A stretch of DNA of 64,000 nt, taken from positions 1,211,662 through 1,275,661 of the forward strand of contig NZ_FOAF01000001.1 in assembly GCF_900109575.1 (NCBI RefSeq). The letters run 5' to 3'. Every line of letters starts with the position of its first letter. Positions within the stretch are counted from its first letter, which is position 1. A model generated the notes under the pieces. That model was not told the DNA's origin. It did not search any database and saw only the letters and a program-made list of their open reading frames with translations. Of the stretch, positions 1 through 64,000 are shown in pieces. The stretch is from Olivibacter domesticus (GTDB lineage Bacteria; Bacteroidota; Bacteroidia; Sphingobacteriales; Sphingobacteriaceae). A program made the translations under genes and the position numbers.

Positions 1-17
1 TTTAATTTGACAGTAAC

Positions 18-1691
18 ATGAAATTATTTCAAAAAACACAACGGTTTTGTACGCTATCCCTAGCAGCACTCGTGCTGCTGGGTAACAGCAGTTTCACCTC
101 GGGAAACCATCCGCAAAGGCCACAAAAATCAGAAAAGCCCAATATCATCCTGATCATGTCTGATGATATGGGCTATTCAGACATCGGCTGTTTCGGGGGT
201 GAAATTGAGACACCCAATCTAGACAAGTTAGCGGCAGGCGGTGTTCGGTTTACGCAGTTTTATAACGGAGCACGCTGCTGCCCTTCACGTGTTTCGTTGA
301 TGACTGGCCTATATCCCCACCAGGCCGGTATCGGCCATATGACCAATCCAAACGAAAATTTTGAACAACACGATTATCATGTTCCCGGTTATCGCGGTGA
401 AATGAGCCCTCAAACCCATACCCTGGCAGAAGTGCTCAAGACGGCGGGCTATACCACCCTCATGGCCGGTAAATGGCATCTCGGTATGGAGCAGAAAACG
501 CAATGGCCATTACAAAGAGGCTTCGATCGCTTTTACGGTATTTTAGATGGTGCCAGCAATTATTTCCAACCTGCTCCGCCACGCGGCATCACCCTGAACA
601 ACGAAAACATTTCGACGCAAGATCCCCATTATTATACCACGGATGCCTTTACTGATCATGCTATTCAATTTATCGATGAAAACCACCAGCAAAAGAGCGG
701 CCAGCCTTTCTTCCTTTATTTAGCATACAATGCTCCCCACTGGCCTTTACAGGCACCCAAGGAAGTCATTGATAAATACCGCAACCGTTATCGCGAAGGA
801 TGGACGAAACTGCGCGAAGAACGCTATCAACGCATGAAACAGATGGGCCTCGTGGATGCAAATTGGGCTTTAAGCAAGCAAGACATTTTCAACTGGGATA
901 CCTTGCCCCCCGAAAAGCAAGATGAAATGGCCTTGAGACGTGCCATATATGCTGCCCAAGTAGATCGTATGGATCAAAATATCGGTAAACTAGTAGCCTA
1001 TTTAAAGAAAAATAAACTGTATGATAATACCCTTATTGTTTTTATTAATGATAATGGTGCCTGCGCCGAAGGAGGTGATCTGGGAGGCGGTAAAAAAGAA
1101 AATCTGGAAACCAAGGTAGGTTTCTTTTTAAGCTATGGTAAAGGTTGGGCAAATGCCTCCAATACACCGTATCGCGAATATAAGCATTGGGTACATGAAG
1201 GAGGGATCTCCTCACCTTTCATTGCCCATTGGCCAGCAAAAATTCCGCAGCAACTAAACGGCTCCCTTATACACCACTATAGCTTTTTGCCCGATATGAT
1301 GGCTACCTTTGTGGATATCTCGGGTGCCCGCTATTCGAGCAATAAAAATGGAAAAGCCGTACCTTCCCCAGTGGGAAATAGTTTTGCTCCCTTGTTATCG
1401 GGCATCAACCAGCCCATACATAAGCAAGCTATTTTTTGGGAACACGAAGGTAATAAGGCCGTTCGCTTAGGCGATTACAAAGCGGTAATGACTTGGGAAG
1501 AAGGAAAAACGCATCAATGGGAGCTCTACAACATTCGGCAGGACCGAACCGAGCAGCATGATTTAGCCACAACAATGCCCCAAAAACTTAAAAGCATGGC
1601 AGCTGCCTGGCAGCAATGGGCCGATACGCATCAAGTACGCCCGTGGGAGCAAATGTTAGACAGTTTGCGAGCGAATGAACGGAGACAATAG
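18..1691 (+). CDS. Secreted arylsulfatase (type I, formylglycine-dependent)
   Basis: A 557-aa protein of the alkaline-phosphatase-superfamily sulfatases, expected to hydrolyse sulfate esters of glycans or small aryl sulfates in the periplasm or outside the cell. Residues 1-29 form a signal peptide (positive start, then a hydrophobic run). The metal-binding MSDDMG lies at 47-52. The formylglycine signature C87-C-P-S-R91 is followed by SLMTG, so Cys87 should become formylglycine. GKWHLG follows further on, and HEGG marks the C-terminal part. Length fits the S1 family (450-600 aa). It starts 17 nt into the window, so its upstream neighbours cannot be seen and an operon with other sulfatases cannot be excluded. 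No maturase gene occurs in the window. Family is secure; the substrate is not predictable. Confidence 0.93.
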   Translation: MKLFQKTQRFCTLSLAALVLLGNSSFTSGNHPQRPQKSEKPNIILIMSDDMGYSDIGCFGGEIETPNLDKLAAGGVRFTQFYNGARCCPSRVSLMTGLYPHQAGIGHMTNPNENFEQHDYHVPGYRGEMSPQTHTLAEVLKTAGYTTLMAGKWHLGMEQKTQWPLQRGFDRFYGILDGASNYFQPAPPRGITLNNENISTQDPHYYTTDAFTDHAIQFIDENHQQKSGQPFFLYLAYNAPHWPLQAPKEVIDKYRNRYREGWTKLREERYQRMKQMGLVDANWALSKQDIFNWDTLPPEKQDEMALRRAIYAAQVDRMDQNIGKLVAYLKKNKLYDNTLIVFINDNGACAEGGDLGGGKKENLETKVGFFLSYGKGWANASNTPYREYKHWVHEGGISSPFIAHWPAKIPQQLNGSLIHHYSFLPDMMATFVDISGARYSSNKNGKAVPSPVGNSFAPLLSGINQPIHKQAIFWEHEGNKAVRLGDYKAVMTWEEGKTHQWELYNIRQDRTEQHDLATTMPQKLKSMAAAWQQWADTHQVRPWEQMLDSLRANERRQ

Positions 1692-1890
1692 AAATGGCAA
1701 TAAAATTGACATCAATATGTCCAATCTAACCAAGTTGATTGCCATATTTGCAAACGCAAGAAAATGGAAAATTCAAACAACAACGACTTTATCATATGGT
1801 TTATCTGCCAACAAATTTCGATGTCTACATGTAGCGGCAACGCGCAACAGAAAAGGCCGTAAATAACATATAAATTTGTAGTATTACACG

Positions 1891-1920
1891 TAAGGGGGAA
1901 ATTGACCGTTTCCCCCTTTA
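1891..1920. terminator. Bidirectional stem-loop terminator
   Basis: An inverted repeat with arms TAAGGGGGAAA and TTTCCCCCTTTA around a loop of about 7 nt lies between the convergent sulfatase and the 70-aa minus-strand gene. It reads as a T-rich-tailed stem-loop in both directions. The rest of 1692-1942 shows no convincing gene. Confidence 0.6.
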
Positions 1921-1942
1921 CCGTTTCACTCCATTGTAGAGA

Positions 1943-2155
1943 TCACTTGTCCTCTTTCGCAACGGTAGATATTGCCGATGCGACAATTCCTGCAGTAGCC
2001 AGGTAACCGGCTATGCTTATTACCGTTACCGGTAAGGTAATGGGAGCTGCCAGTAGCGCTCCCCCTATTGCTCCTAAAGTTAAACCTATTGTTCTTATTT
2101 TTTTGAAGAACTTTGGTGTGGGAGACTTTATTCTATCAGTTATTTCAGTTTTCAT
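1943..2155 (-). CDS. Small membrane protein, unknown function
   Basis: A 70-aa protein starting MKTEITDRIK. Its basic N-terminus is followed by two hydrophobic segments rich in Gly, Ala and Ile (about residues 22-40 and 42-62), so it probably crosses the membrane twice. A start 21 nt further up (2176) is possible, but this ATG gives the cleaner N-terminus. It is the last of five small minus-strand genes (1943-5764) that include a holin-like protein and a DUF5675 protein. That company suggests a relict phage or lysis-type module. I recognise no named family, and function is unknown. Confidence 0.55.
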   Translation of the reverse strand: MKTEITDRIKSPTPKFFKKIRTIGLTLGAIGGALLAAPITLPVTVISIAGYLATAGIVASAISTVAKEDK

Positions 2156-2264
2156 AATTTTTGATTTAAGTATCAAGACATAAGTATTAAGACATAAGGC
2201 TTCATATATCAGATATAAGCATCAATGTATCAATTGTAATAACTAATTTAACTAAACTAAATAT

Positions 2265-2480
2265 TTACATTTTTCGCTCTAAAAATTCCATCCGCTGTCG
2301 TAGCAGATTGTAATTCGATTTCAACTCAGCTTTCATCAAGCGAATACTCGCTTTCATGAAGCTCATATCGTTCTCCATCTTCTTAAAGTTTCCATGTAAC
2401 TGTTTTAGGAAATAAGCTATAATAGAGAGTAGTATACTGATTACTGTACCTAGTAATGTTATTAATTCTGGTGTTTTCAT
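2265..2480 (-). CDS. Small holin-like membrane protein
   Basis: A 71-aa protein with one N-terminal transmembrane segment (residues 4-23, LITLLGTVISILLSIIAYFL), then an amphipathic, charged, probably coiled-coil tail (25-71). This one-TM-plus-helix layout resembles small holin-like or phage-associated membrane proteins often found beside DUF5675 genes in Bacteroidota. The upstream region is a structured repeat element rather than an ordinary promoter. Holin function is inferred from topology and neighbourhood only; no sequence motif proves it. Confidence 0.5.
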   Translation of the reverse strand: MKTPELITLLGTVISILLSIIAYFLKQLHGNFKKMENDMSFMKASIRLMKAELKSNYNLLRQRMEFLERKM

Positions 2481-2505
2481 TGTTTTTTAATTAAAAATGT
2501 TTATT

Positions 2506-2760
2506 AACTTTTCGCTTGATCGAAAAGTTACAAAAGATCAAGGCTCCATGGACTTCGCTAAAGATTCAGGTCTTACCCACAATCCTGTGCAGCCGCGCCT
2601 ACGCACATCCTCACCCTTCGCTTCCTCACATGATTTTTGGCCCATAGCTATCCTGAATCTTCTTTACGCTCATCCGCCAGTGGGCGGACAAGTTCCTTAT
2701 GAGGCCGGTCGTACTAGCGTGCCGTAGCTGACTATTGCATTACCGTTAATATTTCCGTCA
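2506..2760 (+). repeat. Structured interspersed repeat, copy R1
   Basis: First copy of a roughly 220-bp element. It opens with a perfect 9-bp hairpin (2506-2514 with 2521-2529) whose loop is CTTGAT. The segment GATCAAG at 2536-2542 is complementary to CTTGATC at 2515-2521, so a pseudoknot can form. A long-range inverted repeat AAGATTCAGG (2561-2570) / CCTGAATCTT (2652-2661) encloses the middle part, and a TCCGCC/GGGCGGA hairpin follows. Copies R2 (3476) and R3 (4870) share most of the sequence. The open frame through it (2497-2727) is not taken as coding. Confidence 0.8.
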
Positions 2761-2945
2761 CTGCGAGGCATCGGTATGTGTGAGCCGTGGCAGTCTCTCT
2801 CGCAACTCATAACGGGCAACTCACAAATATTAAATGAGGTCGTTCCTGCTAGTGTGCTGAAGCTTTAAATGAAATCGTCATGTCCGGAATGAAATGGAGT
2901 GGAGAGATCTCAAACAGACCCTTCGACTCCGCTCAGGGTGACGTT
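2757..2945. repeat. Mixed short interspersed repeats
   Basis: A stretch built of short repeat units: a unit starting GTCACTGCGAGGCATC that resembles the common Bacteroidota intergenic repeat; an AACTCATAACGGGCAACTC unit that recurs near 3735; and a unit CGTCATGTCC...CAGGGTGACG (2888-2942) with inverted ends. Together with 2481-2760 it fills the gap between the holin-like gene and the DUF5675 gene. No gene is seen here. Confidence 0.6.
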
Positions 2946-2999
2946 ATTTAGCAATGCAACATGCTACTCAACTATTTTCCTACTTAACGATTCCACAAC

Positions 3000-3443
3000 T
3001 CAACAATTTAACGTCTCAACCATTAACCTCCTCCCTTCTTCAGCGGCTTGTACTAGTAAAGGATAAACCCTTTTATAGGCATCAGCCGAATGGAGCACAC
3101 GGTAATCTCCATTCACCAGTTGATAGTAACTCCCAGTGAGAAGACAACCTCTTGTATCCGTATGGTAATTACCGATATGAAAGAATACCAATGTAAATTC
3201 TGGTATTCCTTTTATCTCTACCATCCCTTTATGAATAGAAGCATATCTAACTGAATATTTGCTATTCATACCAGCTGTTTTATTTAAAACAAGAGGATAG
3301 TTGCCCGCTGGGATAGCGGTTTCTCCGGGAATTTTCTGTTCCCTTATTTTATCTTCCAAGATGTAACATTGAAAGAGGTCGTTAATATATAACTGACCGA
3401 GTGTAGTATGTGCGCCTTCGGCGATTCTTAATAGTTTTATCAT
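3000..3443 (-). CDS. DUF5675 family protein
   Basis: A 147-aa protein starting MIKLLRIAEG. It matches the DUF5675 pattern: a short beta-rich domain with LEDKIRE, IPAGNYPL, GMVEIKGIPEF, FHIGNYHTDTRGCLL and a closing VNGDYRVLHSADAY segment. The family occurs in bacteria and phages and its activity is unknown; a cell-wall role has been suspected because of its neighbours. The start was placed at 3443 because the upstream extension would be encoded by repeat element R2. It sits between the holin-like gene and a 195-aa unknown, consistent with a relict phage-like cassette. Family call is good; function is open. Confidence 0.75.
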   Translation of the reverse strand: MIKLLRIAEGAHTTLGQLYINDLFQCYILEDKIREQKIPGETAIPAGNYPLVLNKTAGMNSKYSVRYASIHKGMVEIKGIPEFTLVFFHIGNYHTDTRGCLLTGSYYQLVNGDYRVLHSADAYKRVYPLLVQAAEEGRRLMVETLNC

Positions 3444-3475
3444 TTTCTTATTTATTTTCTTAACTATTTTGTTCC

Positions 3476-3790
3476 ACTTTTGGCTTGACCCAAAAGTTAG
3501 CAAAAGGTCAAGGCTACATGGTCTTCGCTAAAGATTCAGGTCTCACGCGCAATCATGTGGAGCCGCTCCTACGCACATCCTCACCCTTCGCTTCCTCACA
3601 TGATTTTCAGGCCATAGTTATCCTGAATCTTTTTAACGCTCATCCGCCAGTGGGCGGACAAGTTCCTTATGAGGCCAGTCCTCCAAGCGTGCCGTAACTG
3701 ACTATTGCATTACCGTTAATATTTCCGTCACTCGCAACTCATAACGGGCAACTCACAAATATTAAATGAGGCCAGTCCTGCAAGCGTGCC
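3476..3790 (+). repeat. Structured interspersed repeat, copy R2
   Basis: Second copy of the element. Hairpin ACTTTTGG (3476-3483) / CCAAAAGT (3490-3497) has loop CTTGAC. GGTCAAG (3506-3512) pairs perfectly with CTTGACC (3484-3490). Relative to R1 both helices carry compensatory changes. The body is nearly identical to R1, including the GATTCAGG/CCTGAATC and TCCGCC/GGGCGGA inverted repeats, and then runs into the GCCGTAACTGACTATTGCAT tail and an AACTCATAACGGGCAACTC unit. The open frame 3485-3697 is treated as non-coding. Confidence 0.8.
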
Positions 3791-3932
3791 GTAGTCTTAG
3801 CTATCGTTTACTAGTTCACTGGCCTCTAATAACCAATAACTGACAACAAGTAACTAAAGGAACGTGCCGTAGTTTACATATCCGTTTTCGTTAAAAGTTT
3901 CCTGGGCACAAGGCCCAGAGAACTTTTGATTG

Positions 3933-4520
3933 TTACGGGTTGGTGTCTTCTCCATAACTTTTCACCTCGGAGTAGGTATTGCCGGGCGTGTCGGTCATGG
4001 TCACTTTGATGATACTATTCGTATAGTCGGTATTATCAACCGTAGCTGTGTAGTACCATTCGATGCCCTGGGTATCGACGTTCTCTGCATAGCCTGCCTC
4101 GATAATCGCTCCTTCTTCATCTTGAATCTCGACCATCACTTCTTTTACCATCAATACGTCTTTTATTAAAATGGATACTAGATCGCCTATCACTCCATTA
4201 TAAGCCCTATCGTCTAAACGTCTAATGGTTGGTGCGGTGTAGAAATCTTTAAAGGCTACATTATAGGCTGTTTGATTGATGTTTGCCTTCGCTTGGTAAG
4301 CTGCCTTTAACTCCGGATTCTCAATGGCCTTACGTGCGTAAAGCGATGCATCTAAGAAACGGTTCTGCACTCTTAACTGGTCGGGTGAATAGATACGCTC
4401 GGCACCGTTTCTCGGTCTACGGGCGATGATTGTTTTGTCGCCACGCTGACGGAATACCAACATCTTTCCTACTGTTCCGCTTGCTCCCTGCATTACTACA
4501 TTGTCTCTCGATTTTGCCAT
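3933..4520 (-). CDS. Conserved Bacteroidota hypothetical protein
   Basis: A 195-aa soluble protein beginning MAKSRDNVVMQGASGTVGKM, followed by VFRQRGDKTIIARRPR. This opening is shared by a family of unnamed Bacteroidota proteins, which I recognise only as conserved hypotheticals. The middle part (85-125) is helical and Asn/Ala-rich. The C-terminal part (about 105-190) reads as a beta-sandwich-like domain. No signal peptide or catalytic motif is visible. It belongs to the small-gene cluster with DUF5675 and the holin-like gene; a structural or phage-derived role is only a guess. Confidence 0.65.
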   Translation of the reverse strand: MAKSRDNVVMQGASGTVGKMLVFRQRGDKTIIARRPRNGAERIYSPDQLRVQNRFLDASLYARKAIENPELKAAYQAKANINQTAYNVAFKDFYTAPTIRRLDDRAYNGVIGDLVSILIKDVLMVKEVMVEIQDEEGAIIEAGYAENVDTQGIEWYYTATVDNTDYTNSIIKVTMTDTPGNTYSEVKSYGEDTNP

Positions 4521-4748
4521 GATCTTAATAATTTTTAATTGTTAAAAAATCTGTTCATGTAAGCTTTTCCGGGTACCCATTCGTCTGACTTACAAGGGCA
4601 AAGGTTAATAAAATATTTTATAAATTATTGATTTTCAGCTTGTTGAAATGATTTTAGAAGATTTATGAAGGATTATGAAGAATATTGATTTTTTTATGTG
4701 CTTTTTCTTACAGATTTTTCTTGTCCTTTATGCTTGAAAATTTTCTCA

Positions 4749-5075
4749 TCCTTTTTCTTGAAAAAAAGGATCAAACCGAGAAGCTCTGCTTCGAGCTCAT
4801 GAACACCTTTGAAACAAACAAATGGTGAATAAATTCAAGACTTCATAATCTTCGCTAAAGATTTTTATTGTTCTTTATGCTTGAACATAAAGAACCAAAC
4901 ATTCAAGGCTTCATGGTCATCGCTAAAGATTCAGGTCTTACGCGCAATCCTGTGCAGCCGCTCCTACGCACATTCCTACCCTTCGCTTCCTCACAGGATT
5001 TTCAGGCCATAGCTATCCTGAATCTTCTTTACGCTCTTTCCATGAGGCCTGTCCCGCATTCGTGCCGTAGTTTTA
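4749..5075 (+). repeat. Structured interspersed repeat, copies R4 (decayed) and R3
   Basis: R4 keeps the hairpin TCCTTTTT (4749-4756) / AAAAAGGA (4763-4770) with loop CTTGAA but has a short, diverged body. R3 begins with a 10-bp hairpin GTTCTTTATG (4870-4879) / CATAAAGAAC (4886-4895), loop CTTGAA, and has TTCAAG (4902-4907) complementary to the loop. Its body carries AGATTCAGG and CCTGAATCT but lacks the TCCGCC/GGGCGGA hairpin of R1 and R2. The gap 4521-5467 holds these repeats, further AACTCATAAC-type units and the tandem repeat below. No gene is supported. Confidence 0.75.
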
Positions 5076-5224
5076 TTTGGCGGTTTACTAGTGCGCCCGC
5101 CTCTCACAACTGGCAATTCACAACCATTAAATGAAGCCGGTCCTGCATGCGTGCCGTTACTGACTATTGCATTGGCGTTAATATTGGTATCACGCACAAC
5201 TCATAACTACAACTCATAACTTAA

Positions 5225-5414
5225 TGTTGCCTTGTCTCCTAATAACCAATAACGGGTAACGAATAACTAATAACCAATAACGAATAACTATAATATAGAC
5301 AGGGCTTAGGCAGTACTGAAGCAGGGTCCTTATAGGGTCAGTGCAGGAAGATTGTATAGTGGTTCTATAGTGAAGCTAGCAAGAAGCTATAGTCATCCTA
5401 GCAAGAAGCTATAG
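5225..5414. repeat. Short tandem repeats
   Basis: Around 5225-5290 variants of AATAACCAATAACG recur. At 5376-5392 and 5398-5414 the 17-mer CTAGCAAGAAGCTATAG occurs twice with a 22-bp period, preceded by related TCTATAG units. These are non-coding and lie just beyond the end of the 98-aa minus-strand gene. Confidence 0.6.
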
Positions 5415-5433
5415 CGGGGCTAGGCTCATTATA

Positions 5434-5466
5434 GGCTGCAACGACCGTGTGCGTTGCAGCCTTTTT
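5434..5466. terminator. Strong stem-loop beyond the 98-aa gene
   Basis: A perfect 10-bp stem GGCTGCAACG (5434-5443) / CGTTGCAGCC (5452-5461) with an 8-nt loop and TTTTT on the plus-strand side. It lies immediately after the stop of the minus-strand gene at 5468, so it probably ends that transcript, although the T-run faces the other way. Confidence 0.55.
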
Positions 5467-5467
5467 G

Positions 5468-5764
5468 TTAGCGATCGCGCAGTGTATTGCGGATGGCTTC
5501 TATTACTTCATTTTCGAGATATATGTCTTTGCCGTCGAGATCATATACTTTAAGTATCTTTTTCTTTTTGAGATGGTAAAGCTTGGTATCTCCTATTTTA
5601 AGCATGATTTTTATATCGGCATTATCCAGCACCTTTACGGAGGCCTGCGCGCATTGCGCGCAGCTATTTGGTGCATTATTCTGCACGAGGATTGCTTTTA
5701 ACAAATCGTGAATGTTTATTAATGTTTTAAGAATAAGTTTGCCTATAAGGTTGAATTGCTTCAT
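5468..5764 (-). CDS. Hypothetical protein with CAQCAQ motif
   Basis: A 98-aa protein. The N-terminal third (1-30) is hydrophobic and helical, the middle has NSCAQCAQAS, and the C-terminal half is a charged alpha/beta segment ending in IRNTLRDR. The Cys pair is encoded by a 19-nt palindrome of GCGC units (arms CTGCGCGCA / TGCGCGCAG). That raises the possibility that a small palindromic repeat inserted into the frame. No family recognised. It is the first gene of the 1.9-5.8 kb minus-strand cluster, although 947 bp of repeats separate it from the next gene. Confidence 0.5.
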   Translation of the reverse strand: MKQFNLIGKLILKTLINIHDLLKAILVQNNAPNSCAQCAQASVKVLDNADIKIMLKIGDTKLYHLKKKKILKVYDLDGKDIYLENEVIEAIRNTLRDR

Positions 5765-5944
5765 GTTCTGCGGTGTTTAAAACCATCTGCAGGTTAAGCC
5801 CGATAAACGACAATGAGGCAAACACCACCCAACAAATCTACATACCTCTAAAGCATATTATCCCGATGGAGATGGAAGGTTAATAATTTAGTTAAGCCCT
5901 AAAATACGTATTAAATGTGATTTGGACAGTAAATTTCAAACAAA

Positions 5945-7057
5945 TTAGCCTGTATAATGCTTTATATTGTTGATTTTTACAATGGAAACAAAGGTATTAC
6001 CCCGCAATTCGCTCGTAAGCCTACCATCTTCCCGATAATATTCATGCAGGCGTTCCTGCAGATTTTTCAATCCCTTTTTGGTACTATCATTTGCGGTGTT
6101 AGTGGCAATTTTGTTCGTTGTTTGAATCACTAAACAACCTTCATGATAATCGATCGTTAACAGTGCCGGCTGCTCTTCGTTACGGAAATCACCATATTTA
6201 AAGATATTTTCTACCAGTAAAAGAACAGCCATTGGCAGGATGCGCAGCGTGCCCAGATTGCTGGAAATTTTGACATTAAAAAAGCAAGCATCCCCGTAGC
6301 GGAATTTATTGATCGCTATTAAAAGCTCGCAGTTTTCTATCTCCTCAGACAGCGAGATCGTCTTACCCGCTGTATGCACATAGTAGCGCACCAACCTGAT
6401 CGCCTGGCTCATGACCGTACGACTCCTCTTTTCATCTATTAACCCCCTGATAGAAGTTAACAGATTAAAAAGTAAATGCGGATTCAGTTCGGCCCGCCAT
6501 AGCTCGCGTTTCAGTGTGCTCGTCATCTTGTGTTGCAATCTACCTTCTTTAAGACTTTTCAGTGCCAGGTTAAATAACCTAATCAGCACATAATACACGA
6601 TGCTAAAAGGGATGTAATTCATAAAAGGAGCAAGCACCCCTTTTAGATTAACTATTTCCACCGATAACGATTCATTTGGCGTATATGAGAATTCCAGCGC
6701 ATTTGAAGCCATACTTACCCATATTATAAGCCCACATACCACCAAAAATTCGAGCAGCAGTGCTAAAGGCATTTTCCAGATGACATGCCAGTTCCATCTC
6801 TTGGTTACTAAGGGGAGTACCAGGCAAACAGATGCATAAAACATCAATATGGTATAGCCATAATGAAACAGGATGCTCGATAAGACATCCATCTCCTCCA
6901 CAATGAAGTAACTTGCAAGGCTGAGCTCCACAAAAATGCGGAGCTCCCATACGGCAACATGCGTCCAGCCATTTTTCATCATATGGATTACGAATGTTAT
7001 CCAATAGATCAGCTGATTACGGTTTAAGGTTTTTATAGGTTGGTCAATTAATGGCAT
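5945..7057 (-). CDS. LytS/YehU-type sensor histidine kinase
   Basis: A 370-aa membrane histidine kinase. Four hydrophobic stretches lie between about residues 16 and 160 (around 16-30, 60-84, 96-118 and 148-163). The His_kinase motif RAELNPHLLFNLLTSIR follows, with His194 as the phospho-acceptor. The ATPase domain has the N-box-like LLLVENIFKYGD and a degenerate G box (KKGLKNLQERL), normal for this family. It autophosphorylates and passes phosphate to the LytTR regulator encoded 42 nt upstream in the same transcript. The signal is unknown. Adjacent targets could be the HTTM gene run at 8 kb, but nothing in the sequence proves this. Confidence 0.9.
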   Translation of the reverse strand: MPLIDQPIKTLNRNQLIYWITFVIHMMKNGWTHVAVWELRIFVELSLASYFIVEEMDVLSSILFHYGYTILMFYASVCLVLPLVTKRWNWHVIWKMPLALLLEFLVVCGLIIWVSMASNALEFSYTPNESLSVEIVNLKGVLAPFMNYIPFSIVYYVLIRLFNLALKSLKEGRLQHKMTSTLKRELWRAELNPHLLFNLLTSIRGLIDEKRSRTVMSQAIRLVRYYVHTAGKTISLSEEIENCELLIAINKFRYGDACFFNVKISSNLGTLRILPMAVLLLVENIFKYGDFRNEEQPALLTIDYHEGCLVIQTTNKIATNTANDSTKKGLKNLQERLHEYYREDGRLTSELRGNTFVSIVKINNIKHYTG

Positions 7058-7099
7058 TTCAAAAAAATTAATGAATCATTCCTGAAGAAAATTAGCAGG

Positions 7100-7825
7100 C
7101 TAAGGCAGTAAAAGCTTGTTACGGAACACATTACTATACCTATAAGTCAAACTGGCTGTCTGGCCAGTTTTTAGGTATACGGTTTGATCATGAATTCTCT
7201 CCACATAGCTTTTTGCAACTAACTGAAAGCGGTTTACCTGCGCAAAAAGATCGGGATAGGTTCTAAGTATACTGGCCAGTGAGCTTTTTACCGTAAATAT
7301 TTCATCCACATTATGCACTAAGGTAAACTGTACGTAATTTTCAATCACCGTTATCAGCGACACTTCCTCTAAAAGAATAGGCATCTTCGCGTGCTTTCCG
7401 TTGATGGGCTTCATGGTCTGCGCCCACATTTTTCGCGGTAAAATTTCTTCTCTTATAGGTGCGCTCGCACGGATTTCAATAAAACGATTGATGTGCTTCC
7501 TTATATCTTCTTCCATAGCAGGTTTATGCATGTAAGCATCACATAATTTCCCAAAAGCTTCCAATGTATGCTGTGGATGGGCTGTTAAAAAGATAAAATA
7601 ATCACATAAGCTCCGGCAGAGTTCGAGCGTTTTCATTCCTGAGAGGTTTGGCATTTCAATATCACAGAATATCACTTCGATTTTACGGTAATCGACAAGA
7701 AAATCGATCGCCTCCTCAGCATCGGTAAAGGTTCTGATTACCTGAAAAGTTTTAATAGGTGCCACTTCTTTTAGAAAATCCTGAAGCGCTAATGGCTCAT
7801 CATCAATAGCAATTGCTTCCAACAT
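7100..7825 (-). CDS. LytTR-family response regulator
   Basis: A 241-aa response regulator. The receiver domain (1-120) has the acidic pair D8/D9, phospho-acceptor Asp55 in IFCDIEMPN, Thr81 and Lys101 in HKPAMEEDI. A C-terminal LytTR DNA-binding domain (about 135-238) has EEVSLITVIENYVQFTL and FQLVAKSYVERI. It is first in an operon with the LytS-type kinase, a standard Bacteroidota pairing. Members bind direct repeats in promoters; no matching repeat was identified here. The start at 7825 gives the canonical MLEAIAIDDEPLA opening. Confidence 0.93.
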   Translation of the reverse strand: MLEAIAIDDEPLALQDFLKEVAPIKTFQVIRTFTDAEEAIDFLVDYRKIEVIFCDIEMPNLSGMKTLELCRSLCDYFIFLTAHPQHTLEAFGKLCDAYMHKPAMEEDIRKHINRFIEIRASAPIREEILPRKMWAQTMKPINGKHAKMPILLEEVSLITVIENYVQFTLVHNVDEIFTVKSSLASILRTYPDLFAQVNRFQLVAKSYVERIHDQTVYLKTGQTASLTYRYSNVFRNKLLLP

Positions 7826-7898
7826 AGATTATACTGGTTTAGATTCAAAAAAATCCGATAAGCAATTTTAGCATTTAGGGGGTTCACGCAAACTTAAC

Positions 7899-7936
7899 AA
7901 AAACAGGCCTTAAACCCAAATCTAAGGCCTGTTTTT
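7899..7936. terminator. Perfect 14-bp stem-loop, terminator-like
   Basis: AAAAACAGGCCTTA (7899-7912) pairs with TAAGGCCTGTTTTT (7923-7936) around a 10-nt loop. It has A/T tails on both sides and so can terminate in either direction. It lies between the divergent regulator gene and the gene at 8076, and would insulate the two. Confidence 0.65.
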
Positions 7937-8075
7937 ATCAATGCTCAAGCTATTCAGCTTTTTAGTCACCCAAAACATAGCCTTCGTCACCCAAAAAAGC
8001 TGTTCATCACTTTTTGCTGGATTTCGGGCCTAAATAAGTACAAATTGGGGCTGTAAACCAATAAATTACATTATT

Positions 8076-8312
8076 ATGCGAACATTATTTGCCACCGCCT
8101 TTTTTATAGCCCTGTTCTTTTTCGGTCTCTTCTTACCCTCTAGCGCTGTACTGCCCAGCCTCGTGGAAACTCAGATAACAGAAGCGGACTTCGAATTTGA
8201 ATACGAATCTGCCCAAAGCGTCTTTAAACATTTTCTGTATATAAAAGATACGCCAAGCGAACCCCTTAATAAATCCATGTTTGATGCCGTGCTAGCCAAC
8301 TACGATCAATAA
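8076..8312 (+). CDS. Small secreted or membrane-anchored protein
   Basis: A 78-aa protein with an N-terminal hydrophobic segment (5-26, ending in SSAVLPS) that looks like a signal peptide or anchor. The rest is acidic (EADFEFEYESAQSVFKHF) and lacks Cys. It starts a five-gene plus-strand run (8076-13068) leading into a one-TM protein, an HTTM protein, an AraC regulator and a helicase-like protein. The short exported product upstream of an HTTM membrane protein recalls peptide-plus-processor arrangements. No cleavage motif is visible, so this is speculation. No family recognised. Confidence 0.6.
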   Translation: MRTLFATAFFIALFFFGLFLPSSAVLPSLVETQITEADFEFEYESAQSVFKHFLYIKDTPSEPLNKSMFDAVLANYDQ

Positions 8313-8358
8313 CCATCTGCGCCGGCCTGCACGCAGGCCGGCCAACACAGAACCTATT

Positions 8359-8943
8359 ATGCCTAAACGTTTCTTCCTGGTAATTGCCATTAGCTTCCAT
8401 TTGCTATGTATCATCCTTTTTAATGCCCTCAGCCTTCTTCAAAGCTTTGCACTGCTGCATCCCAAGCATGATTATAAGGCACTGCATTGGGTGCAGGAAA
8501 ACATCCATGCTTTCGTAAACCTACCCACGATTAAACTATATAGTACCTATAGCGGCACGGAGACCCTCTTCGGTTTCTTTGCTCCCCGCGTGGGCAGCCA
8601 ATACATCACCCAGTTTAAATTATACGATAAAACAGGAAAATTAATCAGTACCCAGAACGGGCCGACCCTTCGAAGCCAGCCCGGTGTACTGCGCTATGCG
8701 CGGTTATTGGACTCTTTTGAGCCATTGGTTGATCCATCGAACAGTAAAGACAGTACGCGTTATGATGTGCGCTATGCACGGGCTATCTTATACAACCTGA
8801 GCATGCACATCGGGCATAGCCAACCGCAGGCAACGAAAGTTGTCAGCCGTATATTTCTGCATCATTCAAGGCAGCCGCAACACCCGCGGGATACCACAGC
8901 AAGCAGCTATCGGTTGGTATACCAGCAGCAATACGCGCTATAA
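8359..8943 (+). CDS. One-TM membrane protein, partner of HTTM protein
   Basis: A 194-aa protein with one N-terminal transmembrane helix (about 5-30) and an extracytoplasmic domain containing GTETLFGFFAPRVGSQY and a YDKTGKLISTQNGP hairpin. It ends 29 nt before the HTTM gene and is probably co-transcribed with it. HTTM proteins are often preceded by such small membrane proteins. I checked for SdpA-like features and did not see the expected signature. Function unknown; a role as the HTTM protein's partner is inferred from position only. Confidence 0.65.
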   Translation: MPKRFFLVIAISFHLLCIILFNALSLLQSFALLHPKHDYKALHWVQENIHAFVNLPTIKLYSTYSGTETLFGFFAPRVGSQYITQFKLYDKTGKLISTQNGPTLRSQPGVLRYARLLDSFEPLVDPSNSKDSTRYDVRYARAILYNLSMHIGHSQPQATKVVSRIFLHHSRQPQHPRDTTASSYRLVYQQQYAL

Positions 8944-8972
8944 TTTCTATTAATCATCATATTAACGACACC

Positions 8973-9926
8973 ATGGACATACCAGTTTTGGGCTACTTCC
9001 GTGTTGGAACAGCCTGCCTGCTAATACTTCCTGTTCTCAGCCTGGAAACTGATTTTCTTTTACTCTACACACCGGACGGATTGGTGGACGCGCCTTTGCT
9101 CGCGCTGAAGCATGTCTCGCCAACGTTCACGCTGGCCCAATTAATCCAATGGGTTAGCCAACATGGTGACTTAAGCGAGGTCTGGGCTTTCAGGTTGCTA
9201 TATATGCTTTATATAAATCTTTGTGTGCTGTTGGTACTCGGCATGCATACCAAGTTTGCCGCCCTACTTCTATTATTTCTTCACATCAGCATCTTTACAG
9301 CGCTGCCACAATACAGTTATGGCGCCGATTATTTTTGCAATATCCTGCTTTTTTATTGTTTGGTATTCCCAACACAGCGCAGTAGTAGCATAGACCAATG
9401 GATGCTTCGTTCACCGCGTGTTTCCAACCGTCAAACAAACACATGCCTGGGCATTTTAAGGCTCCACCTATGCCTTGTATATTTTTTCAGCGGACTGGAT
9501 AAAGCGTTGGGGAATGACTGGTGGAACGGGCAAGCACTCTGGAAGGCCCTGCATCTTCCCTATTTCCATACCCAGCATTTGTTGCAGGCCCTTCTCCCCT
9601 ATTTTCCGAACTGGCTTTTTACAGTTGGTGGGCTGGCAGTTGTATTGCTAGAGCTCAGCTACCCACTTGCCCTATTTATGCCAAGGGTACGGAATGCCAT
9701 ACTATACAGCATTATCGTGCTGCATCTTTTAATTGCCTTAACAATGGGGTTATACCTTTTCTCCCTTGTGATGATTTTTTTAAACATCATCAGCTGGCTG
9801 ATCGGAGGCCCATCCCAAAAATATTCCACCTGTTTATTAACCCATTACCTAAAGCGGTTGGCACGGCCCAAGCCCCCGAAGCCAACGGACGGAAGTAAAC
9901 CAAATAGAAAGGAGGAACAGTTATGA
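8973..9926 (+). CDS. HTTM-domain integral membrane protein
   Basis: A 317-aa polytopic membrane protein with about seven or eight hydrophobic helices between residues 5 and 290. It carries features of the HTTM domain (related to vitamin-K-dependent gamma-carboxylase and SdpB): an early GYFRVGTACLLIL helix, LFLHISIF, then RLHLCLVYFFSGLDKALGNDWWNGQALW, and LELSYPLALFM. The family is membrane-bound and mostly uncharacterised; some members take part in peptide maturation. The basic C-terminal tail (300-317) is Pro/Lys-rich. It is co-directional with the two small genes before it and the AraC regulator 65 nt after it. Confidence 0.8.
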   Translation: MDIPVLGYFRVGTACLLILPVLSLETDFLLLYTPDGLVDAPLLALKHVSPTFTLAQLIQWVSQHGDLSEVWAFRLLYMLYINLCVLLVLGMHTKFAALLLLFLHISIFTALPQYSYGADYFCNILLFYCLVFPTQRSSSIDQWMLRSPRVSNRQTNTCLGILRLHLCLVYFFSGLDKALGNDWWNGQALWKALHLPYFHTQHLLQALLPYFPNWLFTVGGLAVVLLELSYPLALFMPRVRNAILYSIIVLHLLIALTMGLYLFSLVMIFLNIISWLIGGPSQKYSTCLLTHYLKRLARPKPPKPTDGSKPNRKEEQL

Positions 9927-9991
9927 GCTATCTAACTGGATTCACATGAATCAAGAACCAACCAACTACCATCAAACAAACCGAACACATT

Positions 9992-10987
9992 ATGGAATCA
10001 CAGATACAACTTGAATTTCCGCAAGCGCTTGGCGATATAGCGCGAAGTCATACGTTACCGCAATCGGCTACCTACCGTTTAAACTATGCACATTGTAATT
10101 ATTGGCAGCACAGCGCCTTCACAGTGGTAGAACAATATTACCAAACCAAGGATATTTTTCTATATCTCGGCGAAGTCAAAACCGATATTGACCTATCCAT
10201 TACCCTACATTGCAACGCTTCCAATCTGTATTGGGTTTATCAATTGGAAGATGAATACCTCTTGGTAGTAAACCATGAAAAGAGAAAAGCACAGTTAAAA
10301 ACAAAGGAAAAAAGTTATCGCGCGGTTTATGTACCCGTTGGCGATCATAACAGCTATTTTGAGAAAGATGGTCGTTATTTAGTATTTTACTTTGTGGTGG
10401 ATAAAGACTTGCTATTACGTTTTCAGGATACATCCTTACGTTTTATCAAAGACCTACTGAATAGACTAAAGAAAGAACACCCAGAGTTTGCATTTAGCTT
10501 AAGGTTACCCATTGACGCACATACTATACGCCATTTAAACAAATTATTACATATCCAAAAACTAGATGCATTAGAACTGGAAGGAGAAATTCCGCAGGTC
10601 ATTATCCGGCTCATTGTTATTGCCCGTACGGCTTTTTACCGGCGGCAGCAACATATCCGGCTGGCTGTTGAACGATTAGCAGAGATCAGACAATATATCA
10701 AAGACAGTATTGAGGTAGGTAATATCTACACTATTTCCTACATCGCCTATCAATTTGATATTAGTCCTTACCGACTCCGTTATTCACATAAACAGGCCTA
10801 TGAACATAGCTTGCAAGCGTATATCACCGATTTAAGGCTAAAGGAAGTTCACCATCTAATCAAAGAAGAAGGGTTTAGACCTCTTCAAGCGGCTTATGCC
10901 ATGGGTTATACGGAAATGAGAAGCTTCCGGAAACAGTTTATCAAACATTTCGGTATCACACCGAATGATCTTTTTAAAAGTTTATAA
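9992..10987 (+). CDS. AraC-family transcriptional regulator
   Basis: A 331-aa regulator. The N-terminal 200 residues form a family-specific sensing region with VPVGDHNSYFEKDGRYLVFYFV. The C-terminal 105 residues hold the AraC double HTH: YTISYIAYQFDISPYRLRY, then LQAYITDLRLKEVHHLIKEEG and AAYAMGYTEMRSFRKQFIKHFGITPNDL. It probably regulates the gene run in which it lies (8076-13068). It starts 65 nt after the HTTM gene and ends 20 nt before the helicase-like gene, so it is likely a member of the same transcript. Confidence 0.9.
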   Translation: MESQIQLEFPQALGDIARSHTLPQSATYRLNYAHCNYWQHSAFTVVEQYYQTKDIFLYLGEVKTDIDLSITLHCNASNLYWVYQLEDEYLLVVNHEKRKAQLKTKEKSYRAVYVPVGDHNSYFEKDGRYLVFYFVVDKDLLLRFQDTSLRFIKDLLNRLKKEHPEFAFSLRLPIDAHTIRHLNKLLHIQKLDALELEGEIPQVIIRLIVIARTAFYRRQQHIRLAVERLAEIRQYIKDSIEVGNIYTISYIAYQFDISPYRLRYSHKQAYEHSLQAYITDLRLKEVHHLIKEEGFRPLQAAYAMGYTEMRSFRKQFIKHFGITPNDLFKSL

Positions 10988-11007
10988 ACAATTGTATCAT
11001 TAAAATT

Positions 11008-13068
11008 ATGAAAGAACCTAAATTTCTGCATAAGCATTTAAACGCCGCTATCCATTTTCAGGGACAGTTGCCTGGACAAATCCAGCGCTATTGGAAGGGG
11101 CAACAGCTGCCCTGGCAAAATGTTGTTCCTACAGTAAGCCACTATTACATCTATCTTAGAGATCATCTGAAAAACAGGTACCTAGCCGAAATAGTGTTGA
11201 ATAACGACGGAACACCAATACCGAGCCATTGCCAACTCGCAAACTATCTTTTTGAGCATCTCCTCACAAAAGAACAAGTGCCTGAGACATTAACGACCGA
11301 AATACATCTTGCCAACCATCGTTTCGCGAACCAACTAGGGCTAGGGAATACACTTAACTGGAACACGATAGAAAATCTATTACTGTATTTACAATCCGAG
11401 TATCACGGCTCTACATCCTTGAAAAACATTGTATGCATTATTCCTTACAAATTAGCTCCTTTCAACACTTTACGTAACTACCTTAACTCCCCATTTTTCT
11501 TTGATATTGCCGGTATTATATCAAAAAAAATATTTAGCCAAGCGCTATTTCAATATGGGAGTAACAGTAAGCGCTACATTGAACACGTCTATCCTCTGCC
11601 TCCATATTGGCCTGGTTTAGGTGGCTATCATCTTCCTATGACTACTAATAGCGTCTGCCAAAGCATCAGTTTTCCGTGCCCAGAAAGCCGTCTGGAATAT
11701 TTGATTGTAACCGATAAAGTTGAAAAAACAACTCAACTAAAACAAATCATTGCCAATCAATTCATTCAAGACAATCTTTCTTTCATCGCCCGATGTAAGA
11801 GCTACCTGCCTCCAAAAAAAACAATTATTCCATTTATTAGCAATGAACCTAGAGGGATCATTGTGGCCAGCAAACAAAAAGGACTGGCTCAGTTTTATTA
11901 TAAAAATTTCTGTACATTGAATATTCAAGATGGCAATGGCTGTTTAACTGGTTACCTAAAAGATAGCGTTAATGGTTACCGATCATCATTACATTGGTCA
12001 AATATTGCTGCTCCCATGTTCAAAAACTTTCAACAATTCAAAAAAGATTGGTGGATCCATCCCTTATTAGACTGTGGCTTTTATCCCTTTTTGAATAAGC
12101 GTAAAACCAAGAATAAAAAAGCAAGAAAAAGCTTAACGGCACAGATCCAGCAATTATTAAATCAAAGATTAACCATTTCGAGCACTACCAAAGCTATTGC
12201 GCTATGCCTTAAGACCATCGTTAATATAGAAGCAGTTCTTACAGACCGAGGATTAATTGAACAAGAAGTTGACCACGTAAATCAAAGCCGCGCATATGTA
12301 CGAGACCAAATTGTAAAAGAAAAGCTTACCATCCAAAAGGAAATCGACCAATTAGAACAGGAGCGCGATTTACTTGGATGCGCAGAACACTCATGGCTCC
12401 GTGACTTATTTCACAAGTTTAATAGCCGTTACGACCATCAACAAAAGCAGGCGATAGAAAAACAGATAGCAACTTTACGGCTTATTAAAGCATATATACC
12501 TAAAACACCCTATGTCAAACCAACCTATCTGACAAGCCCGCACTACTACAAAAATCACCATTTACGAAAAGATCTTATTATCTTAAAGATGCAATACAAT
12601 GATAGCCGTGACAATTTAATTCGCGCTTATCAAAAGGATTATCCTGAGCTAAGCACACTACCCCAAACCCTTTTTGATAAAGACACCTTTACTCAAGCGA
12701 AATCCATTTGTACCGCCTTCCAACAAAAAATATCCAGTGAATACTTTGCCGCACACCTTCGCTTCAGAAACGATCTCATTTCCTATTACCGACGCGAGTT
12801 CCTACATCCCTTATCACATTTCATGTCTATGTTGAGCGGCAAAATCCTTGTAGACGAAGCTGAAGCCAGACGTTTATGGCATATCTTCTCCTTTTGCACC
12901 CCGGTTATCTGTATCCCCTTGGAAGCCATTCCGCAGTTTTTATTTCATGCGCCCGTTAAAACTTTTCGAACGGCTATCTTCGATCGAAAGGAGGACGTCA
13001 TTCCTTATCAACTAGACAGTTTATTATTTAGCTGTGATAGCGCCATTTTAATTACATCCGAAAAATAA
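11008..13068 (+). CDS. Large protein resembling an inactive SF1 helicase fragment
   Basis: A 686-aa protein, first start MKEPKFLHKHLNAA. A Lys/Gln/Glu-rich coiled coil lies at about 425-495. The last 60 residues read FSFCTPVICIPLEAIPQFLF, then FRTAIFDRKEDVIPYQLDSL and AILITSEK. This pattern matches the motif I-II spacing and the CPVVSTTLAS...IDEAGQ...VGDP stretch of AAA_11/AAA_12-type SF1 helicases with a long coiled-coil insert. However, the Walker B Asp-Glu-Ala is replaced by Asp-Arg-Lys-Glu, no GxGKT is seen, and the protein stops where helicase domain 2 should begin. The homology is my inference from pattern; otherwise unknown. Confidence 0.55.
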   Translation: MKEPKFLHKHLNAAIHFQGQLPGQIQRYWKGQQLPWQNVVPTVSHYYIYLRDHLKNRYLAEIVLNNDGTPIPSHCQLANYLFEHLLTKEQVPETLTTEIHLANHRFANQLGLGNTLNWNTIENLLLYLQSEYHGSTSLKNIVCIIPYKLAPFNTLRNYLNSPFFFDIAGIISKKIFSQALFQYGSNSKRYIEHVYPLPPYWPGLGGYHLPMTTNSVCQSISFPCPESRLEYLIVTDKVEKTTQLKQIIANQFIQDNLSFIARCKSYLPPKKTIIPFISNEPRGIIVASKQKGLAQFYYKNFCTLNIQDGNGCLTGYLKDSVNGYRSSLHWSNIAAPMFKNFQQFKKDWWIHPLLDCGFYPFLNKRKTKNKKARKSLTAQIQQLLNQRLTISSTTKAIALCLKTIVNIEAVLTDRGLIEQEVDHVNQSRAYVRDQIVKEKLTIQKEIDQLEQERDLLGCAEHSWLRDLFHKFNSRYDHQQKQAIEKQIATLRLIKAYIPKTPYVKPTYLTSPHYYKNHHLRKDLIILKMQYNDSRDNLIRAYQKDYPELSTLPQTLFDKDTFTQAKSICTAFQQKISSEYFAAHLRFRNDLISYYRREFLHPLSHFMSMLSGKILVDEAEARRLWHIFSFCTPVICIPLEAIPQFLFHAPVKTFRTAIFDRKEDVIPYQLDSLLFSCDSAILITSEK

Positions 13069-13267
13069 CCAAAAAGCAACACTTATACCCCCTTTTTGTA
13101 TTCATTTATACCCCCTTCAGACAAAAAAAGCTAACTAATTTTGCTTTCATAGAAGCCGTGATAGCGATAAAAGCGCTGTTTCGTTACTGCGCTTTTGCAC
13201 ACATGCATGAGCTAAGAGGGTGATAAAACAGGTAGCCCGCTTGTTAAAAAGGAAGGACAAAAATCCG

Positions 13268-13810
13268 ATGATCAAAAAAACGTTTAAAAGCATTAAGGAA
13301 CTAATAGCCAAGATCAATTGGAAGAGAATTGTATACTTTATAATCGCTACCAGTTTAGCCCTATTATGGACCTATGCTGTCATCAGTAAATGGGGCGATC
13401 ATGAAGTTTTTGAAGCCCAGTTAGCCCGACAACCGATACCTTCAAACAGCATTGGTATCGTCTTCTGGCTTTTGCCGGGCGTGGAGCTAGTTTGCGCCTT
13501 TTTGATAGCAGGCAATAGTACCCGGCAAGTAGGGCTATATCTCTCTCTGGCTTTTTTAGTTTTTTTCACCGTCTATGTGGCCTTAGCGCTGAGTGGTATG
13601 ATCTGGGAAAAACGTCCTTGTGCGTGCGGCGGATTATTTGCCAAAATGAGTTGGAAGAGTCATTTAATCTTTAATACCGCTTGTACGGTACTGAATTTCA
13701 TTGCCATAAAACTCCACAGGAAATTAAAAACCACGCAAGGAAAGCGGGGAGAACTTTCCGAGCGGGCTGGCCGGCCAAAAGGCATCATAACAAATCAAAT
13801 TTTAAACTAA
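13268..13810 (+). CDS. MauE/DoxX-like redox-associated membrane protein
   Basis: A 180-aa protein with four transmembrane helices (about 23-42, 63-85, 92-115 and 135-150). A CACGG motif lies before the last helix (KRPCACGGLFAKMSWKSH). This is the layout of Bacteroidota MauE-like proteins, thought to hand electrons or thiols across the membrane to periplasmic thioredoxin-like partners. The ATG at 13268 was preferred to an upstream GTG (13220) because a GGAAGG lies just before it. It is followed 40 nt later by a small secreted protein, and the convergent operon beyond encodes a TlpA-like thioredoxin. That is consistent with a redox theme. Confidence 0.75.
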   Translation: MIKKTFKSIKELIAKINWKRIVYFIIATSLALLWTYAVISKWGDHEVFEAQLARQPIPSNSIGIVFWLLPGVELVCAFLIAGNSTRQVGLYLSLAFLVFFTVYVALALSGMIWEKRPCACGGLFAKMSWKSHLIFNTACTVLNFIAIKLHRKLKTTQGKRGELSERAGRPKGIITNQILN

Positions 13811-13850
13811 AGTTTTTAGGGCTTTTTGATCTATAAAAACCCACAACAAC

Positions 13851-14165
13851 ATGTTTTTAAACTTTATAAAAAAACAGTTTATGTTAGTAGCTATGCTAGG
13901 CTTAGCTATTACTTTTTTTGCATTTAAAACAGAGAAAAAAAGGTTAGCAAATGATCACTGGTTTGAAGTGGTAAACAATCAAATCACCAGTACCTATCTA
14001 CCGGATGGTCCGGGTGCACAATGTCAGGAAGACGATACTGATCTCGAAATGTGTGCCGCAAGACTTTTGGATAGTCAAGTAGATGATCCAAATGCTTCGA
14101 TTCCAACTCCTACTATTACCAATCCCTCTTTAACGCCCGAACAAAAATATAGCGAACCCGAATAG
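13851..14165 (+). CDS. Small exported protein (DUF6520-like)
   Basis: A 104-aa protein with an N-terminal hydrophobic signal segment (about 10-25, FMLVAMLGLAITFFAF) followed by KTEKKRLANDHWFEV. A Pro/Thr-rich C-terminal tail carries two Cys (GAQCQEDDTDLEMCAA). In Sphingobacteriaceae, short proteins of this shape commonly follow MauE-like genes; the DUF6520 label is a tentative match to that family. Likely co-transcribed with the MauE-like gene. Function unknown. Confidence 0.6.
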   Translation: MFLNFIKKQFMLVAMLGLAITFFAFKTEKKRLANDHWFEVVNNQITSTYLPDGPGAQCQEDDTDLEMCAARLLDSQVDDPNASIPTPTITNPSLTPEQKYSEPE

Positions 14166-14184
14166 TAGAACAGAATAACAGAAG

Positions 14185-14207
14185 AAGAGAGGGATATTTC
14201 CTCTCTT
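14185..14207. terminator. Bidirectional terminator between convergent genes
   Basis: AAGAGAGG (14185-14192) pairs with CCTCTCTT (14200-14207) across a 7-nt loop, flanked by T and A runs. It sits in the 44-bp gap between the convergent small exported protein and susD-like genes. Confidence 0.65.
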
Positions 14208-14209
14208 TT

Positions 14210-15565
14210 TCATCGCTCATTTTGCTCAATTCCATTAATTGCAATAATGTTGGGTGGTATGGGAAGCACGTAGCTATTTTCATTTGGTAATAGTTCATAC
14301 TGCACACCATTCAATTCCCTTTTTAACGTAACTTTAAATGCAGTTTCTTTATTTAATCTTCTCAAATCTGTCCACCTCAATCCCCTAAACACCAATTCCT
14401 TTCTACGTTCAGCTATAATGTTATACAATAGCTGCTCTTGGTTAAGCGTGCCCAAAGACAAATCTGTTCCTTTTGCATATCTGTTTTCCAGGAGTGTTGT
14501 CATTAGCTCTATTGCATTCCCCGTCATTCCCAAGCGTGCGTAGCATTCCGCCAGTATCAAATAAACCTCGTCAGATGCAAGACCCGTAAAAAGCTCTCTT
14601 GTACCATCATAAGAACCTTTGTACCTGTTTTCCCCATCATAATAGAAGAAAATCTTTTTTCGTAGATCATCCGCTTGATAAGAATCAAAAAGTACTGAGT
14701 CCACAATCAGTCTATTCTCTCTTAAAATTAATGCACCAAGCATAGAACTATGAAAAATCACCTCATCATTAAATTGCGGTACAGGATAATTCGCTGTAGC
14801 GTCCAAATCATTAAAATTCATCAGCTTGTCTGCCAATGTGATGGATGCAGCAGCATGCTCGGCAGCGTTAGCATAATTGCCCATTAACAAGTGCAGGCGA
14901 GCCAAAAAAGCATGGGCCGCTGCTTTGGATGGGCGGGTTTTCGGATTACTAACTGTTGGCAAAAGATCAATCGCTTCACTTAAATCGTTTAACATTTGTT
15001 CATAAGTTTCCTTGACGGTTGCCCTAAAAACTTTTTCGTTAATATCACTTTCCCTCTTTAAAGGTATACCTAAATCAGTATTAGCTGTAGTAGAGTCGTA
15101 TGGTTTACAAAATAGCTGTGACAGCTGGTAGAAGGCCCACGAACGATAAAATAAGGCACTTCCCTTGATATTGTTCCAGTCTTTTGCATTATTGCTGTTC
15201 CTTTCTATTTTATCCAGGCCTTCCAATGCCAGATTAGCTAGGAATACCTGCTCGTAGCGCCAGTCCCAATCACTGCTCGAATTATTTTGATAAACAAAAT
15301 CTTTCGCCCAAACGTAGGCAGATTTCATTGTTAAGCTAGACAAACTTTGATACCGATCTGCCCTTACATAATAATCATCAGCGCTAATCTCTGTTAAATA
15401 CGGCATGAGAATATTCATACGTTCTGTATTATCCAATAAAGACTGCAGGTCTTTCAGGTTGGTTGGTACTACCAGTTTCTTGTCAGATTTAATATCCAGA
15501 AAATCCTTTTGGCATCCGAATAAGATGGATATGGCCAATAGCATCGTTAATTTTATTATCTTCAT
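14210..15565 (-). CDS. SusD/RagB-family outer-membrane lipoprotein
   Basis: A 451-aa lipoprotein with signal MKIIKLTMLLAISILFGC, Cys18 being the lipidated residue. TPR-rich SusD features follow: FYRSWAFYQLSQLFCKPYD, KAAAHAFLARLHLLMGNYANA and, near the C-terminus, NIIAERRKELVFRGLRWTDLRRLN. It caps the SusC-type barrel encoded 10 nt upstream and binds the imported ligand at the cell surface. The TlpA-SusC-SusD order, without glycoside hydrolases, suggests a peptide- or protein-derived ligand rather than a polysaccharide, but the ligand cannot be read from sequence. Confidence 0.93.
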   Translation of the reverse strand: MKIIKLTMLLAISILFGCQKDFLDIKSDKKLVVPTNLKDLQSLLDNTERMNILMPYLTEISADDYYVRADRYQSLSSLTMKSAYVWAKDFVYQNNSSSDWDWRYEQVFLANLALEGLDKIERNSNNAKDWNNIKGSALFYRSWAFYQLSQLFCKPYDSTTANTDLGIPLKRESDINEKVFRATVKETYEQMLNDLSEAIDLLPTVSNPKTRPSKAAAHAFLARLHLLMGNYANAAEHAAASITLADKLMNFNDLDATANYPVPQFNDEVIFHSSMLGALILRENRLIVDSVLFDSYQADDLRKKIFFYYDGENRYKGSYDGTRELFTGLASDEVYLILAECYARLGMTGNAIELMTTLLENRYAKGTDLSLGTLNQEQLLYNIIAERRKELVFRGLRWTDLRRLNKETAFKVTLKRELNGVQYELLPNENSYVLPIPPNIIAINGIEQNER

Positions 15566-15575
15566 TGTCTTTCAA

Positions 15576-18500
15576 TTAAAGGGTAATATTTACGCCCAGC
15601 GAGAAGGTTTTAGTAAGCGGATAAGGTGCGGTTTGAAAATCCGGATCTAGACGGTTTTTGTTAGCTCGCCATAGAATACCAAGATTACGTGCATAGCAGT
15701 AAAATGAAAGGCCACTTATCGGAAGGCCCAATTTTTTCGGGTTGGCCAGCGTATAGCTAAGGTTCAGGTCTTGTAGACGAATATGATCACCCTTTTCTAT
15801 CAATACTTCCGAACGGGTATAGACCAGATCTCTGTTTACATCAGCTGTTTCCGGTAAAGAAGGTACATCGGTAACCAGTTCATCACCGGGGCGCTGCCAG
15901 CGTCCATAGAAATCTAGGTGTCCAATTGATTGGTTGAACAATGCATCATAAGAAATAGAATTACGCCTAAAATAATAACCGGCCTTCCAGGTCAATGTTG
16001 CACTAAGAGAAAAACCTTTCCATCCAAAAGTATTTCTTAAGGAGCCAAATAGCGTAGGCATTGCCGGTCCGTGATAAACCAAATCATCCATGCCAACCTG
16101 TTGGATGTAGGCATTGTAATCTTTAGATATATTTCCGTTAAGCATCACCAAGGGATCTCCTGTTTCAGCGTCAAGACCTAACCAGGGGTAGCTATAAACT
16201 CTGTAAAGCGGCAATCCTTCCATTGGCCGCGGAATAGATGATGCAGTAAAGAGATCTACAGGTGTTATATCCTCCGCATTATAGTTAATCACTTTATCCT
16301 TTACCAATGAGAGCAGCAAAGTGCTTTGCCAGCTAAATGTACCCTGAATGTTGGAAGTATTTACCTCAAGGTCAAGACCTCTTGTCTGCATATCTGCATA
16401 ATTTACGCGGTAGACTCCCGTAAAGCCAACCGTGGGGTCCAGCGGGATATCACCAAGTAAATCCGTAGCCCTTTTGTTATAAAATTCTACCGATCCCCGG
16501 ACACGATTATTCCAAAGGGCATAATCAAGTCCGGCATTCCAAACACCAACCTTTTCCCACCTGAGTTGTAGATTTCCAGGGCTTTGTATCAATGCTCTTC
16601 TCAAGCCGGTAAGGTTATCGTTTAAATAAGCTGCTGTTACATACGCTGTTGAGGATTTATCAACATTACCGTTAAAACCGTACGTTAATCGTAGCTTCAA
16701 CAGCGATATCCAATCAGCCTGAAAAAGAGGTTCTTGGTTCAGTGTCCAGCTACCACCTAGAGACCATAGCGGCACACCGCGCTGATTTACCTTCACGCCA
16801 AATAAATTAGAAGCATCCCATCTTACACTTCCTGTTAGCGCATAGGTAGATCGGTAACTATAAGACGCATTTGCATAGTAAGACACGTATCGATCTAGTA
16901 AATCCTGCAATGAAGAAGAAGGTGCCGGTAAGCGGCTCGTTCCATTTGGCCGTTGTGGGTAAAGCCGGGTATAGTCGAACATATTCTGGTAAGTCAGCAC
17001 TTCCGGGTCATATCCCAGAAGCTGAAAGCTCTGCCCTGTTACATTAACCTGTCTCATTTCCATCCCTGCCAATGCCGTTAGCTCGTGCTGCAAACCCAAC
17101 TGTTTATTGAAATTTAGCTGTGCTCTGCCCACATGCGCAATCTGTTTGCTGTAGGACTGATTTAGCACCGCCCCTTCGGGAAACACGCTTGTGCCATCAG
17201 CTTGTGTAAAGCGATTCACCAGATCGCGTACATAGTAGCTATCTGCGCTGCGCAGATTATATGCATCTCCGTTGATACGCTGATATTGGTATTTCAGATC
17301 CAGGTTTAGAAAAGGTTTAATATCATACCTAACCGCAGTATTAATAAGGATTTCATCAGAACCCCGCTTTTGGTTGTTTAAGGCCAATTCCTGTAATGGC
17401 CTATAATCCCAATTTAATAATCCTTCCTGTTCGGCATTTTCTACAAAGCCTAAGCGGTAACGATCAATAATCGCAAGGGGATTTCCCTGCGTATCCGCAA
17501 ATTGTGCATAAGGGTATATATGCCTACCACCAGGGCGAATATCATTTAGGCGCATACCATTGGCGTTAGTGCTACTCTTTATAAAATATAGCCCTGTGGA
17601 AACTGTTAGGTTTGCTATGGGAGTGAAATTGTTCTGAGCATTCAGCGTAATGCGATCATTATCATTTCCCTTAATATCGGCAATATCCCTGTCGTAACCA
17701 CCCGATAGATAATAGTCAAATTGTTTACCTCCCCCTTTTATATTAAGTGCATACTGCTGCATGAAGCCTTCCCTATAAAAGTGCTTTGTGGCGTCCTTCC
17801 TCACATCCAATAACCCCAATTGACTCAGGCTTTCTTTCAACAATTCATCAGAAAGCTCGCCATCTCTCGCCTTAATCATCAATTCAACTGCTGGTGTCAG
17901 CGGCATTTGTGCACTGCTATTTTCAGCTGCGTTAAAAAATCCCCTTTCAAAAAGCGCTTGCTCCATTTCTATAAACCCGCTTGAAGAAAGGAAGTTGGGA
18001 TTATAAAAAAGGTTGGGTTTTTCTGAAAAGGAGACGTTGGTGTTCATGGATATAGAAGCAGGCCTATCTCTCGTTCCCTTTTTAGTGGTGATTACAATAA
18101 CACCATTAGCCGCCCTCGCTCCCCAGATGGAGGCTGCCGCCGCATCCTTTAAGATGGATACACTGGCGATATCGTTCGGGTTTATACTATAGATGTCGCC
18201 ATCATAAGGAAAGTTGTCCAAGACGATAAGCGGTTGCGTATTACCATTTATGGTACTTAGCCCTCTGATCTGAATGGATGGCTTATCATCTGCATAAAAA
18301 CTCCCTCTCCTATCAAAATTTACCCCATTCGTAACGCCCTCCAGTCTACTGATTATATCACTGCTAACCGACCGGTTTAACAAAGCACTATCTATATAAG
18401 CAAAAGAGCCCGTACTCCTTTCCTTCGAGATCTGGTAGTAGCCAGTAGACACAGTTACCGCTTCTAGCTCCATCTGCAACTTCTCCAGCTTAAAAAGATT

Positions 18501-18761
18501 GCCTTCTATTTTCCTTACCGGTATGCGCAAACTTTTATAGCCAATAGAAGAGATCTGTAAGGTGTCTGTATCAGAAAGCTGGAGTGAAAAGCTGCCATCT
18601 GCGTTTGTTTTAATAAGTTTTTTCTCTTTTAAACTGTAGATGGTAACATCCGGTATTGGTTTGTTTTCCGTATCAGTTACAAGCCCTTTAATTGTTTGCT
18701 GCCCCCAAACAGCACATACCTGCAAAAGAAAAAACAGAAAGATATTGAATTTAACTTTCAT
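15576..18761 (-). CDS. SusC/RagA-family TonB-linked outer-membrane transporter
   Basis: A 1061-aa TonB-dependent transporter. Signal peptide at 1-20 (ends CAVWG). Carboxypeptidase-regulatory-like beta-sandwich at 22-105. Plug domain at about 110-230 with IISRLEGVTNGV and KDAAAASIWGARAANGVIVITTKKG. Then a 22-strand barrel to the C-terminal YPLTKTFSLGVNITL. It imports the ligand delivered by the adjacent SusD using TonB energy. It lies 10 nt after the TlpA-like gene on the same transcript. A vestigial relative of this locus is found at 57.5 kb. Confidence 0.95.
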   Translation of the reverse strand: MKVKFNIFLFFLLQVCAVWGQQTIKGLVTDTENKPIPDVTIYSLKEKKLIKTNADGSFSLQLSDTDTLQISSIGYKSLRIPVRKIEGNLFKLEKLQMELEAVTVSTGYYQISKERSTGSFAYIDSALLNRSVSSDIISRLEGVTNGVNFDRRGSFYADDKPSIQIRGLSTINGNTQPLIVLDNFPYDGDIYSINPNDIASVSILKDAAAASIWGARAANGVIVITTKKGTRDRPASISMNTNVSFSEKPNLFYNPNFLSSSGFIEMEQALFERGFFNAAENSSAQMPLTPAVELMIKARDGELSDELLKESLSQLGLLDVRKDATKHFYREGFMQQYALNIKGGGKQFDYYLSGGYDRDIADIKGNDNDRITLNAQNNFTPIANLTVSTGLYFIKSSTNANGMRLNDIRPGGRHIYPYAQFADTQGNPLAIIDRYRLGFVENAEQEGLLNWDYRPLQELALNNQKRGSDEILINTAVRYDIKPFLNLDLKYQYQRINGDAYNLRSADSYYVRDLVNRFTQADGTSVFPEGAVLNQSYSKQIAHVGRAQLNFNKQLGLQHELTALAGMEMRQVNVTGQSFQLLGYDPEVLTYQNMFDYTRLYPQRPNGTSRLPAPSSSLQDLLDRYVSYYANASYSYRSTYALTGSVRWDASNLFGVKVNQRGVPLWSLGGSWTLNQEPLFQADWISLLKLRLTYGFNGNVDKSSTAYVTAAYLNDNLTGLRRALIQSPGNLQLRWEKVGVWNAGLDYALWNNRVRGSVEFYNKRATDLLGDIPLDPTVGFTGVYRVNYADMQTRGLDLEVNTSNIQGTFSWQSTLLLSLVKDKVINYNAEDITPVDLFTASSIPRPMEGLPLYRVYSYPWLGLDAETGDPLVMLNGNISKDYNAYIQQVGMDDLVYHGPAMPTLFGSLRNTFGWKGFSLSATLTWKAGYYFRRNSISYDALFNQSIGHLDFYGRWQRPGDELVTDVPSLPETADVNRDLVYTRSEVLIEKGDHIRLQDLNLSYTLANPKKLGLPISGLSFYCYARNLGILWRANKNRLDPDFQTAPYPLTKTFSLGVNITL

Positions 18762-18771
18762 GGTTGTTGGT

Positions 18772-20280
18772 TTAGATTGATTTTATGTTTTTAATTACGA
18801 GAACGGTCATGCTACGCATTTCTTCTTCCAGATAGAGCCCCAACGTTTGCAGTTCCATTTTTACAGCGGTTAGATCTTTAAGTCGTGATTTTAGTTTGAT
18901 ATCTATCGATACATCATCTGGAATACCACTAATGATAGGTAAGGGCTGTTGCCAATTTGCAGAATTGATGCTTTCTATCAATGTGCTAAGCGGCTTATTA
19001 ACTAAATTATAATGGCCGTTATTATAAGTCAATGAAGGTTTACCACCTTTTGAAATCAAAGAGGAGATGTCTTTTTTTATCTTCAGTATGAAGCATTTTA
19101 CCATCCGTTCCTCTACCCTAGCTTCTATTCCCATGAGTAGGCCAAGCATATTATTTAAGTCGCCACGCATTAAATACTGCATTTTACTTCGTTCCATGCC
19201 CTTTTCGAACTCCAACGTGTAGCAGTAGGTATTGCTCTTCAACGAAGCAAGCGCCAGGCTGTCTTCTGTATAGTTGCCTGTAAGCTCCATCTTGTATGGC
19301 TGAACTTTGGACTTAGTAAGTTCGTCGGTTTCAATGAACACCCTATTTTTCCTACCATAAAAAGGTATCTCTTCTGCATAAGCCTCGACAAACAAATAGG
19401 TGACCGGCACGTTGTATACGGCGAGTTTATTACTATCTACGAGCATACCACTCTTATGCAAAGACGAGCGATAGGTTAACTTCGATTGATAAATACCTTT
19501 GTCCTCTACCTTGTTCTCTGTAACCGCAATCCCATCTTTTTTTTGCAGCAGCCTCACTTCCCCTTCCGTCAAGATCGTATTGATATTTTCGGCTGTTGCG
19601 CTGCTGGCCCTAGTAATATTCATTACTCTGCCTTCTTTTATCCATATTTGGTGCGGAATAGTTCGATGTGGAAACCATTTATCTAGCACTGTACCTTTAA
19701 TTATAGAAGGCAGTTGAATGGACTTCTGACTGAGAAAAGGCAGTACTTTACTTTCGTTTTCCAGGCTAGAGGGCAAGACCATCAGCTTGTTCGGAAACAT
19801 ATGCTGTAAGCTATCCAACTTCGGCATAGAGGCTACACAGGGCCCGCACCATGTAGCCCAAAAATCAAGGATAATGAGTTTGTTTCTATAATCATTGAGG
19901 CTTACGGTAGTGCTTCCCTCCTGCCCCGATTTTATCATTTGTAATGGTAGGTTCCATAACGCAGACGGAATGCTATCCCCTATTTGCAATGGTTTAATAG
20001 AATCTGTAGATAAAGCCACGCCTGCGGCAGCAGGGTTGCCTAGACCCCGCTGCCCGGCGTGAGCCAAACAAACACAGAACAAGATTTTTATAGTAGCAAG
20101 AGACAAGACATAAGACGCAAGACTTTTACCCCTCGTCATCTCGCCCTTGTGGAGAGATCTTTGAACGGGAACTATCGAACGCAAAGCCTCACTCCTGCTT
20201 AATTCTTCACTTTTACTATTCGATTCTAATTTTAAAAATTGGACAAAAAGCTCCCTGATGTAGCTTGTAAAAAGCTTCAT
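18772..20280 (-). CDS. TlpA-like thioredoxin protein with DUF3738-like tail
   Basis: A 502-aa exported protein. The thioredoxin-fold domain spans about 96-235 with W-A-T-W-C145-G-P-C148. The C-terminal part (400-500), ending SRLKDLTAVKMELQTLGLYL, resembles the DUF3738/TIGR03435 module. The hydrophobic export signal lies unusually deep (residues 57-76, ending LAHAG). Residues 10-50 come from a repeat-like insert containing a CGTCATCTC...GAGAGATCT unit. Met48 (20139) would give a normal signal peptide. The 20280 start is kept because its AATCTAAACC leader matches that before susC. It is first in the TlpA-SusC-SusD operon and probably reduces or isomerises periplasmic thiols. Confidence 0.85.
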   Translation of the reverse strand: MKLFTSYIRELFVQFLKLESNSKSEELSRSEALRSIVPVQRSLHKGEMTRGKSLASYVLSLATIKILFCVCLAHAGQRGLGNPAAAGVALSTDSIKPLQIGDSIPSALWNLPLQMIKSGQEGSTTVSLNDYRNKLIILDFWATWCGPCVASMPKLDSLQHMFPNKLMVLPSSLENESKVLPFLSQKSIQLPSIIKGTVLDKWFPHRTIPHQIWIKEGRVMNITRASSATAENINTILTEGEVRLLQKKDGIAVTENKVEDKGIYQSKLTYRSSLHKSGMLVDSNKLAVYNVPVTYLFVEAYAEEIPFYGRKNRVFIETDELTKSKVQPYKMELTGNYTEDSLALASLKSNTYCYTLEFEKGMERSKMQYLMRGDLNNMLGLLMGIEARVEERMVKCFILKIKKDISSLISKGGKPSLTYNNGHYNLVNKPLSTLIESINSANWQQPLPIISGIPDDVSIDIKLKSRLKDLTAVKMELQTLGLYLEEEMRSMTVLVIKNIKSI

Positions 20281-20377
20281 TTCTGTAATGGTTTAGATTG
20301 TTCATGATTTTTGTTAAGTTGAAAAATCTTACAGACAGGGCGCCACTGCCGAAGAAAAAGAAGGCAATAACAACAAC

Positions 20378-20437
20378 TTATTCCGGCGCGGAAATAAGGT
20401 TTTTTAGTTGGTTTTTCTTTGTAAAGTTTAGATTCAT
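20378..20437 (-). CDS. Possible 19-aa leader peptide ORF
   Basis: A short minus-strand frame, MNLNFTKKNQLKNLISAPE, lies between the hairpin leader (20487-20655) and the TlpA gene. Its Lys/Asn-rich composition is plausible for a translated leader. Nothing else supports it, and the longer overlapping frame 20277-20471 is not convincing either. Confidence 0.2.
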   Translation of the reverse strand: MNLNFTKKNQLKNLISAPE

Positions 20438-20486
20438 TTGCTCGTATGGTTAGTACGAGTCTCGCTGGCAAGGGACCTATTGATAC

Positions 20487-20655
20487 ATGTGGGCCTGCAT
20501 GCCGTGGTTGCGAAAAAGTTCTGAAGCCTTACGTAACACGAACTAACAGCAGGCCCACATCTACCATATGCATACAAATATACACATATCAGTGAAGATG
20601 TGGGTGTTTTAACTGCTGCCTTGCGTTACGGCTTCAGAAATGCAACCGCAAGACT
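20487..20655 (-). promoter_or_regulatory. Leader with competing inverted repeats upstream of the TlpA-SusCD operon
   Basis: Three complementary segments lie in the 5' region of the operon. ATGTGGGCCTGC (20487-20498) pairs perfectly with GCAGGCCCACAT (20549-20560). Part of the latter, CCCACATCT (20554-20562), can instead pair with AGATGTGGG (20596-20604), extended by TTCTGAAGCC (20519-20528) with GGCTTCAGAA (20630-20639). The two folds exclude each other, as in attenuators and riboswitch-type leaders. No ligand-binding core that I know is recognisable. The rest of 20281-20779 has no clear gene. Confidence 0.5.
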
Positions 20656-20779
20656 CTTAATTTAAACACCAAAGAAGATATATATTCTTCTATTAACAAG
20701 ACAAATATAACCAACACAACATTATAATGCAAATAAAAAATAACATCTGATATGTTAAGTTTTTACGCATTTAGCTGTA

Positions 20780-21328
20780 ATGAAACAAAAAGGAAAAATT
20801 ACAGCTTTTGCACAGCACATTATTGACACGTTTAGAATTTTATATTACGAAGAAGGAATAACAGGTAGAGCCTTTTCAAATATTATTACTGATAAAGCAA
20901 ATCCAACCAGAGTCGGCAATATAGAGAGCGAATACACTATTGATAAATATTCTCCTGAACTAATCATCAAAGGTTTAAATTACTTCGGGAAAACAATGCA
21001 AGACATATTACCAGATAATCTGTTAGATGATGACACCTTAATTGAAAAGACAAAAGTGCCCATCCTCAAAGGAATGAGTATCAAGGCAGCTTTAAATTCC
21101 CTTATTGAGGAAGGTTACTTTAATGAGCCAAAATTGCGATCGGAAATAACAGCTTGTTACAATTCTTTTCTACCCAAAGAGAACCACAAAAGAAACTCCG
21201 ATATTTCTGCCTCATTGGAAGACCTATACAATGAAGGGAAATTACTTAAAATTCAGGGTGACAAAGGTCAGAATAAAGAAGATAAACTCATCCGTTTCGT
21301 CCGAAACACTGATTTTAAAGAAGGCTAA
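20780..21328 (+). CDS. Hypothetical protein, XRE-like N-terminal region
   Basis: A 182-aa soluble protein. Residues 10-75 (IIDTFRILYYEEG, AFSNIITDKANPTRVGNIE, YFGKTMQDILP) follow the spacing of an XRE-type helix-turn-helix, as does the protein encoded next (21376). The C-terminal half, with YNEGKLLKIQGDKGQNK, has a winged-helix-like end. It lies at the left edge of the defence island, 47 nt before the next gene. A regulator is plausible, but the HTH match is weak and no family is recognised. Confidence 0.5.
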   Translation: MKQKGKITAFAQHIIDTFRILYYEEGITGRAFSNIITDKANPTRVGNIESEYTIDKYSPELIIKGLNYFGKTMQDILPDNLLDDDTLIEKTKVPILKGMSIKAALNSLIEEGYFNEPKLRSEITACYNSFLPKENHKRNSDISASLEDLYNEGKLLKIQGDKGQNKEDKLIRFVRNTDFKEG

Positions 21329-21375
21329 GTCATACAGATTTTATTTCCTAATTTTGGGTTTGCTTGGTTTATAGA

Positions 21376-22023
21376 ATGAAAATACAGATACCCACCCTAT
21401 CTTATGAACTGAATACCATGGCGCGCAAGCATCGTGATACCAAAGGTTATAGTCAAGAAGAATTTGCCTTTCTAATTGGTAGATCGTTGGAAGAAGTCCA
21501 AGCAAATGAAGATTTGACCAGCAATTCGTCTTACGACATCAATCATACTAATTTTTATGCTCGCGTTTTGGGTAAAAAGCCTAAGGATATGTTTTTCAGC
21601 AAAAGCTTTGATGAACCGATCATCAATATAACAGCTACGAAGTCTATCTCCAAGAAATCTGGCGTGAACTATAAGGGTACCGGTACATTTAATGGAAAAC
21701 AGATAGATATCGAATCATATTCTATATTGATAGCCCCTTCTTATGATGTAACAGATGAGGAACAGGAAATGGTATCGTCATTGCTAGATAGCTGGTTGCG
21801 AAATGGCTATTTCGTAAACGGGGTAACTGGCTACGCATTATATCAAGACTTGCTAGCAAAGCGGGCCTCCGGGAAAATAGAATTACCAGATTCCTTTCGC
21901 CCTATTTTGGTCGCCAACGCGGTTATCACCATGTGCAGCCGCCGAAAGAAACCGAAACTAATTCCTCAGAGGGATCTTCCAAAAACACCGGAGAAGTGGT
22001 TGTTGTATAAGGAGGATTGGTAG
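21376..22023 (+). CDS. XRE-like helix-turn-helix protein
   Basis: A 215-aa protein. After a short N-terminus, residues 15-65 (MARKHRDTKGYSQEEFAFLI, then GRSLEEVQANED and FYARVLGKKPKDMFF) match an XRE-type HTH. The C-terminal 120 residues (VTDEEQEMVSSLLDSWLRNG, YFVNGVTGYALYQDLL, KPKLIPQRDLPKTPEKW) are of unknown type. The ATG at 21376 was chosen over an upstream TTG. Next to the retron genes it may act as a local regulator; that link is positional only. The following 22024-22401 holds no convincing gene. Confidence 0.6.
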   Translation: MKIQIPTLSYELNTMARKHRDTKGYSQEEFAFLIGRSLEEVQANEDLTSNSSYDINHTNFYARVLGKKPKDMFFSKSFDEPIINITATKSISKKSGVNYKGTGTFNGKQIDIESYSILIAPSYDVTDEEQEMVSSLLDSWLRNGYFVNGVTGYALYQDLLAKRASGKIELPDSFRPILVANAVITMCSRRKKPKLIPQRDLPKTPEKWLLYKEDW

Positions 22024-22192
22024 CTTTCCATGGGAATAGAAGATTATGAAACTTTTGGCCTGTACCTTTTTACATGATGCTTAATCGCCGTTTCCGACTT
22101 GCACGAGCAATATATGAACAATTTTTGGAATCGTGAAATTTAGCTCCGTTGGGTTTTTATTACGTTTTTATCATATAAAAAATAGTTGCTTA

Positions 22193-22318
22193 TCATGGAT
22201 CTTGTTGCGAATGAACATTACTGCTTGTATTCTCCTGTTGAGAAGTCCACTTTCTAGAGAAGCCTAAATGCCCATTATGAGCAAGTTTCAAATCCTTAAT
22301 CTCTTCTAAATTCATCAT
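22193..22318 (-). CDS. Doubtful 41-aa ORF in the pre-retron gap
   Basis: A minus-strand frame beginning MMNLEEIKDLKLAHNGHLGF and rich in Ser/Gln at its end. Amino-acid composition is ordinary, but there is no family match that I know. It may be a remnant of a gene displaced by the retron. Listed because the 22024-22401 gap otherwise contains nothing recognisable. Confidence 0.2.
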   Translation of the reverse strand: MMNLEEIKDLKLAHNGHLGFSRKWTSQQENTSSNVHSQQDP

Positions 22319-22401
22319 CTATGTTTATACTAGTGAAAACAGGTTTCATTGATTGAATGAAAATATTATATTTAACCAATTTTCGATTTCAAATTAGCCA
22401 A

Positions 22402-23250
22402 ATGGAAATTGTTACTTCAATAACTAAACTGACTAAAATTTTCAAGGATAAGAGATGGTTCGACAAGGACTTTGAAGAGTTTGCCTTCAACAATTTCTGC
22501 GAGTTACTCCAAGTCCTGAGCCCGGAAGAAAGACTACTGGTTCTAGAACTTACGGAACGTTATCTTTGGATTCCGGCCGGAGAATATGTCGAAAACATAG
22601 CCAACGCTTTTAACCAGATGCCTCCAGAAGCACTAACAGGCATAAGCAAAATATACCTATTTCCGATATCCAAGCCATCAGATGCCGAAAAAATTAAAAG
22701 TGCTGTCAGTTTGCTTTACGACTTTAAGTCCATGAGTTTCAAACTTTCTCGTTACTTAGGAAAACAGTTCAAGGTAGTTAATAGCTTTGAGGAACTTCAG
22801 CCACCCTTTGAATTGAAGGAAAATGAATTGCTCTTTCTGGTAGATGATTATATTGGCGGCGGAAGAACAGTAAACGCCTGCATGGAAGAAATATTTAAGA
22901 ATGAGAAAATCAGTGTTGCGCAGACAGCCATCGCTGCAATCGGATGTCAGCTGGAAACTTATCATAAGCTAATGGATGCCGGGAATAAAGTATATTGCGC
23001 GAATATCCTTCTAAAAGGAATAACTGGGTATGATCAACCTGACCTCGCAGCAAAAAAGATAGCGATAATGAAAGTAATAGAAGACTCAATTCCCGGCTCT
23101 AAGAAGTTTAGTTTAGGATGGGAGGAATCAGAGGGGATCATTACCCTAAAGCGCACGCCAAACAATACCTTTCCGGTATTCTGGAAAAATATTAAGCGCC
23201 ATGGCAAGACTTTACGGGCACCATTTTTAAGAATAGAGAACTTCAGCTAA
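22402..23250 (+). CDS. Retron-associated phosphoribosyltransferase-like effector
   Basis: A 282-aa protein with a type I phosphoribosyltransferase fold. The PRPP-binding motif is visible as LLFLVDDYIGGGRTV (residues 143-157), the equivalent of the VDDxxxTGxT loop. An N-terminal helical region (1-75) precedes it. With the next gene (winged-helix-like) and the reverse transcriptase downstream, this is the gene set described for type III retrons (PRTase plus wHTH plus RT). In those, the PRTase is the presumed toxic effector held in check by the RT-msDNA complex. The ATG at 22402 was preferred to 22357. It shares one nucleotide with the next gene. Confidence 0.75.
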   Translation: MEIVTSITKLTKIFKDKRWFDKDFEEFAFNNFCELLQVLSPEERLLVLELTERYLWIPAGEYVENIANAFNQMPPEALTGISKIYLFPISKPSDAEKIKSAVSLLYDFKSMSFKLSRYLGKQFKVVNSFEELQPPFELKENELLFLVDDYIGGGRTVNACMEEIFKNEKISVAQTAIAAIGCQLETYHKLMDAGNKVYCANILLKGITGYDQPDLAAKKIAIMKVIEDSIPGSKKFSLGWEESEGIITLKRTPNNTFPVFWKNIKRHGKTLRAPFLRIENFS

Positions 23251-23570
23251 TGACAACAAAAAATAAAGTGTTACTCCTGCGTATCATCCATGAGGGTGGA
23301 GACATCAAATTGCTTCGGCATCACAACATATCGTTCCGCGAAATCGGAGAGATGGTAGAAACTAGCATTGACGAAGGACTTTTGACGAATTCAGACGACA
23401 TCATAACCCTCACCGACCAAGGTAAAGGATTCCTGGACAGCAATATAGGCATAATCAAGGAGCGGGATAAGTCCAAATGGATTGAGTTGGACATGAAAAA
23501 TAAAATTAGGAAATTAGACAAGGATGAAGTATTTTTACCTGCACAGAATGCTTTGTCATTCTTAAAATAA
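23250..23570 (+). CDS. Retron-associated small winged-helix-like protein
   Basis: A 106-aa protein whose first 75 residues read as a winged helix: VLLLRIIHEGGDIKLL, SFREIGEMVETSIDEGLLT, then the wing ITLTDQGKGFL. A charged helix follows, and it ends DEVFLPAQNALSFLK. The start overlaps the stop of the PRTase gene (TAATGA-type junction), so the two are translationally coupled. Small DNA-binding-like partners of this type accompany PRTase retrons. Its role in recognising msDNA is inference. Confidence 0.7.
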   Translation: MTTKNKVLLLRIIHEGGDIKLLRHHNISFREIGEMVETSIDEGLLTNSDDIITLTDQGKGFLDSNIGIIKERDKSKWIELDMKNKIRKLDKDEVFLPAQNALSFLK

Positions 23571-23572
23571 TT

Positions 23573-23744
23573 CCCCCGGTTTTCCGGGGCGGGTGGATGT
23601 TGTCATCCCCCTTGTAAGTGAACAGGCTTTCAAGCTTGTGGATTAAACATAAACCAAAAGTCTCCTCCCCAAAGGGGCCCCTCCGACATTTTGCTTCATG
23701 TTTAATCCATTGTTTAAAGGAGCCTAAAACAAGTTTTAGGCTCC
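23573..23744 (+). ncRNA. Candidate retron msr-msd RNA
   Basis: The 188-nt gap between the winged-helix gene and the RT start is densely structured. Hairpins are CCCCGG/CCGGGG (23574-23589), GGATG/CATCC (23595-23608) and CCCC/GGGG (23667-23677). Complementary 12-mers TGGATTAAACAT (23639-23650) and ATGTTTAATCCA (23698-23709) enclose one hairpin. A near-perfect hairpin GGAGCCTAAAAC/GTTTTAGGCTCC (23719-23744) follows. Retron ncRNAs usually sit just upstream of the RT. I cannot assign the a1/a2 ends or the branching G with certainty; the 12-mer pair alone would give an unusually short RNA. Confidence 0.6.
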
Positions 23745-23758
23745 ATAAAAAAGATCAA

Positions 23759-24790
23759 ATGAACTTCGCTCAATACGAAAAGAAATTCAGGTTAAAGGCG
23801 TTGAAATCAGGGTTTTCTGAAGACAATATTGTAGCCTGTCTAAACTATGCGAAACCAATTTTAGAAAAAGGTTTGCCGGTAATCTACAACACCGCAAATC
23901 TAGCTGCTCTGGTCGGATACAGGACGACTTATTTAAAGCGTGCAGCTAAATTCACCAAATTCTACTACCGCTCTTTTACAATTAAAAAAAGTAACGGAAA
24001 GCTCCGAACTCTGATGGAGCCGCTACCCAGCCTTAAAGAAATCCAAACCTGGATACTGGAGAACATGTTGTCAGAAATCCCTGTCAGCAAATTTGCAAAA
24101 GCTTATGTAAAACACCGGTCACTGAAAGAAAACGTAAAACACCACAACAACAAGGAGGGAGTACTGACTTGCGACATCGCCACATTTTATGATTCAGTGC
24201 GATTTAAGGATATTGAAAAAATTTTTAACGAATTGGGATATTCCGAAGTGATGTCCAACTTACTTGCCAAGTTGACTACCTTCAATGGATCCCTTCCCCA
24301 AGGCGCACCAACCAGTCCATACCTATCGAACCTAGTTTTGAGGGAATTTGACCAAAAGATATCTGACTACTGCATTAACAATAATATCCGATATACCCGC
24401 TATGCAGATGACCTTACATTTTCTGGCGAAGTCAAATCACTGAAACTAAAGAATCTAGTCGAAGCAGAATTGAATAAGCTTGGCCTTGAGCTAAACCCAG
24501 ATAAGACCAAACTCAGAAAATTCAGTCAACGGCAAATGGTAACTGGCATCGTAGTTAACGAAAAGACACAAATCCCAAAATTTGAAAGGAATTTTATCAG
24601 AAACGAAGTACATTTTCTGACCAGATTCGGATTGAAAGACCACCTACGCAAAACAAAAAACAAACGTGAGAATTATCTTTTGCACTTGCTAGGCAAAATA
24701 AATTTTGCGCTGCACATCAATCCAGCGGATAAAAAAATGGAATCTTATAGATCACAGGTCCAGAAAATCATTCAAACGGATGCCGGCTAA
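23759..24790 (+). CDS. Retron reverse transcriptase
   Basis: A 343-aa reverse transcriptase with retron hallmarks: an NAxxH-like N125-V-K-H-H in the fingers, QGAPTSPYLSNLVL, catalytic YADD at 215-218, and the retron VTG motif at 261-263 (QMVTGIVVNE) leading into the msr-binding C-terminal part. It reverse-transcribes part of a structured RNA into msDNA and, with PRTase and winged-helix partners, would form an anti-phage system. The start at 23759 was chosen because the longer frame from 23618 translates through the structured RNA region. The 3' end abuts a broken AraC gene, suggesting that the retron inserted there. Confidence 0.9.
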   Translation: MNFAQYEKKFRLKALKSGFSEDNIVACLNYAKPILEKGLPVIYNTANLAALVGYRTTYLKRAAKFTKFYYRSFTIKKSNGKLRTLMEPLPSLKEIQTWILENMLSEIPVSKFAKAYVKHRSLKENVKHHNNKEGVLTCDIATFYDSVRFKDIEKIFNELGYSEVMSNLLAKLTTFNGSLPQGAPTSPYLSNLVLREFDQKISDYCINNNIRYTRYADDLTFSGEVKSLKLKNLVEAELNKLGLELNPDKTKLRKFSQRQMVTGIVVNEKTQIPKFERNFIRNEVHFLTRFGLKDHLRKTKNKRENYLLHLLGKINFALHINPADKKMESYRSQVQKIIQTDAG

Positions 24791-25120
24791 AAACTCCTAA
24801 CTGATATGCAATTTCAGATACAGATAAATTGGTGGGTGCCAAATATTCTTTTGCTTTTTCAATCAATTTACTATGAACGTATTGTTGGGCATTCTGACCT
24901 ATAATGGAGCGTAATAAATCGCTTAAGTAATGTGCCGAAACATTCAACTGTCTCGCTATAAAATCAACAGTTGGAAGTCCATTTTGCAGAGGTTTCTCTA
25001 AGTCAAAATACTCGTTTAAAATGTGTTCAATTTGGGAAATTAAATTGTGGTGTACAGATTTTCCTGTAATGAATTGCCTTTCGTAAAAGCGATCACTGTA
25101 ATTAAGCAAGGGATTTTTTA
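24768..25120 (-). pseudogene. AraC-family regulator remnant
   Basis: The minus strand encodes the second half of an AraC protein: LLNYSDRFYERQF, IEHILNEYFDLEKP, LNVSAHYLSDLLRSIIGQNA and SEIAYQLG. It then breaks off at VFSRHPFE, where the conserved second HTH (FN.LFK..TG.SP) should continue. Upstream the frame is closed by a stop just before LKNPLLNYS, so the N-terminal half is missing too. There is no ATG, only TTG. The break coincides with the end of the retron RT gene. This is best read as a gene cut by insertion of the retron region. Confidence 0.75.
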
Positions 25121-25150
25121 GTCATACAATTTGCACAAGATATTATATCA

Positions 25151-25543
25151 CTATTGTTTTGTTTTTAATGGCTGTTTTTTTCTTTCATATTCTTTCGGTG
25201 TTGGCGTTGTACTAAAGGCTACCGGAATAGAAAATTTCAAGCGATTTTGATTTTTATTGAAATTCTCGTCTGACAGTCCACCACCAACACTTAGAAGTCC
25301 AGCAACCTTCAGCTCACCTTTTCCTCCACTTCCTTGTTTTTCCTCAACTCCAACAAGAATGTCAAAATTTAATTCTTGAACATATCTCCAACCGTCACTT
25401 CTCAGTAACCTTTCACCGGTCTTCCCGATTTCAGTTTTCTCAGGATTTACAATTACACCTTTGTCTTGAAGTTCTTGTTGGCTTTCAAGTATAGCTTCAC
25501 TTATTGAGGAAATGGTATTTTTTATAAATTCTTTTAAGTCCAT
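25151..25543 (-). CDS. Trypco2-like protein
   Basis: A 130-aa protein. The N-terminal amphipathic helix (MDLKEFIKNTISSISEAILE) is followed by beta-rich NFDILVGVEEKQGSGGKGEL, GLLSVGGG and NRLKFSIPVAF. This follows the pattern of trypsin-co-occurring domain 2 proteins, found in defence or polymorphic-effector contexts, and of related Bacteroidota proteins. It lies between the retron and the Pycsar operon but is not tightly linked to either. Family assignment is moderate; function unknown. Confidence 0.5.
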   Translation of the reverse strand: MDLKEFIKNTISSISEAILESQQELQDKGVIVNPEKTEIGKTGERLLRSDGWRYVQELNFDILVGVEEKQGSGGKGELKVAGLLSVGGGLSDENFNKNQNRLKFSIPVAFSTTPTPKEYERKKQPLKTKQ

Positions 25544-25708
25544 AAGATTTTGATTAATCTAGCTAAACGTTTTAACCCACCTCAATAATTGCACCACTCT
25601 CCTCGTAACATTAGGCGGACTGAGAAATTCGAGCTTCTTTTTATCACAACAAATTTAGCACAAAAAAAGAATAGATTTGTTGGGGAATTTCATCCCTTCT
25701 AAGAGATA

Positions 25709-26389
25709 TTAGTCAATCTTATGCTTCCTCAGGGGCAATAAATATTTTTCGATATCTTGTATATCTTTTTGGACTTTCGAGAAACCAAAAGTTTTAATAG
25801 TTTCAATACTAGCTTTATGGCACTTTTTTAATTTCAAACCGCTTCCGCAAGGACACTTATCGTTTCGCCCGAGCCCTTTCTTACAAAGGATGTTTTTTAG
25901 GGCTTGCAATGTTGCCTCAGCAGAGGGCATATTTAATCTTTCAACATAATACTGGATCACTCCCGCCGTATGATGTGCATATTCAGCACCAGCATATTGT
26001 TTCCCTTGTAATTTGTATATTTGATTAGCAAAATAAGTATACACCTTATCAGTAATAAAATCATTTATGTTAATTCCCTTCTGTGACATAGCAATTAGCT
26101 CGTGATCTGCATCTAGACAACATATACCCTCAGGAGATATATGCCAGTCAATGTCCCGAGGGATAATCTGACTCTTTTCGATCACAATGGGCACGCAATA
26201 AGGATAACTACGGGGAACTAACATTATAATCTGAAATGTACCCCAATAAACACCAACAGTATCACAAATATCCAGTTCGCCCGAAATTACCCACATTTTG
26301 GATTTGGCATGCCAACTATATTTAAGCTTAGGAAAGCGTTCGTTGGCGATAATAAAATCGCGTTCAAACAATGTCTTATTTTTTCTCAA
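25709..26389 (-). CDS. E2-like domain plus SEC-C zinc motif protein, Pycsar-linked
   Basis: A protein of about 226 aa with no ATG near its start. A TTG at 26389, overlapping the end of the cyclase gene by 14 nt, is the likely initiation site. Its first half (KMWVISGELDI, IIMLVPRSYPYCVPIVIE, DWHISPEGICCLD) matches the beta-meander, PxxYP and Hxx-G-xxC-LD pattern of bacterial ubiquitin-conjugating E2-like domains, including the active-site-type Cys. The C-terminal part holds a SEC-C motif, GRNDKCPCGSGLKLKKCH, a zinc ligand set. E2 folds are known from CBASS and related systems. Following a Pycsar cyclase is unusual. Role inferred from linkage. Confidence 0.7.
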   Translation of the reverse strand: MRKNKTLFERDFIIANERFPKLKYSWHAKSKMWVISGELDICDTVGVYWGTFQIIMLVPRSYPYCVPIVIEKSQIIPRDIDWHISPEGICCLDADHELIAMSQKGININDFITDKVYTYFANQIYKLQGKQYAGAEYAHHTAGVIQYYVERLNMPSAEATLQALKNILCKKGLGRNDKCPCGSGLKLKKCHKASIETIKTFGFSKVQKDIQDIEKYLLPLRKHKID

Positions 26390-27398
26390 AACGATAATAC
26401 GGTTTACTTGCAGATGCAATCGGAGCAAGGTTAGCCAAATTCCTGTTTGAAACAACAACAGCCTGTTGCTTCAATTGAAGGTTTCCTGCCAGATCAGTAG
26501 CAATAAAATCTTGCTTTTTTAAGAAAGAAAGCCAATTGAAGTCATATTGCGTGTAATTAAATCGCTCTTCAGGTATCTGGAAAATATACCTGTCATTCTC
26601 ACTTTTAGTACGGTGACACACTGGTGTATAATACTCTGCAAAAGCAAGACTTTGATCTTTGATATGATCACCAACCACAACACCATTACTAACAGCATAT
26701 GATTGCATTTTGCTGGCCAAGCTTGTATGTAAACTACAAGTTGTTACTTCACTTATTTCGCCAATTCCTGCCATGCCCCATATTACATCTTGGTCGTATC
26801 CGAGGTCTATACCGATTCTGGTGTAAATATTTTCTATACCTTGTTCGATAAAAATGTTCTTTAAGTCTTCTTTTACAAAATAGGTAAACACACTCGCAAA
26901 CTGTAGTGAACGCTTTACAGACAATTCTGGTTTTATATCCTTTCCGCCGAAATAAACAAATAAACCATCTCCCTGCAAGCGATGAACATACCCACCAAAA
27001 ATTAAACAAGTATGTATAGCCGCCCGCTGAATTGTATTAGTAATAATCCAGACGGTGCGTGGTGTGTACTTTTTAAATAAGAGAGTTGAACCTTTAATAT
27101 CCACAAACATTGATACTATATAATGTTCTTCCAGACCTTCTGAATGTTTGAGATGAGAAAAATCAGGATGCAAACCTAGCCTCTGGTCGAAATTTGGCAC
27201 CAAGCCTAATTCGCGCGCAAAATCTGCAAGACTTGGCAATAAACGTTTCTCGGGTACTTGTTGATTAAAAGCTTTAAAATCCATGCCCTTTTGCAGGTTT
27301 CTTTCAGCATAAGACAAGTTTTCATAAAGCTTGCCTGATTTCGGATCCGCAGCAATGGCAGCACGGATCGGTTTTAAATAGTCGTCAAAAATATGCAT
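26376..27398 (-). CDS. Pycsar-type nucleotide cyclase (PycC)
   Basis: A 340-aa protein with a class III cyclase catalytic domain (about 90-270). The first metal Asp is in SMFVDIKGSTLLF (D100) and the second in LQGDGLFVYF (D144), followed by RIGIDLGYDQDVIWGMAG and HTSLASKMQ. Pycsar cyclases (PycC) make cCMP or cUMP on phage infection. The assignment rests on the domain plus its neighbour, a PycTM-like two-helix effector encoded 4 nt upstream. Which nucleotide it makes cannot be read off here. It is third in a four-gene operon. Confidence 0.83.
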   Translation of the reverse strand: MHIFDDYLKPIRAAIAADPKSGKLYENLSYAERNLQKGMDFKAFNQQVPEKRLLPSLADFARELGLVPNFDQRLGLHPDFSHLKHSEGLEEHYIVSMFVDIKGSTLLFKKYTPRTVWIITNTIQRAAIHTCLIFGGYVHRLQGDGLFVYFGGKDIKPELSVKRSLQFASVFTYFVKEDLKNIFIEQGIENIYTRIGIDLGYDQDVIWGMAGIGEISEVTTCSLHTSLASKMQSYAVSNGVVVGDHIKDQSLAFAEYYTPVCHRTKSENDRYIFQIPEERFNYTQYDFNWLSFLKKQDFIATDLAGNLQLKQQAVVVSNRNLANLAPIASASKPYYRFEKK

Positions 27399-27402
27399 AG
27401 TA

Positions 27403-27894
27403 TTATTTTAAATTACAAATGATAATAATGAATAGTGGAATAAATAAACAAAACTGTATGGTAAACATTATACCTGCAATTTTCAATTTCATGAACTTTC
27501 CTTTAAGCCCCGTAGCCAATTGATAAACTTGATTTCTTAAGTCTTTTAATTCGTCTTCGTCCGTACAAGGTTCAGCCGACTTTACACAAAAAAACGAACT
27601 ATCCTTACAAGCTATCGCGCCGAAAAAGTGCAGAGATTCGACATCTTTACTTAGAAAAGGTGTGGCTGCTATGACTACCGTAATCATCGTAGCCACACCA
27701 AGTCCAATAAGCACAATTATTATCGCATTAGACCAAAATCCGCAATTGACAAATGAACCAATAGTAAAATATCCAGCCACTAGCCCCCCGACAATAAAAG
27801 TACTCAAACCCAAGAATACTGAACTTTTGTTATTGACACTATCATAATAATGGTCGAAGCGGTCTATACAGTATTTTAATCTCTCCTTCTCCAT
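27403..27894 (-). CDS. Pycsar membrane effector (PycTM / DUF5706-like)
   Basis: A 163-aa protein of the Pycsar effector shape. The N-terminal soluble helix (RLKYCIDRFDHYYDSVNNKS) leads into a first pair of transmembrane helices (about 25-48 and 55-78, FLGLSTFIVGGLVAG and AIIIVLIGLGVAT). After an intervening Cys-containing loop comes a C-terminal hydrophobic helix (140-160). PycTM proteins bind the cyclic pyrimidine nucleotide and permeabilise the inner membrane to stop phage growth. The gene is 4 nt from the cyclase gene and 1 nt from DUF2188. Confidence 0.82.
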   Translation of the reverse strand: MEKERLKYCIDRFDHYYDSVNNKSSVFLGLSTFIVGGLVAGYFTIGSFVNCGFWSNAIIIVLIGLGVATMITVVIAATPFLSKDVESLHFFGAIACKDSSFFCVKSAEPCTDEDELKDLRNQVYQLATGLKGKFMKLKIAGIMFTIQFCLFIPLFIIIICNLK

Positions 27895-27895
27895 A

Positions 27896-28123
27896 TCAGC
27901 CTTTTATATTTTTGGGGTCATTCCCATAAGAGTTTTTCTCGCGAAACTGTCCGTGCTTGTTTTGAATTGTCAATTCCGACTGATTTTTAATAGCTTGTTG
28001 GCGGCCTACTGCAATGGCCTCCTTTTGTGTGTCAAAAACCTTGCTTACACGGTTACTGCCTGATGTTTTGGTTGCCCAATCATCGCCGTGCTTTACGACG
28101 AATACATTTTTATTATTTTTCAT
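27896..28123 (-). CDS. DUF2188 protein heading the Pycsar operon
   Basis: A 75-aa protein with the DUF2188 consensus: VFVVKHGDDWATKTSGSNR, DTQKEAIAVGRQQAIKNQSE and HGQFREKNSYGNDP. The domain is small, soluble and of unknown function, and is frequent in mobile and defence-rich regions. One nucleotide separates it from the PycTM gene, so it is the first gene of the operon DUF2188-PycTM-PycC-E2/SEC-C. The divergent promoter region (28124-28237) is shared with the sigma factor gene. Confidence 0.85.
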   Translation of the reverse strand: MKNNKNVFVVKHGDDWATKTSGSNRVSKVFDTQKEAIAVGRQQAIKNQSELTIQNKHGQFREKNSYGNDPKNIKG

Positions 28124-28237
28124 ATACTTATATATTATATTTGAGGATTAATGTTAATTTCACCATAGGACGCTATCCTACTAATGGTACTTAAAGCGTT
28201 ACCAACGGTTTTAGGTATATTATTTGAATGCAGTTAA

Positions 28238-28906
28238 ATGGCCTGGCAAAAGTTAGATTCCGAAACGACAGAAGATCTCGTCACCTATATCGGGTGGATT
28301 GGCGATCCCGGCATGCGCGAGCAAGGTCAAGATGCGTTTCAGGCTTTCTGTTTTCGTTTTCAGGCTGACATCGTCAAAAAATGTCGGATTATAAGCAGGA
28401 ACAGGGGTTACGATAAGCATGTTGCTGATGATATTGCACAACGAACATTTGAACGTTTTTTTAAATACCCACGGTTTGATTTTAGTAAATCAAAAGCAAA
28501 AGATTACGATACCGGTATAAAGCTATACCTATATCGAATTGCAGAAAATTTATTCAATGATTTTTATAGTGAACAACATAATCCAAATTCTAATCCCTAC
28601 GAAGGCGATGAAGATCTAGTTTATGAATTCCCCTCTATTGAAAATATGTCTGTTAAGCCCGAGCAATTGAGGGTAATCAAAGAAAAATATGAACTCGTTC
28701 AGAAAGCACTGGAAAGGCTATCACCAAAACATAAGATTATTTACTTAACCTATCAACAGCATGCACAACAAGGGTTCAAATTGCCCAGAAAACTGACGGA
28801 AAAACTTCGGACAGAACTCCAGTTGACACAGGCAACAATACAGTTTTATAAAAAAGAAGCGTTTGATAAGATAAAAGAGTATCTAGAAATTTATGGCTCA
28901 AAGTAA
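28238..28906 (+). CDS. Sigma-70-family RNA polymerase sigma factor
   Basis: A 222-aa ECF-like sigma factor. The region 2-type core (about 28-110) has FCFRFQADIVKKC, ADDIAQRTFERFFKYP and YLYRIAENLFNDFYSE. The region 4-type HTH (about 150-215) has LERLSPKHKIIYLTY and LTQATIQFYKKEAFDKIKEYL. It overlaps the next gene by 14 nt. With the small protein and the ImmA/IrrE protease that follow, it forms a three-gene module in which proteolysis could release or destroy a regulator. That mechanism is inferred from the family pairing. It diverges from the Pycsar operon. Confidence 0.85.
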   Translation: MAWQKLDSETTEDLVTYIGWIGDPGMREQGQDAFQAFCFRFQADIVKKCRIISRNRGYDKHVADDIAQRTFERFFKYPRFDFSKSKAKDYDTGIKLYLYRIAENLFNDFYSEQHNPNSNPYEGDEDLVYEFPSIENMSVKPEQLRVIKEKYELVQKALERLSPKHKIIYLTYQQHAQQGFKLPRKLTEKLRTELQLTQATIQFYKKEAFDKIKEYLEIYGSK

Positions 28907-29249
28907 AGTAAATATCACCCCTGATAATATGGCCGAGTGGCTCGCATCAACAGGATTTCTATTTCCAAGGAATGAAATGGAAATGTCACGTTTTGATAAG
29001 CTCTACCCGGACGAGTCAGAGGATGTGTCAGATTTTCAGGTTGATTGTGCGGGCATATTCAGCAGAACATTAAAGACCAGTAGCACGATACCACTGAAAA
29101 AAGAAGCTGAAGAAAAGGATATTCTCCCATTAAAAATGGTCGCCAGAAAAGGATCTGATGTTCCGAAACACATCCTTGATAAAATGAAAAAGAACCAAGA
29201 TGGAAGAGCAAAGAACGATACTGGAACAACGGAAAAAGGAATTGAGTAA
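28893..29249 (+). CDS. Small linker protein of the sigma/ImmA module
   Basis: A 118-aa protein, hydrophilic and rich in Lys, Glu and Asp, with NMAEWLASTGFLFPRNEMEM at the start and a disordered Lys-rich C-terminus. It overlaps both neighbours (14 nt with sigma, 50 nt with the ImmA-like gene), indicating tight coupling. It is a reasonable candidate for an anti-sigma factor or protease substrate, but no known domain is visible. Confidence 0.65.
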   Translation: MAQSKVNITPDNMAEWLASTGFLFPRNEMEMSRFDKLYPDESEDVSDFQVDCAGIFSRTLKTSSTIPLKKEAEEKDILPLKMVARKGSDVPKHILDKMKKNQDGRAKNDTGTTEKGIE

Positions 29250-30024
29250 AATTGCAGATTTTGTTTCTTCCCAGTTTTCAGCTAAGAATGTTACACTTCT
29301 TGAAGAAATTGTAGCCTTTGAAAATATAAATCTATATATAGATCATTACGAGAATTTTTTCGATGGAATGTTAGTTTTCGATGATGATGAATTTCATATA
29401 CATTTGAATATCGATCGTAAGAATGATTTAACTACCACCAGAGGGCGATTCAGTCTGGGTCATGAATTAGCTCATTATTATATTAACGAACACCGGATAG
29501 GTTTACAAAGCGGACTTTTAGAACCACATGGCTCCCTTACTAATTTAAACAAACATGACCCAATCGAACTAGAAGCAGACTATTTTGCTGGATGTCTTTT
29601 AATGCCCTATGACAAAATTTATTACTTCAATCAAGTTAGAAAATTTTCGCTTGACAAATTAAAGGCATTAGCTGAGAGTTTCAAGGTAAGTCTAATGGCA
29701 GCCTCGATTCGCTATTGTCAAACCTGTGTTCATGAACTTATGATTGTAGTATCGGAAAATAATATTGTAAAATGGTATGATCGGAATGACCATTTTCCAA
29801 AATGGCCTTTTCGATTCAAAGTTCATGGTCAATTGCCACCTACTACGGTTGCTGGCGAATTTTTCACTAAACCAGATAGTAGATTTACCTCAATAGAAGA
29901 AGTTAATCCTGACGATTGGTTCTATCCATTTCCAAATGATTATAGGGTAGATAGAAAAATGAACGAGCAATGCTTTTATGCAGATAATTATGGATATGTT
30001 ATTAGTTTGCTTTGGTTTAGATAA
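29200..30024 (+). CDS. ImmA/IrrE-family metallopeptidase
   Basis: A 274-aa protein with the ImmA/IrrE zinc signature: GHELAH (H88-E89-x-x-H92) and the downstream ligand in ELEADYFAGCLLMP (about E125). A C-terminal domain of about 90 residues (VKWYDRNDHFPKWPF to SLLWFR) is of unknown type. Relatives cleave repressors or anti-regulators in response to stress or mobile-element induction. Here the likely target is the co-encoded small protein or sigma factor. The gene overlaps its upstream neighbour by 50 nt. The 30025-30300 gap after it holds no supported gene. Confidence 0.87.
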   Translation: MEEQRTILEQRKKELSKIADFVSSQFSAKNVTLLEEIVAFENINLYIDHYENFFDGMLVFDDDEFHIHLNIDRKNDLTTTRGRFSLGHELAHYYINEHRIGLQSGLLEPHGSLTNLNKHDPIELEADYFAGCLLMPYDKIYYFNQVRKFSLDKLKALAESFKVSLMAASIRYCQTCVHELMIVVSENNIVKWYDRNDHFPKWPFRFKVHGQLPPTTVAGEFFTKPDSRFTSIEEVNPDDWFYPFPNDYRVDRKMNEQCFYADNYGYVISLLWFR

Positions 30025-30300
30025 CTAATAGACTCTCAAGCTAACTCCAGCTAGCTTTTGGCCCACTCTCATCTCCTAATACTATCACCCAAAGAATGTT
30101 TGTCAAATCTAATTGTCCTAGGTCTTCTAATAAAGGCCCTAATGAAGGAAGCGGATGTAGGATTGAGCCAACAGAAAGGATTAGCTCATGTTTATAGCGA
30201 AAAGAGAGTAGAACATGGTCGATTGCCGTGCCGCTTGATGGAAATAGTATGTAACTCCTTTCCTTTAAGTTTATGTAAAGTGCAATACATTTCCGTTTAT

Positions 30301-31344
30301 TTAATCAAGAGACACAACACCATTTTGGAGTTCAAGCTCGTTTATGAGTTTATTGACTTTCATTGCATCAAAACTATACTTTAGATTACATCTATCAACA
30401 AAAGCAGTTATTAATTTCTCATTATTTCTATTTATGAATGACTCATCAAAATGAGGATACGAAAAATCAGAAGTTAGCAGGAACGAAGAAACTATATCGT
30501 CCCTACCATCTTTAATAACCGTTAAACTTAAATTCTGAAATATTTTAAATAGATTGGAATCACTCGTTAGAAAATAAGGATAAATATTCCTTTTTAATAC
30601 CTGAAACAGACGGAAGCTATTTGCTGTAAATTTTGAATGAAACAAGTCCCATGTGGTTCCAATTAATTTCCGTTTCACCTCCGCTGGCTTACAATCAAGA
30701 CCTATCATCTTCCTAAAAGCAGTGTTTCCACCAAAAACATGCATCGCTAATTTATATTCGGCTCCTCGGAAGATTTCTAGATCGTTGATCAACCAATCTA
30801 TAAACTCATTTAAATTCTTTTCCGCTTTATCTTTAGTAAGCCCATTCAATGAAATACTCCTTATCTTTAATAGAGCGCAGTAATTATTCTTCAACACAGG
30901 ATTAACAATGCTCAGTGGGTTTTTCTTCAAATCTGGTATGTTTCTAAATACAAAAACATCCCGACGAAAATCGTATTTAAAGCTTTTGAAAATTTTCAAT
31001 GGTATCTGTTCAAAAAAATCTATTCTTAATTTAAAATCTTGCAGTTTTTCTTTATCAAATTCCCCTTTTTGACTACATAACTCTAATAAAGCAAAAAAAG
31101 GACTTATCTTAATATTCGGATGCCTTTCCAAATATTCCTTTAAAGCAATGATTCTTGCGAAATCAACGTTTTTTGCAAATTTCTCGAAATCGATAACCTT
31201 AACAATATGGAGGCATACACAGCTATCCAGAAATATAATAGGTTCTATGTCTTGTTGGTGGAATTTATTAATAAAAGCATCGCTAGGTAAAGCTTCCTCT
31301 CCCTTTTCTGAGAAACAACTATATGAAAGTATACCCTTCTTCAT
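30301..31344 (-). CDS. PIN-like nuclease candidate
   Basis: A 347-aa protein with the order of acidic residues expected in PIN-like domains: IIFLDSCVCLHI (D40), SPFFALLELCS (E88), then TTWDLFHSKFT and PYFLTSDSNLFKIF late in the protein. The long helical insert between them (about 100-220) is unlike small toxin PINs and more like PIN-containing defence proteins. It lies 18 nt after the CoiA-like nuclease gene and is probably the last gene of the YbjQ-HamA-HamB-CoiA-PIN run. The assignment is by pattern, not by a strong motif. Confidence 0.6.
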   Translation of the reverse strand: MKKGILSYSCFSEKGEEALPSDAFINKFHQQDIEPIIFLDSCVCLHIVKVIDFEKFAKNVDFARIIALKEYLERHPNIKISPFFALLELCSQKGEFDKEKLQDFKLRIDFFEQIPLKIFKSFKYDFRRDVFVFRNIPDLKKNPLSIVNPVLKNNYCALLKIRSISLNGLTKDKAEKNLNEFIDWLINDLEIFRGAEYKLAMHVFGGNTAFRKMIGLDCKPAEVKRKLIGTTWDLFHSKFTANSFRLFQVLKRNIYPYFLTSDSNLFKIFQNLSLTVIKDGRDDIVSSFLLTSDFSYPHFDESFINRNNEKLITAFVDRCNLKYSFDAMKVNKLINELELQNGVVSLD

Positions 31345-31362
31345 GGTTTAATAGAACTTATA

Positions 31363-33051
31363 CTATATTAAAAAAATCTCCGGATACAATTTCCAAAGCA
31401 ATTGGAACATAGTACGATCCTGTTCTGCATCTTCTAAGCCGAACTCTTTTATTTTCTTCATAAATGTTCCCTTTTTGTCTGACTCCAAAATCAACTCCCA
31501 GGTCCCAGTTTTTTTAAGCGCTTCTTTCGTATAAACCCAAAAACATTTGTAATTATGCAAAACACCCATCATGTACTGTACCCAATTCTTCAAGCGAGAG
31601 CCTATAATTTGTTTTTGAACTGCGGACTCAACAAATAACAAATATCGCTGATGCTTTTGAATCAACACAATTTCTTCTGTGCCCCTTACTGTGTCATAAT
31701 GTTTTAACGTCACAAGTTCTGCTTCACGAAAAGTAACATCTATATCAGAACTATTCAAGATAAAATGACTGTCCACATCTGTTAGATGATAACCTCGCTT
31801 AAATAATCTTGGAATTAGTTTGTAATGAATATCTTGAAGGTGGCTATTTTTGTATAGTTCTTGAAGTGGCCCACCTCCTGATGAATCCTTGGCATTAACA
31901 TCAATATCTATTAATTCTTCAGTTAATAAAAATTCAATAAAATTGGTCTTTGAATATCCATTCTTCGTTTGATAGTTTTGCAAGTAATGTACTAGGTAAG
32001 GTTTTTTCTTCACATATTTCCCCACAAAACTCGATTTCTGGCTAAATAACGTTTTTTCCTCTTCTGTCAAAAATCTTAATTCTTGCAACACATTATAAAA
32101 ACCTTGGTCATTTTTTCCTCTGTCCCTGATATCCTTCAAAATTTTATCAACCCTTAGTTTGCACTTTTTAATCTGTTCTAACCGCTCATTCTCCATCTCT
32201 TTTTCCTTTAGATGGTTAAGGCGATTTTGGAGCTCTACTTCCAAAATTTTATGCTGTGCTTCAAAATCTAAATAGAAAGCTTGATAATCTTTCTCTCTAA
32301 AAGTTAAATCTGATAATGTTATTGAGGACATAGTCCACTTATCCCAGACTTCCTGTTTTTCTTCATTAATAAAAGGCAACTTATAATTACATATAAATCG
32401 TAAGGAATTGCTGCTTTCGTCTAACCGAAATAAATTTTGGCTAGACCATACCCACTTAATATCTCTTTGCAGATTACTCAGCAGCAAAGGATTATCTTTA
32501 AGATCTAACACCCAGATCAAGAAGATGCCATGATTCGCATAAAACTTGGCGCGTTCGTTAATATACTTGGGCGATAAAGACGACAATTGGATTTCAAAAA
32601 CAAGCTCCATTCCTTTATATTGACAATAGACGTCTGGTTTTCTCCTATCCTTACCTTTTATAATGAAAGTTGTATCAATTTGTACAGAATTGACATCAAT
32701 ACCTTCGGTGGTTAGAAGTCCTTCACCAATTTTATTCTTTAAGTATTTGTGACGGGAGCTTTCTCGACCATACAACATACGGTAATGATCATTGGCCATC
32801 TCGTCATCCCAGTCATTTTCTTTGAGAATACAGAATTCCGATTTTGGAAAATGCTTGAAGTAGACATTATCTAACCGGCTTATAGAAGGAATCAGGTCTT
32901 GACCGCATTCACAACATTGAAAATTCCTAGTATTGGATGCATATTCGTTGCGAATAATAAATCCATCTTTTTGGCTCTTGATTAACTTATGGACATAATA
33001 GGTGTCACCAGTAATTTTATCACGTATAAGATTGATTTTTTTTTCGTCCAT
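31363..33051 (-). CDS. CoiA-like nuclease with N-terminal zinc ribbon
   Basis: A 562-aa protein. An N-terminal zinc-ribbon-type segment (C46-C47-x-C49-G, later C74) is followed by SSRHKYLKNKI. A CoiA/DUF6035-type nuclease core follows: RKPDVYCQYKGMELVFEIQLSSLS (PD...ExQ, the CoiA variant of PD-ExK), then IFLIWVLDL. A coiled coil (about 268-305) and a 240-residue C-terminal region of unknown type complete it. It lies 157 nt after hamB on the same strand. CoiA-like nucleases recur in Bacteroidota defence islands; whether it acts with Hachiman is inference. Confidence 0.75.
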   Translation of the reverse strand: MDEKKINLIRDKITGDTYYVHKLIKSQKDGFIIRNEYASNTRNFQCCECGQDLIPSISRLDNVYFKHFPKSEFCILKENDWDDEMANDHYRMLYGRESSRHKYLKNKIGEGLLTTEGIDVNSVQIDTTFIIKGKDRRKPDVYCQYKGMELVFEIQLSSLSPKYINERAKFYANHGIFLIWVLDLKDNPLLLSNLQRDIKWVWSSQNLFRLDESSNSLRFICNYKLPFINEEKQEVWDKWTMSSITLSDLTFREKDYQAFYLDFEAQHKILEVELQNRLNHLKEKEMENERLEQIKKCKLRVDKILKDIRDRGKNDQGFYNVLQELRFLTEEEKTLFSQKSSFVGKYVKKKPYLVHYLQNYQTKNGYSKTNFIEFLLTEELIDIDVNAKDSSGGGPLQELYKNSHLQDIHYKLIPRLFKRGYHLTDVDSHFILNSSDIDVTFREAELVTLKHYDTVRGTEEIVLIQKHQRYLLFVESAVQKQIIGSRLKNWVQYMMGVLHNYKCFWVYTKEALKKTGTWELILESDKKGTFMKKIKEFGLEDAEQDRTMFQLLWKLYPEIFLI

Positions 33052-33208
33052 TAATTGATAGGCTAGGTTTATTATCTACAGCATTTCAATTCAATTTATA
33101 TTACAGATGTGTGATATCTGTGTAGACAATAAAAAATTATAATTTCCTAAATTCGTTGATCTTCAATTAAAACTATCTTAGAAAAAAAGCACGAGACTAT
33201 CGCAGTTT

Positions 33209-35326
33209 TTAATTCGTTCTCTCTAAAGTTACACCCTCATAAAAATAGTCCAAAATATACTTATCAAATGAATCTAAAAATGTATATTGTTTTATTTCTG
33301 CGATGTTAACTTTTTTAAATATTTCTAAGGCACCATGAATAGTTAACTGCTCATCAAAGAAATTGATAATCCCTGCATTTTGCAGCTTTTTAGAAATCAT
33401 CCTGGGTAATCCATATTCTTCCAGTTGATAGACGACGGATGGAAGAAATGCATGTGATACTTTAGAAATAAAAGAAGAAATATCAACTCCATTGTTAATT
33501 ATTTCTTTATATAAAACGTTTATGTCGCTAGCAAGTGCGGATAGATTGAAACTAGCAATTCGTTCTAGTTTAAAAAACTGATTGATATCGATGTCATATT
33601 TGTCTAACACATCTAACATTTCTGGAATAGTGTAAGTCCAATTATTTGGCAATATTTTTATGAAAGCGACGAACTTAGAGTGTTGCTCGCTGTAACGACC
33701 ATCGCCCCATTCACCTGGTCTAAGATTAATTAGTTTATACAGCAATCTATCCCAATTATTTGAGTCGTCAGAGTTTAAGTACGAAAGTCCATTCCACTCT
33801 TCTGGCTGTTCTTTCATATCTCTTGCAATACTTTTTATAAACTCTGAATCATTAGATTGCAAAATATTTTCGCGAAGAAGTCGCTCGTAAGATTCCTGGC
33901 CTATAATATCATACATTTCCTTTTTAAAAACTGCTATCTTCGAAATTTGATCAGTTGTTAGGCTGTCTTTGTAGAGATTCTCATCTATATCCCCAAGTAT
34001 AGAATCAGGAAATTCTATGTCCAATTGTGTATGATCATCAATAGGTGGCTTTTCCAGTAAAAATATTTTACCTATAAAATGTTTGAACATTCTACCTCCG
34101 CGGCCAATGATATTTTTGTATGTGAAGCTATCCAATATACTATTGCTACCGCTCTTACGGTTGCGCCAAATAATCACATTCTCTGCTGATGTATTCACGC
34201 CTTCTATTATAGAAGACGTGGATATTATTGTTTCAAGACCTCTTTCTTCCTCAAATAGTTTAACTTGTATTTGGCTAAGGGATCTATGCATCTGGCCGTT
34301 ATGTATACCCACCCCCCTGCTAATAAGACTTGTTAACGTCCAATTTGACAGATAATTTTCAGATAACCAAGTAGCAAATTCTATCAATAATAAGTTTTCC
34401 GATAGAGGGATGTTCGCGATTAAAAGCCTCGAAACCATCTCGATTTGAGGGTAGGAAGCTGCATATATTAACGATTTAGCTTTGTTTTCAAATAGAATTT
34501 TTAGTAACGCATTTTCTTTCTTCACCAGATCTTTTCCTATTTCATTGTAAAGATCTTTACGTTCAAGGTAGACTGTGTTGAAGCCCAACTTATCTTCAAA
34601 TATCATTCCTTCCGTAAATACATTACTTACTATCGAAGCTATGTTTGGGGCTAAAAAGTACTTTTGCTTGGCTTTGGCACTTAATTTAATGATAGCCTTA
34701 AGCAATGTTGGAGATCTTTCTTTATCATATTTAGAGCTAGCTTTGTAAAATTCATCTATTATAAGCATATCAATAGTGTCCAACTTATTAAAATAGTGCA
34801 TCGCCCGTTCTTGTGGAAAGATGAAAATATTTTTTTCTGCAAGAGCGACCTCAGTTGTAGTAATAATCTTGTAGCTACCAGAAAACTTTTTACACAAGCG
34901 GCGTCTTGTTTCATCTGTAAGCGCTATGGTTGGCACTATGATCATCACATTTTGAGGCTTCTTTATAGAAATAAAAGCGTCAATAACAAAGCTTTTTCCG
35001 AAACTAGTTGGGGCGCTGACCGCAATATTTTGACCCTCAATTAGCTTTTTTAAAAGATGTGATTGTTCTCTATGCAATGTAGCTTCCCGCCCCCCTATAT
35101 CTACTTTAAAGGCTTCAAGAATGAAACGCTCTTGCCAATTACTATTCTCCTCTTGAAGATAGGGGTATAAGCCTGTAACTCGAATTAAATGATTAACTAT
35201 AGGCGAATACGAGAGATTATTTGACCGATGATAATCAAGTAATTTGATTAGTTCGTTTCTAGCCTTAAGATCTTCATTGGCTGAAATATAGTCATTTATT
35301 ATATGACATGTTGCAAAAATATCCAT
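33209..35326 (-). CDS. hamB: Hachiman helicase HamB
   Basis: A 705-aa SF2 helicase. Walker A is SAPTSFGKSFV (K111), motif Ia VPTIALTDETRRRL, Walker B LIIDEFYK (D191-E192, a DEFY variant of DEAH), and motif VI lies in the NIIGRGGRMFKHFIGKIFLL region. The C-terminal 250 residues are helical. It is encoded 5 nt after a DUF1837 (HamA) gene, the defining Hachiman pair. In this system HamA is the nuclease and HamB the DNA-translocating sensor that restrains it until phage or damaged DNA is met. Confidence 0.9.
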   Translation of the reverse strand: MDIFATCHIINDYISANEDLKARNELIKLLDYHRSNNLSYSPIVNHLIRVTGLYPYLQEENSNWQERFILEAFKVDIGGREATLHREQSHLLKKLIEGQNIAVSAPTSFGKSFVIDAFISIKKPQNVMIIVPTIALTDETRRRLCKKFSGSYKIITTTEVALAEKNIFIFPQERAMHYFNKLDTIDMLIIDEFYKASSKYDKERSPTLLKAIIKLSAKAKQKYFLAPNIASIVSNVFTEGMIFEDKLGFNTVYLERKDLYNEIGKDLVKKENALLKILFENKAKSLIYAASYPQIEMVSRLLIANIPLSENLLLIEFATWLSENYLSNWTLTSLISRGVGIHNGQMHRSLSQIQVKLFEEERGLETIISTSSIIEGVNTSAENVIIWRNRKSGSNSILDSFTYKNIIGRGGRMFKHFIGKIFLLEKPPIDDHTQLDIEFPDSILGDIDENLYKDSLTTDQISKIAVFKKEMYDIIGQESYERLLRENILQSNDSEFIKSIARDMKEQPEEWNGLSYLNSDDSNNWDRLLYKLINLRPGEWGDGRYSEQHSKFVAFIKILPNNWTYTIPEMLDVLDKYDIDINQFFKLERIASFNLSALASDINVLYKEIINNGVDISSFISKVSHAFLPSVVYQLEEYGLPRMISKKLQNAGIINFFDEQLTIHGALEIFKKVNIAEIKQYTFLDSFDKYILDYFYEGVTLERTN

Positions 35327-35331
35327 AAATA

Positions 35332-36270
35332 TCAGTCATTGTCTTTATGAAACTCTACCGTCGAAACAAACTTCTCAGTGATGTATGCTTTGGTCGGCAC
35401 TGGAAATAAAATAATATGAAATGCTATCTGTTCATAAAGATGAACTTTAATTTTAAGCGTTTCAATTTGTTTTTTAAAATATGCCTCAGCCCTTGCGGCA
35501 TGATAATTAATAAGATCTTGTTTGTAGGCATCATTCATTATAGATTGTTTACTTGTGAATTCACATTGATGAAGCAATAGTATTGGAATATGCAGGCGCG
35601 GTTTTAAGATATCAATTGAAGTATTTGGTGATAATATATTTTTTATCGAGTTTCTTAAATTTTCATCTGTAATTAATGTATTCAGGTCAGAAACACCCGT
35701 TATTATACCATTTTCTTTTTTAAGTTTTTCTTTAATTAACGAATTTCCTACCGATTGAACGATTTCAGATAATCGGGTATCCTCTATACTATTATAAAAC
35801 TTGGCTTCACCAAACCAAATGGAAAATTCTCCAGCTTCGTCAACAACAATGTGTACACTGTCAGCACCTTTGGCATTGTCTTGCGTATTTTGCTTATAAT
35901 AAATCTTCGGAACTACCGGTAATGCCTTGTAATGATTCTTCATTATACCATAGAGAATGATCTCTGCCATCTCACTACCTTGACTAATTTTATCTTTTTT
36001 ATCCGTAAGGCGAAGGTTTTTAGCCGCTCTATTCAACACTGAGGAAGGGCTTCCAATCAAACTTTCCCTTTCCTTATGGGTTAATGCAGTCTCGGCTACG
36101 TTATCGAATATAAAGTTCATGAATTTAGAGTAACGCCATTTACCATCCTCAAAATCATTTATTATCGACAAAACTCTCTTTTTGTCAATTGGTTGAAGAT
36201 TCGTATCCAAGTTGACTGCCGCGAACTGGTCATCTATTAGAATTTCAAAAACTAAATCTGTACTTAACAT
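35332..36270 (-). CDS. hamA: Hachiman nuclease HamA (DUF1837)
   Basis: A 312-aa DUF1837/HamA protein. Conserved E100 in QGSEMAEIILYG, then the nuclease motif KGADSVHIVVDEAG and WFGEAKFYNS (D137, E155, K157: D...ExK). ILLLHQCEF and the HIILFPVPTK end follow. HamA is the effector that degrades DNA once released by the helicase HamB. It is preceded (48 nt) by a YbjQ-like gene and followed (5 nt) by hamB. The catalytic triad is intact, so the system looks functional. Confidence 0.9.
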   Translation of the reverse strand: MLSTDLVFEILIDDQFAAVNLDTNLQPIDKKRVLSIINDFEDGKWRYSKFMNFIFDNVAETALTHKERESLIGSPSSVLNRAAKNLRLTDKKDKISQGSEMAEIILYGIMKNHYKALPVVPKIYYKQNTQDNAKGADSVHIVVDEAGEFSIWFGEAKFYNSIEDTRLSEIVQSVGNSLIKEKLKKENGIITGVSDLNTLITDENLRNSIKNILSPNTSIDILKPRLHIPILLLHQCEFTSKQSIMNDAYKQDLINYHAARAEAYFKKQIETLKIKVHLYEQIAFHIILFPVPTKAYITEKFVSTVEFHKDND

Positions 36271-36318
36271 AAAAAAATTAACTATATAACTCCTCCATCA
36301 CTTCAATCCTATTATCGA

Positions 36319-37353
36319 TTACCCTAACAGCCTCCTGTGGACTGGTCTCATCCTCTTTGAAGCCATAGTGATCTTTTGTACACGAAGAACATCGGCCCTA
36401 GAAGCCTCGTTTAGATTGCTATATATGCACTTCCACACCTCATTTTCAGATGAAGAAAATATCTTCTTCTTGGTTGTGTATTCAATTACCGGTTTGAATC
36501 GTTCTGCTGCTGTTTGTTTAATTTCTGTTAATAGCGCTTTATCCTCCACCGTATAGTTCAACTTATTGGCTTTCACAAAATCAAGGGCAGTTTTTGCTAT
36601 TTCATTATTTTCGTTCTTCAAGATTTTTAAGACCGATTCATAGTCGATCAAGTCATAGGCTATTATGATTTTCTTTAAAATAGTTCTATAGCCATTAGAA
36701 ATTTCAGGTGATTGCAGCTCATCAAACAGCATGGCCGATGCTAAATTAGAATCGATCACTCCAAAATATTTATAAAGCCTTTTAAGACGCTCTTTCGTTT
36801 CAGCTTCCGCTGAATCGTAATTATGCTGAGTAATGGAAAGCACCAAGGGTGCAAATTCAGGAAATCGCTTCTCGAGAATAAAATTGATTTTTGCCTCCGA
36901 TATGCTGGATAACTTCGGACTAGCCATATGGGTATCGATCATGATCTTCGCATCAATTTTATCTTTAACCAGGTTGCCATCAACGGATTTGCCCGTTTTT
37001 AAACTTTGCTTCTCCCCTTCTTTGAATGCTCTAACAGGCGTCCCCAATGCCGTGATCATAAACATCTGCGTTCCTTTACCGCTGATTTCATCAATATCTA
37101 TCCGTAAGCCGACAATGCAGTTTGCTCCTAAGCGTTGCGCTCTATCGGATAATGTTTCAATGGCCTGTTTATAGATACTTTGTAATTTGCGTTCGTAGGT
37201 GCTTGATCTCCCACCGAAGAAGTCAGTCCAACCCGCGGCGAAATCACTAAACACATTCGACCCTACCACCACATTGGCAGTAATAGGTTCATGATATTCT
37301 TCGATCGTCCAACCCTCTAACGTATTAGTGGTGGTGGTAATGATTTTATTCAT
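36319..37353 (-). CDS. YbjQ (DUF74)-domain protein with long C-terminal extension
   Basis: A 344-aa protein. Residues 10-110 match the YbjQ/DUF74 domain: ANVVVGSNVFSDFAAGWTDF, RAQRLGANCIVGLRIDIDEI and GKGTQMFMITALGTPV. The remaining 230 residues form a helical extension (KINFILEKRFPEFAPL, LKNENNEIAKTALDFVK), an addition much longer than the usual 110-aa YbjQ. It is the first gene of the Hachiman-containing run. Its leader (37363-37470) is duplicated at 52.5 kb. YbjQ proteins form pentameric beta rings of unknown function. Confidence 0.8.
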   Translation of the reverse strand: MNKIITTTTNTLEGWTIEEYHEPITANVVVGSNVFSDFAAGWTDFFGGRSSTYERKLQSIYKQAIETLSDRAQRLGANCIVGLRIDIDEISGKGTQMFMITALGTPVRAFKEGEKQSLKTGKSVDGNLVKDKIDAKIMIDTHMASPKLSSISEAKINFILEKRFPEFAPLVLSITQHNYDSAEAETKERLKRLYKYFGVIDSNLASAMLFDELQSPEISNGYRTILKKIIIAYDLIDYESVLKILKNENNEIAKTALDFVKANKLNYTVEDKALLTEIKQTAAERFKPVIEYTTKKKIFSSSENEVWKCIYSNLNEASRADVLRVQKITMASKRMRPVHRRLLG

Positions 37354-37362
37354 ATAGGTATA

Positions 37363-37470
37363 GGTTATCCTAAAATGGATTAGACTGGTTTAGGGTCTGG
37401 TAATGATTTAATTGTTGATATTTTTTGTTTAGTTTAAATGTTTTAGTTTGACAGTACTAATGTAATAAAG
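37363..37470 (-). promoter_or_regulatory. Leader/promoter block shared with the 52.5-kb operon
   Basis: About 108 bp immediately upstream of the YbjQ-like gene match 52495-52689 with few substitutions. The shared landmarks are GGTTATCCTAAAATGGATTA, GACTGGTTTAGG, GTTTAGTTTAAATG and GACAG(T/C)ACTAATGTAAT. Both copies have the same position and orientation relative to a minus-strand operon. This suggests a common promoter/leader or a past duplication. The rest of the gap, 37471-37763, is AT-rich with tandem AACTAAG units near 37620-37655 and no gene. Confidence 0.65.
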
Positions 37471-37763
37471 TAATCAGTATTTCGCAAGTATAAGAGAAAA
37501 TGTGAGAATAGTAATATGTTTTTATATTCTGCACCTGTGCAGGCATAATGAAATCGAAACGAATATAATCGGTTCTGTTTTTGGGTTTTTACAATTTCTG
37601 TAAAAATCTCATGGAATCACTAACTAAGAACTAACTAAGCTCTAACTAAGCTCGACTACTTTACTCTGTTTTATTAATGCTCTCTAACACCATTAAAAGA
37701 AACTTTTGATAACGAACACCAGCTTGGTTAATTCTCAGATAGAGACTTTTATAATTATCGATA

Positions 37764-39038
37764 TCAGTTTCCCCGCATTACGGCTTTTGTTATATTTCTT
37801 CCCAGCCTTTTCAGCAGGCTTGCATCCTCTGTTATGATCTCAGCATCTCCCGTCATACCTATTTTAAGTTTGATTCCGGTATTTTCTTCCTTTAAGAAGA
37901 GCTGCACCCTCGATAGGTAGGTACTGTCGCGGTAAGGCACATCGGTTATCAGGAGAATCCTCCCTTCAATCTTGCCATACTCTTCATATGGATAACTGTT
38001 CATGCTTATCAATACCCGTTGTCCGCTCCTAACCTTACCCATATTGTTCTGTCGCACATGCATTTCCCCAAAATAGCTCGTGCTTTTCGGGTTAATATAA
38101 AAAATAGGTTGTCCGGCTTCTATGTACTGCTTCTCCTGTATAATACCGGAATAAGCTAGCTCCCCGTCCTGCTGGGCGATTAGCACATATTGCTGCTTCC
38201 ATTTTTCCATCTCGCTTATAATGCTGTTCAGCGCCTGTACGAAGGAAGTCTGTTCTGTTCGTATTTTATTTTCTAGTTCAGCAAGCTCTTTACTGCGGGC
38301 CGTCAGATTGGCCTGACTTGCCAGTATATTGGAGCCGATCTGCTGAAGCGGCTGCTGTTTGGATAGCAGCGCAGATTCCTGCTTCTGCATTTCCATCGGT
38401 GAAATAACTTTTTTTTCTGCCAATATGCTATATGCCTGATGTTCTTTTTGGGCTAAACGGTAATCCTTTTCGTAGAGTTCCTCCTGCTCACGTAACCTCT
38501 TCTGCTGTTGTTTTTCGTAATCCATTTCCTTTATCAGATACCTTCTCTGTTGTAGATACAACCCCCCTTTAATTGCCGCTTGGTAATTTGTATATGCATT
38601 ATAAAATGTTTGATAAGGCCCCTGAAGCTCTCCCAGATCCAGGTTATGGGGGGCGTCGGGCAAAAAGAAAGAGGAGTCCAGACCGTTCCTTAGCTGGACA
38701 AGTTTTGCCAGAAGATCTAGCACCTGGTCATGTTTACCCGAGCTTTCCATCCAGGCAAGCACTTGTCCCGACTGCACTTTCATCCTTTCTCTCACTAGAA
38801 GTTTGGACAAAGTACCCGACACTCTAGGCACAACTGCTTTTGGGGCGTTTATAGCATTCACTTTGATCCCGGCGCGGACAATATCGGGATATTGGATAAA
38901 AGCCGACATGGTGACGATTGCCAGCAAAATGGAGAGAACTAACGATATGCCCCATTTCAGCAGCCAGGAAGGGGGTTTGGATATGATGTCCTGTAAATCT
39001 TCGGCATGGATTTCTTCCGATCGTTTATTTCTTTTCAT
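37764..39038 (-). CDS. HlyD-family membrane fusion protein of peptide exporter
   Basis: A periplasmic adaptor of 424 aa from the ATG at 39038 (a TTG 21 nt upstream is also possible). One transmembrane helix (about 28-47, WGISLVLSILLAIVTMSAF) is followed by a barrel-sandwich/lipoyl half (INAPKAVVPRVSGTLSKLLV), a long coiled coil (about 135-265) and a beta-barrel (GKVRSGQRVLISMNSYP, LKIGMTGDAEII). It links the C39 ABC exporter, whose gene it overlaps or abuts, to the outer-membrane exit. It is the last gene of the RiPP cluster. No outer-membrane TolC gene is present nearby. Confidence 0.9.
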   Translation of the reverse strand: MKRNKRSEEIHAEDLQDIISKPPSWLLKWGISLVLSILLAIVTMSAFIQYPDIVRAGIKVNAINAPKAVVPRVSGTLSKLLVRERMKVQSGQVLAWMESSGKHDQVLDLLAKLVQLRNGLDSSFFLPDAPHNLDLGELQGPYQTFYNAYTNYQAAIKGGLYLQQRRYLIKEMDYEKQQQKRLREQEELYEKDYRLAQKEHQAYSILAEKKVISPMEMQKQESALLSKQQPLQQIGSNILASQANLTARSKELAELENKIRTEQTSFVQALNSIISEMEKWKQQYVLIAQQDGELAYSGIIQEKQYIEAGQPIFYINPKSTSYFGEMHVRQNNMGKVRSGQRVLISMNSYPYEEYGKIEGRILLITDVPYRDSTYLSRVQLFLKEENTGIKLKIGMTGDAEIITEDASLLKRLGRNITKAVMRGN

Positions 39039-39048
39039 CTCAGTGTCT

Positions 39049-41241
39049 TTAATTGCCAAGTTCTAACTGGTTCTTCACTAAACGGTAGTATTCTCCCTTC
39101 TGCTTTACCAGATCCGCATGGGTACCCTGTTCTACTATGGCTCCTTTGTCAAGTACAACAATATTATCTGCATGGCTCACCGTACTTAATCGATGGGCCA
39201 CAACAACAACTGTTCTGCCAATAAAAAACTCTTTCAGGTTATCGATGATAACCCGTTCATTCCTTGCATCCAGTGCATTGGTAGCTTCATCGAAAAGGAT
39301 GAACTGTGGGTCTTTGTATACAGCACGGGCGATCAGCAAACGCTGTCGCTGTCCCTGGCTGATTCCCTTGCCCGCTGTCCCGATCCTGGTTTTCAATCCA
39401 AATGGCTGCTCCTCTATAAATCCCTCCAGATTGGCCATTCGGATGGCATAGCGGACGCGCTCTATATCAGGAAACTCTTCCCCAACTGCTATATTGTTCT
39501 CAATGGTATCTGCGAAAATAAAGCCATCCTGCATCACCATCCCGCAGCCGGCACGCCATACCCGATGCGAAACTTGGTCCAGTTTTGTAGAACCGAGAAA
39601 TATCTCCCCCTTTTCGGCCTTATAAAAGCGCATGATAAGCTTTAATATGGTGGTTTTGCCGCTGCCGCTCATGCCTACCAAGGCTGTCGTTTTGCCTTCG
39701 GGGATATCCAAGTTTATATCGCGCAAGACCGGCTCGTTTCCCGCACCTAAATAACGGAACGTGATATTCCTGAGGTACAGCGAACGGTCCTTCGGTATTT
39801 CCTGTATCCAGTCCCGGTCGAGAGGTTCCTCGTCTTCCTGTGTAAAAATTTCGTTGATCCGTTCCAGGCTGATCTTGGCATCCTGGTATTGCTGGATAAA
39901 TGTAAGCAACTGCTCTATCGGGCTATTGACCATACCGACCACGTACTGTACGGCCATCATCCCGCCCAACGTAAGATCGCCATCGATAACCGCCTTGGCG
40001 CTTATAAAAGTGATGAGAATATTCTTCAGCTGGTTTATGGCCATGGCACCGGCCTGTTGGTATTGTGACAACGCCAAACTCGCTACTTTAAATTTAAAGA
40101 GCCTTGCCTGGATGGTCTCCCAGATCCAGCGCTTCTGTTTTTCACTGTTGTTAAGCTTGATTTCCTGCATACTCTGGATCAGTTCCACCGTTACCGTTTG
40201 ATTGTCTGAACTGATTCCGAAACGCTTCTGATCCAGCACCCGTCGTCGTTTCAGAAACAGTAGTATCCACCCCGTATAAAGAATGGTCGCACCGGCAAAG
40301 ATCAAAAAGATCGTGCCGTTGTAATAAGCCAGCACAAAACCAAAAACAAACAGGTTGACAAAGGAAAACAGGGTATTCAACGAAGAGCCGGTGAGAAAGC
40401 TTTCAATCCGCTGTTGATCGGCCATTCGCTGCATAATATCTCCGTGGGTTTTCAGCTCGAAAAAACTCAGCGGCAGTTTCATGAGTTTGATCAGCATGTC
40501 GGTAAGAACGGCAATGTTAATTCTGACACTGATGTGCAGAAGAATCCATGAACGGATGAACGAAACACCTGTTTGCCCTACAAAAAGCATCAACTGAGCT
40601 ATCAGTACGAGATAAACAAAATGGATGTCCTCAGTGTTAATGCCGATATCCACTACGGACTGTGTAAGAAAAGGAGTGATGAGCTGGAGAATGGTGCCCA
40701 CCAACAGTCCGAAAAAGAGCTGAACGATCAGTTGTCTATAACGGTAAAAGTACTGTAGCATCGATGTCCACCGGAGACCTTCGACGGGAAGGTTCTCATC
40801 GGGATCATCTTCATAGAAAGAGGGTGTTGGTGCCAATAAAAGAGATATGCCGCTGTGGAGCTCTTTATGGGCATACCAGTCGTCCGTAAACTCTTTTGCC
40901 GTCAGTTCCCGGAGTCCCTGTGCCGGGTCGGCAATATAATAGTTTCCCTTTTTAACTCTGTATAGCACCACGAAATGGTTCTGCCTCCAGTGCAGGATAC
41001 AGGGCAGGTCTATCTCCCGGAGCTGTTCCAGCGTCAGGCGCACCCCCTGCGTCCTGAACCCCAGTTTTTCCGCCGCCTCGCTGATACCCAACAGATTCAC
41101 ACCATGTTTATGGGTCTGTGTCAATTGTCGGATATAGTGAATGGAAATATTACGTTTATAGTATTTACATATCATCCGCAAACAGGTTGCACCGCAATCC
41201 ATTACATCCTGTTGGCGAAAAAAGGGAAACTTGTTTAACAT
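39049..41241 (-). CDS. Peptidase-C39 ABC exporter (PCAT) for double-glycine peptides
   Basis: A 730-aa exporter. The N-terminal C39 protease (1-140) has catalytic Cys16 in QQDVMDCGATCLRM and the His of QNHFVVLY, plus YIADPAQG. Six transmembrane helices span about 160-440. The ABC domain has Walker A LVGMSGSGKTT, a divergent signature GISQGQRQRLL and Walker B FILFDEATNALD. It cleaves the leader after Gly-Gly and exports the core peptide. The obvious substrate is the 64-aa precursor at 48891. It forms a unit with the HlyD gene. Confidence 0.93.
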   Translation of the reverse strand: MLNKFPFFRQQDVMDCGATCLRMICKYYKRNISIHYIRQLTQTHKHGVNLLGISEAAEKLGFRTQGVRLTLEQLREIDLPCILHWRQNHFVVLYRVKKGNYYIADPAQGLRELTAKEFTDDWYAHKELHSGISLLLAPTPSFYEDDPDENLPVEGLRWTSMLQYFYRYRQLIVQLFFGLLVGTILQLITPFLTQSVVDIGINTEDIHFVYLVLIAQLMLFVGQTGVSFIRSWILLHISVRINIAVLTDMLIKLMKLPLSFFELKTHGDIMQRMADQQRIESFLTGSSLNTLFSFVNLFVFGFVLAYYNGTIFLIFAGATILYTGWILLFLKRRRVLDQKRFGISSDNQTVTVELIQSMQEIKLNNSEKQKRWIWETIQARLFKFKVASLALSQYQQAGAMAINQLKNILITFISAKAVIDGDLTLGGMMAVQYVVGMVNSPIEQLLTFIQQYQDAKISLERINEIFTQEDEEPLDRDWIQEIPKDRSLYLRNITFRYLGAGNEPVLRDINLDIPEGKTTALVGMSGSGKTTILKLIMRFYKAEKGEIFLGSTKLDQVSHRVWRAGCGMVMQDGFIFADTIENNIAVGEEFPDIERVRYAIRMANLEGFIEEQPFGLKTRIGTAGKGISQGQRQRLLIARAVYKDPQFILFDEATNALDARNERVIIDNLKEFFIGRTVVVVAHRLSTVSHADNIVVLDKGAIVEQGTHADLVKQKGEYYRLVKNQLELGN

Positions 41242-41298
41242 AAAGATGATTTCGAACTAGATTAGAAACATTAAATATAAAATCGATAATTTTATATC

Positions 41299-41964
41299 TC
41301 ATAGATTACTTTGATACTTTCGATTTATATGACGCATTTTTTCCAACCGTTTTATACTTTGCTGCGACAATTCTGAAAGTCGGCTCTCCTTCTCAATATC
41401 CCGCTTATGTCCTTCGCTAAAATCTCGATAAGTTGAGATGAAGGGAAAAATTAACATCTTATTTCCAGTCAATAAACTTAGTTTCTGAAAAAATTCATCG
41501 CCATCTTCAAAAGGTTCGTCCAAAATCAGTTTGAATAAACTTCTGTATATTATAAAAAATTGGCTGTCCTGAAATGAATCGATCCAGCACCTTTCTTCAT
41601 CGACAATTACTGCGTGCCCAAATTTACTAACTCCACCTAGAAGGAGTTTGGTACCTTGCGAGGCTGCTGCCACAATATTATTAAACAATTTATTTTTTGA
41701 ATACGAATCTGTAAAACGATGATGTTCGCCACATATAGCAATAAAATCGTCATTTCTAGCTTCAGCCTTTTCTAAAATTCTCATAAAAGCACGCCAAGAT
41801 TCTTTCTGAAAATCTAAGTCACCGTTATACTCATCATCAGCTTGTAGATCAAACTCGTTCCTATTTTCAAATTCTTGCCTTAATAAAAATATATGTTCAG
41901 GATTTCCTGATTTTTGCAATACGTATATGGGTATTGTGATTCCTGCATACAAATCTTCTTTCAT
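41299..41964 (-). CDS. GT25-like protein, catalytic-acid motif altered
   Basis: A 221-aa protein related to its neighbour at 41967. Shared blocks include the late FIAICGEHHRFTDSYSKNK versus MIIICEDDHKFTDMYNEAC, LLLGGVSKFGHAVIVDEERCWIDSF versus LLLGGVSWFEDIVQVDEGIFWISRF, and FPFISTYRDF versus HPFISVQKEF. The EDD motif that binds the nucleotide sugar and metal in GT25 enzymes is Glu-His-His here. It may be an inactive partner, or have altered metal use. It lies 2 nt from that neighbour and 57 nt before the exporter, clearly in the RiPP operon. Confidence 0.7.
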   Translation of the reverse strand: MKEDLYAGITIPIYVLQKSGNPEHIFLLRQEFENRNEFDLQADDEYNGDLDFQKESWRAFMRILEKAEARNDDFIAICGEHHRFTDSYSKNKLFNNIVAAASQGTKLLLGGVSKFGHAVIVDEERCWIDSFQDSQFFIIYRSLFKLILDEPFEDGDEFFQKLSLLTGNKMLIFPFISTYRDFSEGHKRDIEKESRLSELSQQSIKRLEKMRHINRKYQSNL

Positions 41965-41966
41965 TC

Positions 41967-42650
41967 TTACATGTTTTTGTAAAAGGAACTTACATCGCCA
42001 AGCTGCTTGATCTTTTTGTCGGATACATCAAACAACATATTTACCCAACCTTGTTCACCGTTCTTCCTTGTTATATCTGAATAACCAAACTCCTTTTGTA
42101 CCGAAATAAACGGATGAATCACGAATGCTTGCTCTGTAAATAGAGAAAGTTTAATATCCGCGTTATCATAAATATCAAAATCAATATCAAGTATTTTCTC
42201 ATAAAATTTTTTAAAAATCACTGTAAATTGCAAGCCATTAAACCTACTTATCCAAAAAATACCCTCATCGACCTGCACAATATCTTCAAACCAACTCACG
42301 CCGCCCAATAGTAAGTCCGCGTCGATATTTTTCGCCTTCTCAACAGCAGACAAAAAGCAAGCCTCATTGTACATGTCTGTGAACTTGTGATCGTCTTCGC
42401 AAATGATAATCATCTCCAGTTCTTGATTTAACGCTTGCAACACAATTCCTTTCACCGTGATCCATAGTCCCAGTGCGCCTATAGAATGTTTTACCGCCTC
42501 GATGACGGTAAGGTTAAAAATATTTTTATCTTGAAACTCTTTAAGTATATGATCTTTCCGATCATCACGACTTTTTAAATTAATAATAAATGTGTCGAAC
42601 ATATCATTACTTTCTATTAATCTTAACGTATGATTTTCTAATAGGCTCAA
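41967..42650 (-). CDS. GT25-like glycosyltransferase
   Basis: A 227-aa protein of the GT25 (LPS-type) glycosyltransferase pattern. It has TFIINLKSRDDRKDHI (INL..R.DR), EAVKHSIGALGLWITVKGIV, and the DxD-equivalent IIICEDDHKF. Such enzymes transfer a hexose from a nucleotide sugar. In a cluster with a double-glycine peptide it may glycosylate the peptide, as in glycocins, although glycocins use unrelated S-glycosyltransferases. It overlaps the next upstream gene by 4 nt. Function on the peptide is inferred from linkage. Confidence 0.75.
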   Translation of the reverse strand: MSLLENHTLRLIESNDMFDTFIINLKSRDDRKDHILKEFQDKNIFNLTVIEAVKHSIGALGLWITVKGIVLQALNQELEMIIICEDDHKFTDMYNEACFLSAVEKAKNIDADLLLGGVSWFEDIVQVDEGIFWISRFNGLQFTVIFKKFYEKILDIDFDIYDNADIKLSLFTEQAFVIHPFISVQKEFGYSDITRKNGEQGWVNMLFDVSDKKIKQLGDVSSFYKNM

Positions 42651-43396
42651 AGACCTTTTTCGCCAAGGCTATTCTTCGCATTGAAAAGTAATGAACCATC
42701 AGTTAGATTCTCAAGTGGATTCTTTTTATTCCACTGCCACATATTATTCCACAAATGAACTGAATACGTTTCAGGACCTATGTTAAAATCGTTTCTCGAC
42801 GATACCTGATCAAAAGTATTCCAAGGATTAGGGCAAAATGTTTCAGGAGCTACTATAAACTCTTCTAAATAATTATCGACTATTTCTTCTTTTAAATAAC
42901 CAGCACCTATTTCAGTCCACTTAATATCAGATATCGCCTGACTTTTCAATTTTTCGTCTATACGTGCCAAAATATTACCGCCAATCTTACTTTTTTTTGG
43001 CATTTTCATAACGGCATTACAAATTCTGATTTCAAGGCTTTCTTTCAAATAAAAGCTTTCTGTTGCAAAAACGTAACTATCCTCAGAATCGAATTTCTTT
43101 ATTAATAAGACGTCAGAGTCGACCCACCACCCGCCTACATCATAAAGCAATTTGATCCTAAACCAGTCACTAAAAGTGGCATAAGAATTTGCGTTATCCT
43201 TGAAAACAAATGAATAATCTAGAATTTCGTTCGCGTCTTTCACAACCACATCCTCTGGCAAATTTTCTATGTTATTGTAGGTATACATTTGAAACTCTAC
43301 ACCAGCAGCGAGAAAGGACTTGATACAGAGCACCTGCATATCATCAATCACTGGGCTAATCCATAAACTCTTAACAATATTATTTTCGTTCATCAT
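42647..43396 (-). CDS. Sugar-transferring glycosyltransferase (DXD family)
   Basis: A 249-aa glycosyltransferase of the Gly_transf_sug/capsular-polysaccharide-synthesis type. It has KSLWISPVIDDMQVLCIKSF, FSDWFRIKLLYDVGGWWVDSDVLL (GG.WVDSD, with the DXD metal-binding residues), KIGGNILARIDEKL, EIGAGYL and the terminal PLEN segment. It overlaps the GT25-like gene by 4 nt (ATGA). It is the first of three consecutive glycosyltransferase-like genes in the RiPP cluster. Confidence 0.85.
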   Translation of the reverse strand: MMNENNIVKSLWISPVIDDMQVLCIKSFLAAGVEFQMYTYNNIENLPEDVVVKDANEILDYSFVFKDNANSYATFSDWFRIKLLYDVGGWWVDSDVLLIKKFDSEDSYVFATESFYLKESLEIRICNAVMKMPKKSKIGGNILARIDEKLKSQAISDIKWTEIGAGYLKEEIVDNYLEEFIVAPETFCPNPWNTFDQVSSRNDFNIGPETYSVHLWNNMWQWNKKNPLENLTDGSLLFNAKNSLGEKGL

Positions 43397-43487
43397 ATAA
43401 AATTTGTTATTTATTTAAAATCATCGGTTGTTTCAGGAAACATGTCTCTTGTTGCCGATAAATACTAACTTCTAGAAAGAAATCTCA

Positions 43488-45068
43488 TTATAACATGTAT
43501 TTTACATCAGCAATTTGATATGGTTGCTCTAACTTGTAGCCGTTTATTAAAATTGTTGGAGTATATAGGACGTCCGCCGCCTTACACCAAGCTTTATGTA
43601 AATCCGACACTTTATCCAGGTTCGGTTCTAAAACCACGGGGTATTTCTCGCGTAGAGAACCATAGTCTTTGAGCTTATTGCTATACCAATCATTTAAGGC
43701 TTCTCTTAAAACATCTTTATTACTGAGCCTATTCAAAGCCAGAAAATGTTTCGCCACCTCTGTTCCAGTGTTATTTGCTTCTTCTTTAGTAGCGAATATC
43801 ACCCTTAACTGAATATCATTTCTTTCGGAAATCCAATCTTCCAGTTGTCGATGAGCACTTGCACAAGGACCGCAAAATGGGTTGCTGACCATAGTTATAA
43901 TGGTATCCGCCACTGGATTACCTAATGTAACTGCTTCTAGATCGTTAGTTACAAGCTTGTTTTGGCTTTTTAAAAATGCGTTAAAAATAGCATAATTGTT
44001 CTTAAAGAGTTTTAACTGCTTATCTAACACTGTCTTCTTAATTGAAGATTGAAAAAATGGCTTAAGGAAATACCAAAATGCCAGTGGAAATAAAAAACTC
44101 AACACTATTTTCAAGTATGTCAAAAAACCGAAATTGATTGTGATAGCTTGATAAGGAAAATTAAAAAACAGAAACTCCGACCACAAAATCACAAGAACCG
44201 AGCAACATAAAAAGCACCACTGCTTTAAATTGATCTGATATATTAGTGAGTAAAACGTAAATGGCAAACAGGCTATATTAAGCACTCTCAGAAAATTCAA
44301 TGACTCTGGAGCAATCACCATGCAAAAAAAAGAGCCCGAAAAATAGAACCATCCAACTTCAGCCCAGCTTAACCAGCTGAAAACTTTTGACGAAGGAGAA
44401 CTTAAAATACTATTGCAGCTGCTTTCCTTATTAATAGAGCATATTTGTCTAACTAATTTGTTATTCTTGTTGACGCTGTAAATCAGCAGTAATGAAGTTA
44501 CGACAATCCCCAATGCTTTACTTATTAGAACACCGAGGAAAGATAAATGGAGAATATTTGGAATAATAGATATGCAAACCAGTAAAAACAAAACGCTTAT
44601 CAACACTGGAAAACTTAATTTTTTTATCAAAGCTTCAATCGTCGAATTCAGATATTCTCGCTCTCCGCTTGTTTTATCTTTTTCCGCATAAACAATGACT
44701 CCAGACCACAAGTTTAAAAAATGATCCAACGGCATTGTACACTTTCTATTTTTCTCGTCATAATACGACAACTTATCATTCTCAACGCTTTGCACCAATA
44801 TAATTCTAGCCTCATCTCCTTCTAAATGTGCCAAAAAAGGGTAATACAACTCTTCAAAATTGACATCAGTCTTTTGTAACTTATAGATCTCGTGAGGAAT
44901 TTTCCATTTCGTTAAACAATCGCTGATAGTCAAAAGACTGGGATGCTTTGGATGATTAGTTAACTCTTTCTCAATTGTGGTGGTACTGACTGGTATCTTA
45001 AGCCGTTTAATAAGGCTAACCAGCACGCCAATTAAATTATCATCCGAAACATTAAAAGAAGTGTTCAT
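43488..45068 (-). CDS. Fused C39-like / VKOR / DsbA-type disulfide-forming protein
   Basis: A 526-aa membrane protein. Residues 1-130 resemble a peptidase C39 domain but lack the catalytic Cys and the HFVVL His (DEARIILV in its place); such domains can hold leaders without cutting. Residues 155-335 form a VKOR-type four-helix bundle with C285-x-x-C288 (QWCFLCC) and loop cysteines C210/C218. Residues 350-526 form a thioredoxin/DsbA domain with C399-G-P-C402. It would oxidise thiols in the periplasm, so it is the probable maker of the precursor's disulfides. 280 nt separate it from the barrel gene upstream; the gap is AT-rich with no gene. Confidence 0.85.
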   Translation of the reverse strand: MNTSFNVSDDNLIGVLVSLIKRLKIPVSTTTIEKELTNHPKHPSLLTISDCLTKWKIPHEIYKLQKTDVNFEELYYPFLAHLEGDEARIILVQSVENDKLSYYDEKNRKCTMPLDHFLNLWSGVIVYAEKDKTSGEREYLNSTIEALIKKLSFPVLISVLFLLVCISIIPNILHLSFLGVLISKALGIVVTSLLLIYSVNKNNKLVRQICSINKESSCNSILSSPSSKVFSWLSWAEVGWFYFSGSFFCMVIAPESLNFLRVLNIACLPFTFYSLIYQINLKQWCFLCCSVLVILWSEFLFFNFPYQAITINFGFLTYLKIVLSFLFPLAFWYFLKPFFQSSIKKTVLDKQLKLFKNNYAIFNAFLKSQNKLVTNDLEAVTLGNPVADTIITMVSNPFCGPCASAHRQLEDWISERNDIQLRVIFATKEEANNTGTEVAKHFLALNRLSNKDVLREALNDWYSNKLKDYGSLREKYPVVLEPNLDKVSDLHKAWCKAADVLYTPTILINGYKLEQPYQIADVKYML

Positions 45069-45347
45069 AATCGACTATGAGATTTAAGTTATTATTTATT
45101 AGGCGCAATAGTTTGTTATCTCTATATTAATTTCGTCAAGATTTCAGGCAGCTAATGCATAACCTATAAACATAATAGCGTTTTCCGACAGCAAAAATGA
45201 ATGGAATACTACCAAGAATGCAGGCATTGGTAGTTGTTCATTATATTTTCGAGAAGTCAAAACATAAAGCTATCGCTCAAAACAGGACAATAAACTAATC
45301 GGACTTAGACTTACGTCCAAAACAAATATTGTTATCTATGTATGTTA

Positions 45348-48005
45348 TCAAAATTTGAAACGGCTGGATATTAAAAACTGCCTTGGCCGCAAATTAAAGT
45401 AGCTTTCGACTACCGCATAGTCAGCATTGAATCGCTGAATATATTCGTTATTGTTGAGTATATTTATTCCGCTGATTTCTATATCCATTTTCGCTTTCTC
45501 TAAAACCCATCTGTACATTAGGTCTATGAAAATCTGATTTTTCTGACCTGATGCATTGGTAATATAATAGGAGTTATTCCAGGTTATGCTATGATTTTTT
45601 ACAGGATAAAGAGTAAAATTCATATCCTGCCTAATAGTTGTTACGCGATACCGACTACCATCGGCTAGTCTATTTGAAAAAGTACCCCAATTACCCTTAT
45701 AGTGTAAAGACAAAAGCTCGTAGCTGTTATTGTTAAGATCTATGCCCAATCCATAATTCGCATTTTTCTGCTGACCAAACTGTTCATTCAACAGATAATC
45801 TGACTCACCAAAGGCCAAAGTTCCATTAATTTTCATTATCGTGTTTATATCTGAAAATAATTTGCTTGCATTTCCAGACAAACCGTGCGACCAATTTCGA
45901 CTATTCCGATTTAGAAGGCTTAACGTCCTCAGTCCATTACTATCTATCGTGTTCTGAAAAATAAAGTTGTTCTTATTTTGATTATAATGATAGGTCAGAT
46001 TCGCAAATATACCTTTCATTACATCAGCATATTTGTAGTATATAGAGTTATTCCAACTGTTCGTTCTGCGCAAATGAAAAAGATAACGCTGGATATCTCT
46101 ATAAGTGGTGACTATATAGGCGTTGTAAAGCGAGGTCAGATCACCAAACTGAGTCTTATAAGAACTGCTGTACGTAAACTCAGTTTTCTCACCTACACTT
46201 AACCGCGCAGTCCCCCTTGGATTGAACGTACCACGAGTTTCACCGTCTAAGACAGCACTTTCTAGTTGTCGCCCGTTGAATATATGCAGCACATAAGGTG
46301 TTTGTAGTGTCAATTTCCAGCGTTTCCGCTCGAATTGCATAAAGGGGTCTAATGAAATTTGAAAATGATCAGTGCTTTGGTCGTTAACAAAGTCATCTCT
46401 GCGCTCACTTTGTTTCCCATCTAGCTGTATATGGCTTCCCAGGTGATCGCGCTGGTAATCAACGCCGATGCGCGGTGTGATTAAAAAGGCGCCTATTTTC
46501 CGCGAAAAACTAAGCGAATTTTCGGTATTAAATTGCTTAAGTGAAACATCCTGCCGTAAAGCATCGTAGGGTTCGTCATTGTTCAGGATATTAGCAAATT
46601 GTCCAGGCCGGACAATCAGCCGTTGCGGCGTTTCTCCATATGTTACTGAAGAGTTAAAGGAAACTAATTGCTTAGCAATGAATTTAGATATAGACAGCTT
46701 ATTGGCAATTCCAAAATCCCGGAATACCTTATTCTGCTGTATTTGATCTGCGTCATTAAAAAGCAATCTACCATCATCATCCTCCCATCGTCGCTGAAAC
46801 TGAAGATCATTTTTTAGAAAAATTGTTTTTTCATTCTTTTCCAACACCATCCCCAAACGTAGATTATTAATGTCGTATCGATTATTGATGCTCTCGGAAA
46901 TTGATACTTCCTGACCAGGTGTAAAGATCTGCGTAAAAGTATATCCTTCCCTTTTTTGCATATCATCATAGTATGAAATATTCGCCTTAATCTGAAGATC
47001 ATCTTTCAGTTTCACTAAAATATTAGAACTACCAAGGAAAATACGGTTGTCCATCCATTTTCTTTCTTCGAATTCTGGGACAGCAATATTCTGCAATTTC
47101 ATAAAAGATTCTCCAGGAGTAATGACTGCTCCTAATGAGTTAATAACATTTCCTCCATCAAGGTAATAACTGTGCAACTGCTTTGACACATCGTTACCGG
47201 TATTATTAGATTGAACGGATTGAACACTTTGAAATGTTTTATTAAAAGTCATAGGTGTTAAATTAACATCCCACAACGCGGGTTTATATCCAATTCCAAC
47301 TTTACCGCTTCCGGTAGTTGTAAACTTTTTTAGCTCTATATTTAAAGATGCACGATCGGAAAAAACCAGTGAGTCCAGAATCTTTATCGGTTGATCATTC
47401 TCAACAATTTGTATTTTTTTCACCGCATCCGCCGGAAGGCTATTGTTGATCATACCATACCGTCCTTCCATCAAATCAAGATTGTTGACCATATATTTTT
47501 GTATCGGCCTTCCTTGATACAAAATGCGATCTCCCTCCATCTCTATTCCCGGAAGCTTTTGGATGACGTCTGCAATAACTCTATCCTGCTTGGACACGAA
47601 GGATTCGATCTGAAAATTTAACGTATCCTGTTTTTTATAAATTGGCGGAGGTCCTATCTCTACCTCTTTTAACACCTGCGATTTCGACGACAAACGGAAT
47701 TTGTATTCTGATGTTTTGTTGCTTAACATGGTATCTATTCTGCCGTAACCGAGGTGCGATAGTGTTAATAAAATGCTATCAGTTTTGGCCTGTATCTGCA
47801 GTCGAAAACGACCATCTGTTCCGCTTCTGACATATCCCATGATTGCTGCGGCGTTTTTCGCTTTATAAGTGATGCTCACATCTGGAATTTCATTACCCAA
47901 AGAATCGGTTATCTGGGCCGAAATGATAGTTTGAGCAAACAGTGGGGTAAACGGTAGAAAAACGCAAACGCAGAGAAGAAAAGAACAACGTGATACCCTG
48001 ATCAT
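45348..48005 (-). CDS. TonB-dependent-receptor-like outer-membrane barrel
   Basis: An 885-aa outer-membrane protein. Signal peptide at 1-24. Carboxypeptidase-regulatory-like domain at 25-110. A plug-like part follows with VIADVIQKLPGIEMEGDRILYQGRPIQKYMVN. Then a large barrel ends YFNLRPRQFLISSRFKF. Its stop-start overlap with the upstream GLPGLI gene is 4 nt. GLPGLI plus barrel pairs frequently accompany peptide-natural-product genes in Bacteroidota. Possible roles are export or re-uptake of the peptide, or self-protection; none is shown by sequence. Confidence 0.85.
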   Translation of the reverse strand: MIRVSRCSFLLCVCVFLPFTPLFAQTIISAQITDSLGNEIPDVSITYKAKNAAAIMGYVRSGTDGRFRLQIQAKTDSILLTLSHLGYGRIDTMLSNKTSEYKFRLSSKSQVLKEVEIGPPPIYKKQDTLNFQIESFVSKQDRVIADVIQKLPGIEMEGDRILYQGRPIQKYMVNNLDLMEGRYGMINNSLPADAVKKIQIVENDQPIKILDSLVFSDRASLNIELKKFTTTGSGKVGIGYKPALWDVNLTPMTFNKTFQSVQSVQSNNTGNDVSKQLHSYYLDGGNVINSLGAVITPGESFMKLQNIAVPEFEERKWMDNRIFLGSSNILVKLKDDLQIKANISYYDDMQKREGYTFTQIFTPGQEVSISESINNRYDINNLRLGMVLEKNEKTIFLKNDLQFQRRWEDDDGRLLFNDADQIQQNKVFRDFGIANKLSISKFIAKQLVSFNSSVTYGETPQRLIVRPGQFANILNNDEPYDALRQDVSLKQFNTENSLSFSRKIGAFLITPRIGVDYQRDHLGSHIQLDGKQSERRDDFVNDQSTDHFQISLDPFMQFERKRWKLTLQTPYVLHIFNGRQLESAVLDGETRGTFNPRGTARLSVGEKTEFTYSSSYKTQFGDLTSLYNAYIVTTYRDIQRYLFHLRRTNSWNNSIYYKYADVMKGIFANLTYHYNQNKNNFIFQNTIDSNGLRTLSLLNRNSRNWSHGLSGNASKLFSDINTIMKINGTLAFGESDYLLNEQFGQQKNANYGLGIDLNNNSYELLSLHYKGNWGTFSNRLADGSRYRVTTIRQDMNFTLYPVKNHSITWNNSYYITNASGQKNQIFIDLMYRWVLEKAKMDIEISGINILNNNEYIQRFNADYAVVESYFNLRPRQFLISSRFKF

Positions 48006-48832
48006 TTGACGACCGCCTCATAAAGTTCAATCCAGTTGTTATCTTTATCTGCCCTTTCTTTATCTTTCTTATAAGAAAGACCTCTTGATCTCTCATCCTT
48101 AAACGAAATGAACCCCGACGCTTCCTCTATTTTCGTTCTGTTCAACACGTAATTTCTTTTTGATTTAAAACACTCCTTCTTACTGATAAATCTCGGTGGA
48201 TCGACCTTGTTAAACGCTATAGAGACGGATCTTTTTATCTCTTTCAAAGCAGTTAACTCAAATATCCAGTGATTTCTTGAATCGGCTATTTTTACAATTA
48301 GTCCCGGAAGTCCGCAGAACTTATATGGTCCTTCATCGAGCGGAATATCCTGAGCAAACCACGCTATCCATTCCCTGCCTCCGTACACCATTTTAGCCTT
48401 TTGGCATAACAAACCAGCTATTGACGCAGTGTCATCGCTTATATGCCAATCAAATTTTCGCGGTTCACTGTAAAACGCTTTTTCTTTCGGATTAACTTTA
48501 AATTCATCCTGAGTAATAATCGTGTCACCTATTTTGTAAATGTAATAGCGGATTTGTGTAAGATTAGAGGCTAAAAGTCCTAGATTATTGTTTCCCTTAC
48601 TACCTTCATTTATTATCGAATCTGTTAGCGCCTTTTTCTTAGCCCTAAAGACTGACTCGCCGGAATTAACTAAGAGTTCCATCTCCTCTTCTTTGATTTG
48701 ATTGTTGGTGCTGTCCGGCAAATAAGACATATGATAATCCGCTTGGATGGAATAATTAACCGATCGACCAGCTTGATTTAAACGATCAACAAAAATGGTC
48801 AAAAAAGCACAAATGTATAGAATTTTAGGCAT
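48002..48832 (-). CDS. GLPGLI family protein
   Basis: A 276-aa exported protein of the GLPGLI family: signal segment at 1-20, the diagnostic KFCGLPGLIVKI, and a preceding WFAQDIPLDEGPYKF. Periplasmic or surface located; the biochemical role of the family is unknown, but it commonly pairs with a TonB-dependent-type barrel. It lies 58 nt after the precursor peptide gene and overlaps the barrel gene by 4 nt. Confidence 0.92.
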   Translation of the reverse strand: MPKILYICAFLTIFVDRLNQAGRSVNYSIQADYHMSYLPDSTNNQIKEEEMELLVNSGESVFRAKKKALTDSIINEGSKGNNNLGLLASNLTQIRYYIYKIGDTIITQDEFKVNPKEKAFYSEPRKFDWHISDDTASIAGLLCQKAKMVYGGREWIAWFAQDIPLDEGPYKFCGLPGLIVKIADSRNHWIFELTALKEIKRSVSIAFNKVDPPRFISKKECFKSKRNYVLNRTKIEEASGFISFKDERSRGLSYKKDKERADKDNNWIELYEAVVK

Positions 48833-48890
48833 GCATAAAGTTTATAAGTTAGAGGCTGATGAATTACCAGCCTCAAATTAGTAATTCGAA

Positions 48891-49085
48891 CTAAGAACAC
48901 AAATTGAAACACGCTATACCGCACTGTTCTCCTGTTACTTCTGAACAGTCTAGCGTATACTCTCGTCCATCTTCACATTTACACGGAACGGCGCTGCCAC
49001 TACCCGAACCACCTAAAACTTGTTTCAATTGTTCACGAGATAAAACTTCTCCCTTGTTTTGAAAATTAAAATTTAGCTTTCTCAT
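48891..49085 (-). CDS. RiPP precursor peptide with double-glycine leader
   Basis: A 64-aa precursor. Leader residues 1-26 (MRKLNFNFQNKGEVLSREQL, then KQVLGG) have the LSxEQLKxVxGG pattern of Bacteroidota bacteriocin-type leaders cut by C39 proteases after Gly26. The 38-aa core (27-64) starts SGSGSAVP and has six Cys at 35, 37, 47, 55, 59 and 63, enough for three disulfides; Ser and Thr are available for glycosylation. It is first in the cluster, followed by GLPGLI, barrel, VKOR/DsbA, glycosyltransferases and the C39 exporter. The product's activity is unknown; an antibacterial peptide is the leading guess. Confidence 0.88.
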   Translation of the reverse strand: MRKLNFNFQNKGEVLSREQLKQVLGGSGSGSAVPCKCEDGREYTLDCSEVTGEQCGIACFNLCS

Positions 49086-49515
49086 ATTGTTAGTTTAAAA
49101 ATAAATAGATTAGTTTAAAAAATCATCGATGTTCTCTCGTCTCCCTGGGAAACAAACAGAACGGTTTTCAGTTGGTATTTCTAAGTATGTTCAGAAAAAT
49201 TTAAATTATCAATCAGTTTATTTAATATTTATCAAAATAAGATGAATTTGTTACGAAATTTAGATTATTGTAAATCTTAGCATCGAGTTAATTTTCCAAC
49301 AAGCCATAAAAGGCCAGCTTATTTACTGAAAAGGCTCTAAAGAGCAACCTACTTTCTTTTATACTTTTTCCCAACATCGAAATTTAAAAGTATAAATTTC
49401 TAATTTATCTTACCATTTCCTACTGTATTCAATAATTATATTTAAAGATAAACACTAACATTGAATTTTTCAAACCTAAACAATCTATTAACATTTCATT
49501 AACACCTCATCAAAT
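49086..49515. other. AT-rich intergenic region upstream of the precursor gene
   Basis: About 430 bp with no supported ORF. It must hold the promoter of the precursor operon. I looked for the Bacteroidota -33 TTG / -7 TAnnTTTG pattern on the minus strand and found no match that I would defend. Confidence 0.4.
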
Positions 49516-49899
49516 CTATAATACAAACTTGTAATTCAGTAAACAGGTATCGCTGGCATTATAGGCGGCAATCGCTCGCTTTTTGTAGTACTCATCAAGT
49601 GAATCTACTTCTAACGTATCTAAGCCGTATTCATATAGAAGAAAACCCACGTCGTTCTTGGACCCATGTTTGCTATTAATCACTTGATTTGGATAGGATG
49701 ATATTGTTTTGGGAAAATGGCTGGTCAACAACGTATCAAACTCATTTTTATAAGCTTGGTATTTTTCATTCATTTTGACATTACTCGAGTAGCTTTTACA
49801 GCCGTAACTAATAAGCCCGAGAAATATGTTCAATATAAAAAATGCAGCGAGTATTTTATTAATTAAATTGATTGATAACCATTTCTTTCTTGTCATCAT
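49516..49899 (-). CDS. Membrane-anchored hypothetical protein
   Basis: A 127-aa protein with an N-terminal hydrophobic segment (about 15-33, ILAAFFILNIFLGLISYGC). Cys34 could be a lipobox-like Cys in LISYGC. A soluble tail rich in Tyr, Asp and Ser follows. No family recognised. It ends the 49.5-52.5 kb minus-strand run of small proteins that includes SUFU and DUF6984 members, so it may be one of a set of immunity-type proteins. Confidence 0.5.
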   Translation of the reverse strand: MMTRKKWLSINLINKILAAFFILNIFLGLISYGCKSYSSNVKMNEKYQAYKNEFDTLLTSHFPKTISSYPNQVINSKHGSKNDVGFLLYEYGLDTLEVDSLDEYYKKRAIAAYNASDTCLLNYKFVL

Positions 49900-50186
49900 T
49901 TGCTTTTCGTCGATAGATATTTCATTAACAAAGCAGTGAAAAACACCATTGCAGCCATTACTCCTATTATCAAGATATAAAGAATTATGCTTTCAAAAAA
50001 ACATTTTCGCAACAAGGGCAGTTATCATCACAAACCAATGCATAATTAGAAATCTTATCCCAATACTCTTTCTTTTTCATATGCCGTCTTTCAAAAACTC
50101 CAAGGCAATTCTTATTCTATCTTCCATATTTTTTCCCATTTTTTTTATCAAGAGAACTTCTGAACATTAAACAGTATTCAGCGAAT

Positions 50187-50534
50187 CTACTCTATCAAAT
50201 GAACTGGACTTAACTTTATCCCCTTTTTTTCTTTCAGATAAACACGGTATCCTGAAAATCCACACATGACGATTCCTATGAAACAAATCATTATAGGAAG
50301 TAACCACTTGAATTTTTCTTTATAACTCCTCCGCTTAAATGGAATAAACGAAAATATCAACGTAAAAAATAACCCGAAGAGAAAAAATGTTAGTAGTGCA
50401 GCAAATATCATAGTCACATGGATAACTACCTGACCTACATCGTTAATATTGGAAATAGTAGTGAATTTAAGATCGATTATTTCATGAATGATACATATTA
50501 AAACGGCCAATATCCATAAGTGCCTCAATTTCAT
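50187..50534 (-). CDS. Three-helix membrane protein, unknown
   Basis: A 115-aa protein with three hydrophobic helices (about 5-20, 35-65 and 78-100) and a basic loop KRRSYKEKFKW between the last two. No domain recognised. Immunity proteins of membrane-active toxins often look like this. The only support is its place between a lipoprotein gene and another small membrane-anchored gene. Confidence 0.5.
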   Translation of the reverse strand: MKLRHLWILAVLICIIHEIIDLKFTTISNINDVGQVVIHVTMIFAALLTFFLFGLFFTLIFSFIPFKRRSYKEKFKWLLPIMICFIGIVMCGFSGYRVYLKEKKGIKLSPVHLIE

Positions 50535-50619
50535 ATTAGGTTGATTTTTCTGTAAAGGTAAATCGATTTATTGATATTACTTATCGATTTTTACGCTTAA
50601 TCAATTTTGAAAATTTATT

Positions 50620-51159
50620 TTAATCGTCCGTTATTCTTTTAAATTTCAAAGTTTTTATTGCTTTTAGCAAAGCTTTTTCATTTTCTGGTTTTAGATTGTG
50701 CCCAGATAGTTGAAAACGGTCCACATCTGCTCCCTTCTTCCATAAGCTATCGAAATAAACTCCTGTTAAGCCATTGCCTGTTATTTTAGGCTGAACTATT
50801 TTCGCTTTTTTCTGATCTATCATCAGATAAGACTCTTTATTCTTTCTCAGCCGCTCAGGTATTTTTATGCTTCCATCTCGTTGAAGAATTTGACTTGCAT
50901 GCTTCTCAAATATATCTCCATCTTCTTTTAATTCATTTGAATACCATCCTAAATCAAAAGAAAGAGTGTCTCCTTCGTCAATTGCTATTAAACCTACGTA
51001 AGAGTCTACCCCCTGCTGTTTTATCTGTTGCCAGCTTTTCGGAACCTGAATAGTGAATTCCCCAAAGTCCAATTGTTTACTTTCTGAACAACCAATAAGC
51101 AACATAAAAGAAACAGCCCAGAATGATAAGCTAATTAAGATCTTAATACTCGTCTGCAT
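50620..51159 (-). CDS. Small lipoprotein
   Basis: A 179-aa lipoprotein: signal MQTSIKILISLSFWAVSFML then LIGC24, with Cys24 as the lipidation site. A soluble domain follows with GEFTIQVPKSWQQIKQQGVD and LIAIDEGDTLSFDLGWYSN, resembling the PsbP/DUF1795-type fold found in many small lipoproteins and immunity proteins. It lies 41 nt after the SUFU gene, probably co-transcribed. Confidence 0.65.
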   Translation of the reverse strand: MQTSIKILISLSFWAVSFMLLIGCSESKQLDFGEFTIQVPKSWQQIKQQGVDSYVGLIAIDEGDTLSFDLGWYSNELKEDGDIFEKHASQILQRDGSIKIPERLRKNKESYLMIDQKKAKIVQPKITGNGLTGVYFDSLWKKGADVDRFQLSGHNLKPENEKALLKAIKTLKFKRITDD

Positions 51160-51200
51160 TTATATATTTTGTTATGTTTAACCAATAGTTTTATCGTACA

Positions 51201-51764
51201 CTAGATTACGCTGCTTCTTTCAGGATTAAGATAGTTAAATTGTTTCTGTTCGAATTTATTTTCTAACGCTTCTATTCCGTGATCTTTTTTAAAGATAGCC
51301 TCTTTCTCTGTTACAGGGATCAGCCAGTAGAATCCTACAGATTTGCCTTCGCCCAGTTTAAGATTTTCTACGTTTGGCCCGTCTAAATAAGGCAATGATA
51401 TCAATCCGTAGGTGCACTTAGAATCCTTTTTCCAGGATCTGCCAAAATTGGCTGTATGACCCAAATCCAGCTTTTGAGCAGTATTATGATAATGGGCAAC
51501 GATTGTTAAAAGTTCCACTAAACCTTCATCTCGATCTTCGGAGAATAAGTGTAATTCAACTGGATGTAAATCGGACAAAGCTGACATGCCGCATGTTGCA
51601 TATGTCCACATGTTACGGGTCTCGGTTAGTTCAAATTCCAGTATATGGAAATTTTTATCCAGATCGTGAACAGGGCCTTTGTTCCATCTGTTTTCTGAAA
51701 AAGGGTTACCCCAATTGGAAACGTAATGCGCTATTACCTTCTCATAATATTTATTTCTTTTCAT
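51201..51764 (-). CDS. SUFU (suppressor of fused)-domain protein
   Basis: A 187-aa protein with the bacterial SUFU pattern: HYVSNWGNPFSENRWNKGP, FHILEFELTETRNMWTYATCGMSALSD, PVELHLFSED, LLTIVAHYHNTAQKL and the final YWLIPVTEKEAIF. In bacteria, SUFU proteins are a recurrent immunity family in polymorphic-toxin loci. No toxin gene lies next to it here. It sits in a minus-strand run with DUF6984 and a lipoprotein. Confidence 0.87.
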   Translation of the reverse strand: MKRNKYYEKVIAHYVSNWGNPFSENRWNKGPVHDLDKNFHILEFELTETRNMWTYATCGMSALSDLHPVELHLFSEDRDEGLVELLTIVAHYHNTAQKLDLGHTANFGRSWKKDSKCTYGLISLPYLDGPNVENLKLGEGKSVGFYWLIPVTEKEAIFKKDHGIEALENKFEQKQFNYLNPERSSVI

Positions 51765-51823
51765 CCTTCGTATTTGTTCCGGATCTCATCTTGTGATTAC
51801 TATTGTTCGATCTTAAAGTTTCT

Positions 51824-52156
51824 TCAACGATCTGGAAGCTCATTTAATTCACTGAAATCAGCCTTCCATACATCAAGTTCAAACAACTGTCCTTCTTCAT
51901 CAACGTTTAAGGACGCTATCACATCGACACCATCTTTATCTACAAATTGGTGCTCTGAAACTCGCGCGACGAACTTTCTATTTTCATTATTCTCTTCATC
52001 AACAAATAAATACAAGCTGCCCATGCCACCGTCATCCATTGGAGAAACTTTTAAACTTTGTTTCCATTTTTCAGGAAATGTCATTTTAGAGCCAACTATC
52101 AATAACTCTAACAACTTTAATTCCCGCTCTGTCGGTTTCCTTCTAATTGGCTCCAT
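51824..52156 (-). CDS. DUF6984-like protein (immunity-type)
   Basis: A 110-aa protein starting MEPIRRKPTERELKLLELL, with VSPMDDGGMGSLYLFVDEE and DKDGVDVIASLNVDEEGQLF. This matches the DUF6984 pattern, a small domain found mostly in Bacteroidota immunity-like contexts. The ATG at 52156 was chosen over 52201 because it follows AGGAAAG and begins with the conserved RRKPT segment. It is adjacent to the SUFU gene. Confidence 0.7.
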   Translation of the reverse strand: MEPIRRKPTERELKLLELLIVGSKMTFPEKWKQSLKVSPMDDGGMGSLYLFVDEENNENRKFVARVSEHQFVDKDGVDVIASLNVDEEGQLFELDVWKADFSELNELPDR

Positions 52157-52204
52157 GTGCTTTCCTGTAAACGTAATAAATAGTTCGGAATGAAAGTACA
52201 TTAT

Positions 52205-52474
52205 CTACTCCCCCTTATTGCCAAGTTTGCGTTCAATGTCTTCCAATTTACCCGCAATATAACCCAGTAACCTGTTGGTTTCGACTTGATTCTTCAAAGC
52301 TGTATCAACCTTCCAGTACCATAACATAACTGATCGAAGAAGTAAAAGAAGTCCGATCGTGATAGCTAGTACGATCAATACACTTATAATCTCTCTACCA
52401 CCACCACCTCCTCCCATTTGTGCAAAAGAAATAAATGGTGAAATAACACCAAGAAAAGTTAGTTTAGTTTTCAT
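52205..52474 (-). CDS. Small membrane protein heading the immunity-like run
   Basis: An 89-aa protein: signal peptide (1-18, ending SFAQ), a run of six glycines (21-26), one transmembrane helix (28-48) and a charged helical tail (52-89). It is first gene of the 49.5-52.5 kb run. Its leader duplicates that of the YbjQ-Hachiman operon. Similar proteins exist in Sphingobacteriaceae, but I know no function. Confidence 0.65.
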   Translation of the reverse strand: MKTKLTFLGVISPFISFAQMGGGGGGREIISVLIVLAITIGLLLLLRSVMLWYWKVDTALKNQVETNRLLGYIAGKLEDIERKLGNKGE

Positions 52475-52494
52475 TTGTTTTAATTTAATGTATT

Positions 52495-52689
52495 GGTTAT
52501 CCTAAAATGGATTAGACTGGTTTAGGCTCTGGTAATGATTTAACTGTTGATTTTGTTTTTTTTGACTGACCGCCACTCGAAATCGCCAGTTACCGAAAGG
52601 CTTCCCTCCGACCGTATTTTAATCAGTCTTTTATTTGATTCTTTTGGTTTAGTTTAAATGTTTTTTTTGACAGCACTAATGTAATTAAG
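52495..52689 (-). repeat. Second copy of the 37.4-kb leader, with a palindromic insert
   Basis: Bases 52495-52558 and 52646-52689 match 37363-37470, with an extra segment of about 85 bp between them (about 52559-52645). The extra segment begins near GACTGACC and carries AATCAGTC towards its far end, so GACTGA/TCAGTC are inverted, and its interior is GC-richer than the flanks. This looks like a small palindromic insertion into an older leader. The rest of 52475-52803 has no gene. Confidence 0.6.
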
Positions 52690-52803
52690 AGTTTTATTAT
52701 TTACAAGTAAATATGAGAAATTGTGGGAAGAGAAAAATATGTCGGGAGTCAAGATTTTGCATTATTACTAATAATTTTAGTAATTTAGCTGAAATAAAAA
52801 TAC

Positions 52804-53073
52804 ATGGAAAAGCCATATAAAATCAGGAAAATGTCGTTCATCTGCAAGAATAGACACATAATAGAGCATAACGTACACATTACCAATGCATACCAATATA
52901 GAGATATTGCTGACACAGTGTGCAAAGAGAATCAATCTAGGGGCAATTATATATGGGAACAGGATAAACCGACTCCTAAATATACGGTTGAAGACTTTTA
53001 TATGGTGCATGCAAGTCTATTCAATGAGATATTAGAACCCTTTTGCATGGAAGTGGAACCGCCAAAACGGTGA
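52804..53073 (+). CDS. Hypothetical protein
   Basis: An 89-aa soluble protein. Basic N-terminus (MEKPYKIRKMSFICKNR), then a Tyr/Asp-rich middle (NAYQYRDIADTVCKEN, IWEQDKPTPKYTVEDFYM), ending CMEVEPPKR. Composition and codon use look like a real gene, but no family is recognised. It is the only plus-strand gene between the immunity-like run and the Mug-like gene, and shares no operon. Confidence 0.45.
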   Translation: MEKPYKIRKMSFICKNRHIIEHNVHITNAYQYRDIADTVCKENQSRGNYIWEQDKPTPKYTVEDFYMVHASLFNEILEPFCMEVEPPKR

Positions 53074-53153
53074 GTGTAATGGTGGCTGACACCTGGGCGT
53101 GATCTTTCATTGAGGCCTTACAGCACGATAGCAGACAAGATGAAAACAGAACT

Positions 53154-53654
53154 TTACTTTGCCTTATCAATCAATGCTCTTAAATGTCGCCAATACTGCT
53201 CATTCCAAAACCGCTTTTCACTTCCGGAAGGCACAGCCAATAGGAACACCTGGGAAACGCCAATGCGCCATTCCTGTAAACCATGTTTTAAGGTTGCGTT
53301 AACATCCAGATATTCCAAACAACAGGCGGCAGCTTTCTTACAAGTGAAGGCAACGAAGCGGGGTTTCCGATGAAGCATTTTTGTAACAAAATCTGCTGCG
53401 TCGTAATTTTTTGCGCTCATTTCAACGTCATCGGCATCTTCGACTTCTTTCAGTGCGGAAAGGCCGATTTGATATTCGTTAATTTCGCAAGATTGTTCGG
53501 GATGGAGTTTTATGGGTGTAAACCCTACTGTGTGCAGAATTCTATAGAAATTATTTCCTGGACCATCGTAAAAAGCGCTATTTGAAGAGGATTCTCTGTT
53601 AGCTATTCCACAAAATACTACCTCCAGCTTGTGGCTCAATATATCATCGGGCAT
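53154..53654 (-). CDS. Mug-like uracil-DNA glycosylase family protein
   Basis: A 166-aa protein with the uracil-DNA-glycosylase superfamily pattern of the Mug/TDG branch: VVFCGIANRESSSNSAFYDGPGNNFYRILHTVGFTP (motif 1 region), YQIGLSALKE, KPRFVAFTCKKAA, and AVPSGSEKRFWN near the C-terminus (motif 2 PSGS). It would remove uracil or mispaired bases. The usual GxNP of Mug is here G-I-A-N, so activity on standard substrates should be tested. It stands alone. Confidence 0.75.
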   Translation of the reverse strand: MPDDILSHKLEVVFCGIANRESSSNSAFYDGPGNNFYRILHTVGFTPIKLHPEQSCEINEYQIGLSALKEVEDADDVEMSAKNYDAADFVTKMLHRKPRFVAFTCKKAAACCLEYLDVNATLKHGLQEWRIGVSQVFLLAVPSGSEKRFWNEQYWRHLRALIDKAK

Positions 53655-53733
53655 TTTAAAGAGTTAATTTAAGTTCTTACCAAACTTAGATAAATTTCCT
53701 TTTTTTCACAAGTGTTTATTTTTGGTGTTCAAG

Positions 53734-53756
53734 CTTCCGCCATTTTATGGCGGAGG
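53734..53756. terminator. Short hairpin CCGCCA/TGGCGG
   Basis: CCGCCA (53737-53742) and TGGCGG (53748-53753), extended by three weaker pairs, form a small stem-loop upstream of a doubtful 73-aa frame (53722-53943). It may be a terminator or a fragment of a repeat. Little more can be said. Confidence 0.3.
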
Positions 53757-53934
53757 TATATGCAATATAATAGCGTTACATATAAAAGGAATTTTGTCGG
53801 TCTCTCCTCTGCCATTTGCCTTCGGACAAATCCAACAACTGGAACAGCTATCCAACAGAGCAGATCTTTTAAAGAAGGACGTTTTGATGGTAAACAGCAA
53901 CGACAAGAAGTATGAGAAAAACGCCAAGCATGGC

Positions 53935-54069
53935 GGTGTCTAAAAAGCCCATTACCGTCATATCGAGTGTAGCGTAGCGAAATCGAGATATCTGTTAATG
54001 AATGAGTTGTAAATTAAAGATTTCTCCGCTCCATTTCATTACGGTCGAAATGACGACTTTTTAGACACC
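53935..54069. mobile_element. 135-bp MITE-like element ending hipA
   Basis: The 13-mer GGTGTCTAAAAAG (53935-53947) recurs inverted at 54057-54069 as perfect terminal repeats. Inside them lie CGTCATATCGAG and its near-inverse TCGAAATGACG, the familiar Sphingobacteriaceae intergenic repeat unit (ACCGTAATGAAATGGAGCGG on the minus strand). Size, inverted ends and absence of a gene fit a MITE. The right end provides the last codons and the stop of hipA. No clear target-site duplication is visible. Confidence 0.6.
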
Positions 54070-55355
54070 TTCATTGATCTAATGAGCGTGGCATCAATTG
54101 CCTGGGCCAACTTTTCATCAACCTTACAGGATTGTGCAAAAGTTATCCATTTTGACACTGTATCCAATACTTCATTAATGATCCCTTCGGGGTTTCGGAT
54201 TGAATTCTGTTTTGCTATGGTCAGAAGATCTTCTTTTACAAAGTCTTTTCTTTTACCATTGATACTAAGGTTATGCTGACTTACCCATTCACTATCCGGC
54301 CGATAAGCATGGCATATATCATAGGCAGGGGACAACTTCCACTTACCATCCATATCCATAAGGAAAGCAAAGTTCTTGGTATGATCGTCACAATTACGGG
54401 CAAATACATTGAATACCATCCTGCGGTACAGCTGTTCAGCCTCGGCGTAACTCAGTTTCAGCTGGCGCATGGTTTGGAACAGTTGTTCATAGCTGTAACT
54501 GGCGATCTGGTTAAAGTCGTAATGTTGTATGGCACAGAAAGTCTGCATGTGTAGTTTTTCATTCCCATTCCGACGGTCGAAACGCTTGGTGATGAAATGT
54601 GCCCTTCCTTTTTCTTCAATCAGTCTGCTTTCGGTCATTTCGATCCCCGCCTCTGTGGCCATTTTATAGTAAGCCATTTCCACTCGCCCATAACCATAGG
54701 TGGCACCAAACTGCGTATCGTTTACACCGTCAAATTTTATAAGCCAGTGTTCATACCCTGGTTCCTGAAGTGTCTGCCCGGAGCGGATCATGCCTGTTGC
54801 CTCGTTATAGGCAATGATAGCTTTCGGTCTTGCTCCGCCTGCCGAAGTACCCATTTTCAGTACATCCAATAGTACATCTTGCATATCATGATCGGTATGC
54901 GTTTCAAACTGCTCGCGGTTCTCCAGTAATTTCATTGTAGTCTCTATCAGGCTCGAAAGCTCCAGTGACTTCGGAGCGCCTTTCGCTGTCAATGTGGAAG
55001 GTTCAAACTCCAGAGCACCCATTCCTCTATTACCAATAAAACATAACAGTTCCACAGGGTTAAGCGAATTCTCCGGACGTCCGTTACGGGCCAGCCATAT
55101 ATTGATCAGTTCGTTACCATACCTGTCCGGTAACGAATCGGCGAGCAGGCCAGGCATGCCTTTAAAGGTGCTGGTTCCCCTAAGTTCGGGAAATGAATAT
55201 ACACGATTGCCCAATGGCATCTTTATGGGGGCTACGTCAAGCTTACCGGAGGCAAACTTTTTATCGTATTCAAAAAAGCCGAGTTCCTGCCCTTCGTCCC
55301 AGGCAACGGCACCAATACGTTTGCCCCATAGTTTTACAAAAGCTGTTTTTACCAT
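54039..55355 (-). CDS. hipA: HipA-family serine/threonine kinase toxin
   Basis: A 438-aa HipA-like kinase. N-terminal HipA_N part with PLGNRVYSFPELRG and FKGMPGLLADSLPDRYGN. Kinase core with HWLIKFDGVNDTQFG, HFITKRFDRR, catalytic NCDDHTKNFAFLMD and KLSPAYDICHAYR. Such toxins phosphorylate targets such as GltX and arrest growth. It overlaps the antitoxin gene by 7 nt. The final residues (SKKSSFRP) and the stop codon come from the MITE-like element, so the natural C-terminus has probably been replaced; the kinase core is intact. Confidence 0.9.
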   Translation of the reverse strand: MVKTAFVKLWGKRIGAVAWDEGQELGFFEYDKKFASGKLDVAPIKMPLGNRVYSFPELRGTSTFKGMPGLLADSLPDRYGNELINIWLARNGRPENSLNPVELLCFIGNRGMGALEFEPSTLTAKGAPKSLELSSLIETTMKLLENREQFETHTDHDMQDVLLDVLKMGTSAGGARPKAIIAYNEATGMIRSGQTLQEPGYEHWLIKFDGVNDTQFGATYGYGRVEMAYYKMATEAGIEMTESRLIEEKGRAHFITKRFDRRNGNEKLHMQTFCAIQHYDFNQIASYSYEQLFQTMRQLKLSYAEAEQLYRRMVFNVFARNCDDHTKNFAFLMDMDGKWKLSPAYDICHAYRPDSEWVSQHNLSINGKRKDFVKEDLLTIAKQNSIRNPEGIINEVLDTVSKWITFAQSCKVDEKLAQAIDATLIRSMKVSKKSSFRP

Positions 55356-55693
55356 TCCTCGTTATCTTCTTCGTTGCGACTGTTATTGCGCGAAGCCCTT
55401 TTTCGCTTTCTTTCGTCTTCTTTTGCCAATTGTAGCGGGCTTATTGGCTCTGTCACCTTGAACTGGCTAAATACATAGAGTGCATCCAGTACCCTTAATA
55501 CTTTCAGCAGATTGGCAAGAGCTGTATTTTCACCACGTTCCATGAGGCTTAGCGTAGAACGGCTTACCGCTGCCTGATCAGCAACTTCATCTTGGGTAAG
55601 ATTTTTGTCTATTCGCTTAGCCTTTATAAACTCGCCAATCTCCCTAACGATAGCTGCATCACTCAAAGACGAAATGTATGATAAATCATTCAT
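55349..55693 (-). CDS. hipB: HipB-type XRE antitoxin
   Basis: A 114-aa protein with an XRE helix-turn-helix at about 18-75 (IGEFIKAKRIDKNLTQDEVA, AAVSRSTLSLMERGE, LLKVLRVLDAL). A basic, probably disordered tail (KRKRASRNNSRNEEDNEEW) would contact HipA. It represses the operon by binding palindromes, and neutralises HipA. The start codon lies inside one of two ATGATAAATCAT boxes. Confidence 0.9.
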   Translation of the reverse strand: MNDLSYISSLSDAAIVREIGEFIKAKRIDKNLTQDEVADQAAVSRSTLSLMERGENTALANLLKVLRVLDALYVFSQFKVTEPISPLQLAKEDERKRKRASRNNSRNEEDNEEW

Positions 55694-55790
55694 AATACTT
55701 TTATTTTAGCTTTAATGCGTAAAATATCATACAAATATACAAAAATAATTTTTCGCTATCAAAATTACGGATTTGAATGATAAATCATTC
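55678..55790 (-). promoter_or_regulatory. Paired palindromic boxes, probable HipB operator
   Basis: A perfect palindrome GAATGATAAATCATTC lies at 55775-55790, 82 bp upstream of the hipB start. Its core ATGATAAATCAT recurs at 55678-55689, overlapping the first codons of hipB. Two equal boxes flanking the promoter are what HipB autoregulation requires. Box identity is directly visible; the binding is inference. Confidence 0.6.
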
Positions 55791-55836
55791 GCTAATAGCT
55801 ATAATTCGCCATAATGCATTATTTTTCATTCACAAT

Positions 55837-55860
55837 AGGTTCGATACCTGCCACGCCGAC
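55837..55860 (+). other. tRNA/tmRNA 3'-end-like fragment
   Basis: AGGTTCGATACCTGCCACGC then CGAC looks like a T-psi-C arm (AGGTTCGATACCT, 4-bp stem) followed by acceptor-stem sequence, with no matching 5' half upstream. Such 3' fragments are typical attachment-site remains of integrated elements. It lies in the 55694-55994 gap, otherwise without a gene. Confidence 0.3.
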
Positions 55861-55994
55861 AAAAATCACTGATAATTACTTGCCGTTATAAAAACCTAAA
55901 AGATGCATTGCAAAGCACGGAGCAGACATGCCGGCAGCCGAGGAAAAAATGGTTGATGCAACAAAAGAAGTAGGAATTTAGAATATACGATGAA

Positions 55995-56192
55995 ATGATT
56001 AAATTTGGAACAGGCATCATCAAACTAAAGGAAATAAGAAACGAGCAAGGGATGCTTTCCTATGTACACATTCTTGCGGATGACATCGAGGAATTGAAGA
56101 AAAAGCTTAAAACAGGCTCGATTTTTTTTGACAATTTCGATAGCTTGCAATCCAATGGCGATTCTGTCCGATCGATAGACCTAATTTATATT
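55995..56192 (+). pseudogene. Possible gene remnant before the serine hydrolase
   Basis: The frame MIKFGTGIIKLKEIRNEQGM, then SYVHILADDIEELKKKLKTG reads like a real protein start, but the sequence soon loses character and runs into the hydrolase gene in another frame. A short preceding frame (MPAAEEKMVDATKEVGI, from about 55928) looks coding too. Together they suggest decayed genes. No family recognised. Confidence 0.25.
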
Positions 56193-56194
56193 TT

Positions 56195-57316
56195 ATGTAC
56201 GATTCATCAATCAGATTTATTTTATTCACATCTTTTAGCCTCCTTTTGGGATTCAAACAGGAAAACAAGAACAGCCAACAACTTCCTAAAGAGGATACAA
56301 CGGAACTTTTAAACAAAGAAATACTTAATTATTCGAAATCAGCGAGAAAGATTGATTCTTTATTAAATCAGAAATATAAACAGGGAGAATTGAATGGGAA
56401 TGTTTTGGTTGTGCAAAATGGGGATGAGGTTTACCAAAAGTCATTTGGTTATACCGATGGTTCTAAAAACACAAAATTAAACGAGAACTATCGCTTCAAT
56501 ATTGGTTCAGTTTACAAAGAGTTTCCAGCTGTTTCTATAATGCAGTTAGAAGAGCAAGGAAAACTAAATCTTAAAGATAAATTAAGTAAATATATTAAGG
56601 ACTTGCCGCCATGGGCAGATAGCATATCTATTAAAAGTTTGTTGCAATACTCAAGCGGATTACCCGAAATGAAATTTGACGAGCATTTTAGTAAGGGGAT
56701 TACTGTGACAGAAAAAATCGTTATGAGTGATTTGAAAAATGTAAAAAGATTAGAATTTAAGCCAGAAACAGATTATCTCTATACGAATTACAGTCCTTTA
56801 CTGCTATCGAAAATCGTAGAAAAAATAGCCAATCAGGATTTTCAGGATTATGCTCAAGAAAGCATTTTTAATCCTTATGGTTTAAGTCAAACAAAAATTA
56901 ATAAACAATATCCCTATAAAGATAAAACTTTAATGGCTATTCCTTTCAACAATGATTTTGTAGAAGACGATTATAAAACAACTGTATCTTCAGTTTTGTA
57001 CAGTTCTACAACTTTAGATATGTACAAATGGTTTAAAATTCTGGATTCATTCGAGATTTTGACTAAAAAATCAATTGAATTTTTATCGGAAGAAGCTAAA
57101 ATAGGTAATAACATACAAGCGCCTCTTGGTCTTTGTGATTGGAAAAATGACAAAATTGTAGAACACTCCCATCACGGGTCAAGCGCAAGTTATGAATGCG
57201 TAGTGAGAAGATTTAAGCAAAAAGAACTTACGATTGTAATACTGACCAATCAAAAGCATAGAAATGTCTACAATATTTCCGACGAGATTATTGAAATTCT
57301 GAATCAGAACATGTAG
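56195..57316 (+). CDS. Class C beta-lactamase-like serine hydrolase
   Basis: A 373-aa exported serine hydrolase (Beta-lactamase family / PBP4*-like). N-terminal hydrophobic signal (about 5-20). SxxK motif S105-V-Y-K108, YTN (in DYLYTNYSPLL), SGLPEMKFDEHF, and the HxG-like HHGSSAS near the C-terminus. The catalytic set is complete. It may act on peptides, esters or beta-lactams; the small size argues for a general hydrolase or peptidase rather than a dedicated resistance enzyme. Flanked by apparent remnants, with no operon partner. Confidence 0.85.
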   Translation: MYDSSIRFILFTSFSLLLGFKQENKNSQQLPKEDTTELLNKEILNYSKSARKIDSLLNQKYKQGELNGNVLVVQNGDEVYQKSFGYTDGSKNTKLNENYRFNIGSVYKEFPAVSIMQLEEQGKLNLKDKLSKYIKDLPPWADSISIKSLLQYSSGLPEMKFDEHFSKGITVTEKIVMSDLKNVKRLEFKPETDYLYTNYSPLLLSKIVEKIANQDFQDYAQESIFNPYGLSQTKINKQYPYKDKTLMAIPFNNDFVEDDYKTTVSSVLYSSTTLDMYKWFKILDSFEILTKKSIEFLSEEAKIGNNIQAPLGLCDWKNDKIVEHSHHGSSASYECVVRRFKQKELTIVILTNQKHRNVYNISDEIIEILNQNM

Positions 57317-57556
57317 AAAAGGCGTAGTGTAAATCAAACTGTGTCAAGGTATTATTCCTCGATTGAACTTTAGCAAATATTAACTTTTATAATTCGATTT
57401 CCGGTTTGAACGTTAATTTGTAGGCTTCCCTGGAAAAATGAAAACTTACCGCTTAATTTAGCTTAAATGCACAGAATTGATGTAATTATAATAAAATGAC
57501 CGTAGAAGTTCCTATTTTTACTCTTAAACCATAAAATCTATTAAACAATGGGTATA

Positions 57557-57873
57557 TTACCTTCTGATATCCACTTTAAAAGCAGCACCTGGCACACCAC
57601 TTGTCTGCGTAACCACCATACCCGGTACCCGTCCTTCTAAGGCGGCTAGCGGATTGCTCACAGGTTGCTTACCGATGTCTTCTACCGATATTTTGGTGAC
57701 CGAACCCGTGTTTAAACGCCGCGTCGTGGTACTCATTTCTTTATAATTATAAACTTCTGAATCTCTACAACTAAACACTACCCCTTATTTGCAAGGATTT
57801 AATAGAATCTGTGGATAATGCCATTGACGTGTACTAAACAAATACAGAACAAGATTTTTATTGTAGTAGGACC
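57557..57873 (-). pseudogene. Vestigial TlpA/SusC locus
   Basis: The minus strand encodes a SusC plug fragment (TGSVTKISVEDIGKQPVSNP, then LAALEGRVPGMVVTQTSGVP) and breaks off at FKVDIRR. Directly upstream, 57781-57870 matches 19979-20098 of the TlpA-like gene in two blocks, around TTTAATAGAATCTGT and ACAGAACAAGATTTTTAT, with a deletion between them. The same gene order as the intact TlpA-SusC operon, reduced to fragments, indicates a decayed second copy. Most of the surrounding 57317-58159 has no gene; a frame at 57907-58089 is unsupported. Confidence 0.7.
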
Positions 57874-58159
57874 TAAAATAGCCAGCCACAATCTGAACAA
57901 AAAGTTTTGGAACTAGGAAAAACTGAGGTATTGAAGGAAATGGCGGTACACGATTTCATAAACCGTATAATAGCAAATCCAAATAATGTTAAAATATCGA
58001 AAGTTTTTGGATTGATGTCATCACCATTATCGCACAGTAGGTGTTCGATAATGAACAATTATAAAGAAAAAAATAACATAATTAACTGAAAATGTTTTTA
58101 TTAAAAAAATGGCACAGCAATCGCGCATAATTTACATCCTTTCATAAAAATCAAAAGCG

Positions 58160-60537
58160 ATGATTGCCAATTACGTTAAAATGCTATCCGTAACCTTTGG
58201 AAACACCGAATATACTCTTTAATCAGTATTCTAGGACTCGGTATCGGTATGGCTGCCTGTGTCCTCATTTATAAATATGTCAGCTTTGAGACAAGTTATG
58301 ATAGTTTTCATCATAAGGGAAACCGAATTTATCGGCTGGTTACAGATATCAAAACCCCAACTGAAGATGTTCATTTTTTTAGTTCGGCTTTTCCCTACGC
58401 GCCGAATATGGTCAACGATTTACCCGAAGTTGCCTCAGCTGTCCGATTTTTTAAAGGAGATTATCCGGTGCGCAAAGGTTCTGTCAAGTTTATGGAATCG
58501 GTACTTTTTGCGGATTCCAGTCTGTTCGAGGTATTTGATTTCAGCATGATAGAGGGTAATGCGGCGACAGCCCTGGCGAATCCTTATAGTATTGTACTGA
58601 CTCGATCTGGTGCAAAAAAGTATTTTGGTGAGGATAATCCCATCGGTAAAACAATCTTATTTGGAGGGGATGCATCGCCTTCAACCGTTACTGGTGTTAT
58701 AGAAGATATCCCCGAAAATTCGCAATTACAAACAGACCTATTTGTTTCCATGACTACCTTTTTCAAATACAAGCCAATGGCTGAGCAAGCATGGGGAGAC
58801 TTTCCTGCATCGACCTACCTCTTACTGAAGTCAGGTAGTTCAATAGATGCTCTTCAGGAAAAAATACCTGCCTTTTTAGAGAAGCACGCCGGGGAAGAGA
58901 TGAAAAAATTACAACTGAAATGTAGCCTTGTACTGGAACCCTTGCAATCGGTTTACCTTCACTCAACCAGAGGGGGCTATATAGCGATGGGTGCCGGAGC
59001 TAATGTATACACATTTTCGCTCGTAGCCGCCTTTATACTTATTATTGCTTGTATTAACTTCATCAACATGGCTACCGCTCGGTCTGCTGAACGGGCAAAA
59101 GAAGTTGGTGTAAAAAAAGTGACCGGAGCACAACGAGGGCAGCTAGTCTGGCAGTTTATAACCGAATCACTATTTATGGCATTATTGGCCTTTGTTCTGA
59201 GCTTATGCCTCACATATTTGGCACTCCCCTATTTTAACCAACTAGCGGGTAAAACCATAAGTTTATCGCTCTTTGAAAACGTACAGCAAGTGTATTTATT
59301 AACAGGAGTTTCTATCCTGATAGGATTGCTCGCCGGTATCTATCCATCGCTTGTGCTTTCTTCATTCAAACCTGCTGAAGTACTAAAGGGCAATTTTTCA
59401 ACTGGAAGCAAAGGGAACTCCCTTCGTAAAGCGCTGGTTGTCTTTCAATTTACCATCAGTATTTTTTTGATTGCTGCAACCATTGTTGTTTATAACCAGC
59501 TTAATTATATGCGATCTTATGATATAGGATTCAACAAAGATCAGACCATCGTGATCGATACGCATGGCGATCCCGCCAAAAAGGCTTACCGTCAATCATT
59601 ATCAGTAATCCCCGGTATCGGATCAACTACGATGTCATCCGGAGTGCCCGGAGGAGGTGTAGGAAACGCCTATTCCGAAATTGAAAATAAGAACGGCGTT
59701 ATGCAGATTACAGGGCTCGATATTTATGGGGTTGATTTTGATTTTATACCACAATATGGGTTAAAGATGATTGCGGGACGTCCATTTTCAAGCGACTATG
59801 GTTCTGATTCTACCCAAGCTATGGTTGTAAACGAAGCGGCTGTTAAGCTTTTAGGTTTCCAATCTCCGCAAGACGTCATTGGAAAACGTTTTGATCAATG
59901 GGGCAGGCAGGGAAAAATCATAGGTGTGGTTCAGGATTTCAACTACCAAACGCTAGAACAGAATATCAAGCCCTTAAGTTTCCGGCTGGATACAAGGGGT
60001 ACCAACTTGATATCTGTCAAAACAACTGTCGGCGACATTCCACGAATTATTGAAAACATGAGAGAGAAATGGAATCAGCTCTTACCACAGATTCCGTTCA
60101 GTTATTATTTTCTGGACGAACAGTTCGATCAACAATACCGAGCATTTGAACAGTTTGGCCAATTGTTCGTTAGTTTTGCTGCGCTGGCCATTTTTATATC
60201 CTGTCTGGGTTTGCTCGGACTCATTTCCTATAGCACCCTGCAACGGACTAAAGAAATCGGTATCAGAAAAGTATTGGGAGCGTCCGTTAGTAACATTGTG
60301 AAACTCATATCCAGGGACTATCTCAAATTGGTAGTTCTCTCTTTTCTCATCGCAACACCTATTGCCTGGTTTGCGGCAGATCGGTGGCTTCAGAATTTTG
60401 CTTACAGGGGATCCATTAGCTGGTATGTCTTCTTCATCGCCGGGCTGTTGGCGCTGCTTATTGCTGCGTTTACCATTAGCTGGCAAACAATGAAAGCAGC
60501 ATGGGCTAATCCTGTAAAAAGTTTACGGACGGATTAA
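58160..60537 (+). CDS. FtsX/MacB-type ABC permease, frameshifted near the start
   Basis: A permease of about 790 aa with MacB_PCD and FtsX domains: an N-terminal helix (ILGLGIGMAACVLIYK), a periplasmic core, three helices around 245-400 and three more at the C-terminus with RTKEIGIRKVLGASVSNIV. The natural start appears to be ATG 58160 (MIANYVK), but the following AIRNLWKHRIYSL is in another frame. One base is missing at about 58181, between AAA and GCT. The longest open frame begins only at 58249. A sequencing error or real inactivation are both possible. It pairs with the permease at 60654; no ATPase gene is nearby. Confidence 0.85.
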
Positions 60538-60653
60538 TAACGTATGGTGAGCCAGCAGATCTGCATTGCCGTGAACGGATATTTCAAAAGATAATATTAT
60601 CGATTACCAGGGTATTTGATGAATGTATAAAGCCAATAGATAAATCGATTTTC

Positions 60654-63020
60654 ATGATAAAAAGATATCTCAAGCCAACTTGGCGCTTCCTGATAAAAGA
60701 CCGTGCTTTCTCACTGCTGAACATTGCGGGTCTGGCAATAGGCATTTGTGCCAGCCTTTTCATTCTGCTTTGGGTGCAGGACGAGCGGAGTGTCGATTCC
60801 TTTCACCAGCAAGGTGAACGCATTTTCCAAATATACAACCGCAATTTCTCCGGAGAGTCGACAGAAATAAGTTTTGCCACACAGGGCCTGTTGGCGGACG
60901 AGCTCAAAAACAAAGTGCCTGAAATAGCACTTGCCAGTGGTTTAGATTATATAGCGAGTAGTGGGAGTAATTTGGAGACCAATGACAAGAACGGCAAGAT
61001 GGTCGGTGCTTTTGTCGGCAAGGATTTTCTTTCTATGTTTACTTACCCCTTGCTTTTAGGAGACAAAACCACAGCACTAACTGCGCCAGATGGAGTGGCT
61101 ATATCTCACAAAATGGCTAACTTCTTTTTTGGAAACCAGGAGAAAGCAATCGGACAAACCATTAAGCTGGAATCGGCAGACGAATTACGGATCACTGCTA
61201 TTTTTGAGGACTTACCGTCGAACTCATCCATACAATTCGATTTTCTATGTAGTTGGCAGTCGTTTATCGCTAAATACCCTTGGGCCTCTAGGTGGAGTAA
61301 CGCTTCACCTTCGACGTTTATATTGCTTCATCCTGGGGCAGATCCAAAACAGGTAGAACAGAAAATCAAAGATTTTCTTTATCAGTTTGTTACCCGTCAA
61401 GATGGATTTAGACAGGAATTGGCTATGCAAGCCTATCCTAGCCGGTATCTGAACAGCACCTTTAAAGACGGATTTCCAGCTGGAGGACGCATAGAATATG
61501 TACGTTTGTTCACTATATTGGCTATTTTTATCTTGGTCATCGCCTGTATAAATTTTATGAACTTGGCAACAGCAGGTGCCACGAAACGCGCTAAGGAAGT
61601 AGGATTACTAAAAACCATTGGTGCCAGTCGTAGATCGCTCGCTTTACGATATTTGCTGGAAGCGCTGACACTAACAGCCGTCTCGATCGTATTTGCTATC
61701 GTGCTACTGTTCGCCTTTCTTCCGTTATTTCAAGAACTCACCAATAAGCCCCTTTCCATACCTTTTAATACCGCTGATTTCTGGATTAGCTTAGCTGTTG
61801 TGTGGATTGTTGTTGGATTGGTATCAGGCAGTTACCCTGCATTATATCTTTCTTCTTTCAATCCGCTGGGTGCGTTTAAGGAAAAAACCTCTAATGGCCG
61901 TGCATGGCTAAGGAGGAGTTTGGTGGTGTTCCAATTCAGTCTTTCTGTCTTGCTCATTGTGGGCATGTTAATATTTAAACTGCAGATAACTTTTATTCAG
62001 CAGGCCAATATTGGATATGATCGAGAGAATCTGCTATACATTCCGATTGAAGGCAATTTGGCAGAACAATACAATGTTTTCAAGACGCGCGCAGCCGCTT
62101 TATCCGGTGTGCAATCAATATCAAAAATGCGCAATACACCTACATATATCGAACACCATACGCGCGGTATCTCATGGCCGAACAAAACAGAGAACACAAC
62201 CTTATCCGTTACTGATGAAGTGGTTGGGTATGATTTCGTAAAAACAATGCGTCTAAGCCTAAAAGAAGGACGGGATTTTTCTCCTACATTCGGAACAGAC
62301 ACGAGTGCTTTTCTTATCAATGAAACCGCTGCGAAGGCCATGGGCCTCCAGCACCCACTTGGACAGCAATTGAACTGGGATGGCAGGCACGGCTCCATCA
62401 TCGGCGTAATAGAGGATTTCCACTTCAATTCAATGCACCACGCCATTGAACCATTGATTATACGGTTAGACGAAAGCTGGAGCTGGGGGACTATCCTTGT
62501 TCGCACGCGACCGGAACAGCTGGCTTCGACATTGGAAAACTTGAAGCAACTTTGTGAAACGATGAATCCAAACATCCCATTTATCTATCAATTTTCAGAT
62601 CGAGAATTTTCAAAACTGTACCAAAGTGAACAAATGGTAAGTTCGCTCGCCACGTATTTTGCTTTGTTGGCCTTATTTATATCATGCTTGGGCTTATTTG
62701 GTCTTGCTGCATTTATGGCCGGCCAGCGGATAAAGGAAATAGGTGTACGTAAAGTATTAGGTGCGTCAGTAGGTAATGTAGTGTACTTGCTTTCGGCAGA
62801 TTTTGTCAAACTGGTACTCATCGCGATTATCATTGCCAGCCCTATCGCTTGGTGGACTATGAATCAATGGCTGGAAGATTTTTCTTATCGTATTGACATC
62901 CAATGGTGGATATTTGCGGTGGCAGGATCGGTCGTCGTTATGATTGCGTTATTAACGGTTAGTTGGCAGGCAACTCGGGCTGCTCTTGCAAATCCGGTTG
63001 ATAGCCTGCGAGATGAATAA
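60654..63020 (+). CDS. FtsX/MacB-type ABC permease
   Basis: A 788-aa ABC permease, paralogous to the preceding gene. MacB_PCD-like N-terminal region (MIKRYLKPTWRFLIKDRAFS, LNIAGLAIGICASLFILLW). FtsX domain around 285-420 with ATKRAKEVGLLKTIGASRRSLALRYL, and a second FtsX domain at 675-785 with QRIKEIGVRKVLGASVGNVVYLL. Such proteins in Bacteroidota act with a separate ATPase in extruding peptides, drugs or signal molecules. It starts with a normal ATG and is intact. Confidence 0.9.
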   Translation: MIKRYLKPTWRFLIKDRAFSLLNIAGLAIGICASLFILLWVQDERSVDSFHQQGERIFQIYNRNFSGESTEISFATQGLLADELKNKVPEIALASGLDYIASSGSNLETNDKNGKMVGAFVGKDFLSMFTYPLLLGDKTTALTAPDGVAISHKMANFFFGNQEKAIGQTIKLESADELRITAIFEDLPSNSSIQFDFLCSWQSFIAKYPWASRWSNASPSTFILLHPGADPKQVEQKIKDFLYQFVTRQDGFRQELAMQAYPSRYLNSTFKDGFPAGGRIEYVRLFTILAIFILVIACINFMNLATAGATKRAKEVGLLKTIGASRRSLALRYLLEALTLTAVSIVFAIVLLFAFLPLFQELTNKPLSIPFNTADFWISLAVVWIVVGLVSGSYPALYLSSFNPLGAFKEKTSNGRAWLRRSLVVFQFSLSVLLIVGMLIFKLQITFIQQANIGYDRENLLYIPIEGNLAEQYNVFKTRAAALSGVQSISKMRNTPTYIEHHTRGISWPNKTENTTLSVTDEVVGYDFVKTMRLSLKEGRDFSPTFGTDTSAFLINETAAKAMGLQHPLGQQLNWDGRHGSIIGVIEDFHFNSMHHAIEPLIIRLDESWSWGTILVRTRPEQLASTLENLKQLCETMNPNIPFIYQFSDREFSKLYQSEQMVSSLATYFALLALFISCLGLFGLAAFMAGQRIKEIGVRKVLGASVGNVVYLLSADFVKLVLIAIIIASPIAWWTMNQWLEDFSYRIDIQWWIFAVAGSVVVMIALLTVSWQATRAALANPVDSLRDE

Positions 63021-63070
63021 CTGGATAACTACCAACCAACATTACACTTATATAGCATTGGGTACCGTAA

Positions 63071-64000
63071 TTATTTTCTTACTGTTATTATAATCTTATC
63101 ATCTGTCATATTCGAAGATTTATCAATTGCCGTAAAAGTCAGTTCAAAATCTCCCTCCACAGGTGGCAACCCTGATAATTTCATTTGCTCACTATCAAAA
63201 TTCAGCCAGTCAAATTGATTTTTGTTAACGCGGTAAGTCAGTTGTTTATCATCTATGTCTTTAAAATAATCTTTAGGAACGGCTATTTCAAATTTCTCTC
63301 CAACCTGAACTGTTGTGTTAGAAAGTGAATGATAAACAAATGGTTTAAACAGTTTTGAAGTATTAACCCAAAATATATCTGATTCGGTTAATCCTTGTTC
63401 TCCTATTTGTAGTCGGGTAAAAAATAAAAATTTATTATCAATACTTACAAATGGTCTTCTGTCCCAATCTTTTGAATTTATTGTTGAATCAATTATTTGA
63501 GGTACAATCCAGTTATTATTAATATCACGATAACTAATATATAAATCCGCGCATGTTTCGTCGTCTGTATATCTACAAAAAATGATGTATTCTTCCTTTG
63601 AGGAAATGAATACACTTTCCTCATCATTCAATGAAATAAATTCAGAAATAACATCTGCGCTTTGATGCGCATTATCCATTAGTTTTGAATAGAACAAATC
63701 AGCATTGTGGCAATTTTCTTTTCCGTCACAATTTCTATTAGAAGAAAAATAGATAGTACCATCATATGTCATACAAGCATTAGCTTCCCGGCTTGTCGAA
63801 CTTAATGGCGCTTTTAGCATTTTTGGAGAAATCCAATCATCATTAATCTTTTCAATCATCCAAATATCGGTGTATACGTTGTATGTATCAGCTTTACTTT
63901 GGGTATAAAGTAAGGATTTACCATTAGGTGAAAAATAGGGCAAATATGCACATTCATTTTTTAACGATTCGAAAACTGCCGGTTCAGTCCATTGCTCATT
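63071..64000 (-). CDS. PD40/WD40-like protein with cadherin-like C-terminus, 5' cut by window
   Basis: A partial gene whose frame stays open to base 64000 (reading NEQWTEPAVFESLKNECAYL upstream of the first internal start). Repeats of the PD40 type are visible: PYFSPNGKSLLYTQ, MTYDGTIYFSSNRNCDG and SIDNKFLFFTRLQIG. The last 85 residues form an Ig/cadherin-like (He_PIG) domain with FKDIDDKQLTYRVNKNQFDW, LSGLPPVEGDFELTFTAID. Probably a secreted or surface beta-propeller protein. The true start lies outside the window. Confidence 0.8.
   Translation of the reverse strand, partial: NEQWTEPAVFESLKNECAYLPYFSPNGKSLLYTQSKADTYNVYTDIWMIEKINDDWISPKMLKAPLSSTSREANACMTYDGTIYFSSNRNCDGKENCHNADLFYSKLMDNAHQSADVISEFISLNDEESVFISSKEEYIIFCRYTDDETCADLYISYRDINNNWIVPQIIDSTINSKDWDRRPFVSIDNKFLFFTRLQIGEQGLTESDIFWVNTSKLFKPFVYHSLSNTTVQVGEKFEIAVPKDYFKDIDDKQLTYRVNKNQFDWLNFDSEQMKLSGLPPVEGDFELTFTAIDKSSNMTDDKIIITVRK

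What the first reader, a model, noticed from the sequence alone, without database searches (positions are those of the whole stretch)
2506..5075. A repeat family whose hairpin and loop-downstream pairing both covary
Four copies (2506, 3476, 4749, 4870) begin with a hairpin whose stem sequence differs in each copy (AACTTTTCG, ACTTTTGG, TCCTTTTT, GTTCTTTATG, each with its exact complement), while the loop CTTGA(T/C/A) is kept. Downstream a segment changes in step with the loop: CTTGATC/GATCAAG in R1, CTTGACC/GGTCAAG in R2, CTTGAA/TTCAAG in R3. This double compensation points to selection on a folded (pseudoknot-like) RNA or single-stranded DNA, not on protein. A long-range GATTCAGG/CCTGAATC pair and inner hairpins follow. 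It may be an RNA-mobilised or REP-like element.
Basis: seen in the sequence. Interest (0 to 1): 0.75.

Follow-up and report, generated by a model that had tools for sequence, protein, structure and literature searches.

The report
Folded, mobile-looking DNA repeat of Bacteroidota
The window holds three full copies and one partial copy of a non-coding repeat that keeps the same folded shape while its letters change, is found in many members of one large bacterial phylum, and looks like a mobile DNA element whose helper enzyme is not yet known.

Summary
Copies lie at window 2505-2707 (R1), 3476-3677 (R2), 4748-4863 (R3, a 5' part only) and 4870-5050 (R4). Each starts with a hairpin (P1) whose loop pairs with a downstream TCAAG (a pseudoknot head); three have a long folded body. 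A covariance model finds 37-41 copies in this genome and matches in 30 of 60 genomes searched, this one included. On 56 distinct genus copies covariation is 0.496, against 0.160 for shuffles (0 of 500 reach it) and at most 0.105 for slid registers. The head occurs across Bacteroidota with different bodies. No Rfam family matches. No orientation or replication-strand bias and no linked gene were found. Y1/RAYT transposases are absent from the four genus members that carry copies; 1 of 40 Y1 loci examined has heads close by. In one genome, units have terminal inverted repeats, and 12 of 20 show 8-10 bp target duplications. G.U pairs are rare, so RNA is not demonstrated. Best reading: an apparently undescribed, MITE/REPIN-like non-autonomous element whose folded single strand is recognised by an unknown trans-acting factor.

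The parts
2505..2707 (+). R1, full element (head, P2, P3, P4, closing strand)
   Evidence: CM R1 hit C10:1214166-1214368, 160.7 bits
2505..2530 (+). R1 hairpin P1 with loop CTTGAT 2515-2520
   Evidence: sequence
2537..2542 (+). R1 pseudoknot partner ATCAAG
   Evidence: sequence
3476..3677 (+). R2, full element
   Evidence: CM R1 hit C10:1215137-1215338, 155.1 bits
3476..3497 (+). R2 hairpin P1 with loop CTTGAC 3484-3489
   Evidence: sequence
3507..3512 (+). R2 pseudoknot partner GTCAAG
   Evidence: sequence
4748..4863 (+). R3, 5' part only: P1, inserted domain, pseudoknot partner 4834-4839, start of body; the rest is missing
   Evidence: sequence; the inserted domain recurs at other loci
4870..5050 (+). 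R4, full element
   Evidence: CM R1 hit C10:1216531-1216711, 179.3 bits
4870..4895 (+). R4 hairpin P1 with loop CTTGAA 4880-4885
   Evidence: sequence
4902..4907 (+). R4 pseudoknot partner TTCAAG
   Evidence: sequence
4907..5049 (+). R4 body: P2 GGCTTCATGG (4907-4916) with CCATGAGGCC (5040-5049), internal-loop strand CGCTAAA, P3 GATTCAGG/CCTGAATC, P4 inside
5051..5290 (+). 3' tail: a GTGCC block and degenerate AACTCATAAC-type words; not part of the aligned fold
   Evidence: sequence; similar tails at other copies

Best explanation
A family of non-autonomous, non-coding mobile elements of Bacteroidota, of the MITE/REPIN sort. SHOWN: (a) a conserved fold: P1 hairpin, loop-to-downstream pairing (5-6 bp) directly next to P2, an A-rich linker, and in the genus type a body of covarying stems around fixed internal-loop strands; (b) many copies, presence/absence between related genomes, tandem and inverted pairs, and in one genome terminal inverted repeats with target duplications. 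INFERRED: one strand of the element, single-stranded at some step (probably DNA), folds; the pseudoknot head and internal loops are the recognition marks for a factor acting in trans, so stem letters can drift as long as pairing is kept; copying spreads it and old copies decay. The enzyme is unknown; no Y1/RAYT gene was found in the genus members that carry it.
For: Copies: 37-41 matches in G000, 37 in G001, 10 in G004, 3 in G003, 0 in G002. Presence/absence: a cluster with the same gene order as that holding R1 and R2 has no element in G001 (L190; read, no head in the scan); the GNAT-BamD gap holds one in G000 and none in G001, which has one on the other side of GNAT. G074: 55 matches to the P1-loop pattern, control 1; 18 of 21 sampled also have the partner TCAAG; 13 selected copies align closely over the whole unit. 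12 of 20 units bounded by inverted repeats CTGAnTATCCGC have direct repeats of 8-10 bp (shuffled flanks mean 1.2, max 6 of 20); 12 of the 20 units hold an intact P1 pattern. Head pairs within 900 nt: 17 tail-to-tail, 13 tandem, 6 head-to-head. Covariation far above controls. G.U 25 cells against A.C 60 of 2019, leaving out one invariant T.G pair. No orientation bias towards flanking genes.
Against: No transposase sharing the ends was seen: 20 further G074 stretches, chosen from the 70 TIR hits, were only read for ORFs and showed no obvious one (no family search on them). Clean TIR/TSD was seen in one genome only; 0 of 18 tail-to-tail pairs elsewhere show a target duplication at the P1 borders. 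A DDE transposase would not need an inner fold, so the fold and the G074 ends may have separate origins; other G074 copies have the same head and body with different 3' parts. No replication-strand bias (85 of 167 loci), unlike single-strand elements of the IS200 kind. MFE z-scores slightly favour the + strand (-3.58 against -3.12 in 110 heads drawn at random), which an RNA would also give.
Confidence: 0.5

Rival explanations
1. Mobile element whose fold works as RNA: the transcript is the moving or recognised form, or protects the element.
For: H-type pseudoknot with an A-rich linker is a classic RNA form (recalled); MFE z on the + strand lower in 74 of 110; T.G pair kept in 53 of 56 rows at columns 80/261.
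Against: Few G.U pairs (25 cells) and more A.C (60), counted without the invariant T.G pair, while 12 tRNAs of the same loci show 15 G.U of 247 and no A.C (a small control); no promoter motif above control upstream of P1 (12 and 12 of 197); no link to RT.
Confidence: 0.2
2. Stems are kept complementary by mutation, not selection: template switching at quasi-palindromes copies one arm from the other, and modules are swapped by recombination between copies.
For: Changes on both sides (455 cells) far exceed one-side changes (22 by my sum), with little G.U; R1 and R2 share P1 and the flanking gene with C10:1525716 and C10:1526745 but have different bodies.
Against: It does not explain fixed loop and partner (CTTGA/TCAAG), the kept internal-loop strands GCTAAA and TTAACG-type (18 of 109 against a mean of 0.3 in shuffles), or covariation at the outermost loop-partner pair (20 T-A, 14 C-G, 3 A-T; 9 unpaired).
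Confidence: 0.13
3. A family of structured non-coding RNA genes with a fixed cellular role, multiplied by duplication.
For: Strong conserved fold; mostly outside long ORFs.
Against: Zero to 37 copies within one genus, presence/absence at corresponding gaps, damaged copies, head joined to different bodies.
Confidence: 0.1
4. REP/REPIN elements mobilised by a RAYT (TnpA-Y1), such as the Bacteroidetes subclass 2.6 said to be flanked by atypical secondary structures (PMC6006769, passages).
For: Dispersed hairpins, inverted pairs, Bacteroidota; one Y1 gene (G005:C53) has heads beside it, and another (G024:C96) has one about 2.3 kb away.
Against: No Y1_Tnp match in four carrier genomes of the genus; 19 of 30 carriers against 14 of 30 non-carriers have Y1; 39 of 40 Y1 loci examined without heads within 700 nt (the head finder asks for a clean P1, so decayed heads would be missed).
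Confidence: 0.05

Closest known systems
REP / BIME / REPIN elements with RAYT (TnpA-REP)
   Same: Intergenic, multi-copy foldback repeats, often as inverted pairs; stem letters vary more than shape.
   Different: Genus copies here are about 120-200 nt with a pseudoknot head and multi-stem body, and no RAYT was found in carrier genomes of this genus; REP are 21-65 nt (PMC6006769 passage) and often GTAG- or CGTC-tagged (PMC3733652 passages).
MITEs
   Same: Non-coding, many copies; in G074 terminal inverted repeats and 8-10 bp target duplications in 12 of 20 units.
   Different: Covarying inner fold with a head shared across the phylum; no parental IS found.
STAXI motif (PMC2864571, passages)
   Same: Pseudoknot repeated in tandem, for which its authors discuss both ssDNA and RNA.
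   Different: STAXI is frequently near genes for ssDNA-binding proteins, integrases and the like (passage); no linked gene was found here and no Rfam match (whether STAXI has an Rfam model was not checked).
IS200/IS605 ends
   Same: Subterminal hairpins read as folded single strand (PMC6006769 passages).
   Different: Y1 genes not linked, no replication-strand bias.
Integron attC sites
   Same: Fold is kept while letters change (recalled).
   Different: Element sits in either orientation to genes; no integrase search was made.

Membership tests
REP/RAYT (REPtron) | cognate Y1 (RAYT) gene in the carrier genome | tested here: not met
   0 PF01797 matches in G000, G001, G003, G004; in other genera 19 of the 26 other carriers do have a Y1 match
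REP/RAYT (REPtron) | repeats flank the Y1 gene | tested here: not met
   1 of 40 Y1 loci examined has heads within 700 nt (the covariance model was run on the first 20 only)
REP/RAYT (REPtron) | GTAG or CGTC tetranucleotide at hairpin foot | not tested
   no count made
MITE | terminal inverted repeats | tested here: inconclusive
   present in G074 (20 units); not searched for systematically around the window copies
MITE | target site duplication | tested here: inconclusive
   12 of 20 units in G074; 0 of 18 tail-to-tail pairs elsewhere at P1 borders
MITE | parental autonomous transposon with same ends | tested here: inconclusive
   no obvious transposase ORF in 20 G074 stretches chosen from the 70 TIR hits; no Pfam run on them
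Known Rfam RNA family | match to a covariance model | tested here: not met
   0 at gathering in the window; 2 and 5 scattered sub-threshold matches in 6 and 9 loci
cis-regulatory RNA (UTR element) | constant orientation to a neighbouring gene | tested here: not met
   168 of 237 heads have both neighbours: orientations 54/46/36/32
IS200/IS605-like single-strand element | replication-strand bias | tested here: not met
   85 of 167 loci with positive GC skew in element orientation (local skew of the fetched stretch only)
Retron / RT-borne element | co-occurring reverse transcriptase | tested here: not met
   RVT_1 in 13 of 30 carriers, 12 of 30 non-carriers

The most novel reading that the evidence does not exclude
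A phylum-wide class of mobile element defined by a pseudoknotted, covarying fold of a single strand (most likely DNA) with one constant head and interchangeable bodies, mobilised by an enzyme that is neither a Y1/RAYT nor a reverse transcriptase, and overlooked because it has no gene and no constant sequence.
Probability: 0.3. Interest if true: 0.85.

Novelty: new variant of a known kind. Interest (0 to 1): 0.62.

Why it matters
One exact head variant (31 specified bases) gives at least 119 stretches in a species-level genome scan; 74 of the 80 titles shown name Bacteroidota. Yet no Rfam model matched the copies tested, and in the rows listed by eight literature searches I recognised no description of it; the library lacks most subscription journals. 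If the fold is a recognition mark, G074, with 55 P1-loop matches, offers a way to find the enzyme and to ask whether chromosomes use folded single-stranded DNA as an address. At the least the model gives a way to mask and annotate a recurrent repeat of Bacteroidota genomes.

Tried and rejected
RAYT hypothesis: tested by presence and neighbourhood; rejected for this genus. Reverse transcriptase link: rejected. cis-regulatory element: rejected by orientation. Linked gene: all-against-all of 614 ORFs within 1.5 kb; the largest cluster spans 6 loci (response-regulator-like), which I did not take as a link. Replication-strand bias: none. Promoter: none above control; the 10 nt before P1 are T-rich. 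Plasmids, phages, viral contigs: no match with the queries tried (one head pattern, one body from this genome, one from Bacteroides luti). First genome contigs pattern (a genus-type body motif) gave 0, so a head pattern was used. Strand test by mismatch type: 60 A.C against 25 G.U cells, but by distinct pair and kind about 25 against 18 (my count), so I do not claim the minus strand. The P1 mismatch count comes mostly from loci fetched with P1 in the pattern and is not used as evidence. Phylum pattern: 47 of 118 genomes have a match, but single matches are near background; by my count 23 of 118 have at least 3, while the reversed control never exceeds 2. The G074 alignment left out copies with other 3' parts or a damaged head. 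Literature search for the head letters listed only papers that looked unrelated.

Full report
WHAT IS THERE. The window is G000:C10:1211662-1275661 of a 6.78 Mb genome in 23 contigs. R1 (2505-2707), R2 (3476-3677) and R4 (4870-5050) are full copies; R3 (4748-4863) is a 5' part that runs into R4. They lie between short genes on the minus strand, one of which is DUF5675; the four other short neighbours tested have no Pfam match.

ANATOMY. Order on the + strand: P1 hairpin (mostly 7-11 bp, T-rich 5' arm, A-rich 3' arm) with loop CTTGAn; an A-rich linker, often CAAAA; TCAAG, which pairs with the loop; directly after it P2 (GGCTnCATGG / CCATGAGGCC, with a T.G pair in 53 of 56 distinct rows); an internal loop with strands CGCTAAA and TTAACGC; P3, whose letters change completely between subtypes (GATTCAGG/CCTGAATC, ACCAGCTT/AAGCTGAT and others); and an inner P4. 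R3 and some other copies carry an extra domain between P1 and TCAAG, and the loop-partner match is kept across it in R3 and several others.

IS IT MORE THAN CHANCE. A model (R1) from 16 own copies finds 41 places in this genome at E<=1, 37 at E<=0.01 with stricter filters. Covariation on 16 copies: 0.479 against 0.171 shuffled and at most 0.149 slid. On 56 distinct copies from four genomes of the genus: 0.496 against 0.160 and at most 0.105; 31 of 39 pairs have a change on both sides, all 10 P1 pairs among them (this alignment was fitted to the model for P1-P4, but not for the pseudoknot). To lessen circularity I built a body-only sequence profile and looked upstream of 51 hits: 30 have a perfect P1 of at least 7 bp against 1.6% of shuffles, and 26 of them also have the loop partner; the loci searched had partly been fetched with queries that include P1. 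In 109 distinct bodies from the genome-wide head scan, chosen by head alone, 42 have at least 11 of 14 complementary bases between body start and a downstream stretch (1.1% in controls), and 18 have GCTAAA followed by a TTAACG-type motif (mean 0.3, max 2 in shuffles, 0 reversed). So most bodies elsewhere (91 of 109) lack that motif pair.

WHERE IT OCCURS. 30 of 60 genomes at E<=0.01, the window's own included, of which 4 of 5 genus members. One exact head variant gives at least 119 stretches in the species-level genome collection; of the 80 titles shown 74 name Bacteroidota of several orders, the rest Melioribacteraceae (1), Calditrichia (3) and an unassigned bacterium (2) (placement by title only). 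0 in viral contigs for that pattern, 0 in plasmids and phages for the bodies tried.

SIGNS OF MOBILITY. A cluster with DUF5675 and the same neighbours in G001 has no element; in G003 an element sits upstream of DUF5675 in the same place and orientation as R2 but with different P1 letters. Head-to-tail arrays occur in G001 (units mostly 362 bp, another of 531 bp) and in G057 (about 310 bp). Head pairs within 900 nt in the held loci: 17 tail-to-tail, 13 tandem, 6 head-to-head. In G074 the longer units are 472-482 bp with inverted ends, and 12 of 20 units have direct repeats of 8-10 bp at their borders; shorter units of 99-161 bp with the same ends also occur, and 8 of the 20 units lack an intact P1 pattern. 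R1 and R2 share P1 and the flanking gene with C10:1525716 and C10:1526745 but have different bodies, so modules appear to recombine.

WHICH STRAND, WHICH MOLECULE. Setting aside the invariant T.G pair, 25 cells are G.U and 60 are A.C of 2019; 12 tRNAs of the same loci have 15 G.U of 247 pairs and no A.C (a small control, and its program favours standard pairs). This is unusual for an RNA helix set and suggests DNA, but counts are inflated by descent. Folding z-scores favour + slightly. I leave the strand open.

MECHANISM. Shown: fold, copies, spread. Inferred: single-stranded folding and recognition in trans. The enzyme is unknown. A resident RAYT was not found in the carrier genomes of this genus, and the Bacteroidetes subclass 2.6 with atypical structures (PMC6006769, passages) remains the nearest published lead; I could not compare its structures letter by letter.

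KNOWN OR NEW. No Rfam match. In the rows listed by eight paper searches I recognised no description of it; papers consulted by passages: PMC6006769, PMC3733652, PMC2864571, PMC9769881, PMC4596501; a find in PMC2267715 gave no mention of Bacteroid-, Porphyromonas or Cytophaga. I rate it a new variant of a known kind (MITE/REPIN-like repeats), with a novel core: the pseudoknot head.

Noticed in passing
window 22357-24790: PRTase (PF24390; PADLOC PRTase_III-A) next to a reverse transcriptase (PADLOC RT_III-A, E 7.6e-140), i.e. a likely type III-A retron defence locus.
   Followed up: partly
window 5051-5290; L142; L190; L254: Degenerate 'word' repeats (AACTCATAACTCACAAC..., CAATAACTAATAACC...) follow the 3' side of elements and also fill element-free gaps; other species have other words.
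   Followed up: no
window 5189-5633 with G000:C4:96445-96895 and C10:445817-446059: A block (ATATAGACAGGGCTTAGGCAGTACTGAAGCAGGGTCC...) recurs downstream of two other elements at 84-86% identity.
   Followed up: no
window 1892-3532 and G000:C10:1525102-1526803: Paralogous gene cluster with the same small genes in the same order.
   Followed up: partly
L424, L425, L426, L428, L431, L434 (G074): Short units of 99-161 bp with the same inverted ends as the head-bearing unit, apparently inner deletions.
   Followed up: partly
window 2919-2943; L162 5320-5360: Related sequences CCTTCGACTCCGCTCAGGGTGAC and CCTTCGACTGCTTCGAGCTCAGGATGAC, of a kind familiar from many genomes (recalled), lie next to elements in two distant genera.
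   Followed up: no
sequences of L139, L249, L292: Outer inverted repeat CGCTCAATTGCCGCGG beyond P1 on both sides in L139, and a similar flank next to heads in L249 and L292.
   Followed up: no

What the first reader, a model, noticed from the sequence alone, without database searches (positions are those of the whole stretch)
37764..49085. Candidate disulfide-bonded, possibly glycosylated peptide natural-product cluster
A double-glycine precursor with a six-Cys 38-aa core, a C39-peptidase exporter, an HlyD adaptor, a membrane thiol oxidase (VKOR plus DsbA) and three glycosyltransferase-like genes occur together with GLPGLI and an outer-membrane barrel. No lanthionine, radical-SAM or cyclodehydratase enzyme is present, so maturation should rest on disulfides and sugars. 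Glycocins combine these features in Firmicutes with a different transferase; a Bacteroidota version with GT25-type enzymes would be new to my knowledge.
Basis: partly seen in the sequence, partly recalled or inferred. Interest (0 to 1): 0.85.

Follow-up and report, generated by a model that had tools for sequence, protein, structure and literature searches.

The report
Predicted sugar-tailed, disulfide-bonded secreted peptide cluster
This gene cluster most likely makes a small secreted peptide locked by three disulfide bonds whose glycine-serine tail is decorated with sugars by a pair of enzymes related to the human collagen sugar-adding enzyme; the same pairing of tail and enzyme recurs in more than a dozen genera of Bacteroidota and seems not to have been described.

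Summary
In detail: nine same-strand genes (49085 to 37764, minus) with a double-glycine precursor (38-aa core, six Cys), GLPGLI, putative barrel, VKOR-DsbA oxidase, GT32-like transferase, two GT25-family genes, C39 ABC exporter and HlyD. The interpretation gains comparative support. The GT25 subfamily recurs in 76 loci; of 69 with adequate flanks, all but one have an exporter, VKOR or precursor nearby. Precursors beside GT25 carry Gly-Ser motifs between leader and first Cys in 79 of 82 cases, against 15 of 60 leader-matched precursors without GT25; after the first Cys the densities are equal. The link holds within genera (0 of 20,000 permutations). GT25 copies form an ancient pair: both intact in 31 of 64, one in 33, neither in none. 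The modelled fold is closest to collagen galactosyltransferase. Best explanation: a cytoplasmic GT25 enzyme plus partner O-glycosylates Ser of the Gly-Ser tail, followed by C39 cleavage and export and VKOR-driven disulfides. Glycosylation itself is inferred. By enzyme family and Cys spacing it is not a glycocin; it is a new variant of glycosylated RiPP.

The parts
49008..49085 (-). Double-glycine leader of the precursor (26 aa, MRKLNFNFQNKGEVLSREQLKQVLGG)
   Evidence: (TIGR04149, 24.3 bits; cut-off 25); leader model A3 finds it at E 1e-12, though it is one of the rows of that model
48984..49007 (-). Gly-Ser tail of the core (SGSGSAVP), the proposed O-glycosylation segment
   Evidence: sequence; Gly-Ser tail tied to GT25 in relatives
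48891..48983 (-). Six-Cys part of the core (CKCEDGREYTLDCSEVTGEQCGIACFNLCS) and stop codon
48002..48832 (-). GLPGLI family protein; recurs near GG-leader precursors with or without GT25, so not specific
   Evidence: TIGR01200 E 9e-41; controls
45348..48005 (-). 885-aa putative outer-membrane barrel protein; accessory
   Evidence: weak PF13620 hit; similar GLPGLI/barrel pairs in control loci L157, L158, L195
43488..45068 (-). C39-like domain (no evident catalytic Cys) + VKOR + thioredoxin/DsbA thiol oxidase
   Evidence: VKOR CxxC at 285-288 and thioredoxin CGPC at 399-402
42647..43396 (-). GT32-like glycosyltransferase (Gly_transf_sug/Caps_synth); accessory, in a minority of relatives
41967..42650 (-). 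GT25a: GT25-family glycosyltransferase, first (N-clade) copy, acidic motif CEDDH intact
   Evidence: PF01755 E 3e-7
41299..41964 (-). GT25b: second (C-clade) copy, motif changed to CGEHH; probable non-catalytic partner
39049..41241 (-). C39 peptidase-containing ABC exporter (cleaves leader, exports peptide)
37764..39059 (-). HlyD-family periplasmic adaptor

Best explanation
The cluster makes a secreted, disulfide-rich glycopeptide. In the cytoplasm the GT25a enzyme, held with its degenerate partner GT25b, transfers a sugar from a nucleotide donor to Ser residues of the Gly-Ser tail at the start of the core (SGSGSAVP); the GT32-like enzyme may extend or add to the glycan. The C39 ABC exporter with its HlyD adaptor then removes the leader after Gly-Gly and exports the core, and the VKOR-DsbA protein drives three disulfides outside the cytoplasm. 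The same two-module logic (GT25 for the Gly-Ser segment, VKOR for the Cys) explains the relatives. Shown: genes, conservation, tail correlation, paired GT25 with at least one intact site, predicted fold. Inferred: sugar transfer, which Ser, sugar identity, physical contact of the two GT25 copies in the window, order of steps, disulfide pairing, biological role (probably an antagonistic or signalling peptide).
For: Gly-Ser in the tail: 79 of 82 precursors beside GT25 against 15 of 60 leader-matched precursors without it (Fisher 2e-20); tail density 17.8 against 2.8 per 100 aa, but 1.5 against 1.6 after the first Cys. Within-genus permutation 0 of 20,000. In a control drawn by VKOR mostly from another family (one contig matches Dyadobacter crusticola), 8 of 29 GT25-minus tails have Gly-Ser against 28 of 31 beside GT25 by the same detector; the one GT25-plus precursor found there has SGSGSGSGS. 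Similar disulfide cores occur with Gly-Ser tails when GT25 is present and without when it is absent (L214/L216/L221 against L173/L160). Long Cys-free precursors rich in Gly-Ser (L027, L050, L055, L078) lie in GT25 loci without VKOR. Accessory glycan genes cluster with GT25: GT14 13/69 against 0/50 controls, GT10 9/69 against 0/50, UDP-galactopyranose mutase 6/69 against 0/50. All 64 GT25 pairs keep at least one EDD motif. Model of GT25a, pLDDT 92, best PDB match human COLGALT1, a protein O-galactosyltransferase.
Against: No mass, NMR or enzyme data. A Gly-Ser stretch is also the commonest flexible linker. Three precursors in GT25 loci lack the motif near the leader, and a quarter of the controls have one. 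GT25 was the search key for most positive loci, so its own frequency is not informative. Characterised bacterial GT25 enzymes act on lipooligosaccharide (my knowledge).
Confidence: 0.74

Rival explanations
1. The peptide is an unglycosylated disulfide peptide; the Gly-Ser tail is a flexible spacer and the GT25/GT32 genes belong to a lipopolysaccharide or capsule pathway that happens to be co-located with it.
For: Gly-Ser stretches are ordinary linkers; classical bacterial GT25 enzymes build LPS; some neighbours (GT11, GT14, LicD) are typical of surface glycans.
Against: Gly-Ser tails depend on GT25 presence, within genera and among loci that share the same kind of exporter and VKOR; the controls keep Cys-rich cores without such tails; the GT25 subfamily is almost never found away from peptide exporters or precursors.
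Confidence: 0.12
2. The GT25 pair modifies the peptide, but elsewhere (for example a Ser/Thr inside the Cys loops), and the tail is a recognition element for the transferase rather than the acceptor.
For: Correlation cannot tell acceptor from docking site; a few GT25 precursors have the motif away from the leader (L020).
Against: Long Cys-free precursors repeat the motif through the whole core, which suits an acceptor better than one docking site.
Confidence: 0.1
3. It is a true glycocin of the SunS/GccA type.
For: Same overall plan: double-glycine leader, C39 exporter, thiol oxidase, glycosyltransferase, Cys-rich core.
Against: No GT2-type transferase in the cluster; Cys spacing CX1CX9CX7CX3CX3C lacks the paired CX6C segments of glycocin F and sublancin (my knowledge).
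Confidence: 0.02
4. The GT25 proteins bind the Gly-Ser tail as non-enzymatic chaperones or immunity proteins.
For: One copy is degenerate in 33 of 64 pairs.
Against: At least one intact EDD motif in all 64 pairs, fewer double losses than chance (hypergeometric p 0.007).
Confidence: 0.02

Closest known systems
Glycocins (sublancin, glycocin F, thermoglycocin)
   Same: Leader plus Cys-rich core, C39 PCAT exporter, oxidative folding, glycosyltransferase next to the precursor (PMC12457901)
   Different: Here the transferase is GT25 in an enzyme/partner pair, not the SunS/GccA type; Gly-Ser tail as likely acceptor; different Cys spacing; Bacteroidota host; fused C39-like/VKOR/DsbA oxidase
COLGALT1 (collagen hydroxylysine galactosyltransferase, GT25)
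   Same: GT25 fold, protein acceptor, two transferase-like domains in one chain
   Different: About 15-18% identity over the aligned model, different acceptor residue, relative arrangement of the two domains differs (rmsd above 20 A over both domains)
Bacteroidales RiPP clusters with C39 exporters, rSAM, LanC or GlyS-like genes (PMC10352776)
   Same: C39 exporters, membrane fusion proteins, some glycosyltransferases of unstated family
   Different: That survey's text does not mention vitamin K reductase or disulfides, and the passages read describe no GT25 pair or Gly-Ser acceptor
TIGR04149 GG-leader precursors of Bacteroidota
   Same: Leader type
   Different: Family named for radical-SAM neighbours; none here, and the score is just under the cut-off

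Membership tests
Glycocin | Double-glycine-type leader and C39 PCAT exporter | tested here: met
Glycocin | SunS/GccA-type (GT2) peptide glycosyltransferase | tested here: not met
   Pfam scan finds GT25 and GT32-like domains only
Glycocin | Two nested disulfides from paired CX6C segments | tested here: not met
   spacing CX1CX9CX7CX3CX3C; the pairing itself is not testable here
Glycocin | Sugar on Ser, Thr or Cys of the core | not testable with these tools
   needs mass spectrometry
GT25 glycosyltransferase family | Glyco_transf_25 domain | tested here: met
   GT25a PF01755 30.8 bits, cut-off 24
GT25 glycosyltransferase family | GT-A fold with acidic metal/donor motif | tested here: met
   model and fold search; CEDDH in GT25a; lost in GT25b
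TIGR04149 rSAM-modified RiPP | Curated model score | tested here: not met
   24.3 against 25
TIGR04149 rSAM-modified RiPP | Radical-SAM maturase in the cluster | tested here: not met
   none in the nine cluster proteins or ten flanking ones
Lanthipeptide | LanB/LanM and LanC enzymes | tested here: not met
   none among the cluster proteins

The most novel reading that the evidence does not exclude
Bacteroidota use a modular tail code for secreted double-glycine peptides: the segment between leader and first Cys is a glycan attachment tag whose sequence matches the resident transferase (Gly-Ser with GT25 enzyme/pseudoenzyme pairs, Thr-rich with a GT7-like enzyme next to a LanC-like protein), built into variable oligosaccharides by accessory GT14/GT10/GT11/GT32, UDP-galactofuranose, phosphocholine-type and sulfate genes. 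This would be a phylum-wide class of glycosylated RiPPs, with peptide O-glycosylation by bacterial GT25.
Probability: 0.4. Interest if true: 0.9.

Novelty: new variant of a known kind. Interest (0 to 1): 0.74.

Why it matters
If true, a glycosyltransferase family known in bacteria for lipooligosaccharide and in animals for collagen would be a dedicated peptide-modifying enzyme across Bacteroidota, including oral and gut species (Tannerella forsythia, Hoylesella, Phocaeicola). It gives a predicted acceptor motif, a testable enzyme/pseudoenzyme pair, and about 80 precursor sequences for peptide natural-product discovery in a phylum with few characterised RiPPs. The link became visible only by comparing tails with and without the enzyme.

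Tried and rejected
A single-sequence scan of genome contigs with GT25a found nothing; the alignment A2 was needed. A count of GT32 in control loci (8 of 50) was an artefact: most matches were LanC-like proteins that resemble a LanC-GT32 fusion; corrected with a GT32-only model (one control, L191). Sigma-70 and terminator scans were no better than shuffles. Literature searches for GT25 or glycosylation in Bacteroidota RiPPs found no prior description in the open-access library; subscription papers are not covered. Considered and rejected: glycocin membership, lanthipeptide, rSAM RiPP, plain polysaccharide cluster.

Full report
What is there. The nine genes run on the minus strand from 49085 to 37764: precursor, GLPGLI, 885-aa putative barrel, VKOR-DsbA oxidase, GT32-like transferase, GT25a, GT25b, C39 ABC exporter and HlyD; GLPGLI/barrel, GT32-like/GT25a and exporter/HlyD overlap by a few bases. 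Domain scans confirm the assignments. The precursor core is SGSGSAVPCKCEDGREYTLDCSEVTGEQCGIACFNLCS, six Cys. The exporter keeps the catalytic DCGATC motif. The oxidase has VKOR and thioredoxin parts with their CxxC motifs and an N-terminal C39-like domain without an evident catalytic Cys, which may bind leaders (inference). GT25b is a GT25 relative (30% identity to GT25a) with the acidic motif lost. The genome holds one such precursor by similarity search.

Conservation. An alignment search of one genome per species returned 76 loci in Flavobacterium, Pedobacter, Mucilaginibacter, Chitinophaga, Sphingobacterium, Niastella, Niabella, Chryseobacterium, Tannerella, Hoylesella, Phocaeicola, Proteiniphilum, Dyadobacter and others; one weak outlier, L089, is outside the phylum. 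Of 69 loci with adequate flanks, 52 have the C39 ABC exporter, 45 HlyD and 42 VKOR; six have none of these, and five of those six still have a double-glycine precursor or close variant. GLPGLI and the barrel also occur near precursors without GT25, so they are not part of the conserved core.

The tail. Precursors beside GT25 carry Gly-Ser motifs directly after the leader: 79 of 82 against 15 of 60 leader-matched precursors from loci without GT25. The density before the first Cys is 17.8 against 2.8 per 100 residues; after the first Cys it is 1.5 against 1.6, an internal control. The relation holds when tested within genera (22 of 23 family-level GT25 precursors; 0 of 20,000 permutations reach it). 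Similar cores exist with and without the tail according to GT25. A second control, drawn by VKOR mostly from another family, gives 8 of 29 for GT25-minus loci against 28 of 31. Caveats: related sequences are not independent, and the leader model was built from GT25-associated leaders; the within-genus test and the VKOR-drawn control address these in part.

Two modules. All 34 GT25 loci with VKOR and a found precursor have Cys-rich cores. Four loci without VKOR have long Cys-free precursors with 8 to 12 Gly-Ser motifs spread through the core; five others without VKOR in reach still have Cys-rich cores. So VKOR goes with Cys and GT25 with Gly-Ser. Accessory genes near GT25 fit a variable glycan: GT14, GT10, GT11, GT32-like, UDP-galactopyranose mutase, LicD, a mannosyltransferase-like family and one sulfotransferase. 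By the same census, 28 of 69 loci lack any listed accessory, so the GT25 pair can presumably act alone there (inference).

The pair. GT25 occurs as adjacent genes or one tandem protein in almost every locus outside Bacteroidales. In a tree the first and second copies separate completely (64 against 64; support for that exact split is low, but a clade with 96% separation has 0.998). The EDD motif is intact in both copies in 31 pairs, in the first only in 23, in the second only in 10, in neither in 0; the lack of double loss is unlikely by chance (p 0.007). In the window the first copy is intact and the second is not. This fits an enzyme with a retained partner. Models of GT25a (pLDDT 92) and of a tandem relative (pLDDT 89, pTM 0.85) match human COLGALT1 best.

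Mechanism and status. Most likely: cytoplasmic sugar transfer to tail Ser, optional extension by the GT32-like enzyme, C39 cleavage and export, disulfide formation by VKOR-DsbA. Genes, conservation, correlation and predicted fold are shown; chemistry, sugar, site and activity are inferred. A second pattern, Thr-rich tails with a GT7-like and mostly also a LanC-like gene in loci without GT25 (76% against 19%), was found after the fact and needs an independent test.

Known or new. Glycocins work in a similar way but use another transferase family and Cys pattern, so this is not a member. A survey of Bacteroidales RiPPs mentions glycosyltransferases and GlyS-like genes; its text does not mention vitamin K reductase or disulfides, and the passages read name no GT25 (PMC10352776). 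Eight searches of the open library found no description of this system. I rate it a new variant of a known kind.

Noticed in passing
window 33209-36270 (-): HamA-domain protein (35332-36270) next to a DEAD-box helicase (33209-35326): a likely Hachiman anti-phage system directly downstream of the cluster.
   Followed up: partly
window 51201-55355 (-): SUFU-domain protein (51201-51764) and a HipA toxin-like gene (54039-55355) upstream, suggesting a defence/competition island.
   Followed up: no
L152 9863-12507, L156, L161, L164, L169, L173 and others: GT25-free loci with a Glyco_transf_7C-like protein, mostly beside a LanC-like protein, have Thr-rich tails in their precursors (13 of 17 against 8 of 43). 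Found post hoc.
   Followed up: partly
L058 7087-7734, L062 6747-7403: Bacteroidales GT4-GT25 fusion-type loci encode larger double-glycine proteins with Gly-Ser-rich linkers before a CHAP-like amidase domain, starting GGGDGS; GT25 may also serve larger secreted effectors.
   Followed up: partly
L087 10611-11882 and eight relatives: A fusion of a GT25-like domain with a LicD phosphotransferase domain (L087) has relatives in eight other loci.
   Followed up: no
L154, L165 (one genome, G172): Solitary Gly-Ser-tailed precursors beside small helix-turn-helix genes, without exporter or GT25 nearby; possibly matured in trans.
   Followed up: no
L013 7451-8053: A sulfotransferase-family gene between GT25 and the exporter, a possible extra glycan decoration.
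   Followed up: no
L056 5577-5846: Hoylesella timonensis small ORF with a C-terminal Gly-Ser-rich segment in the same locus as a GT25 pair.
   Followed up: no
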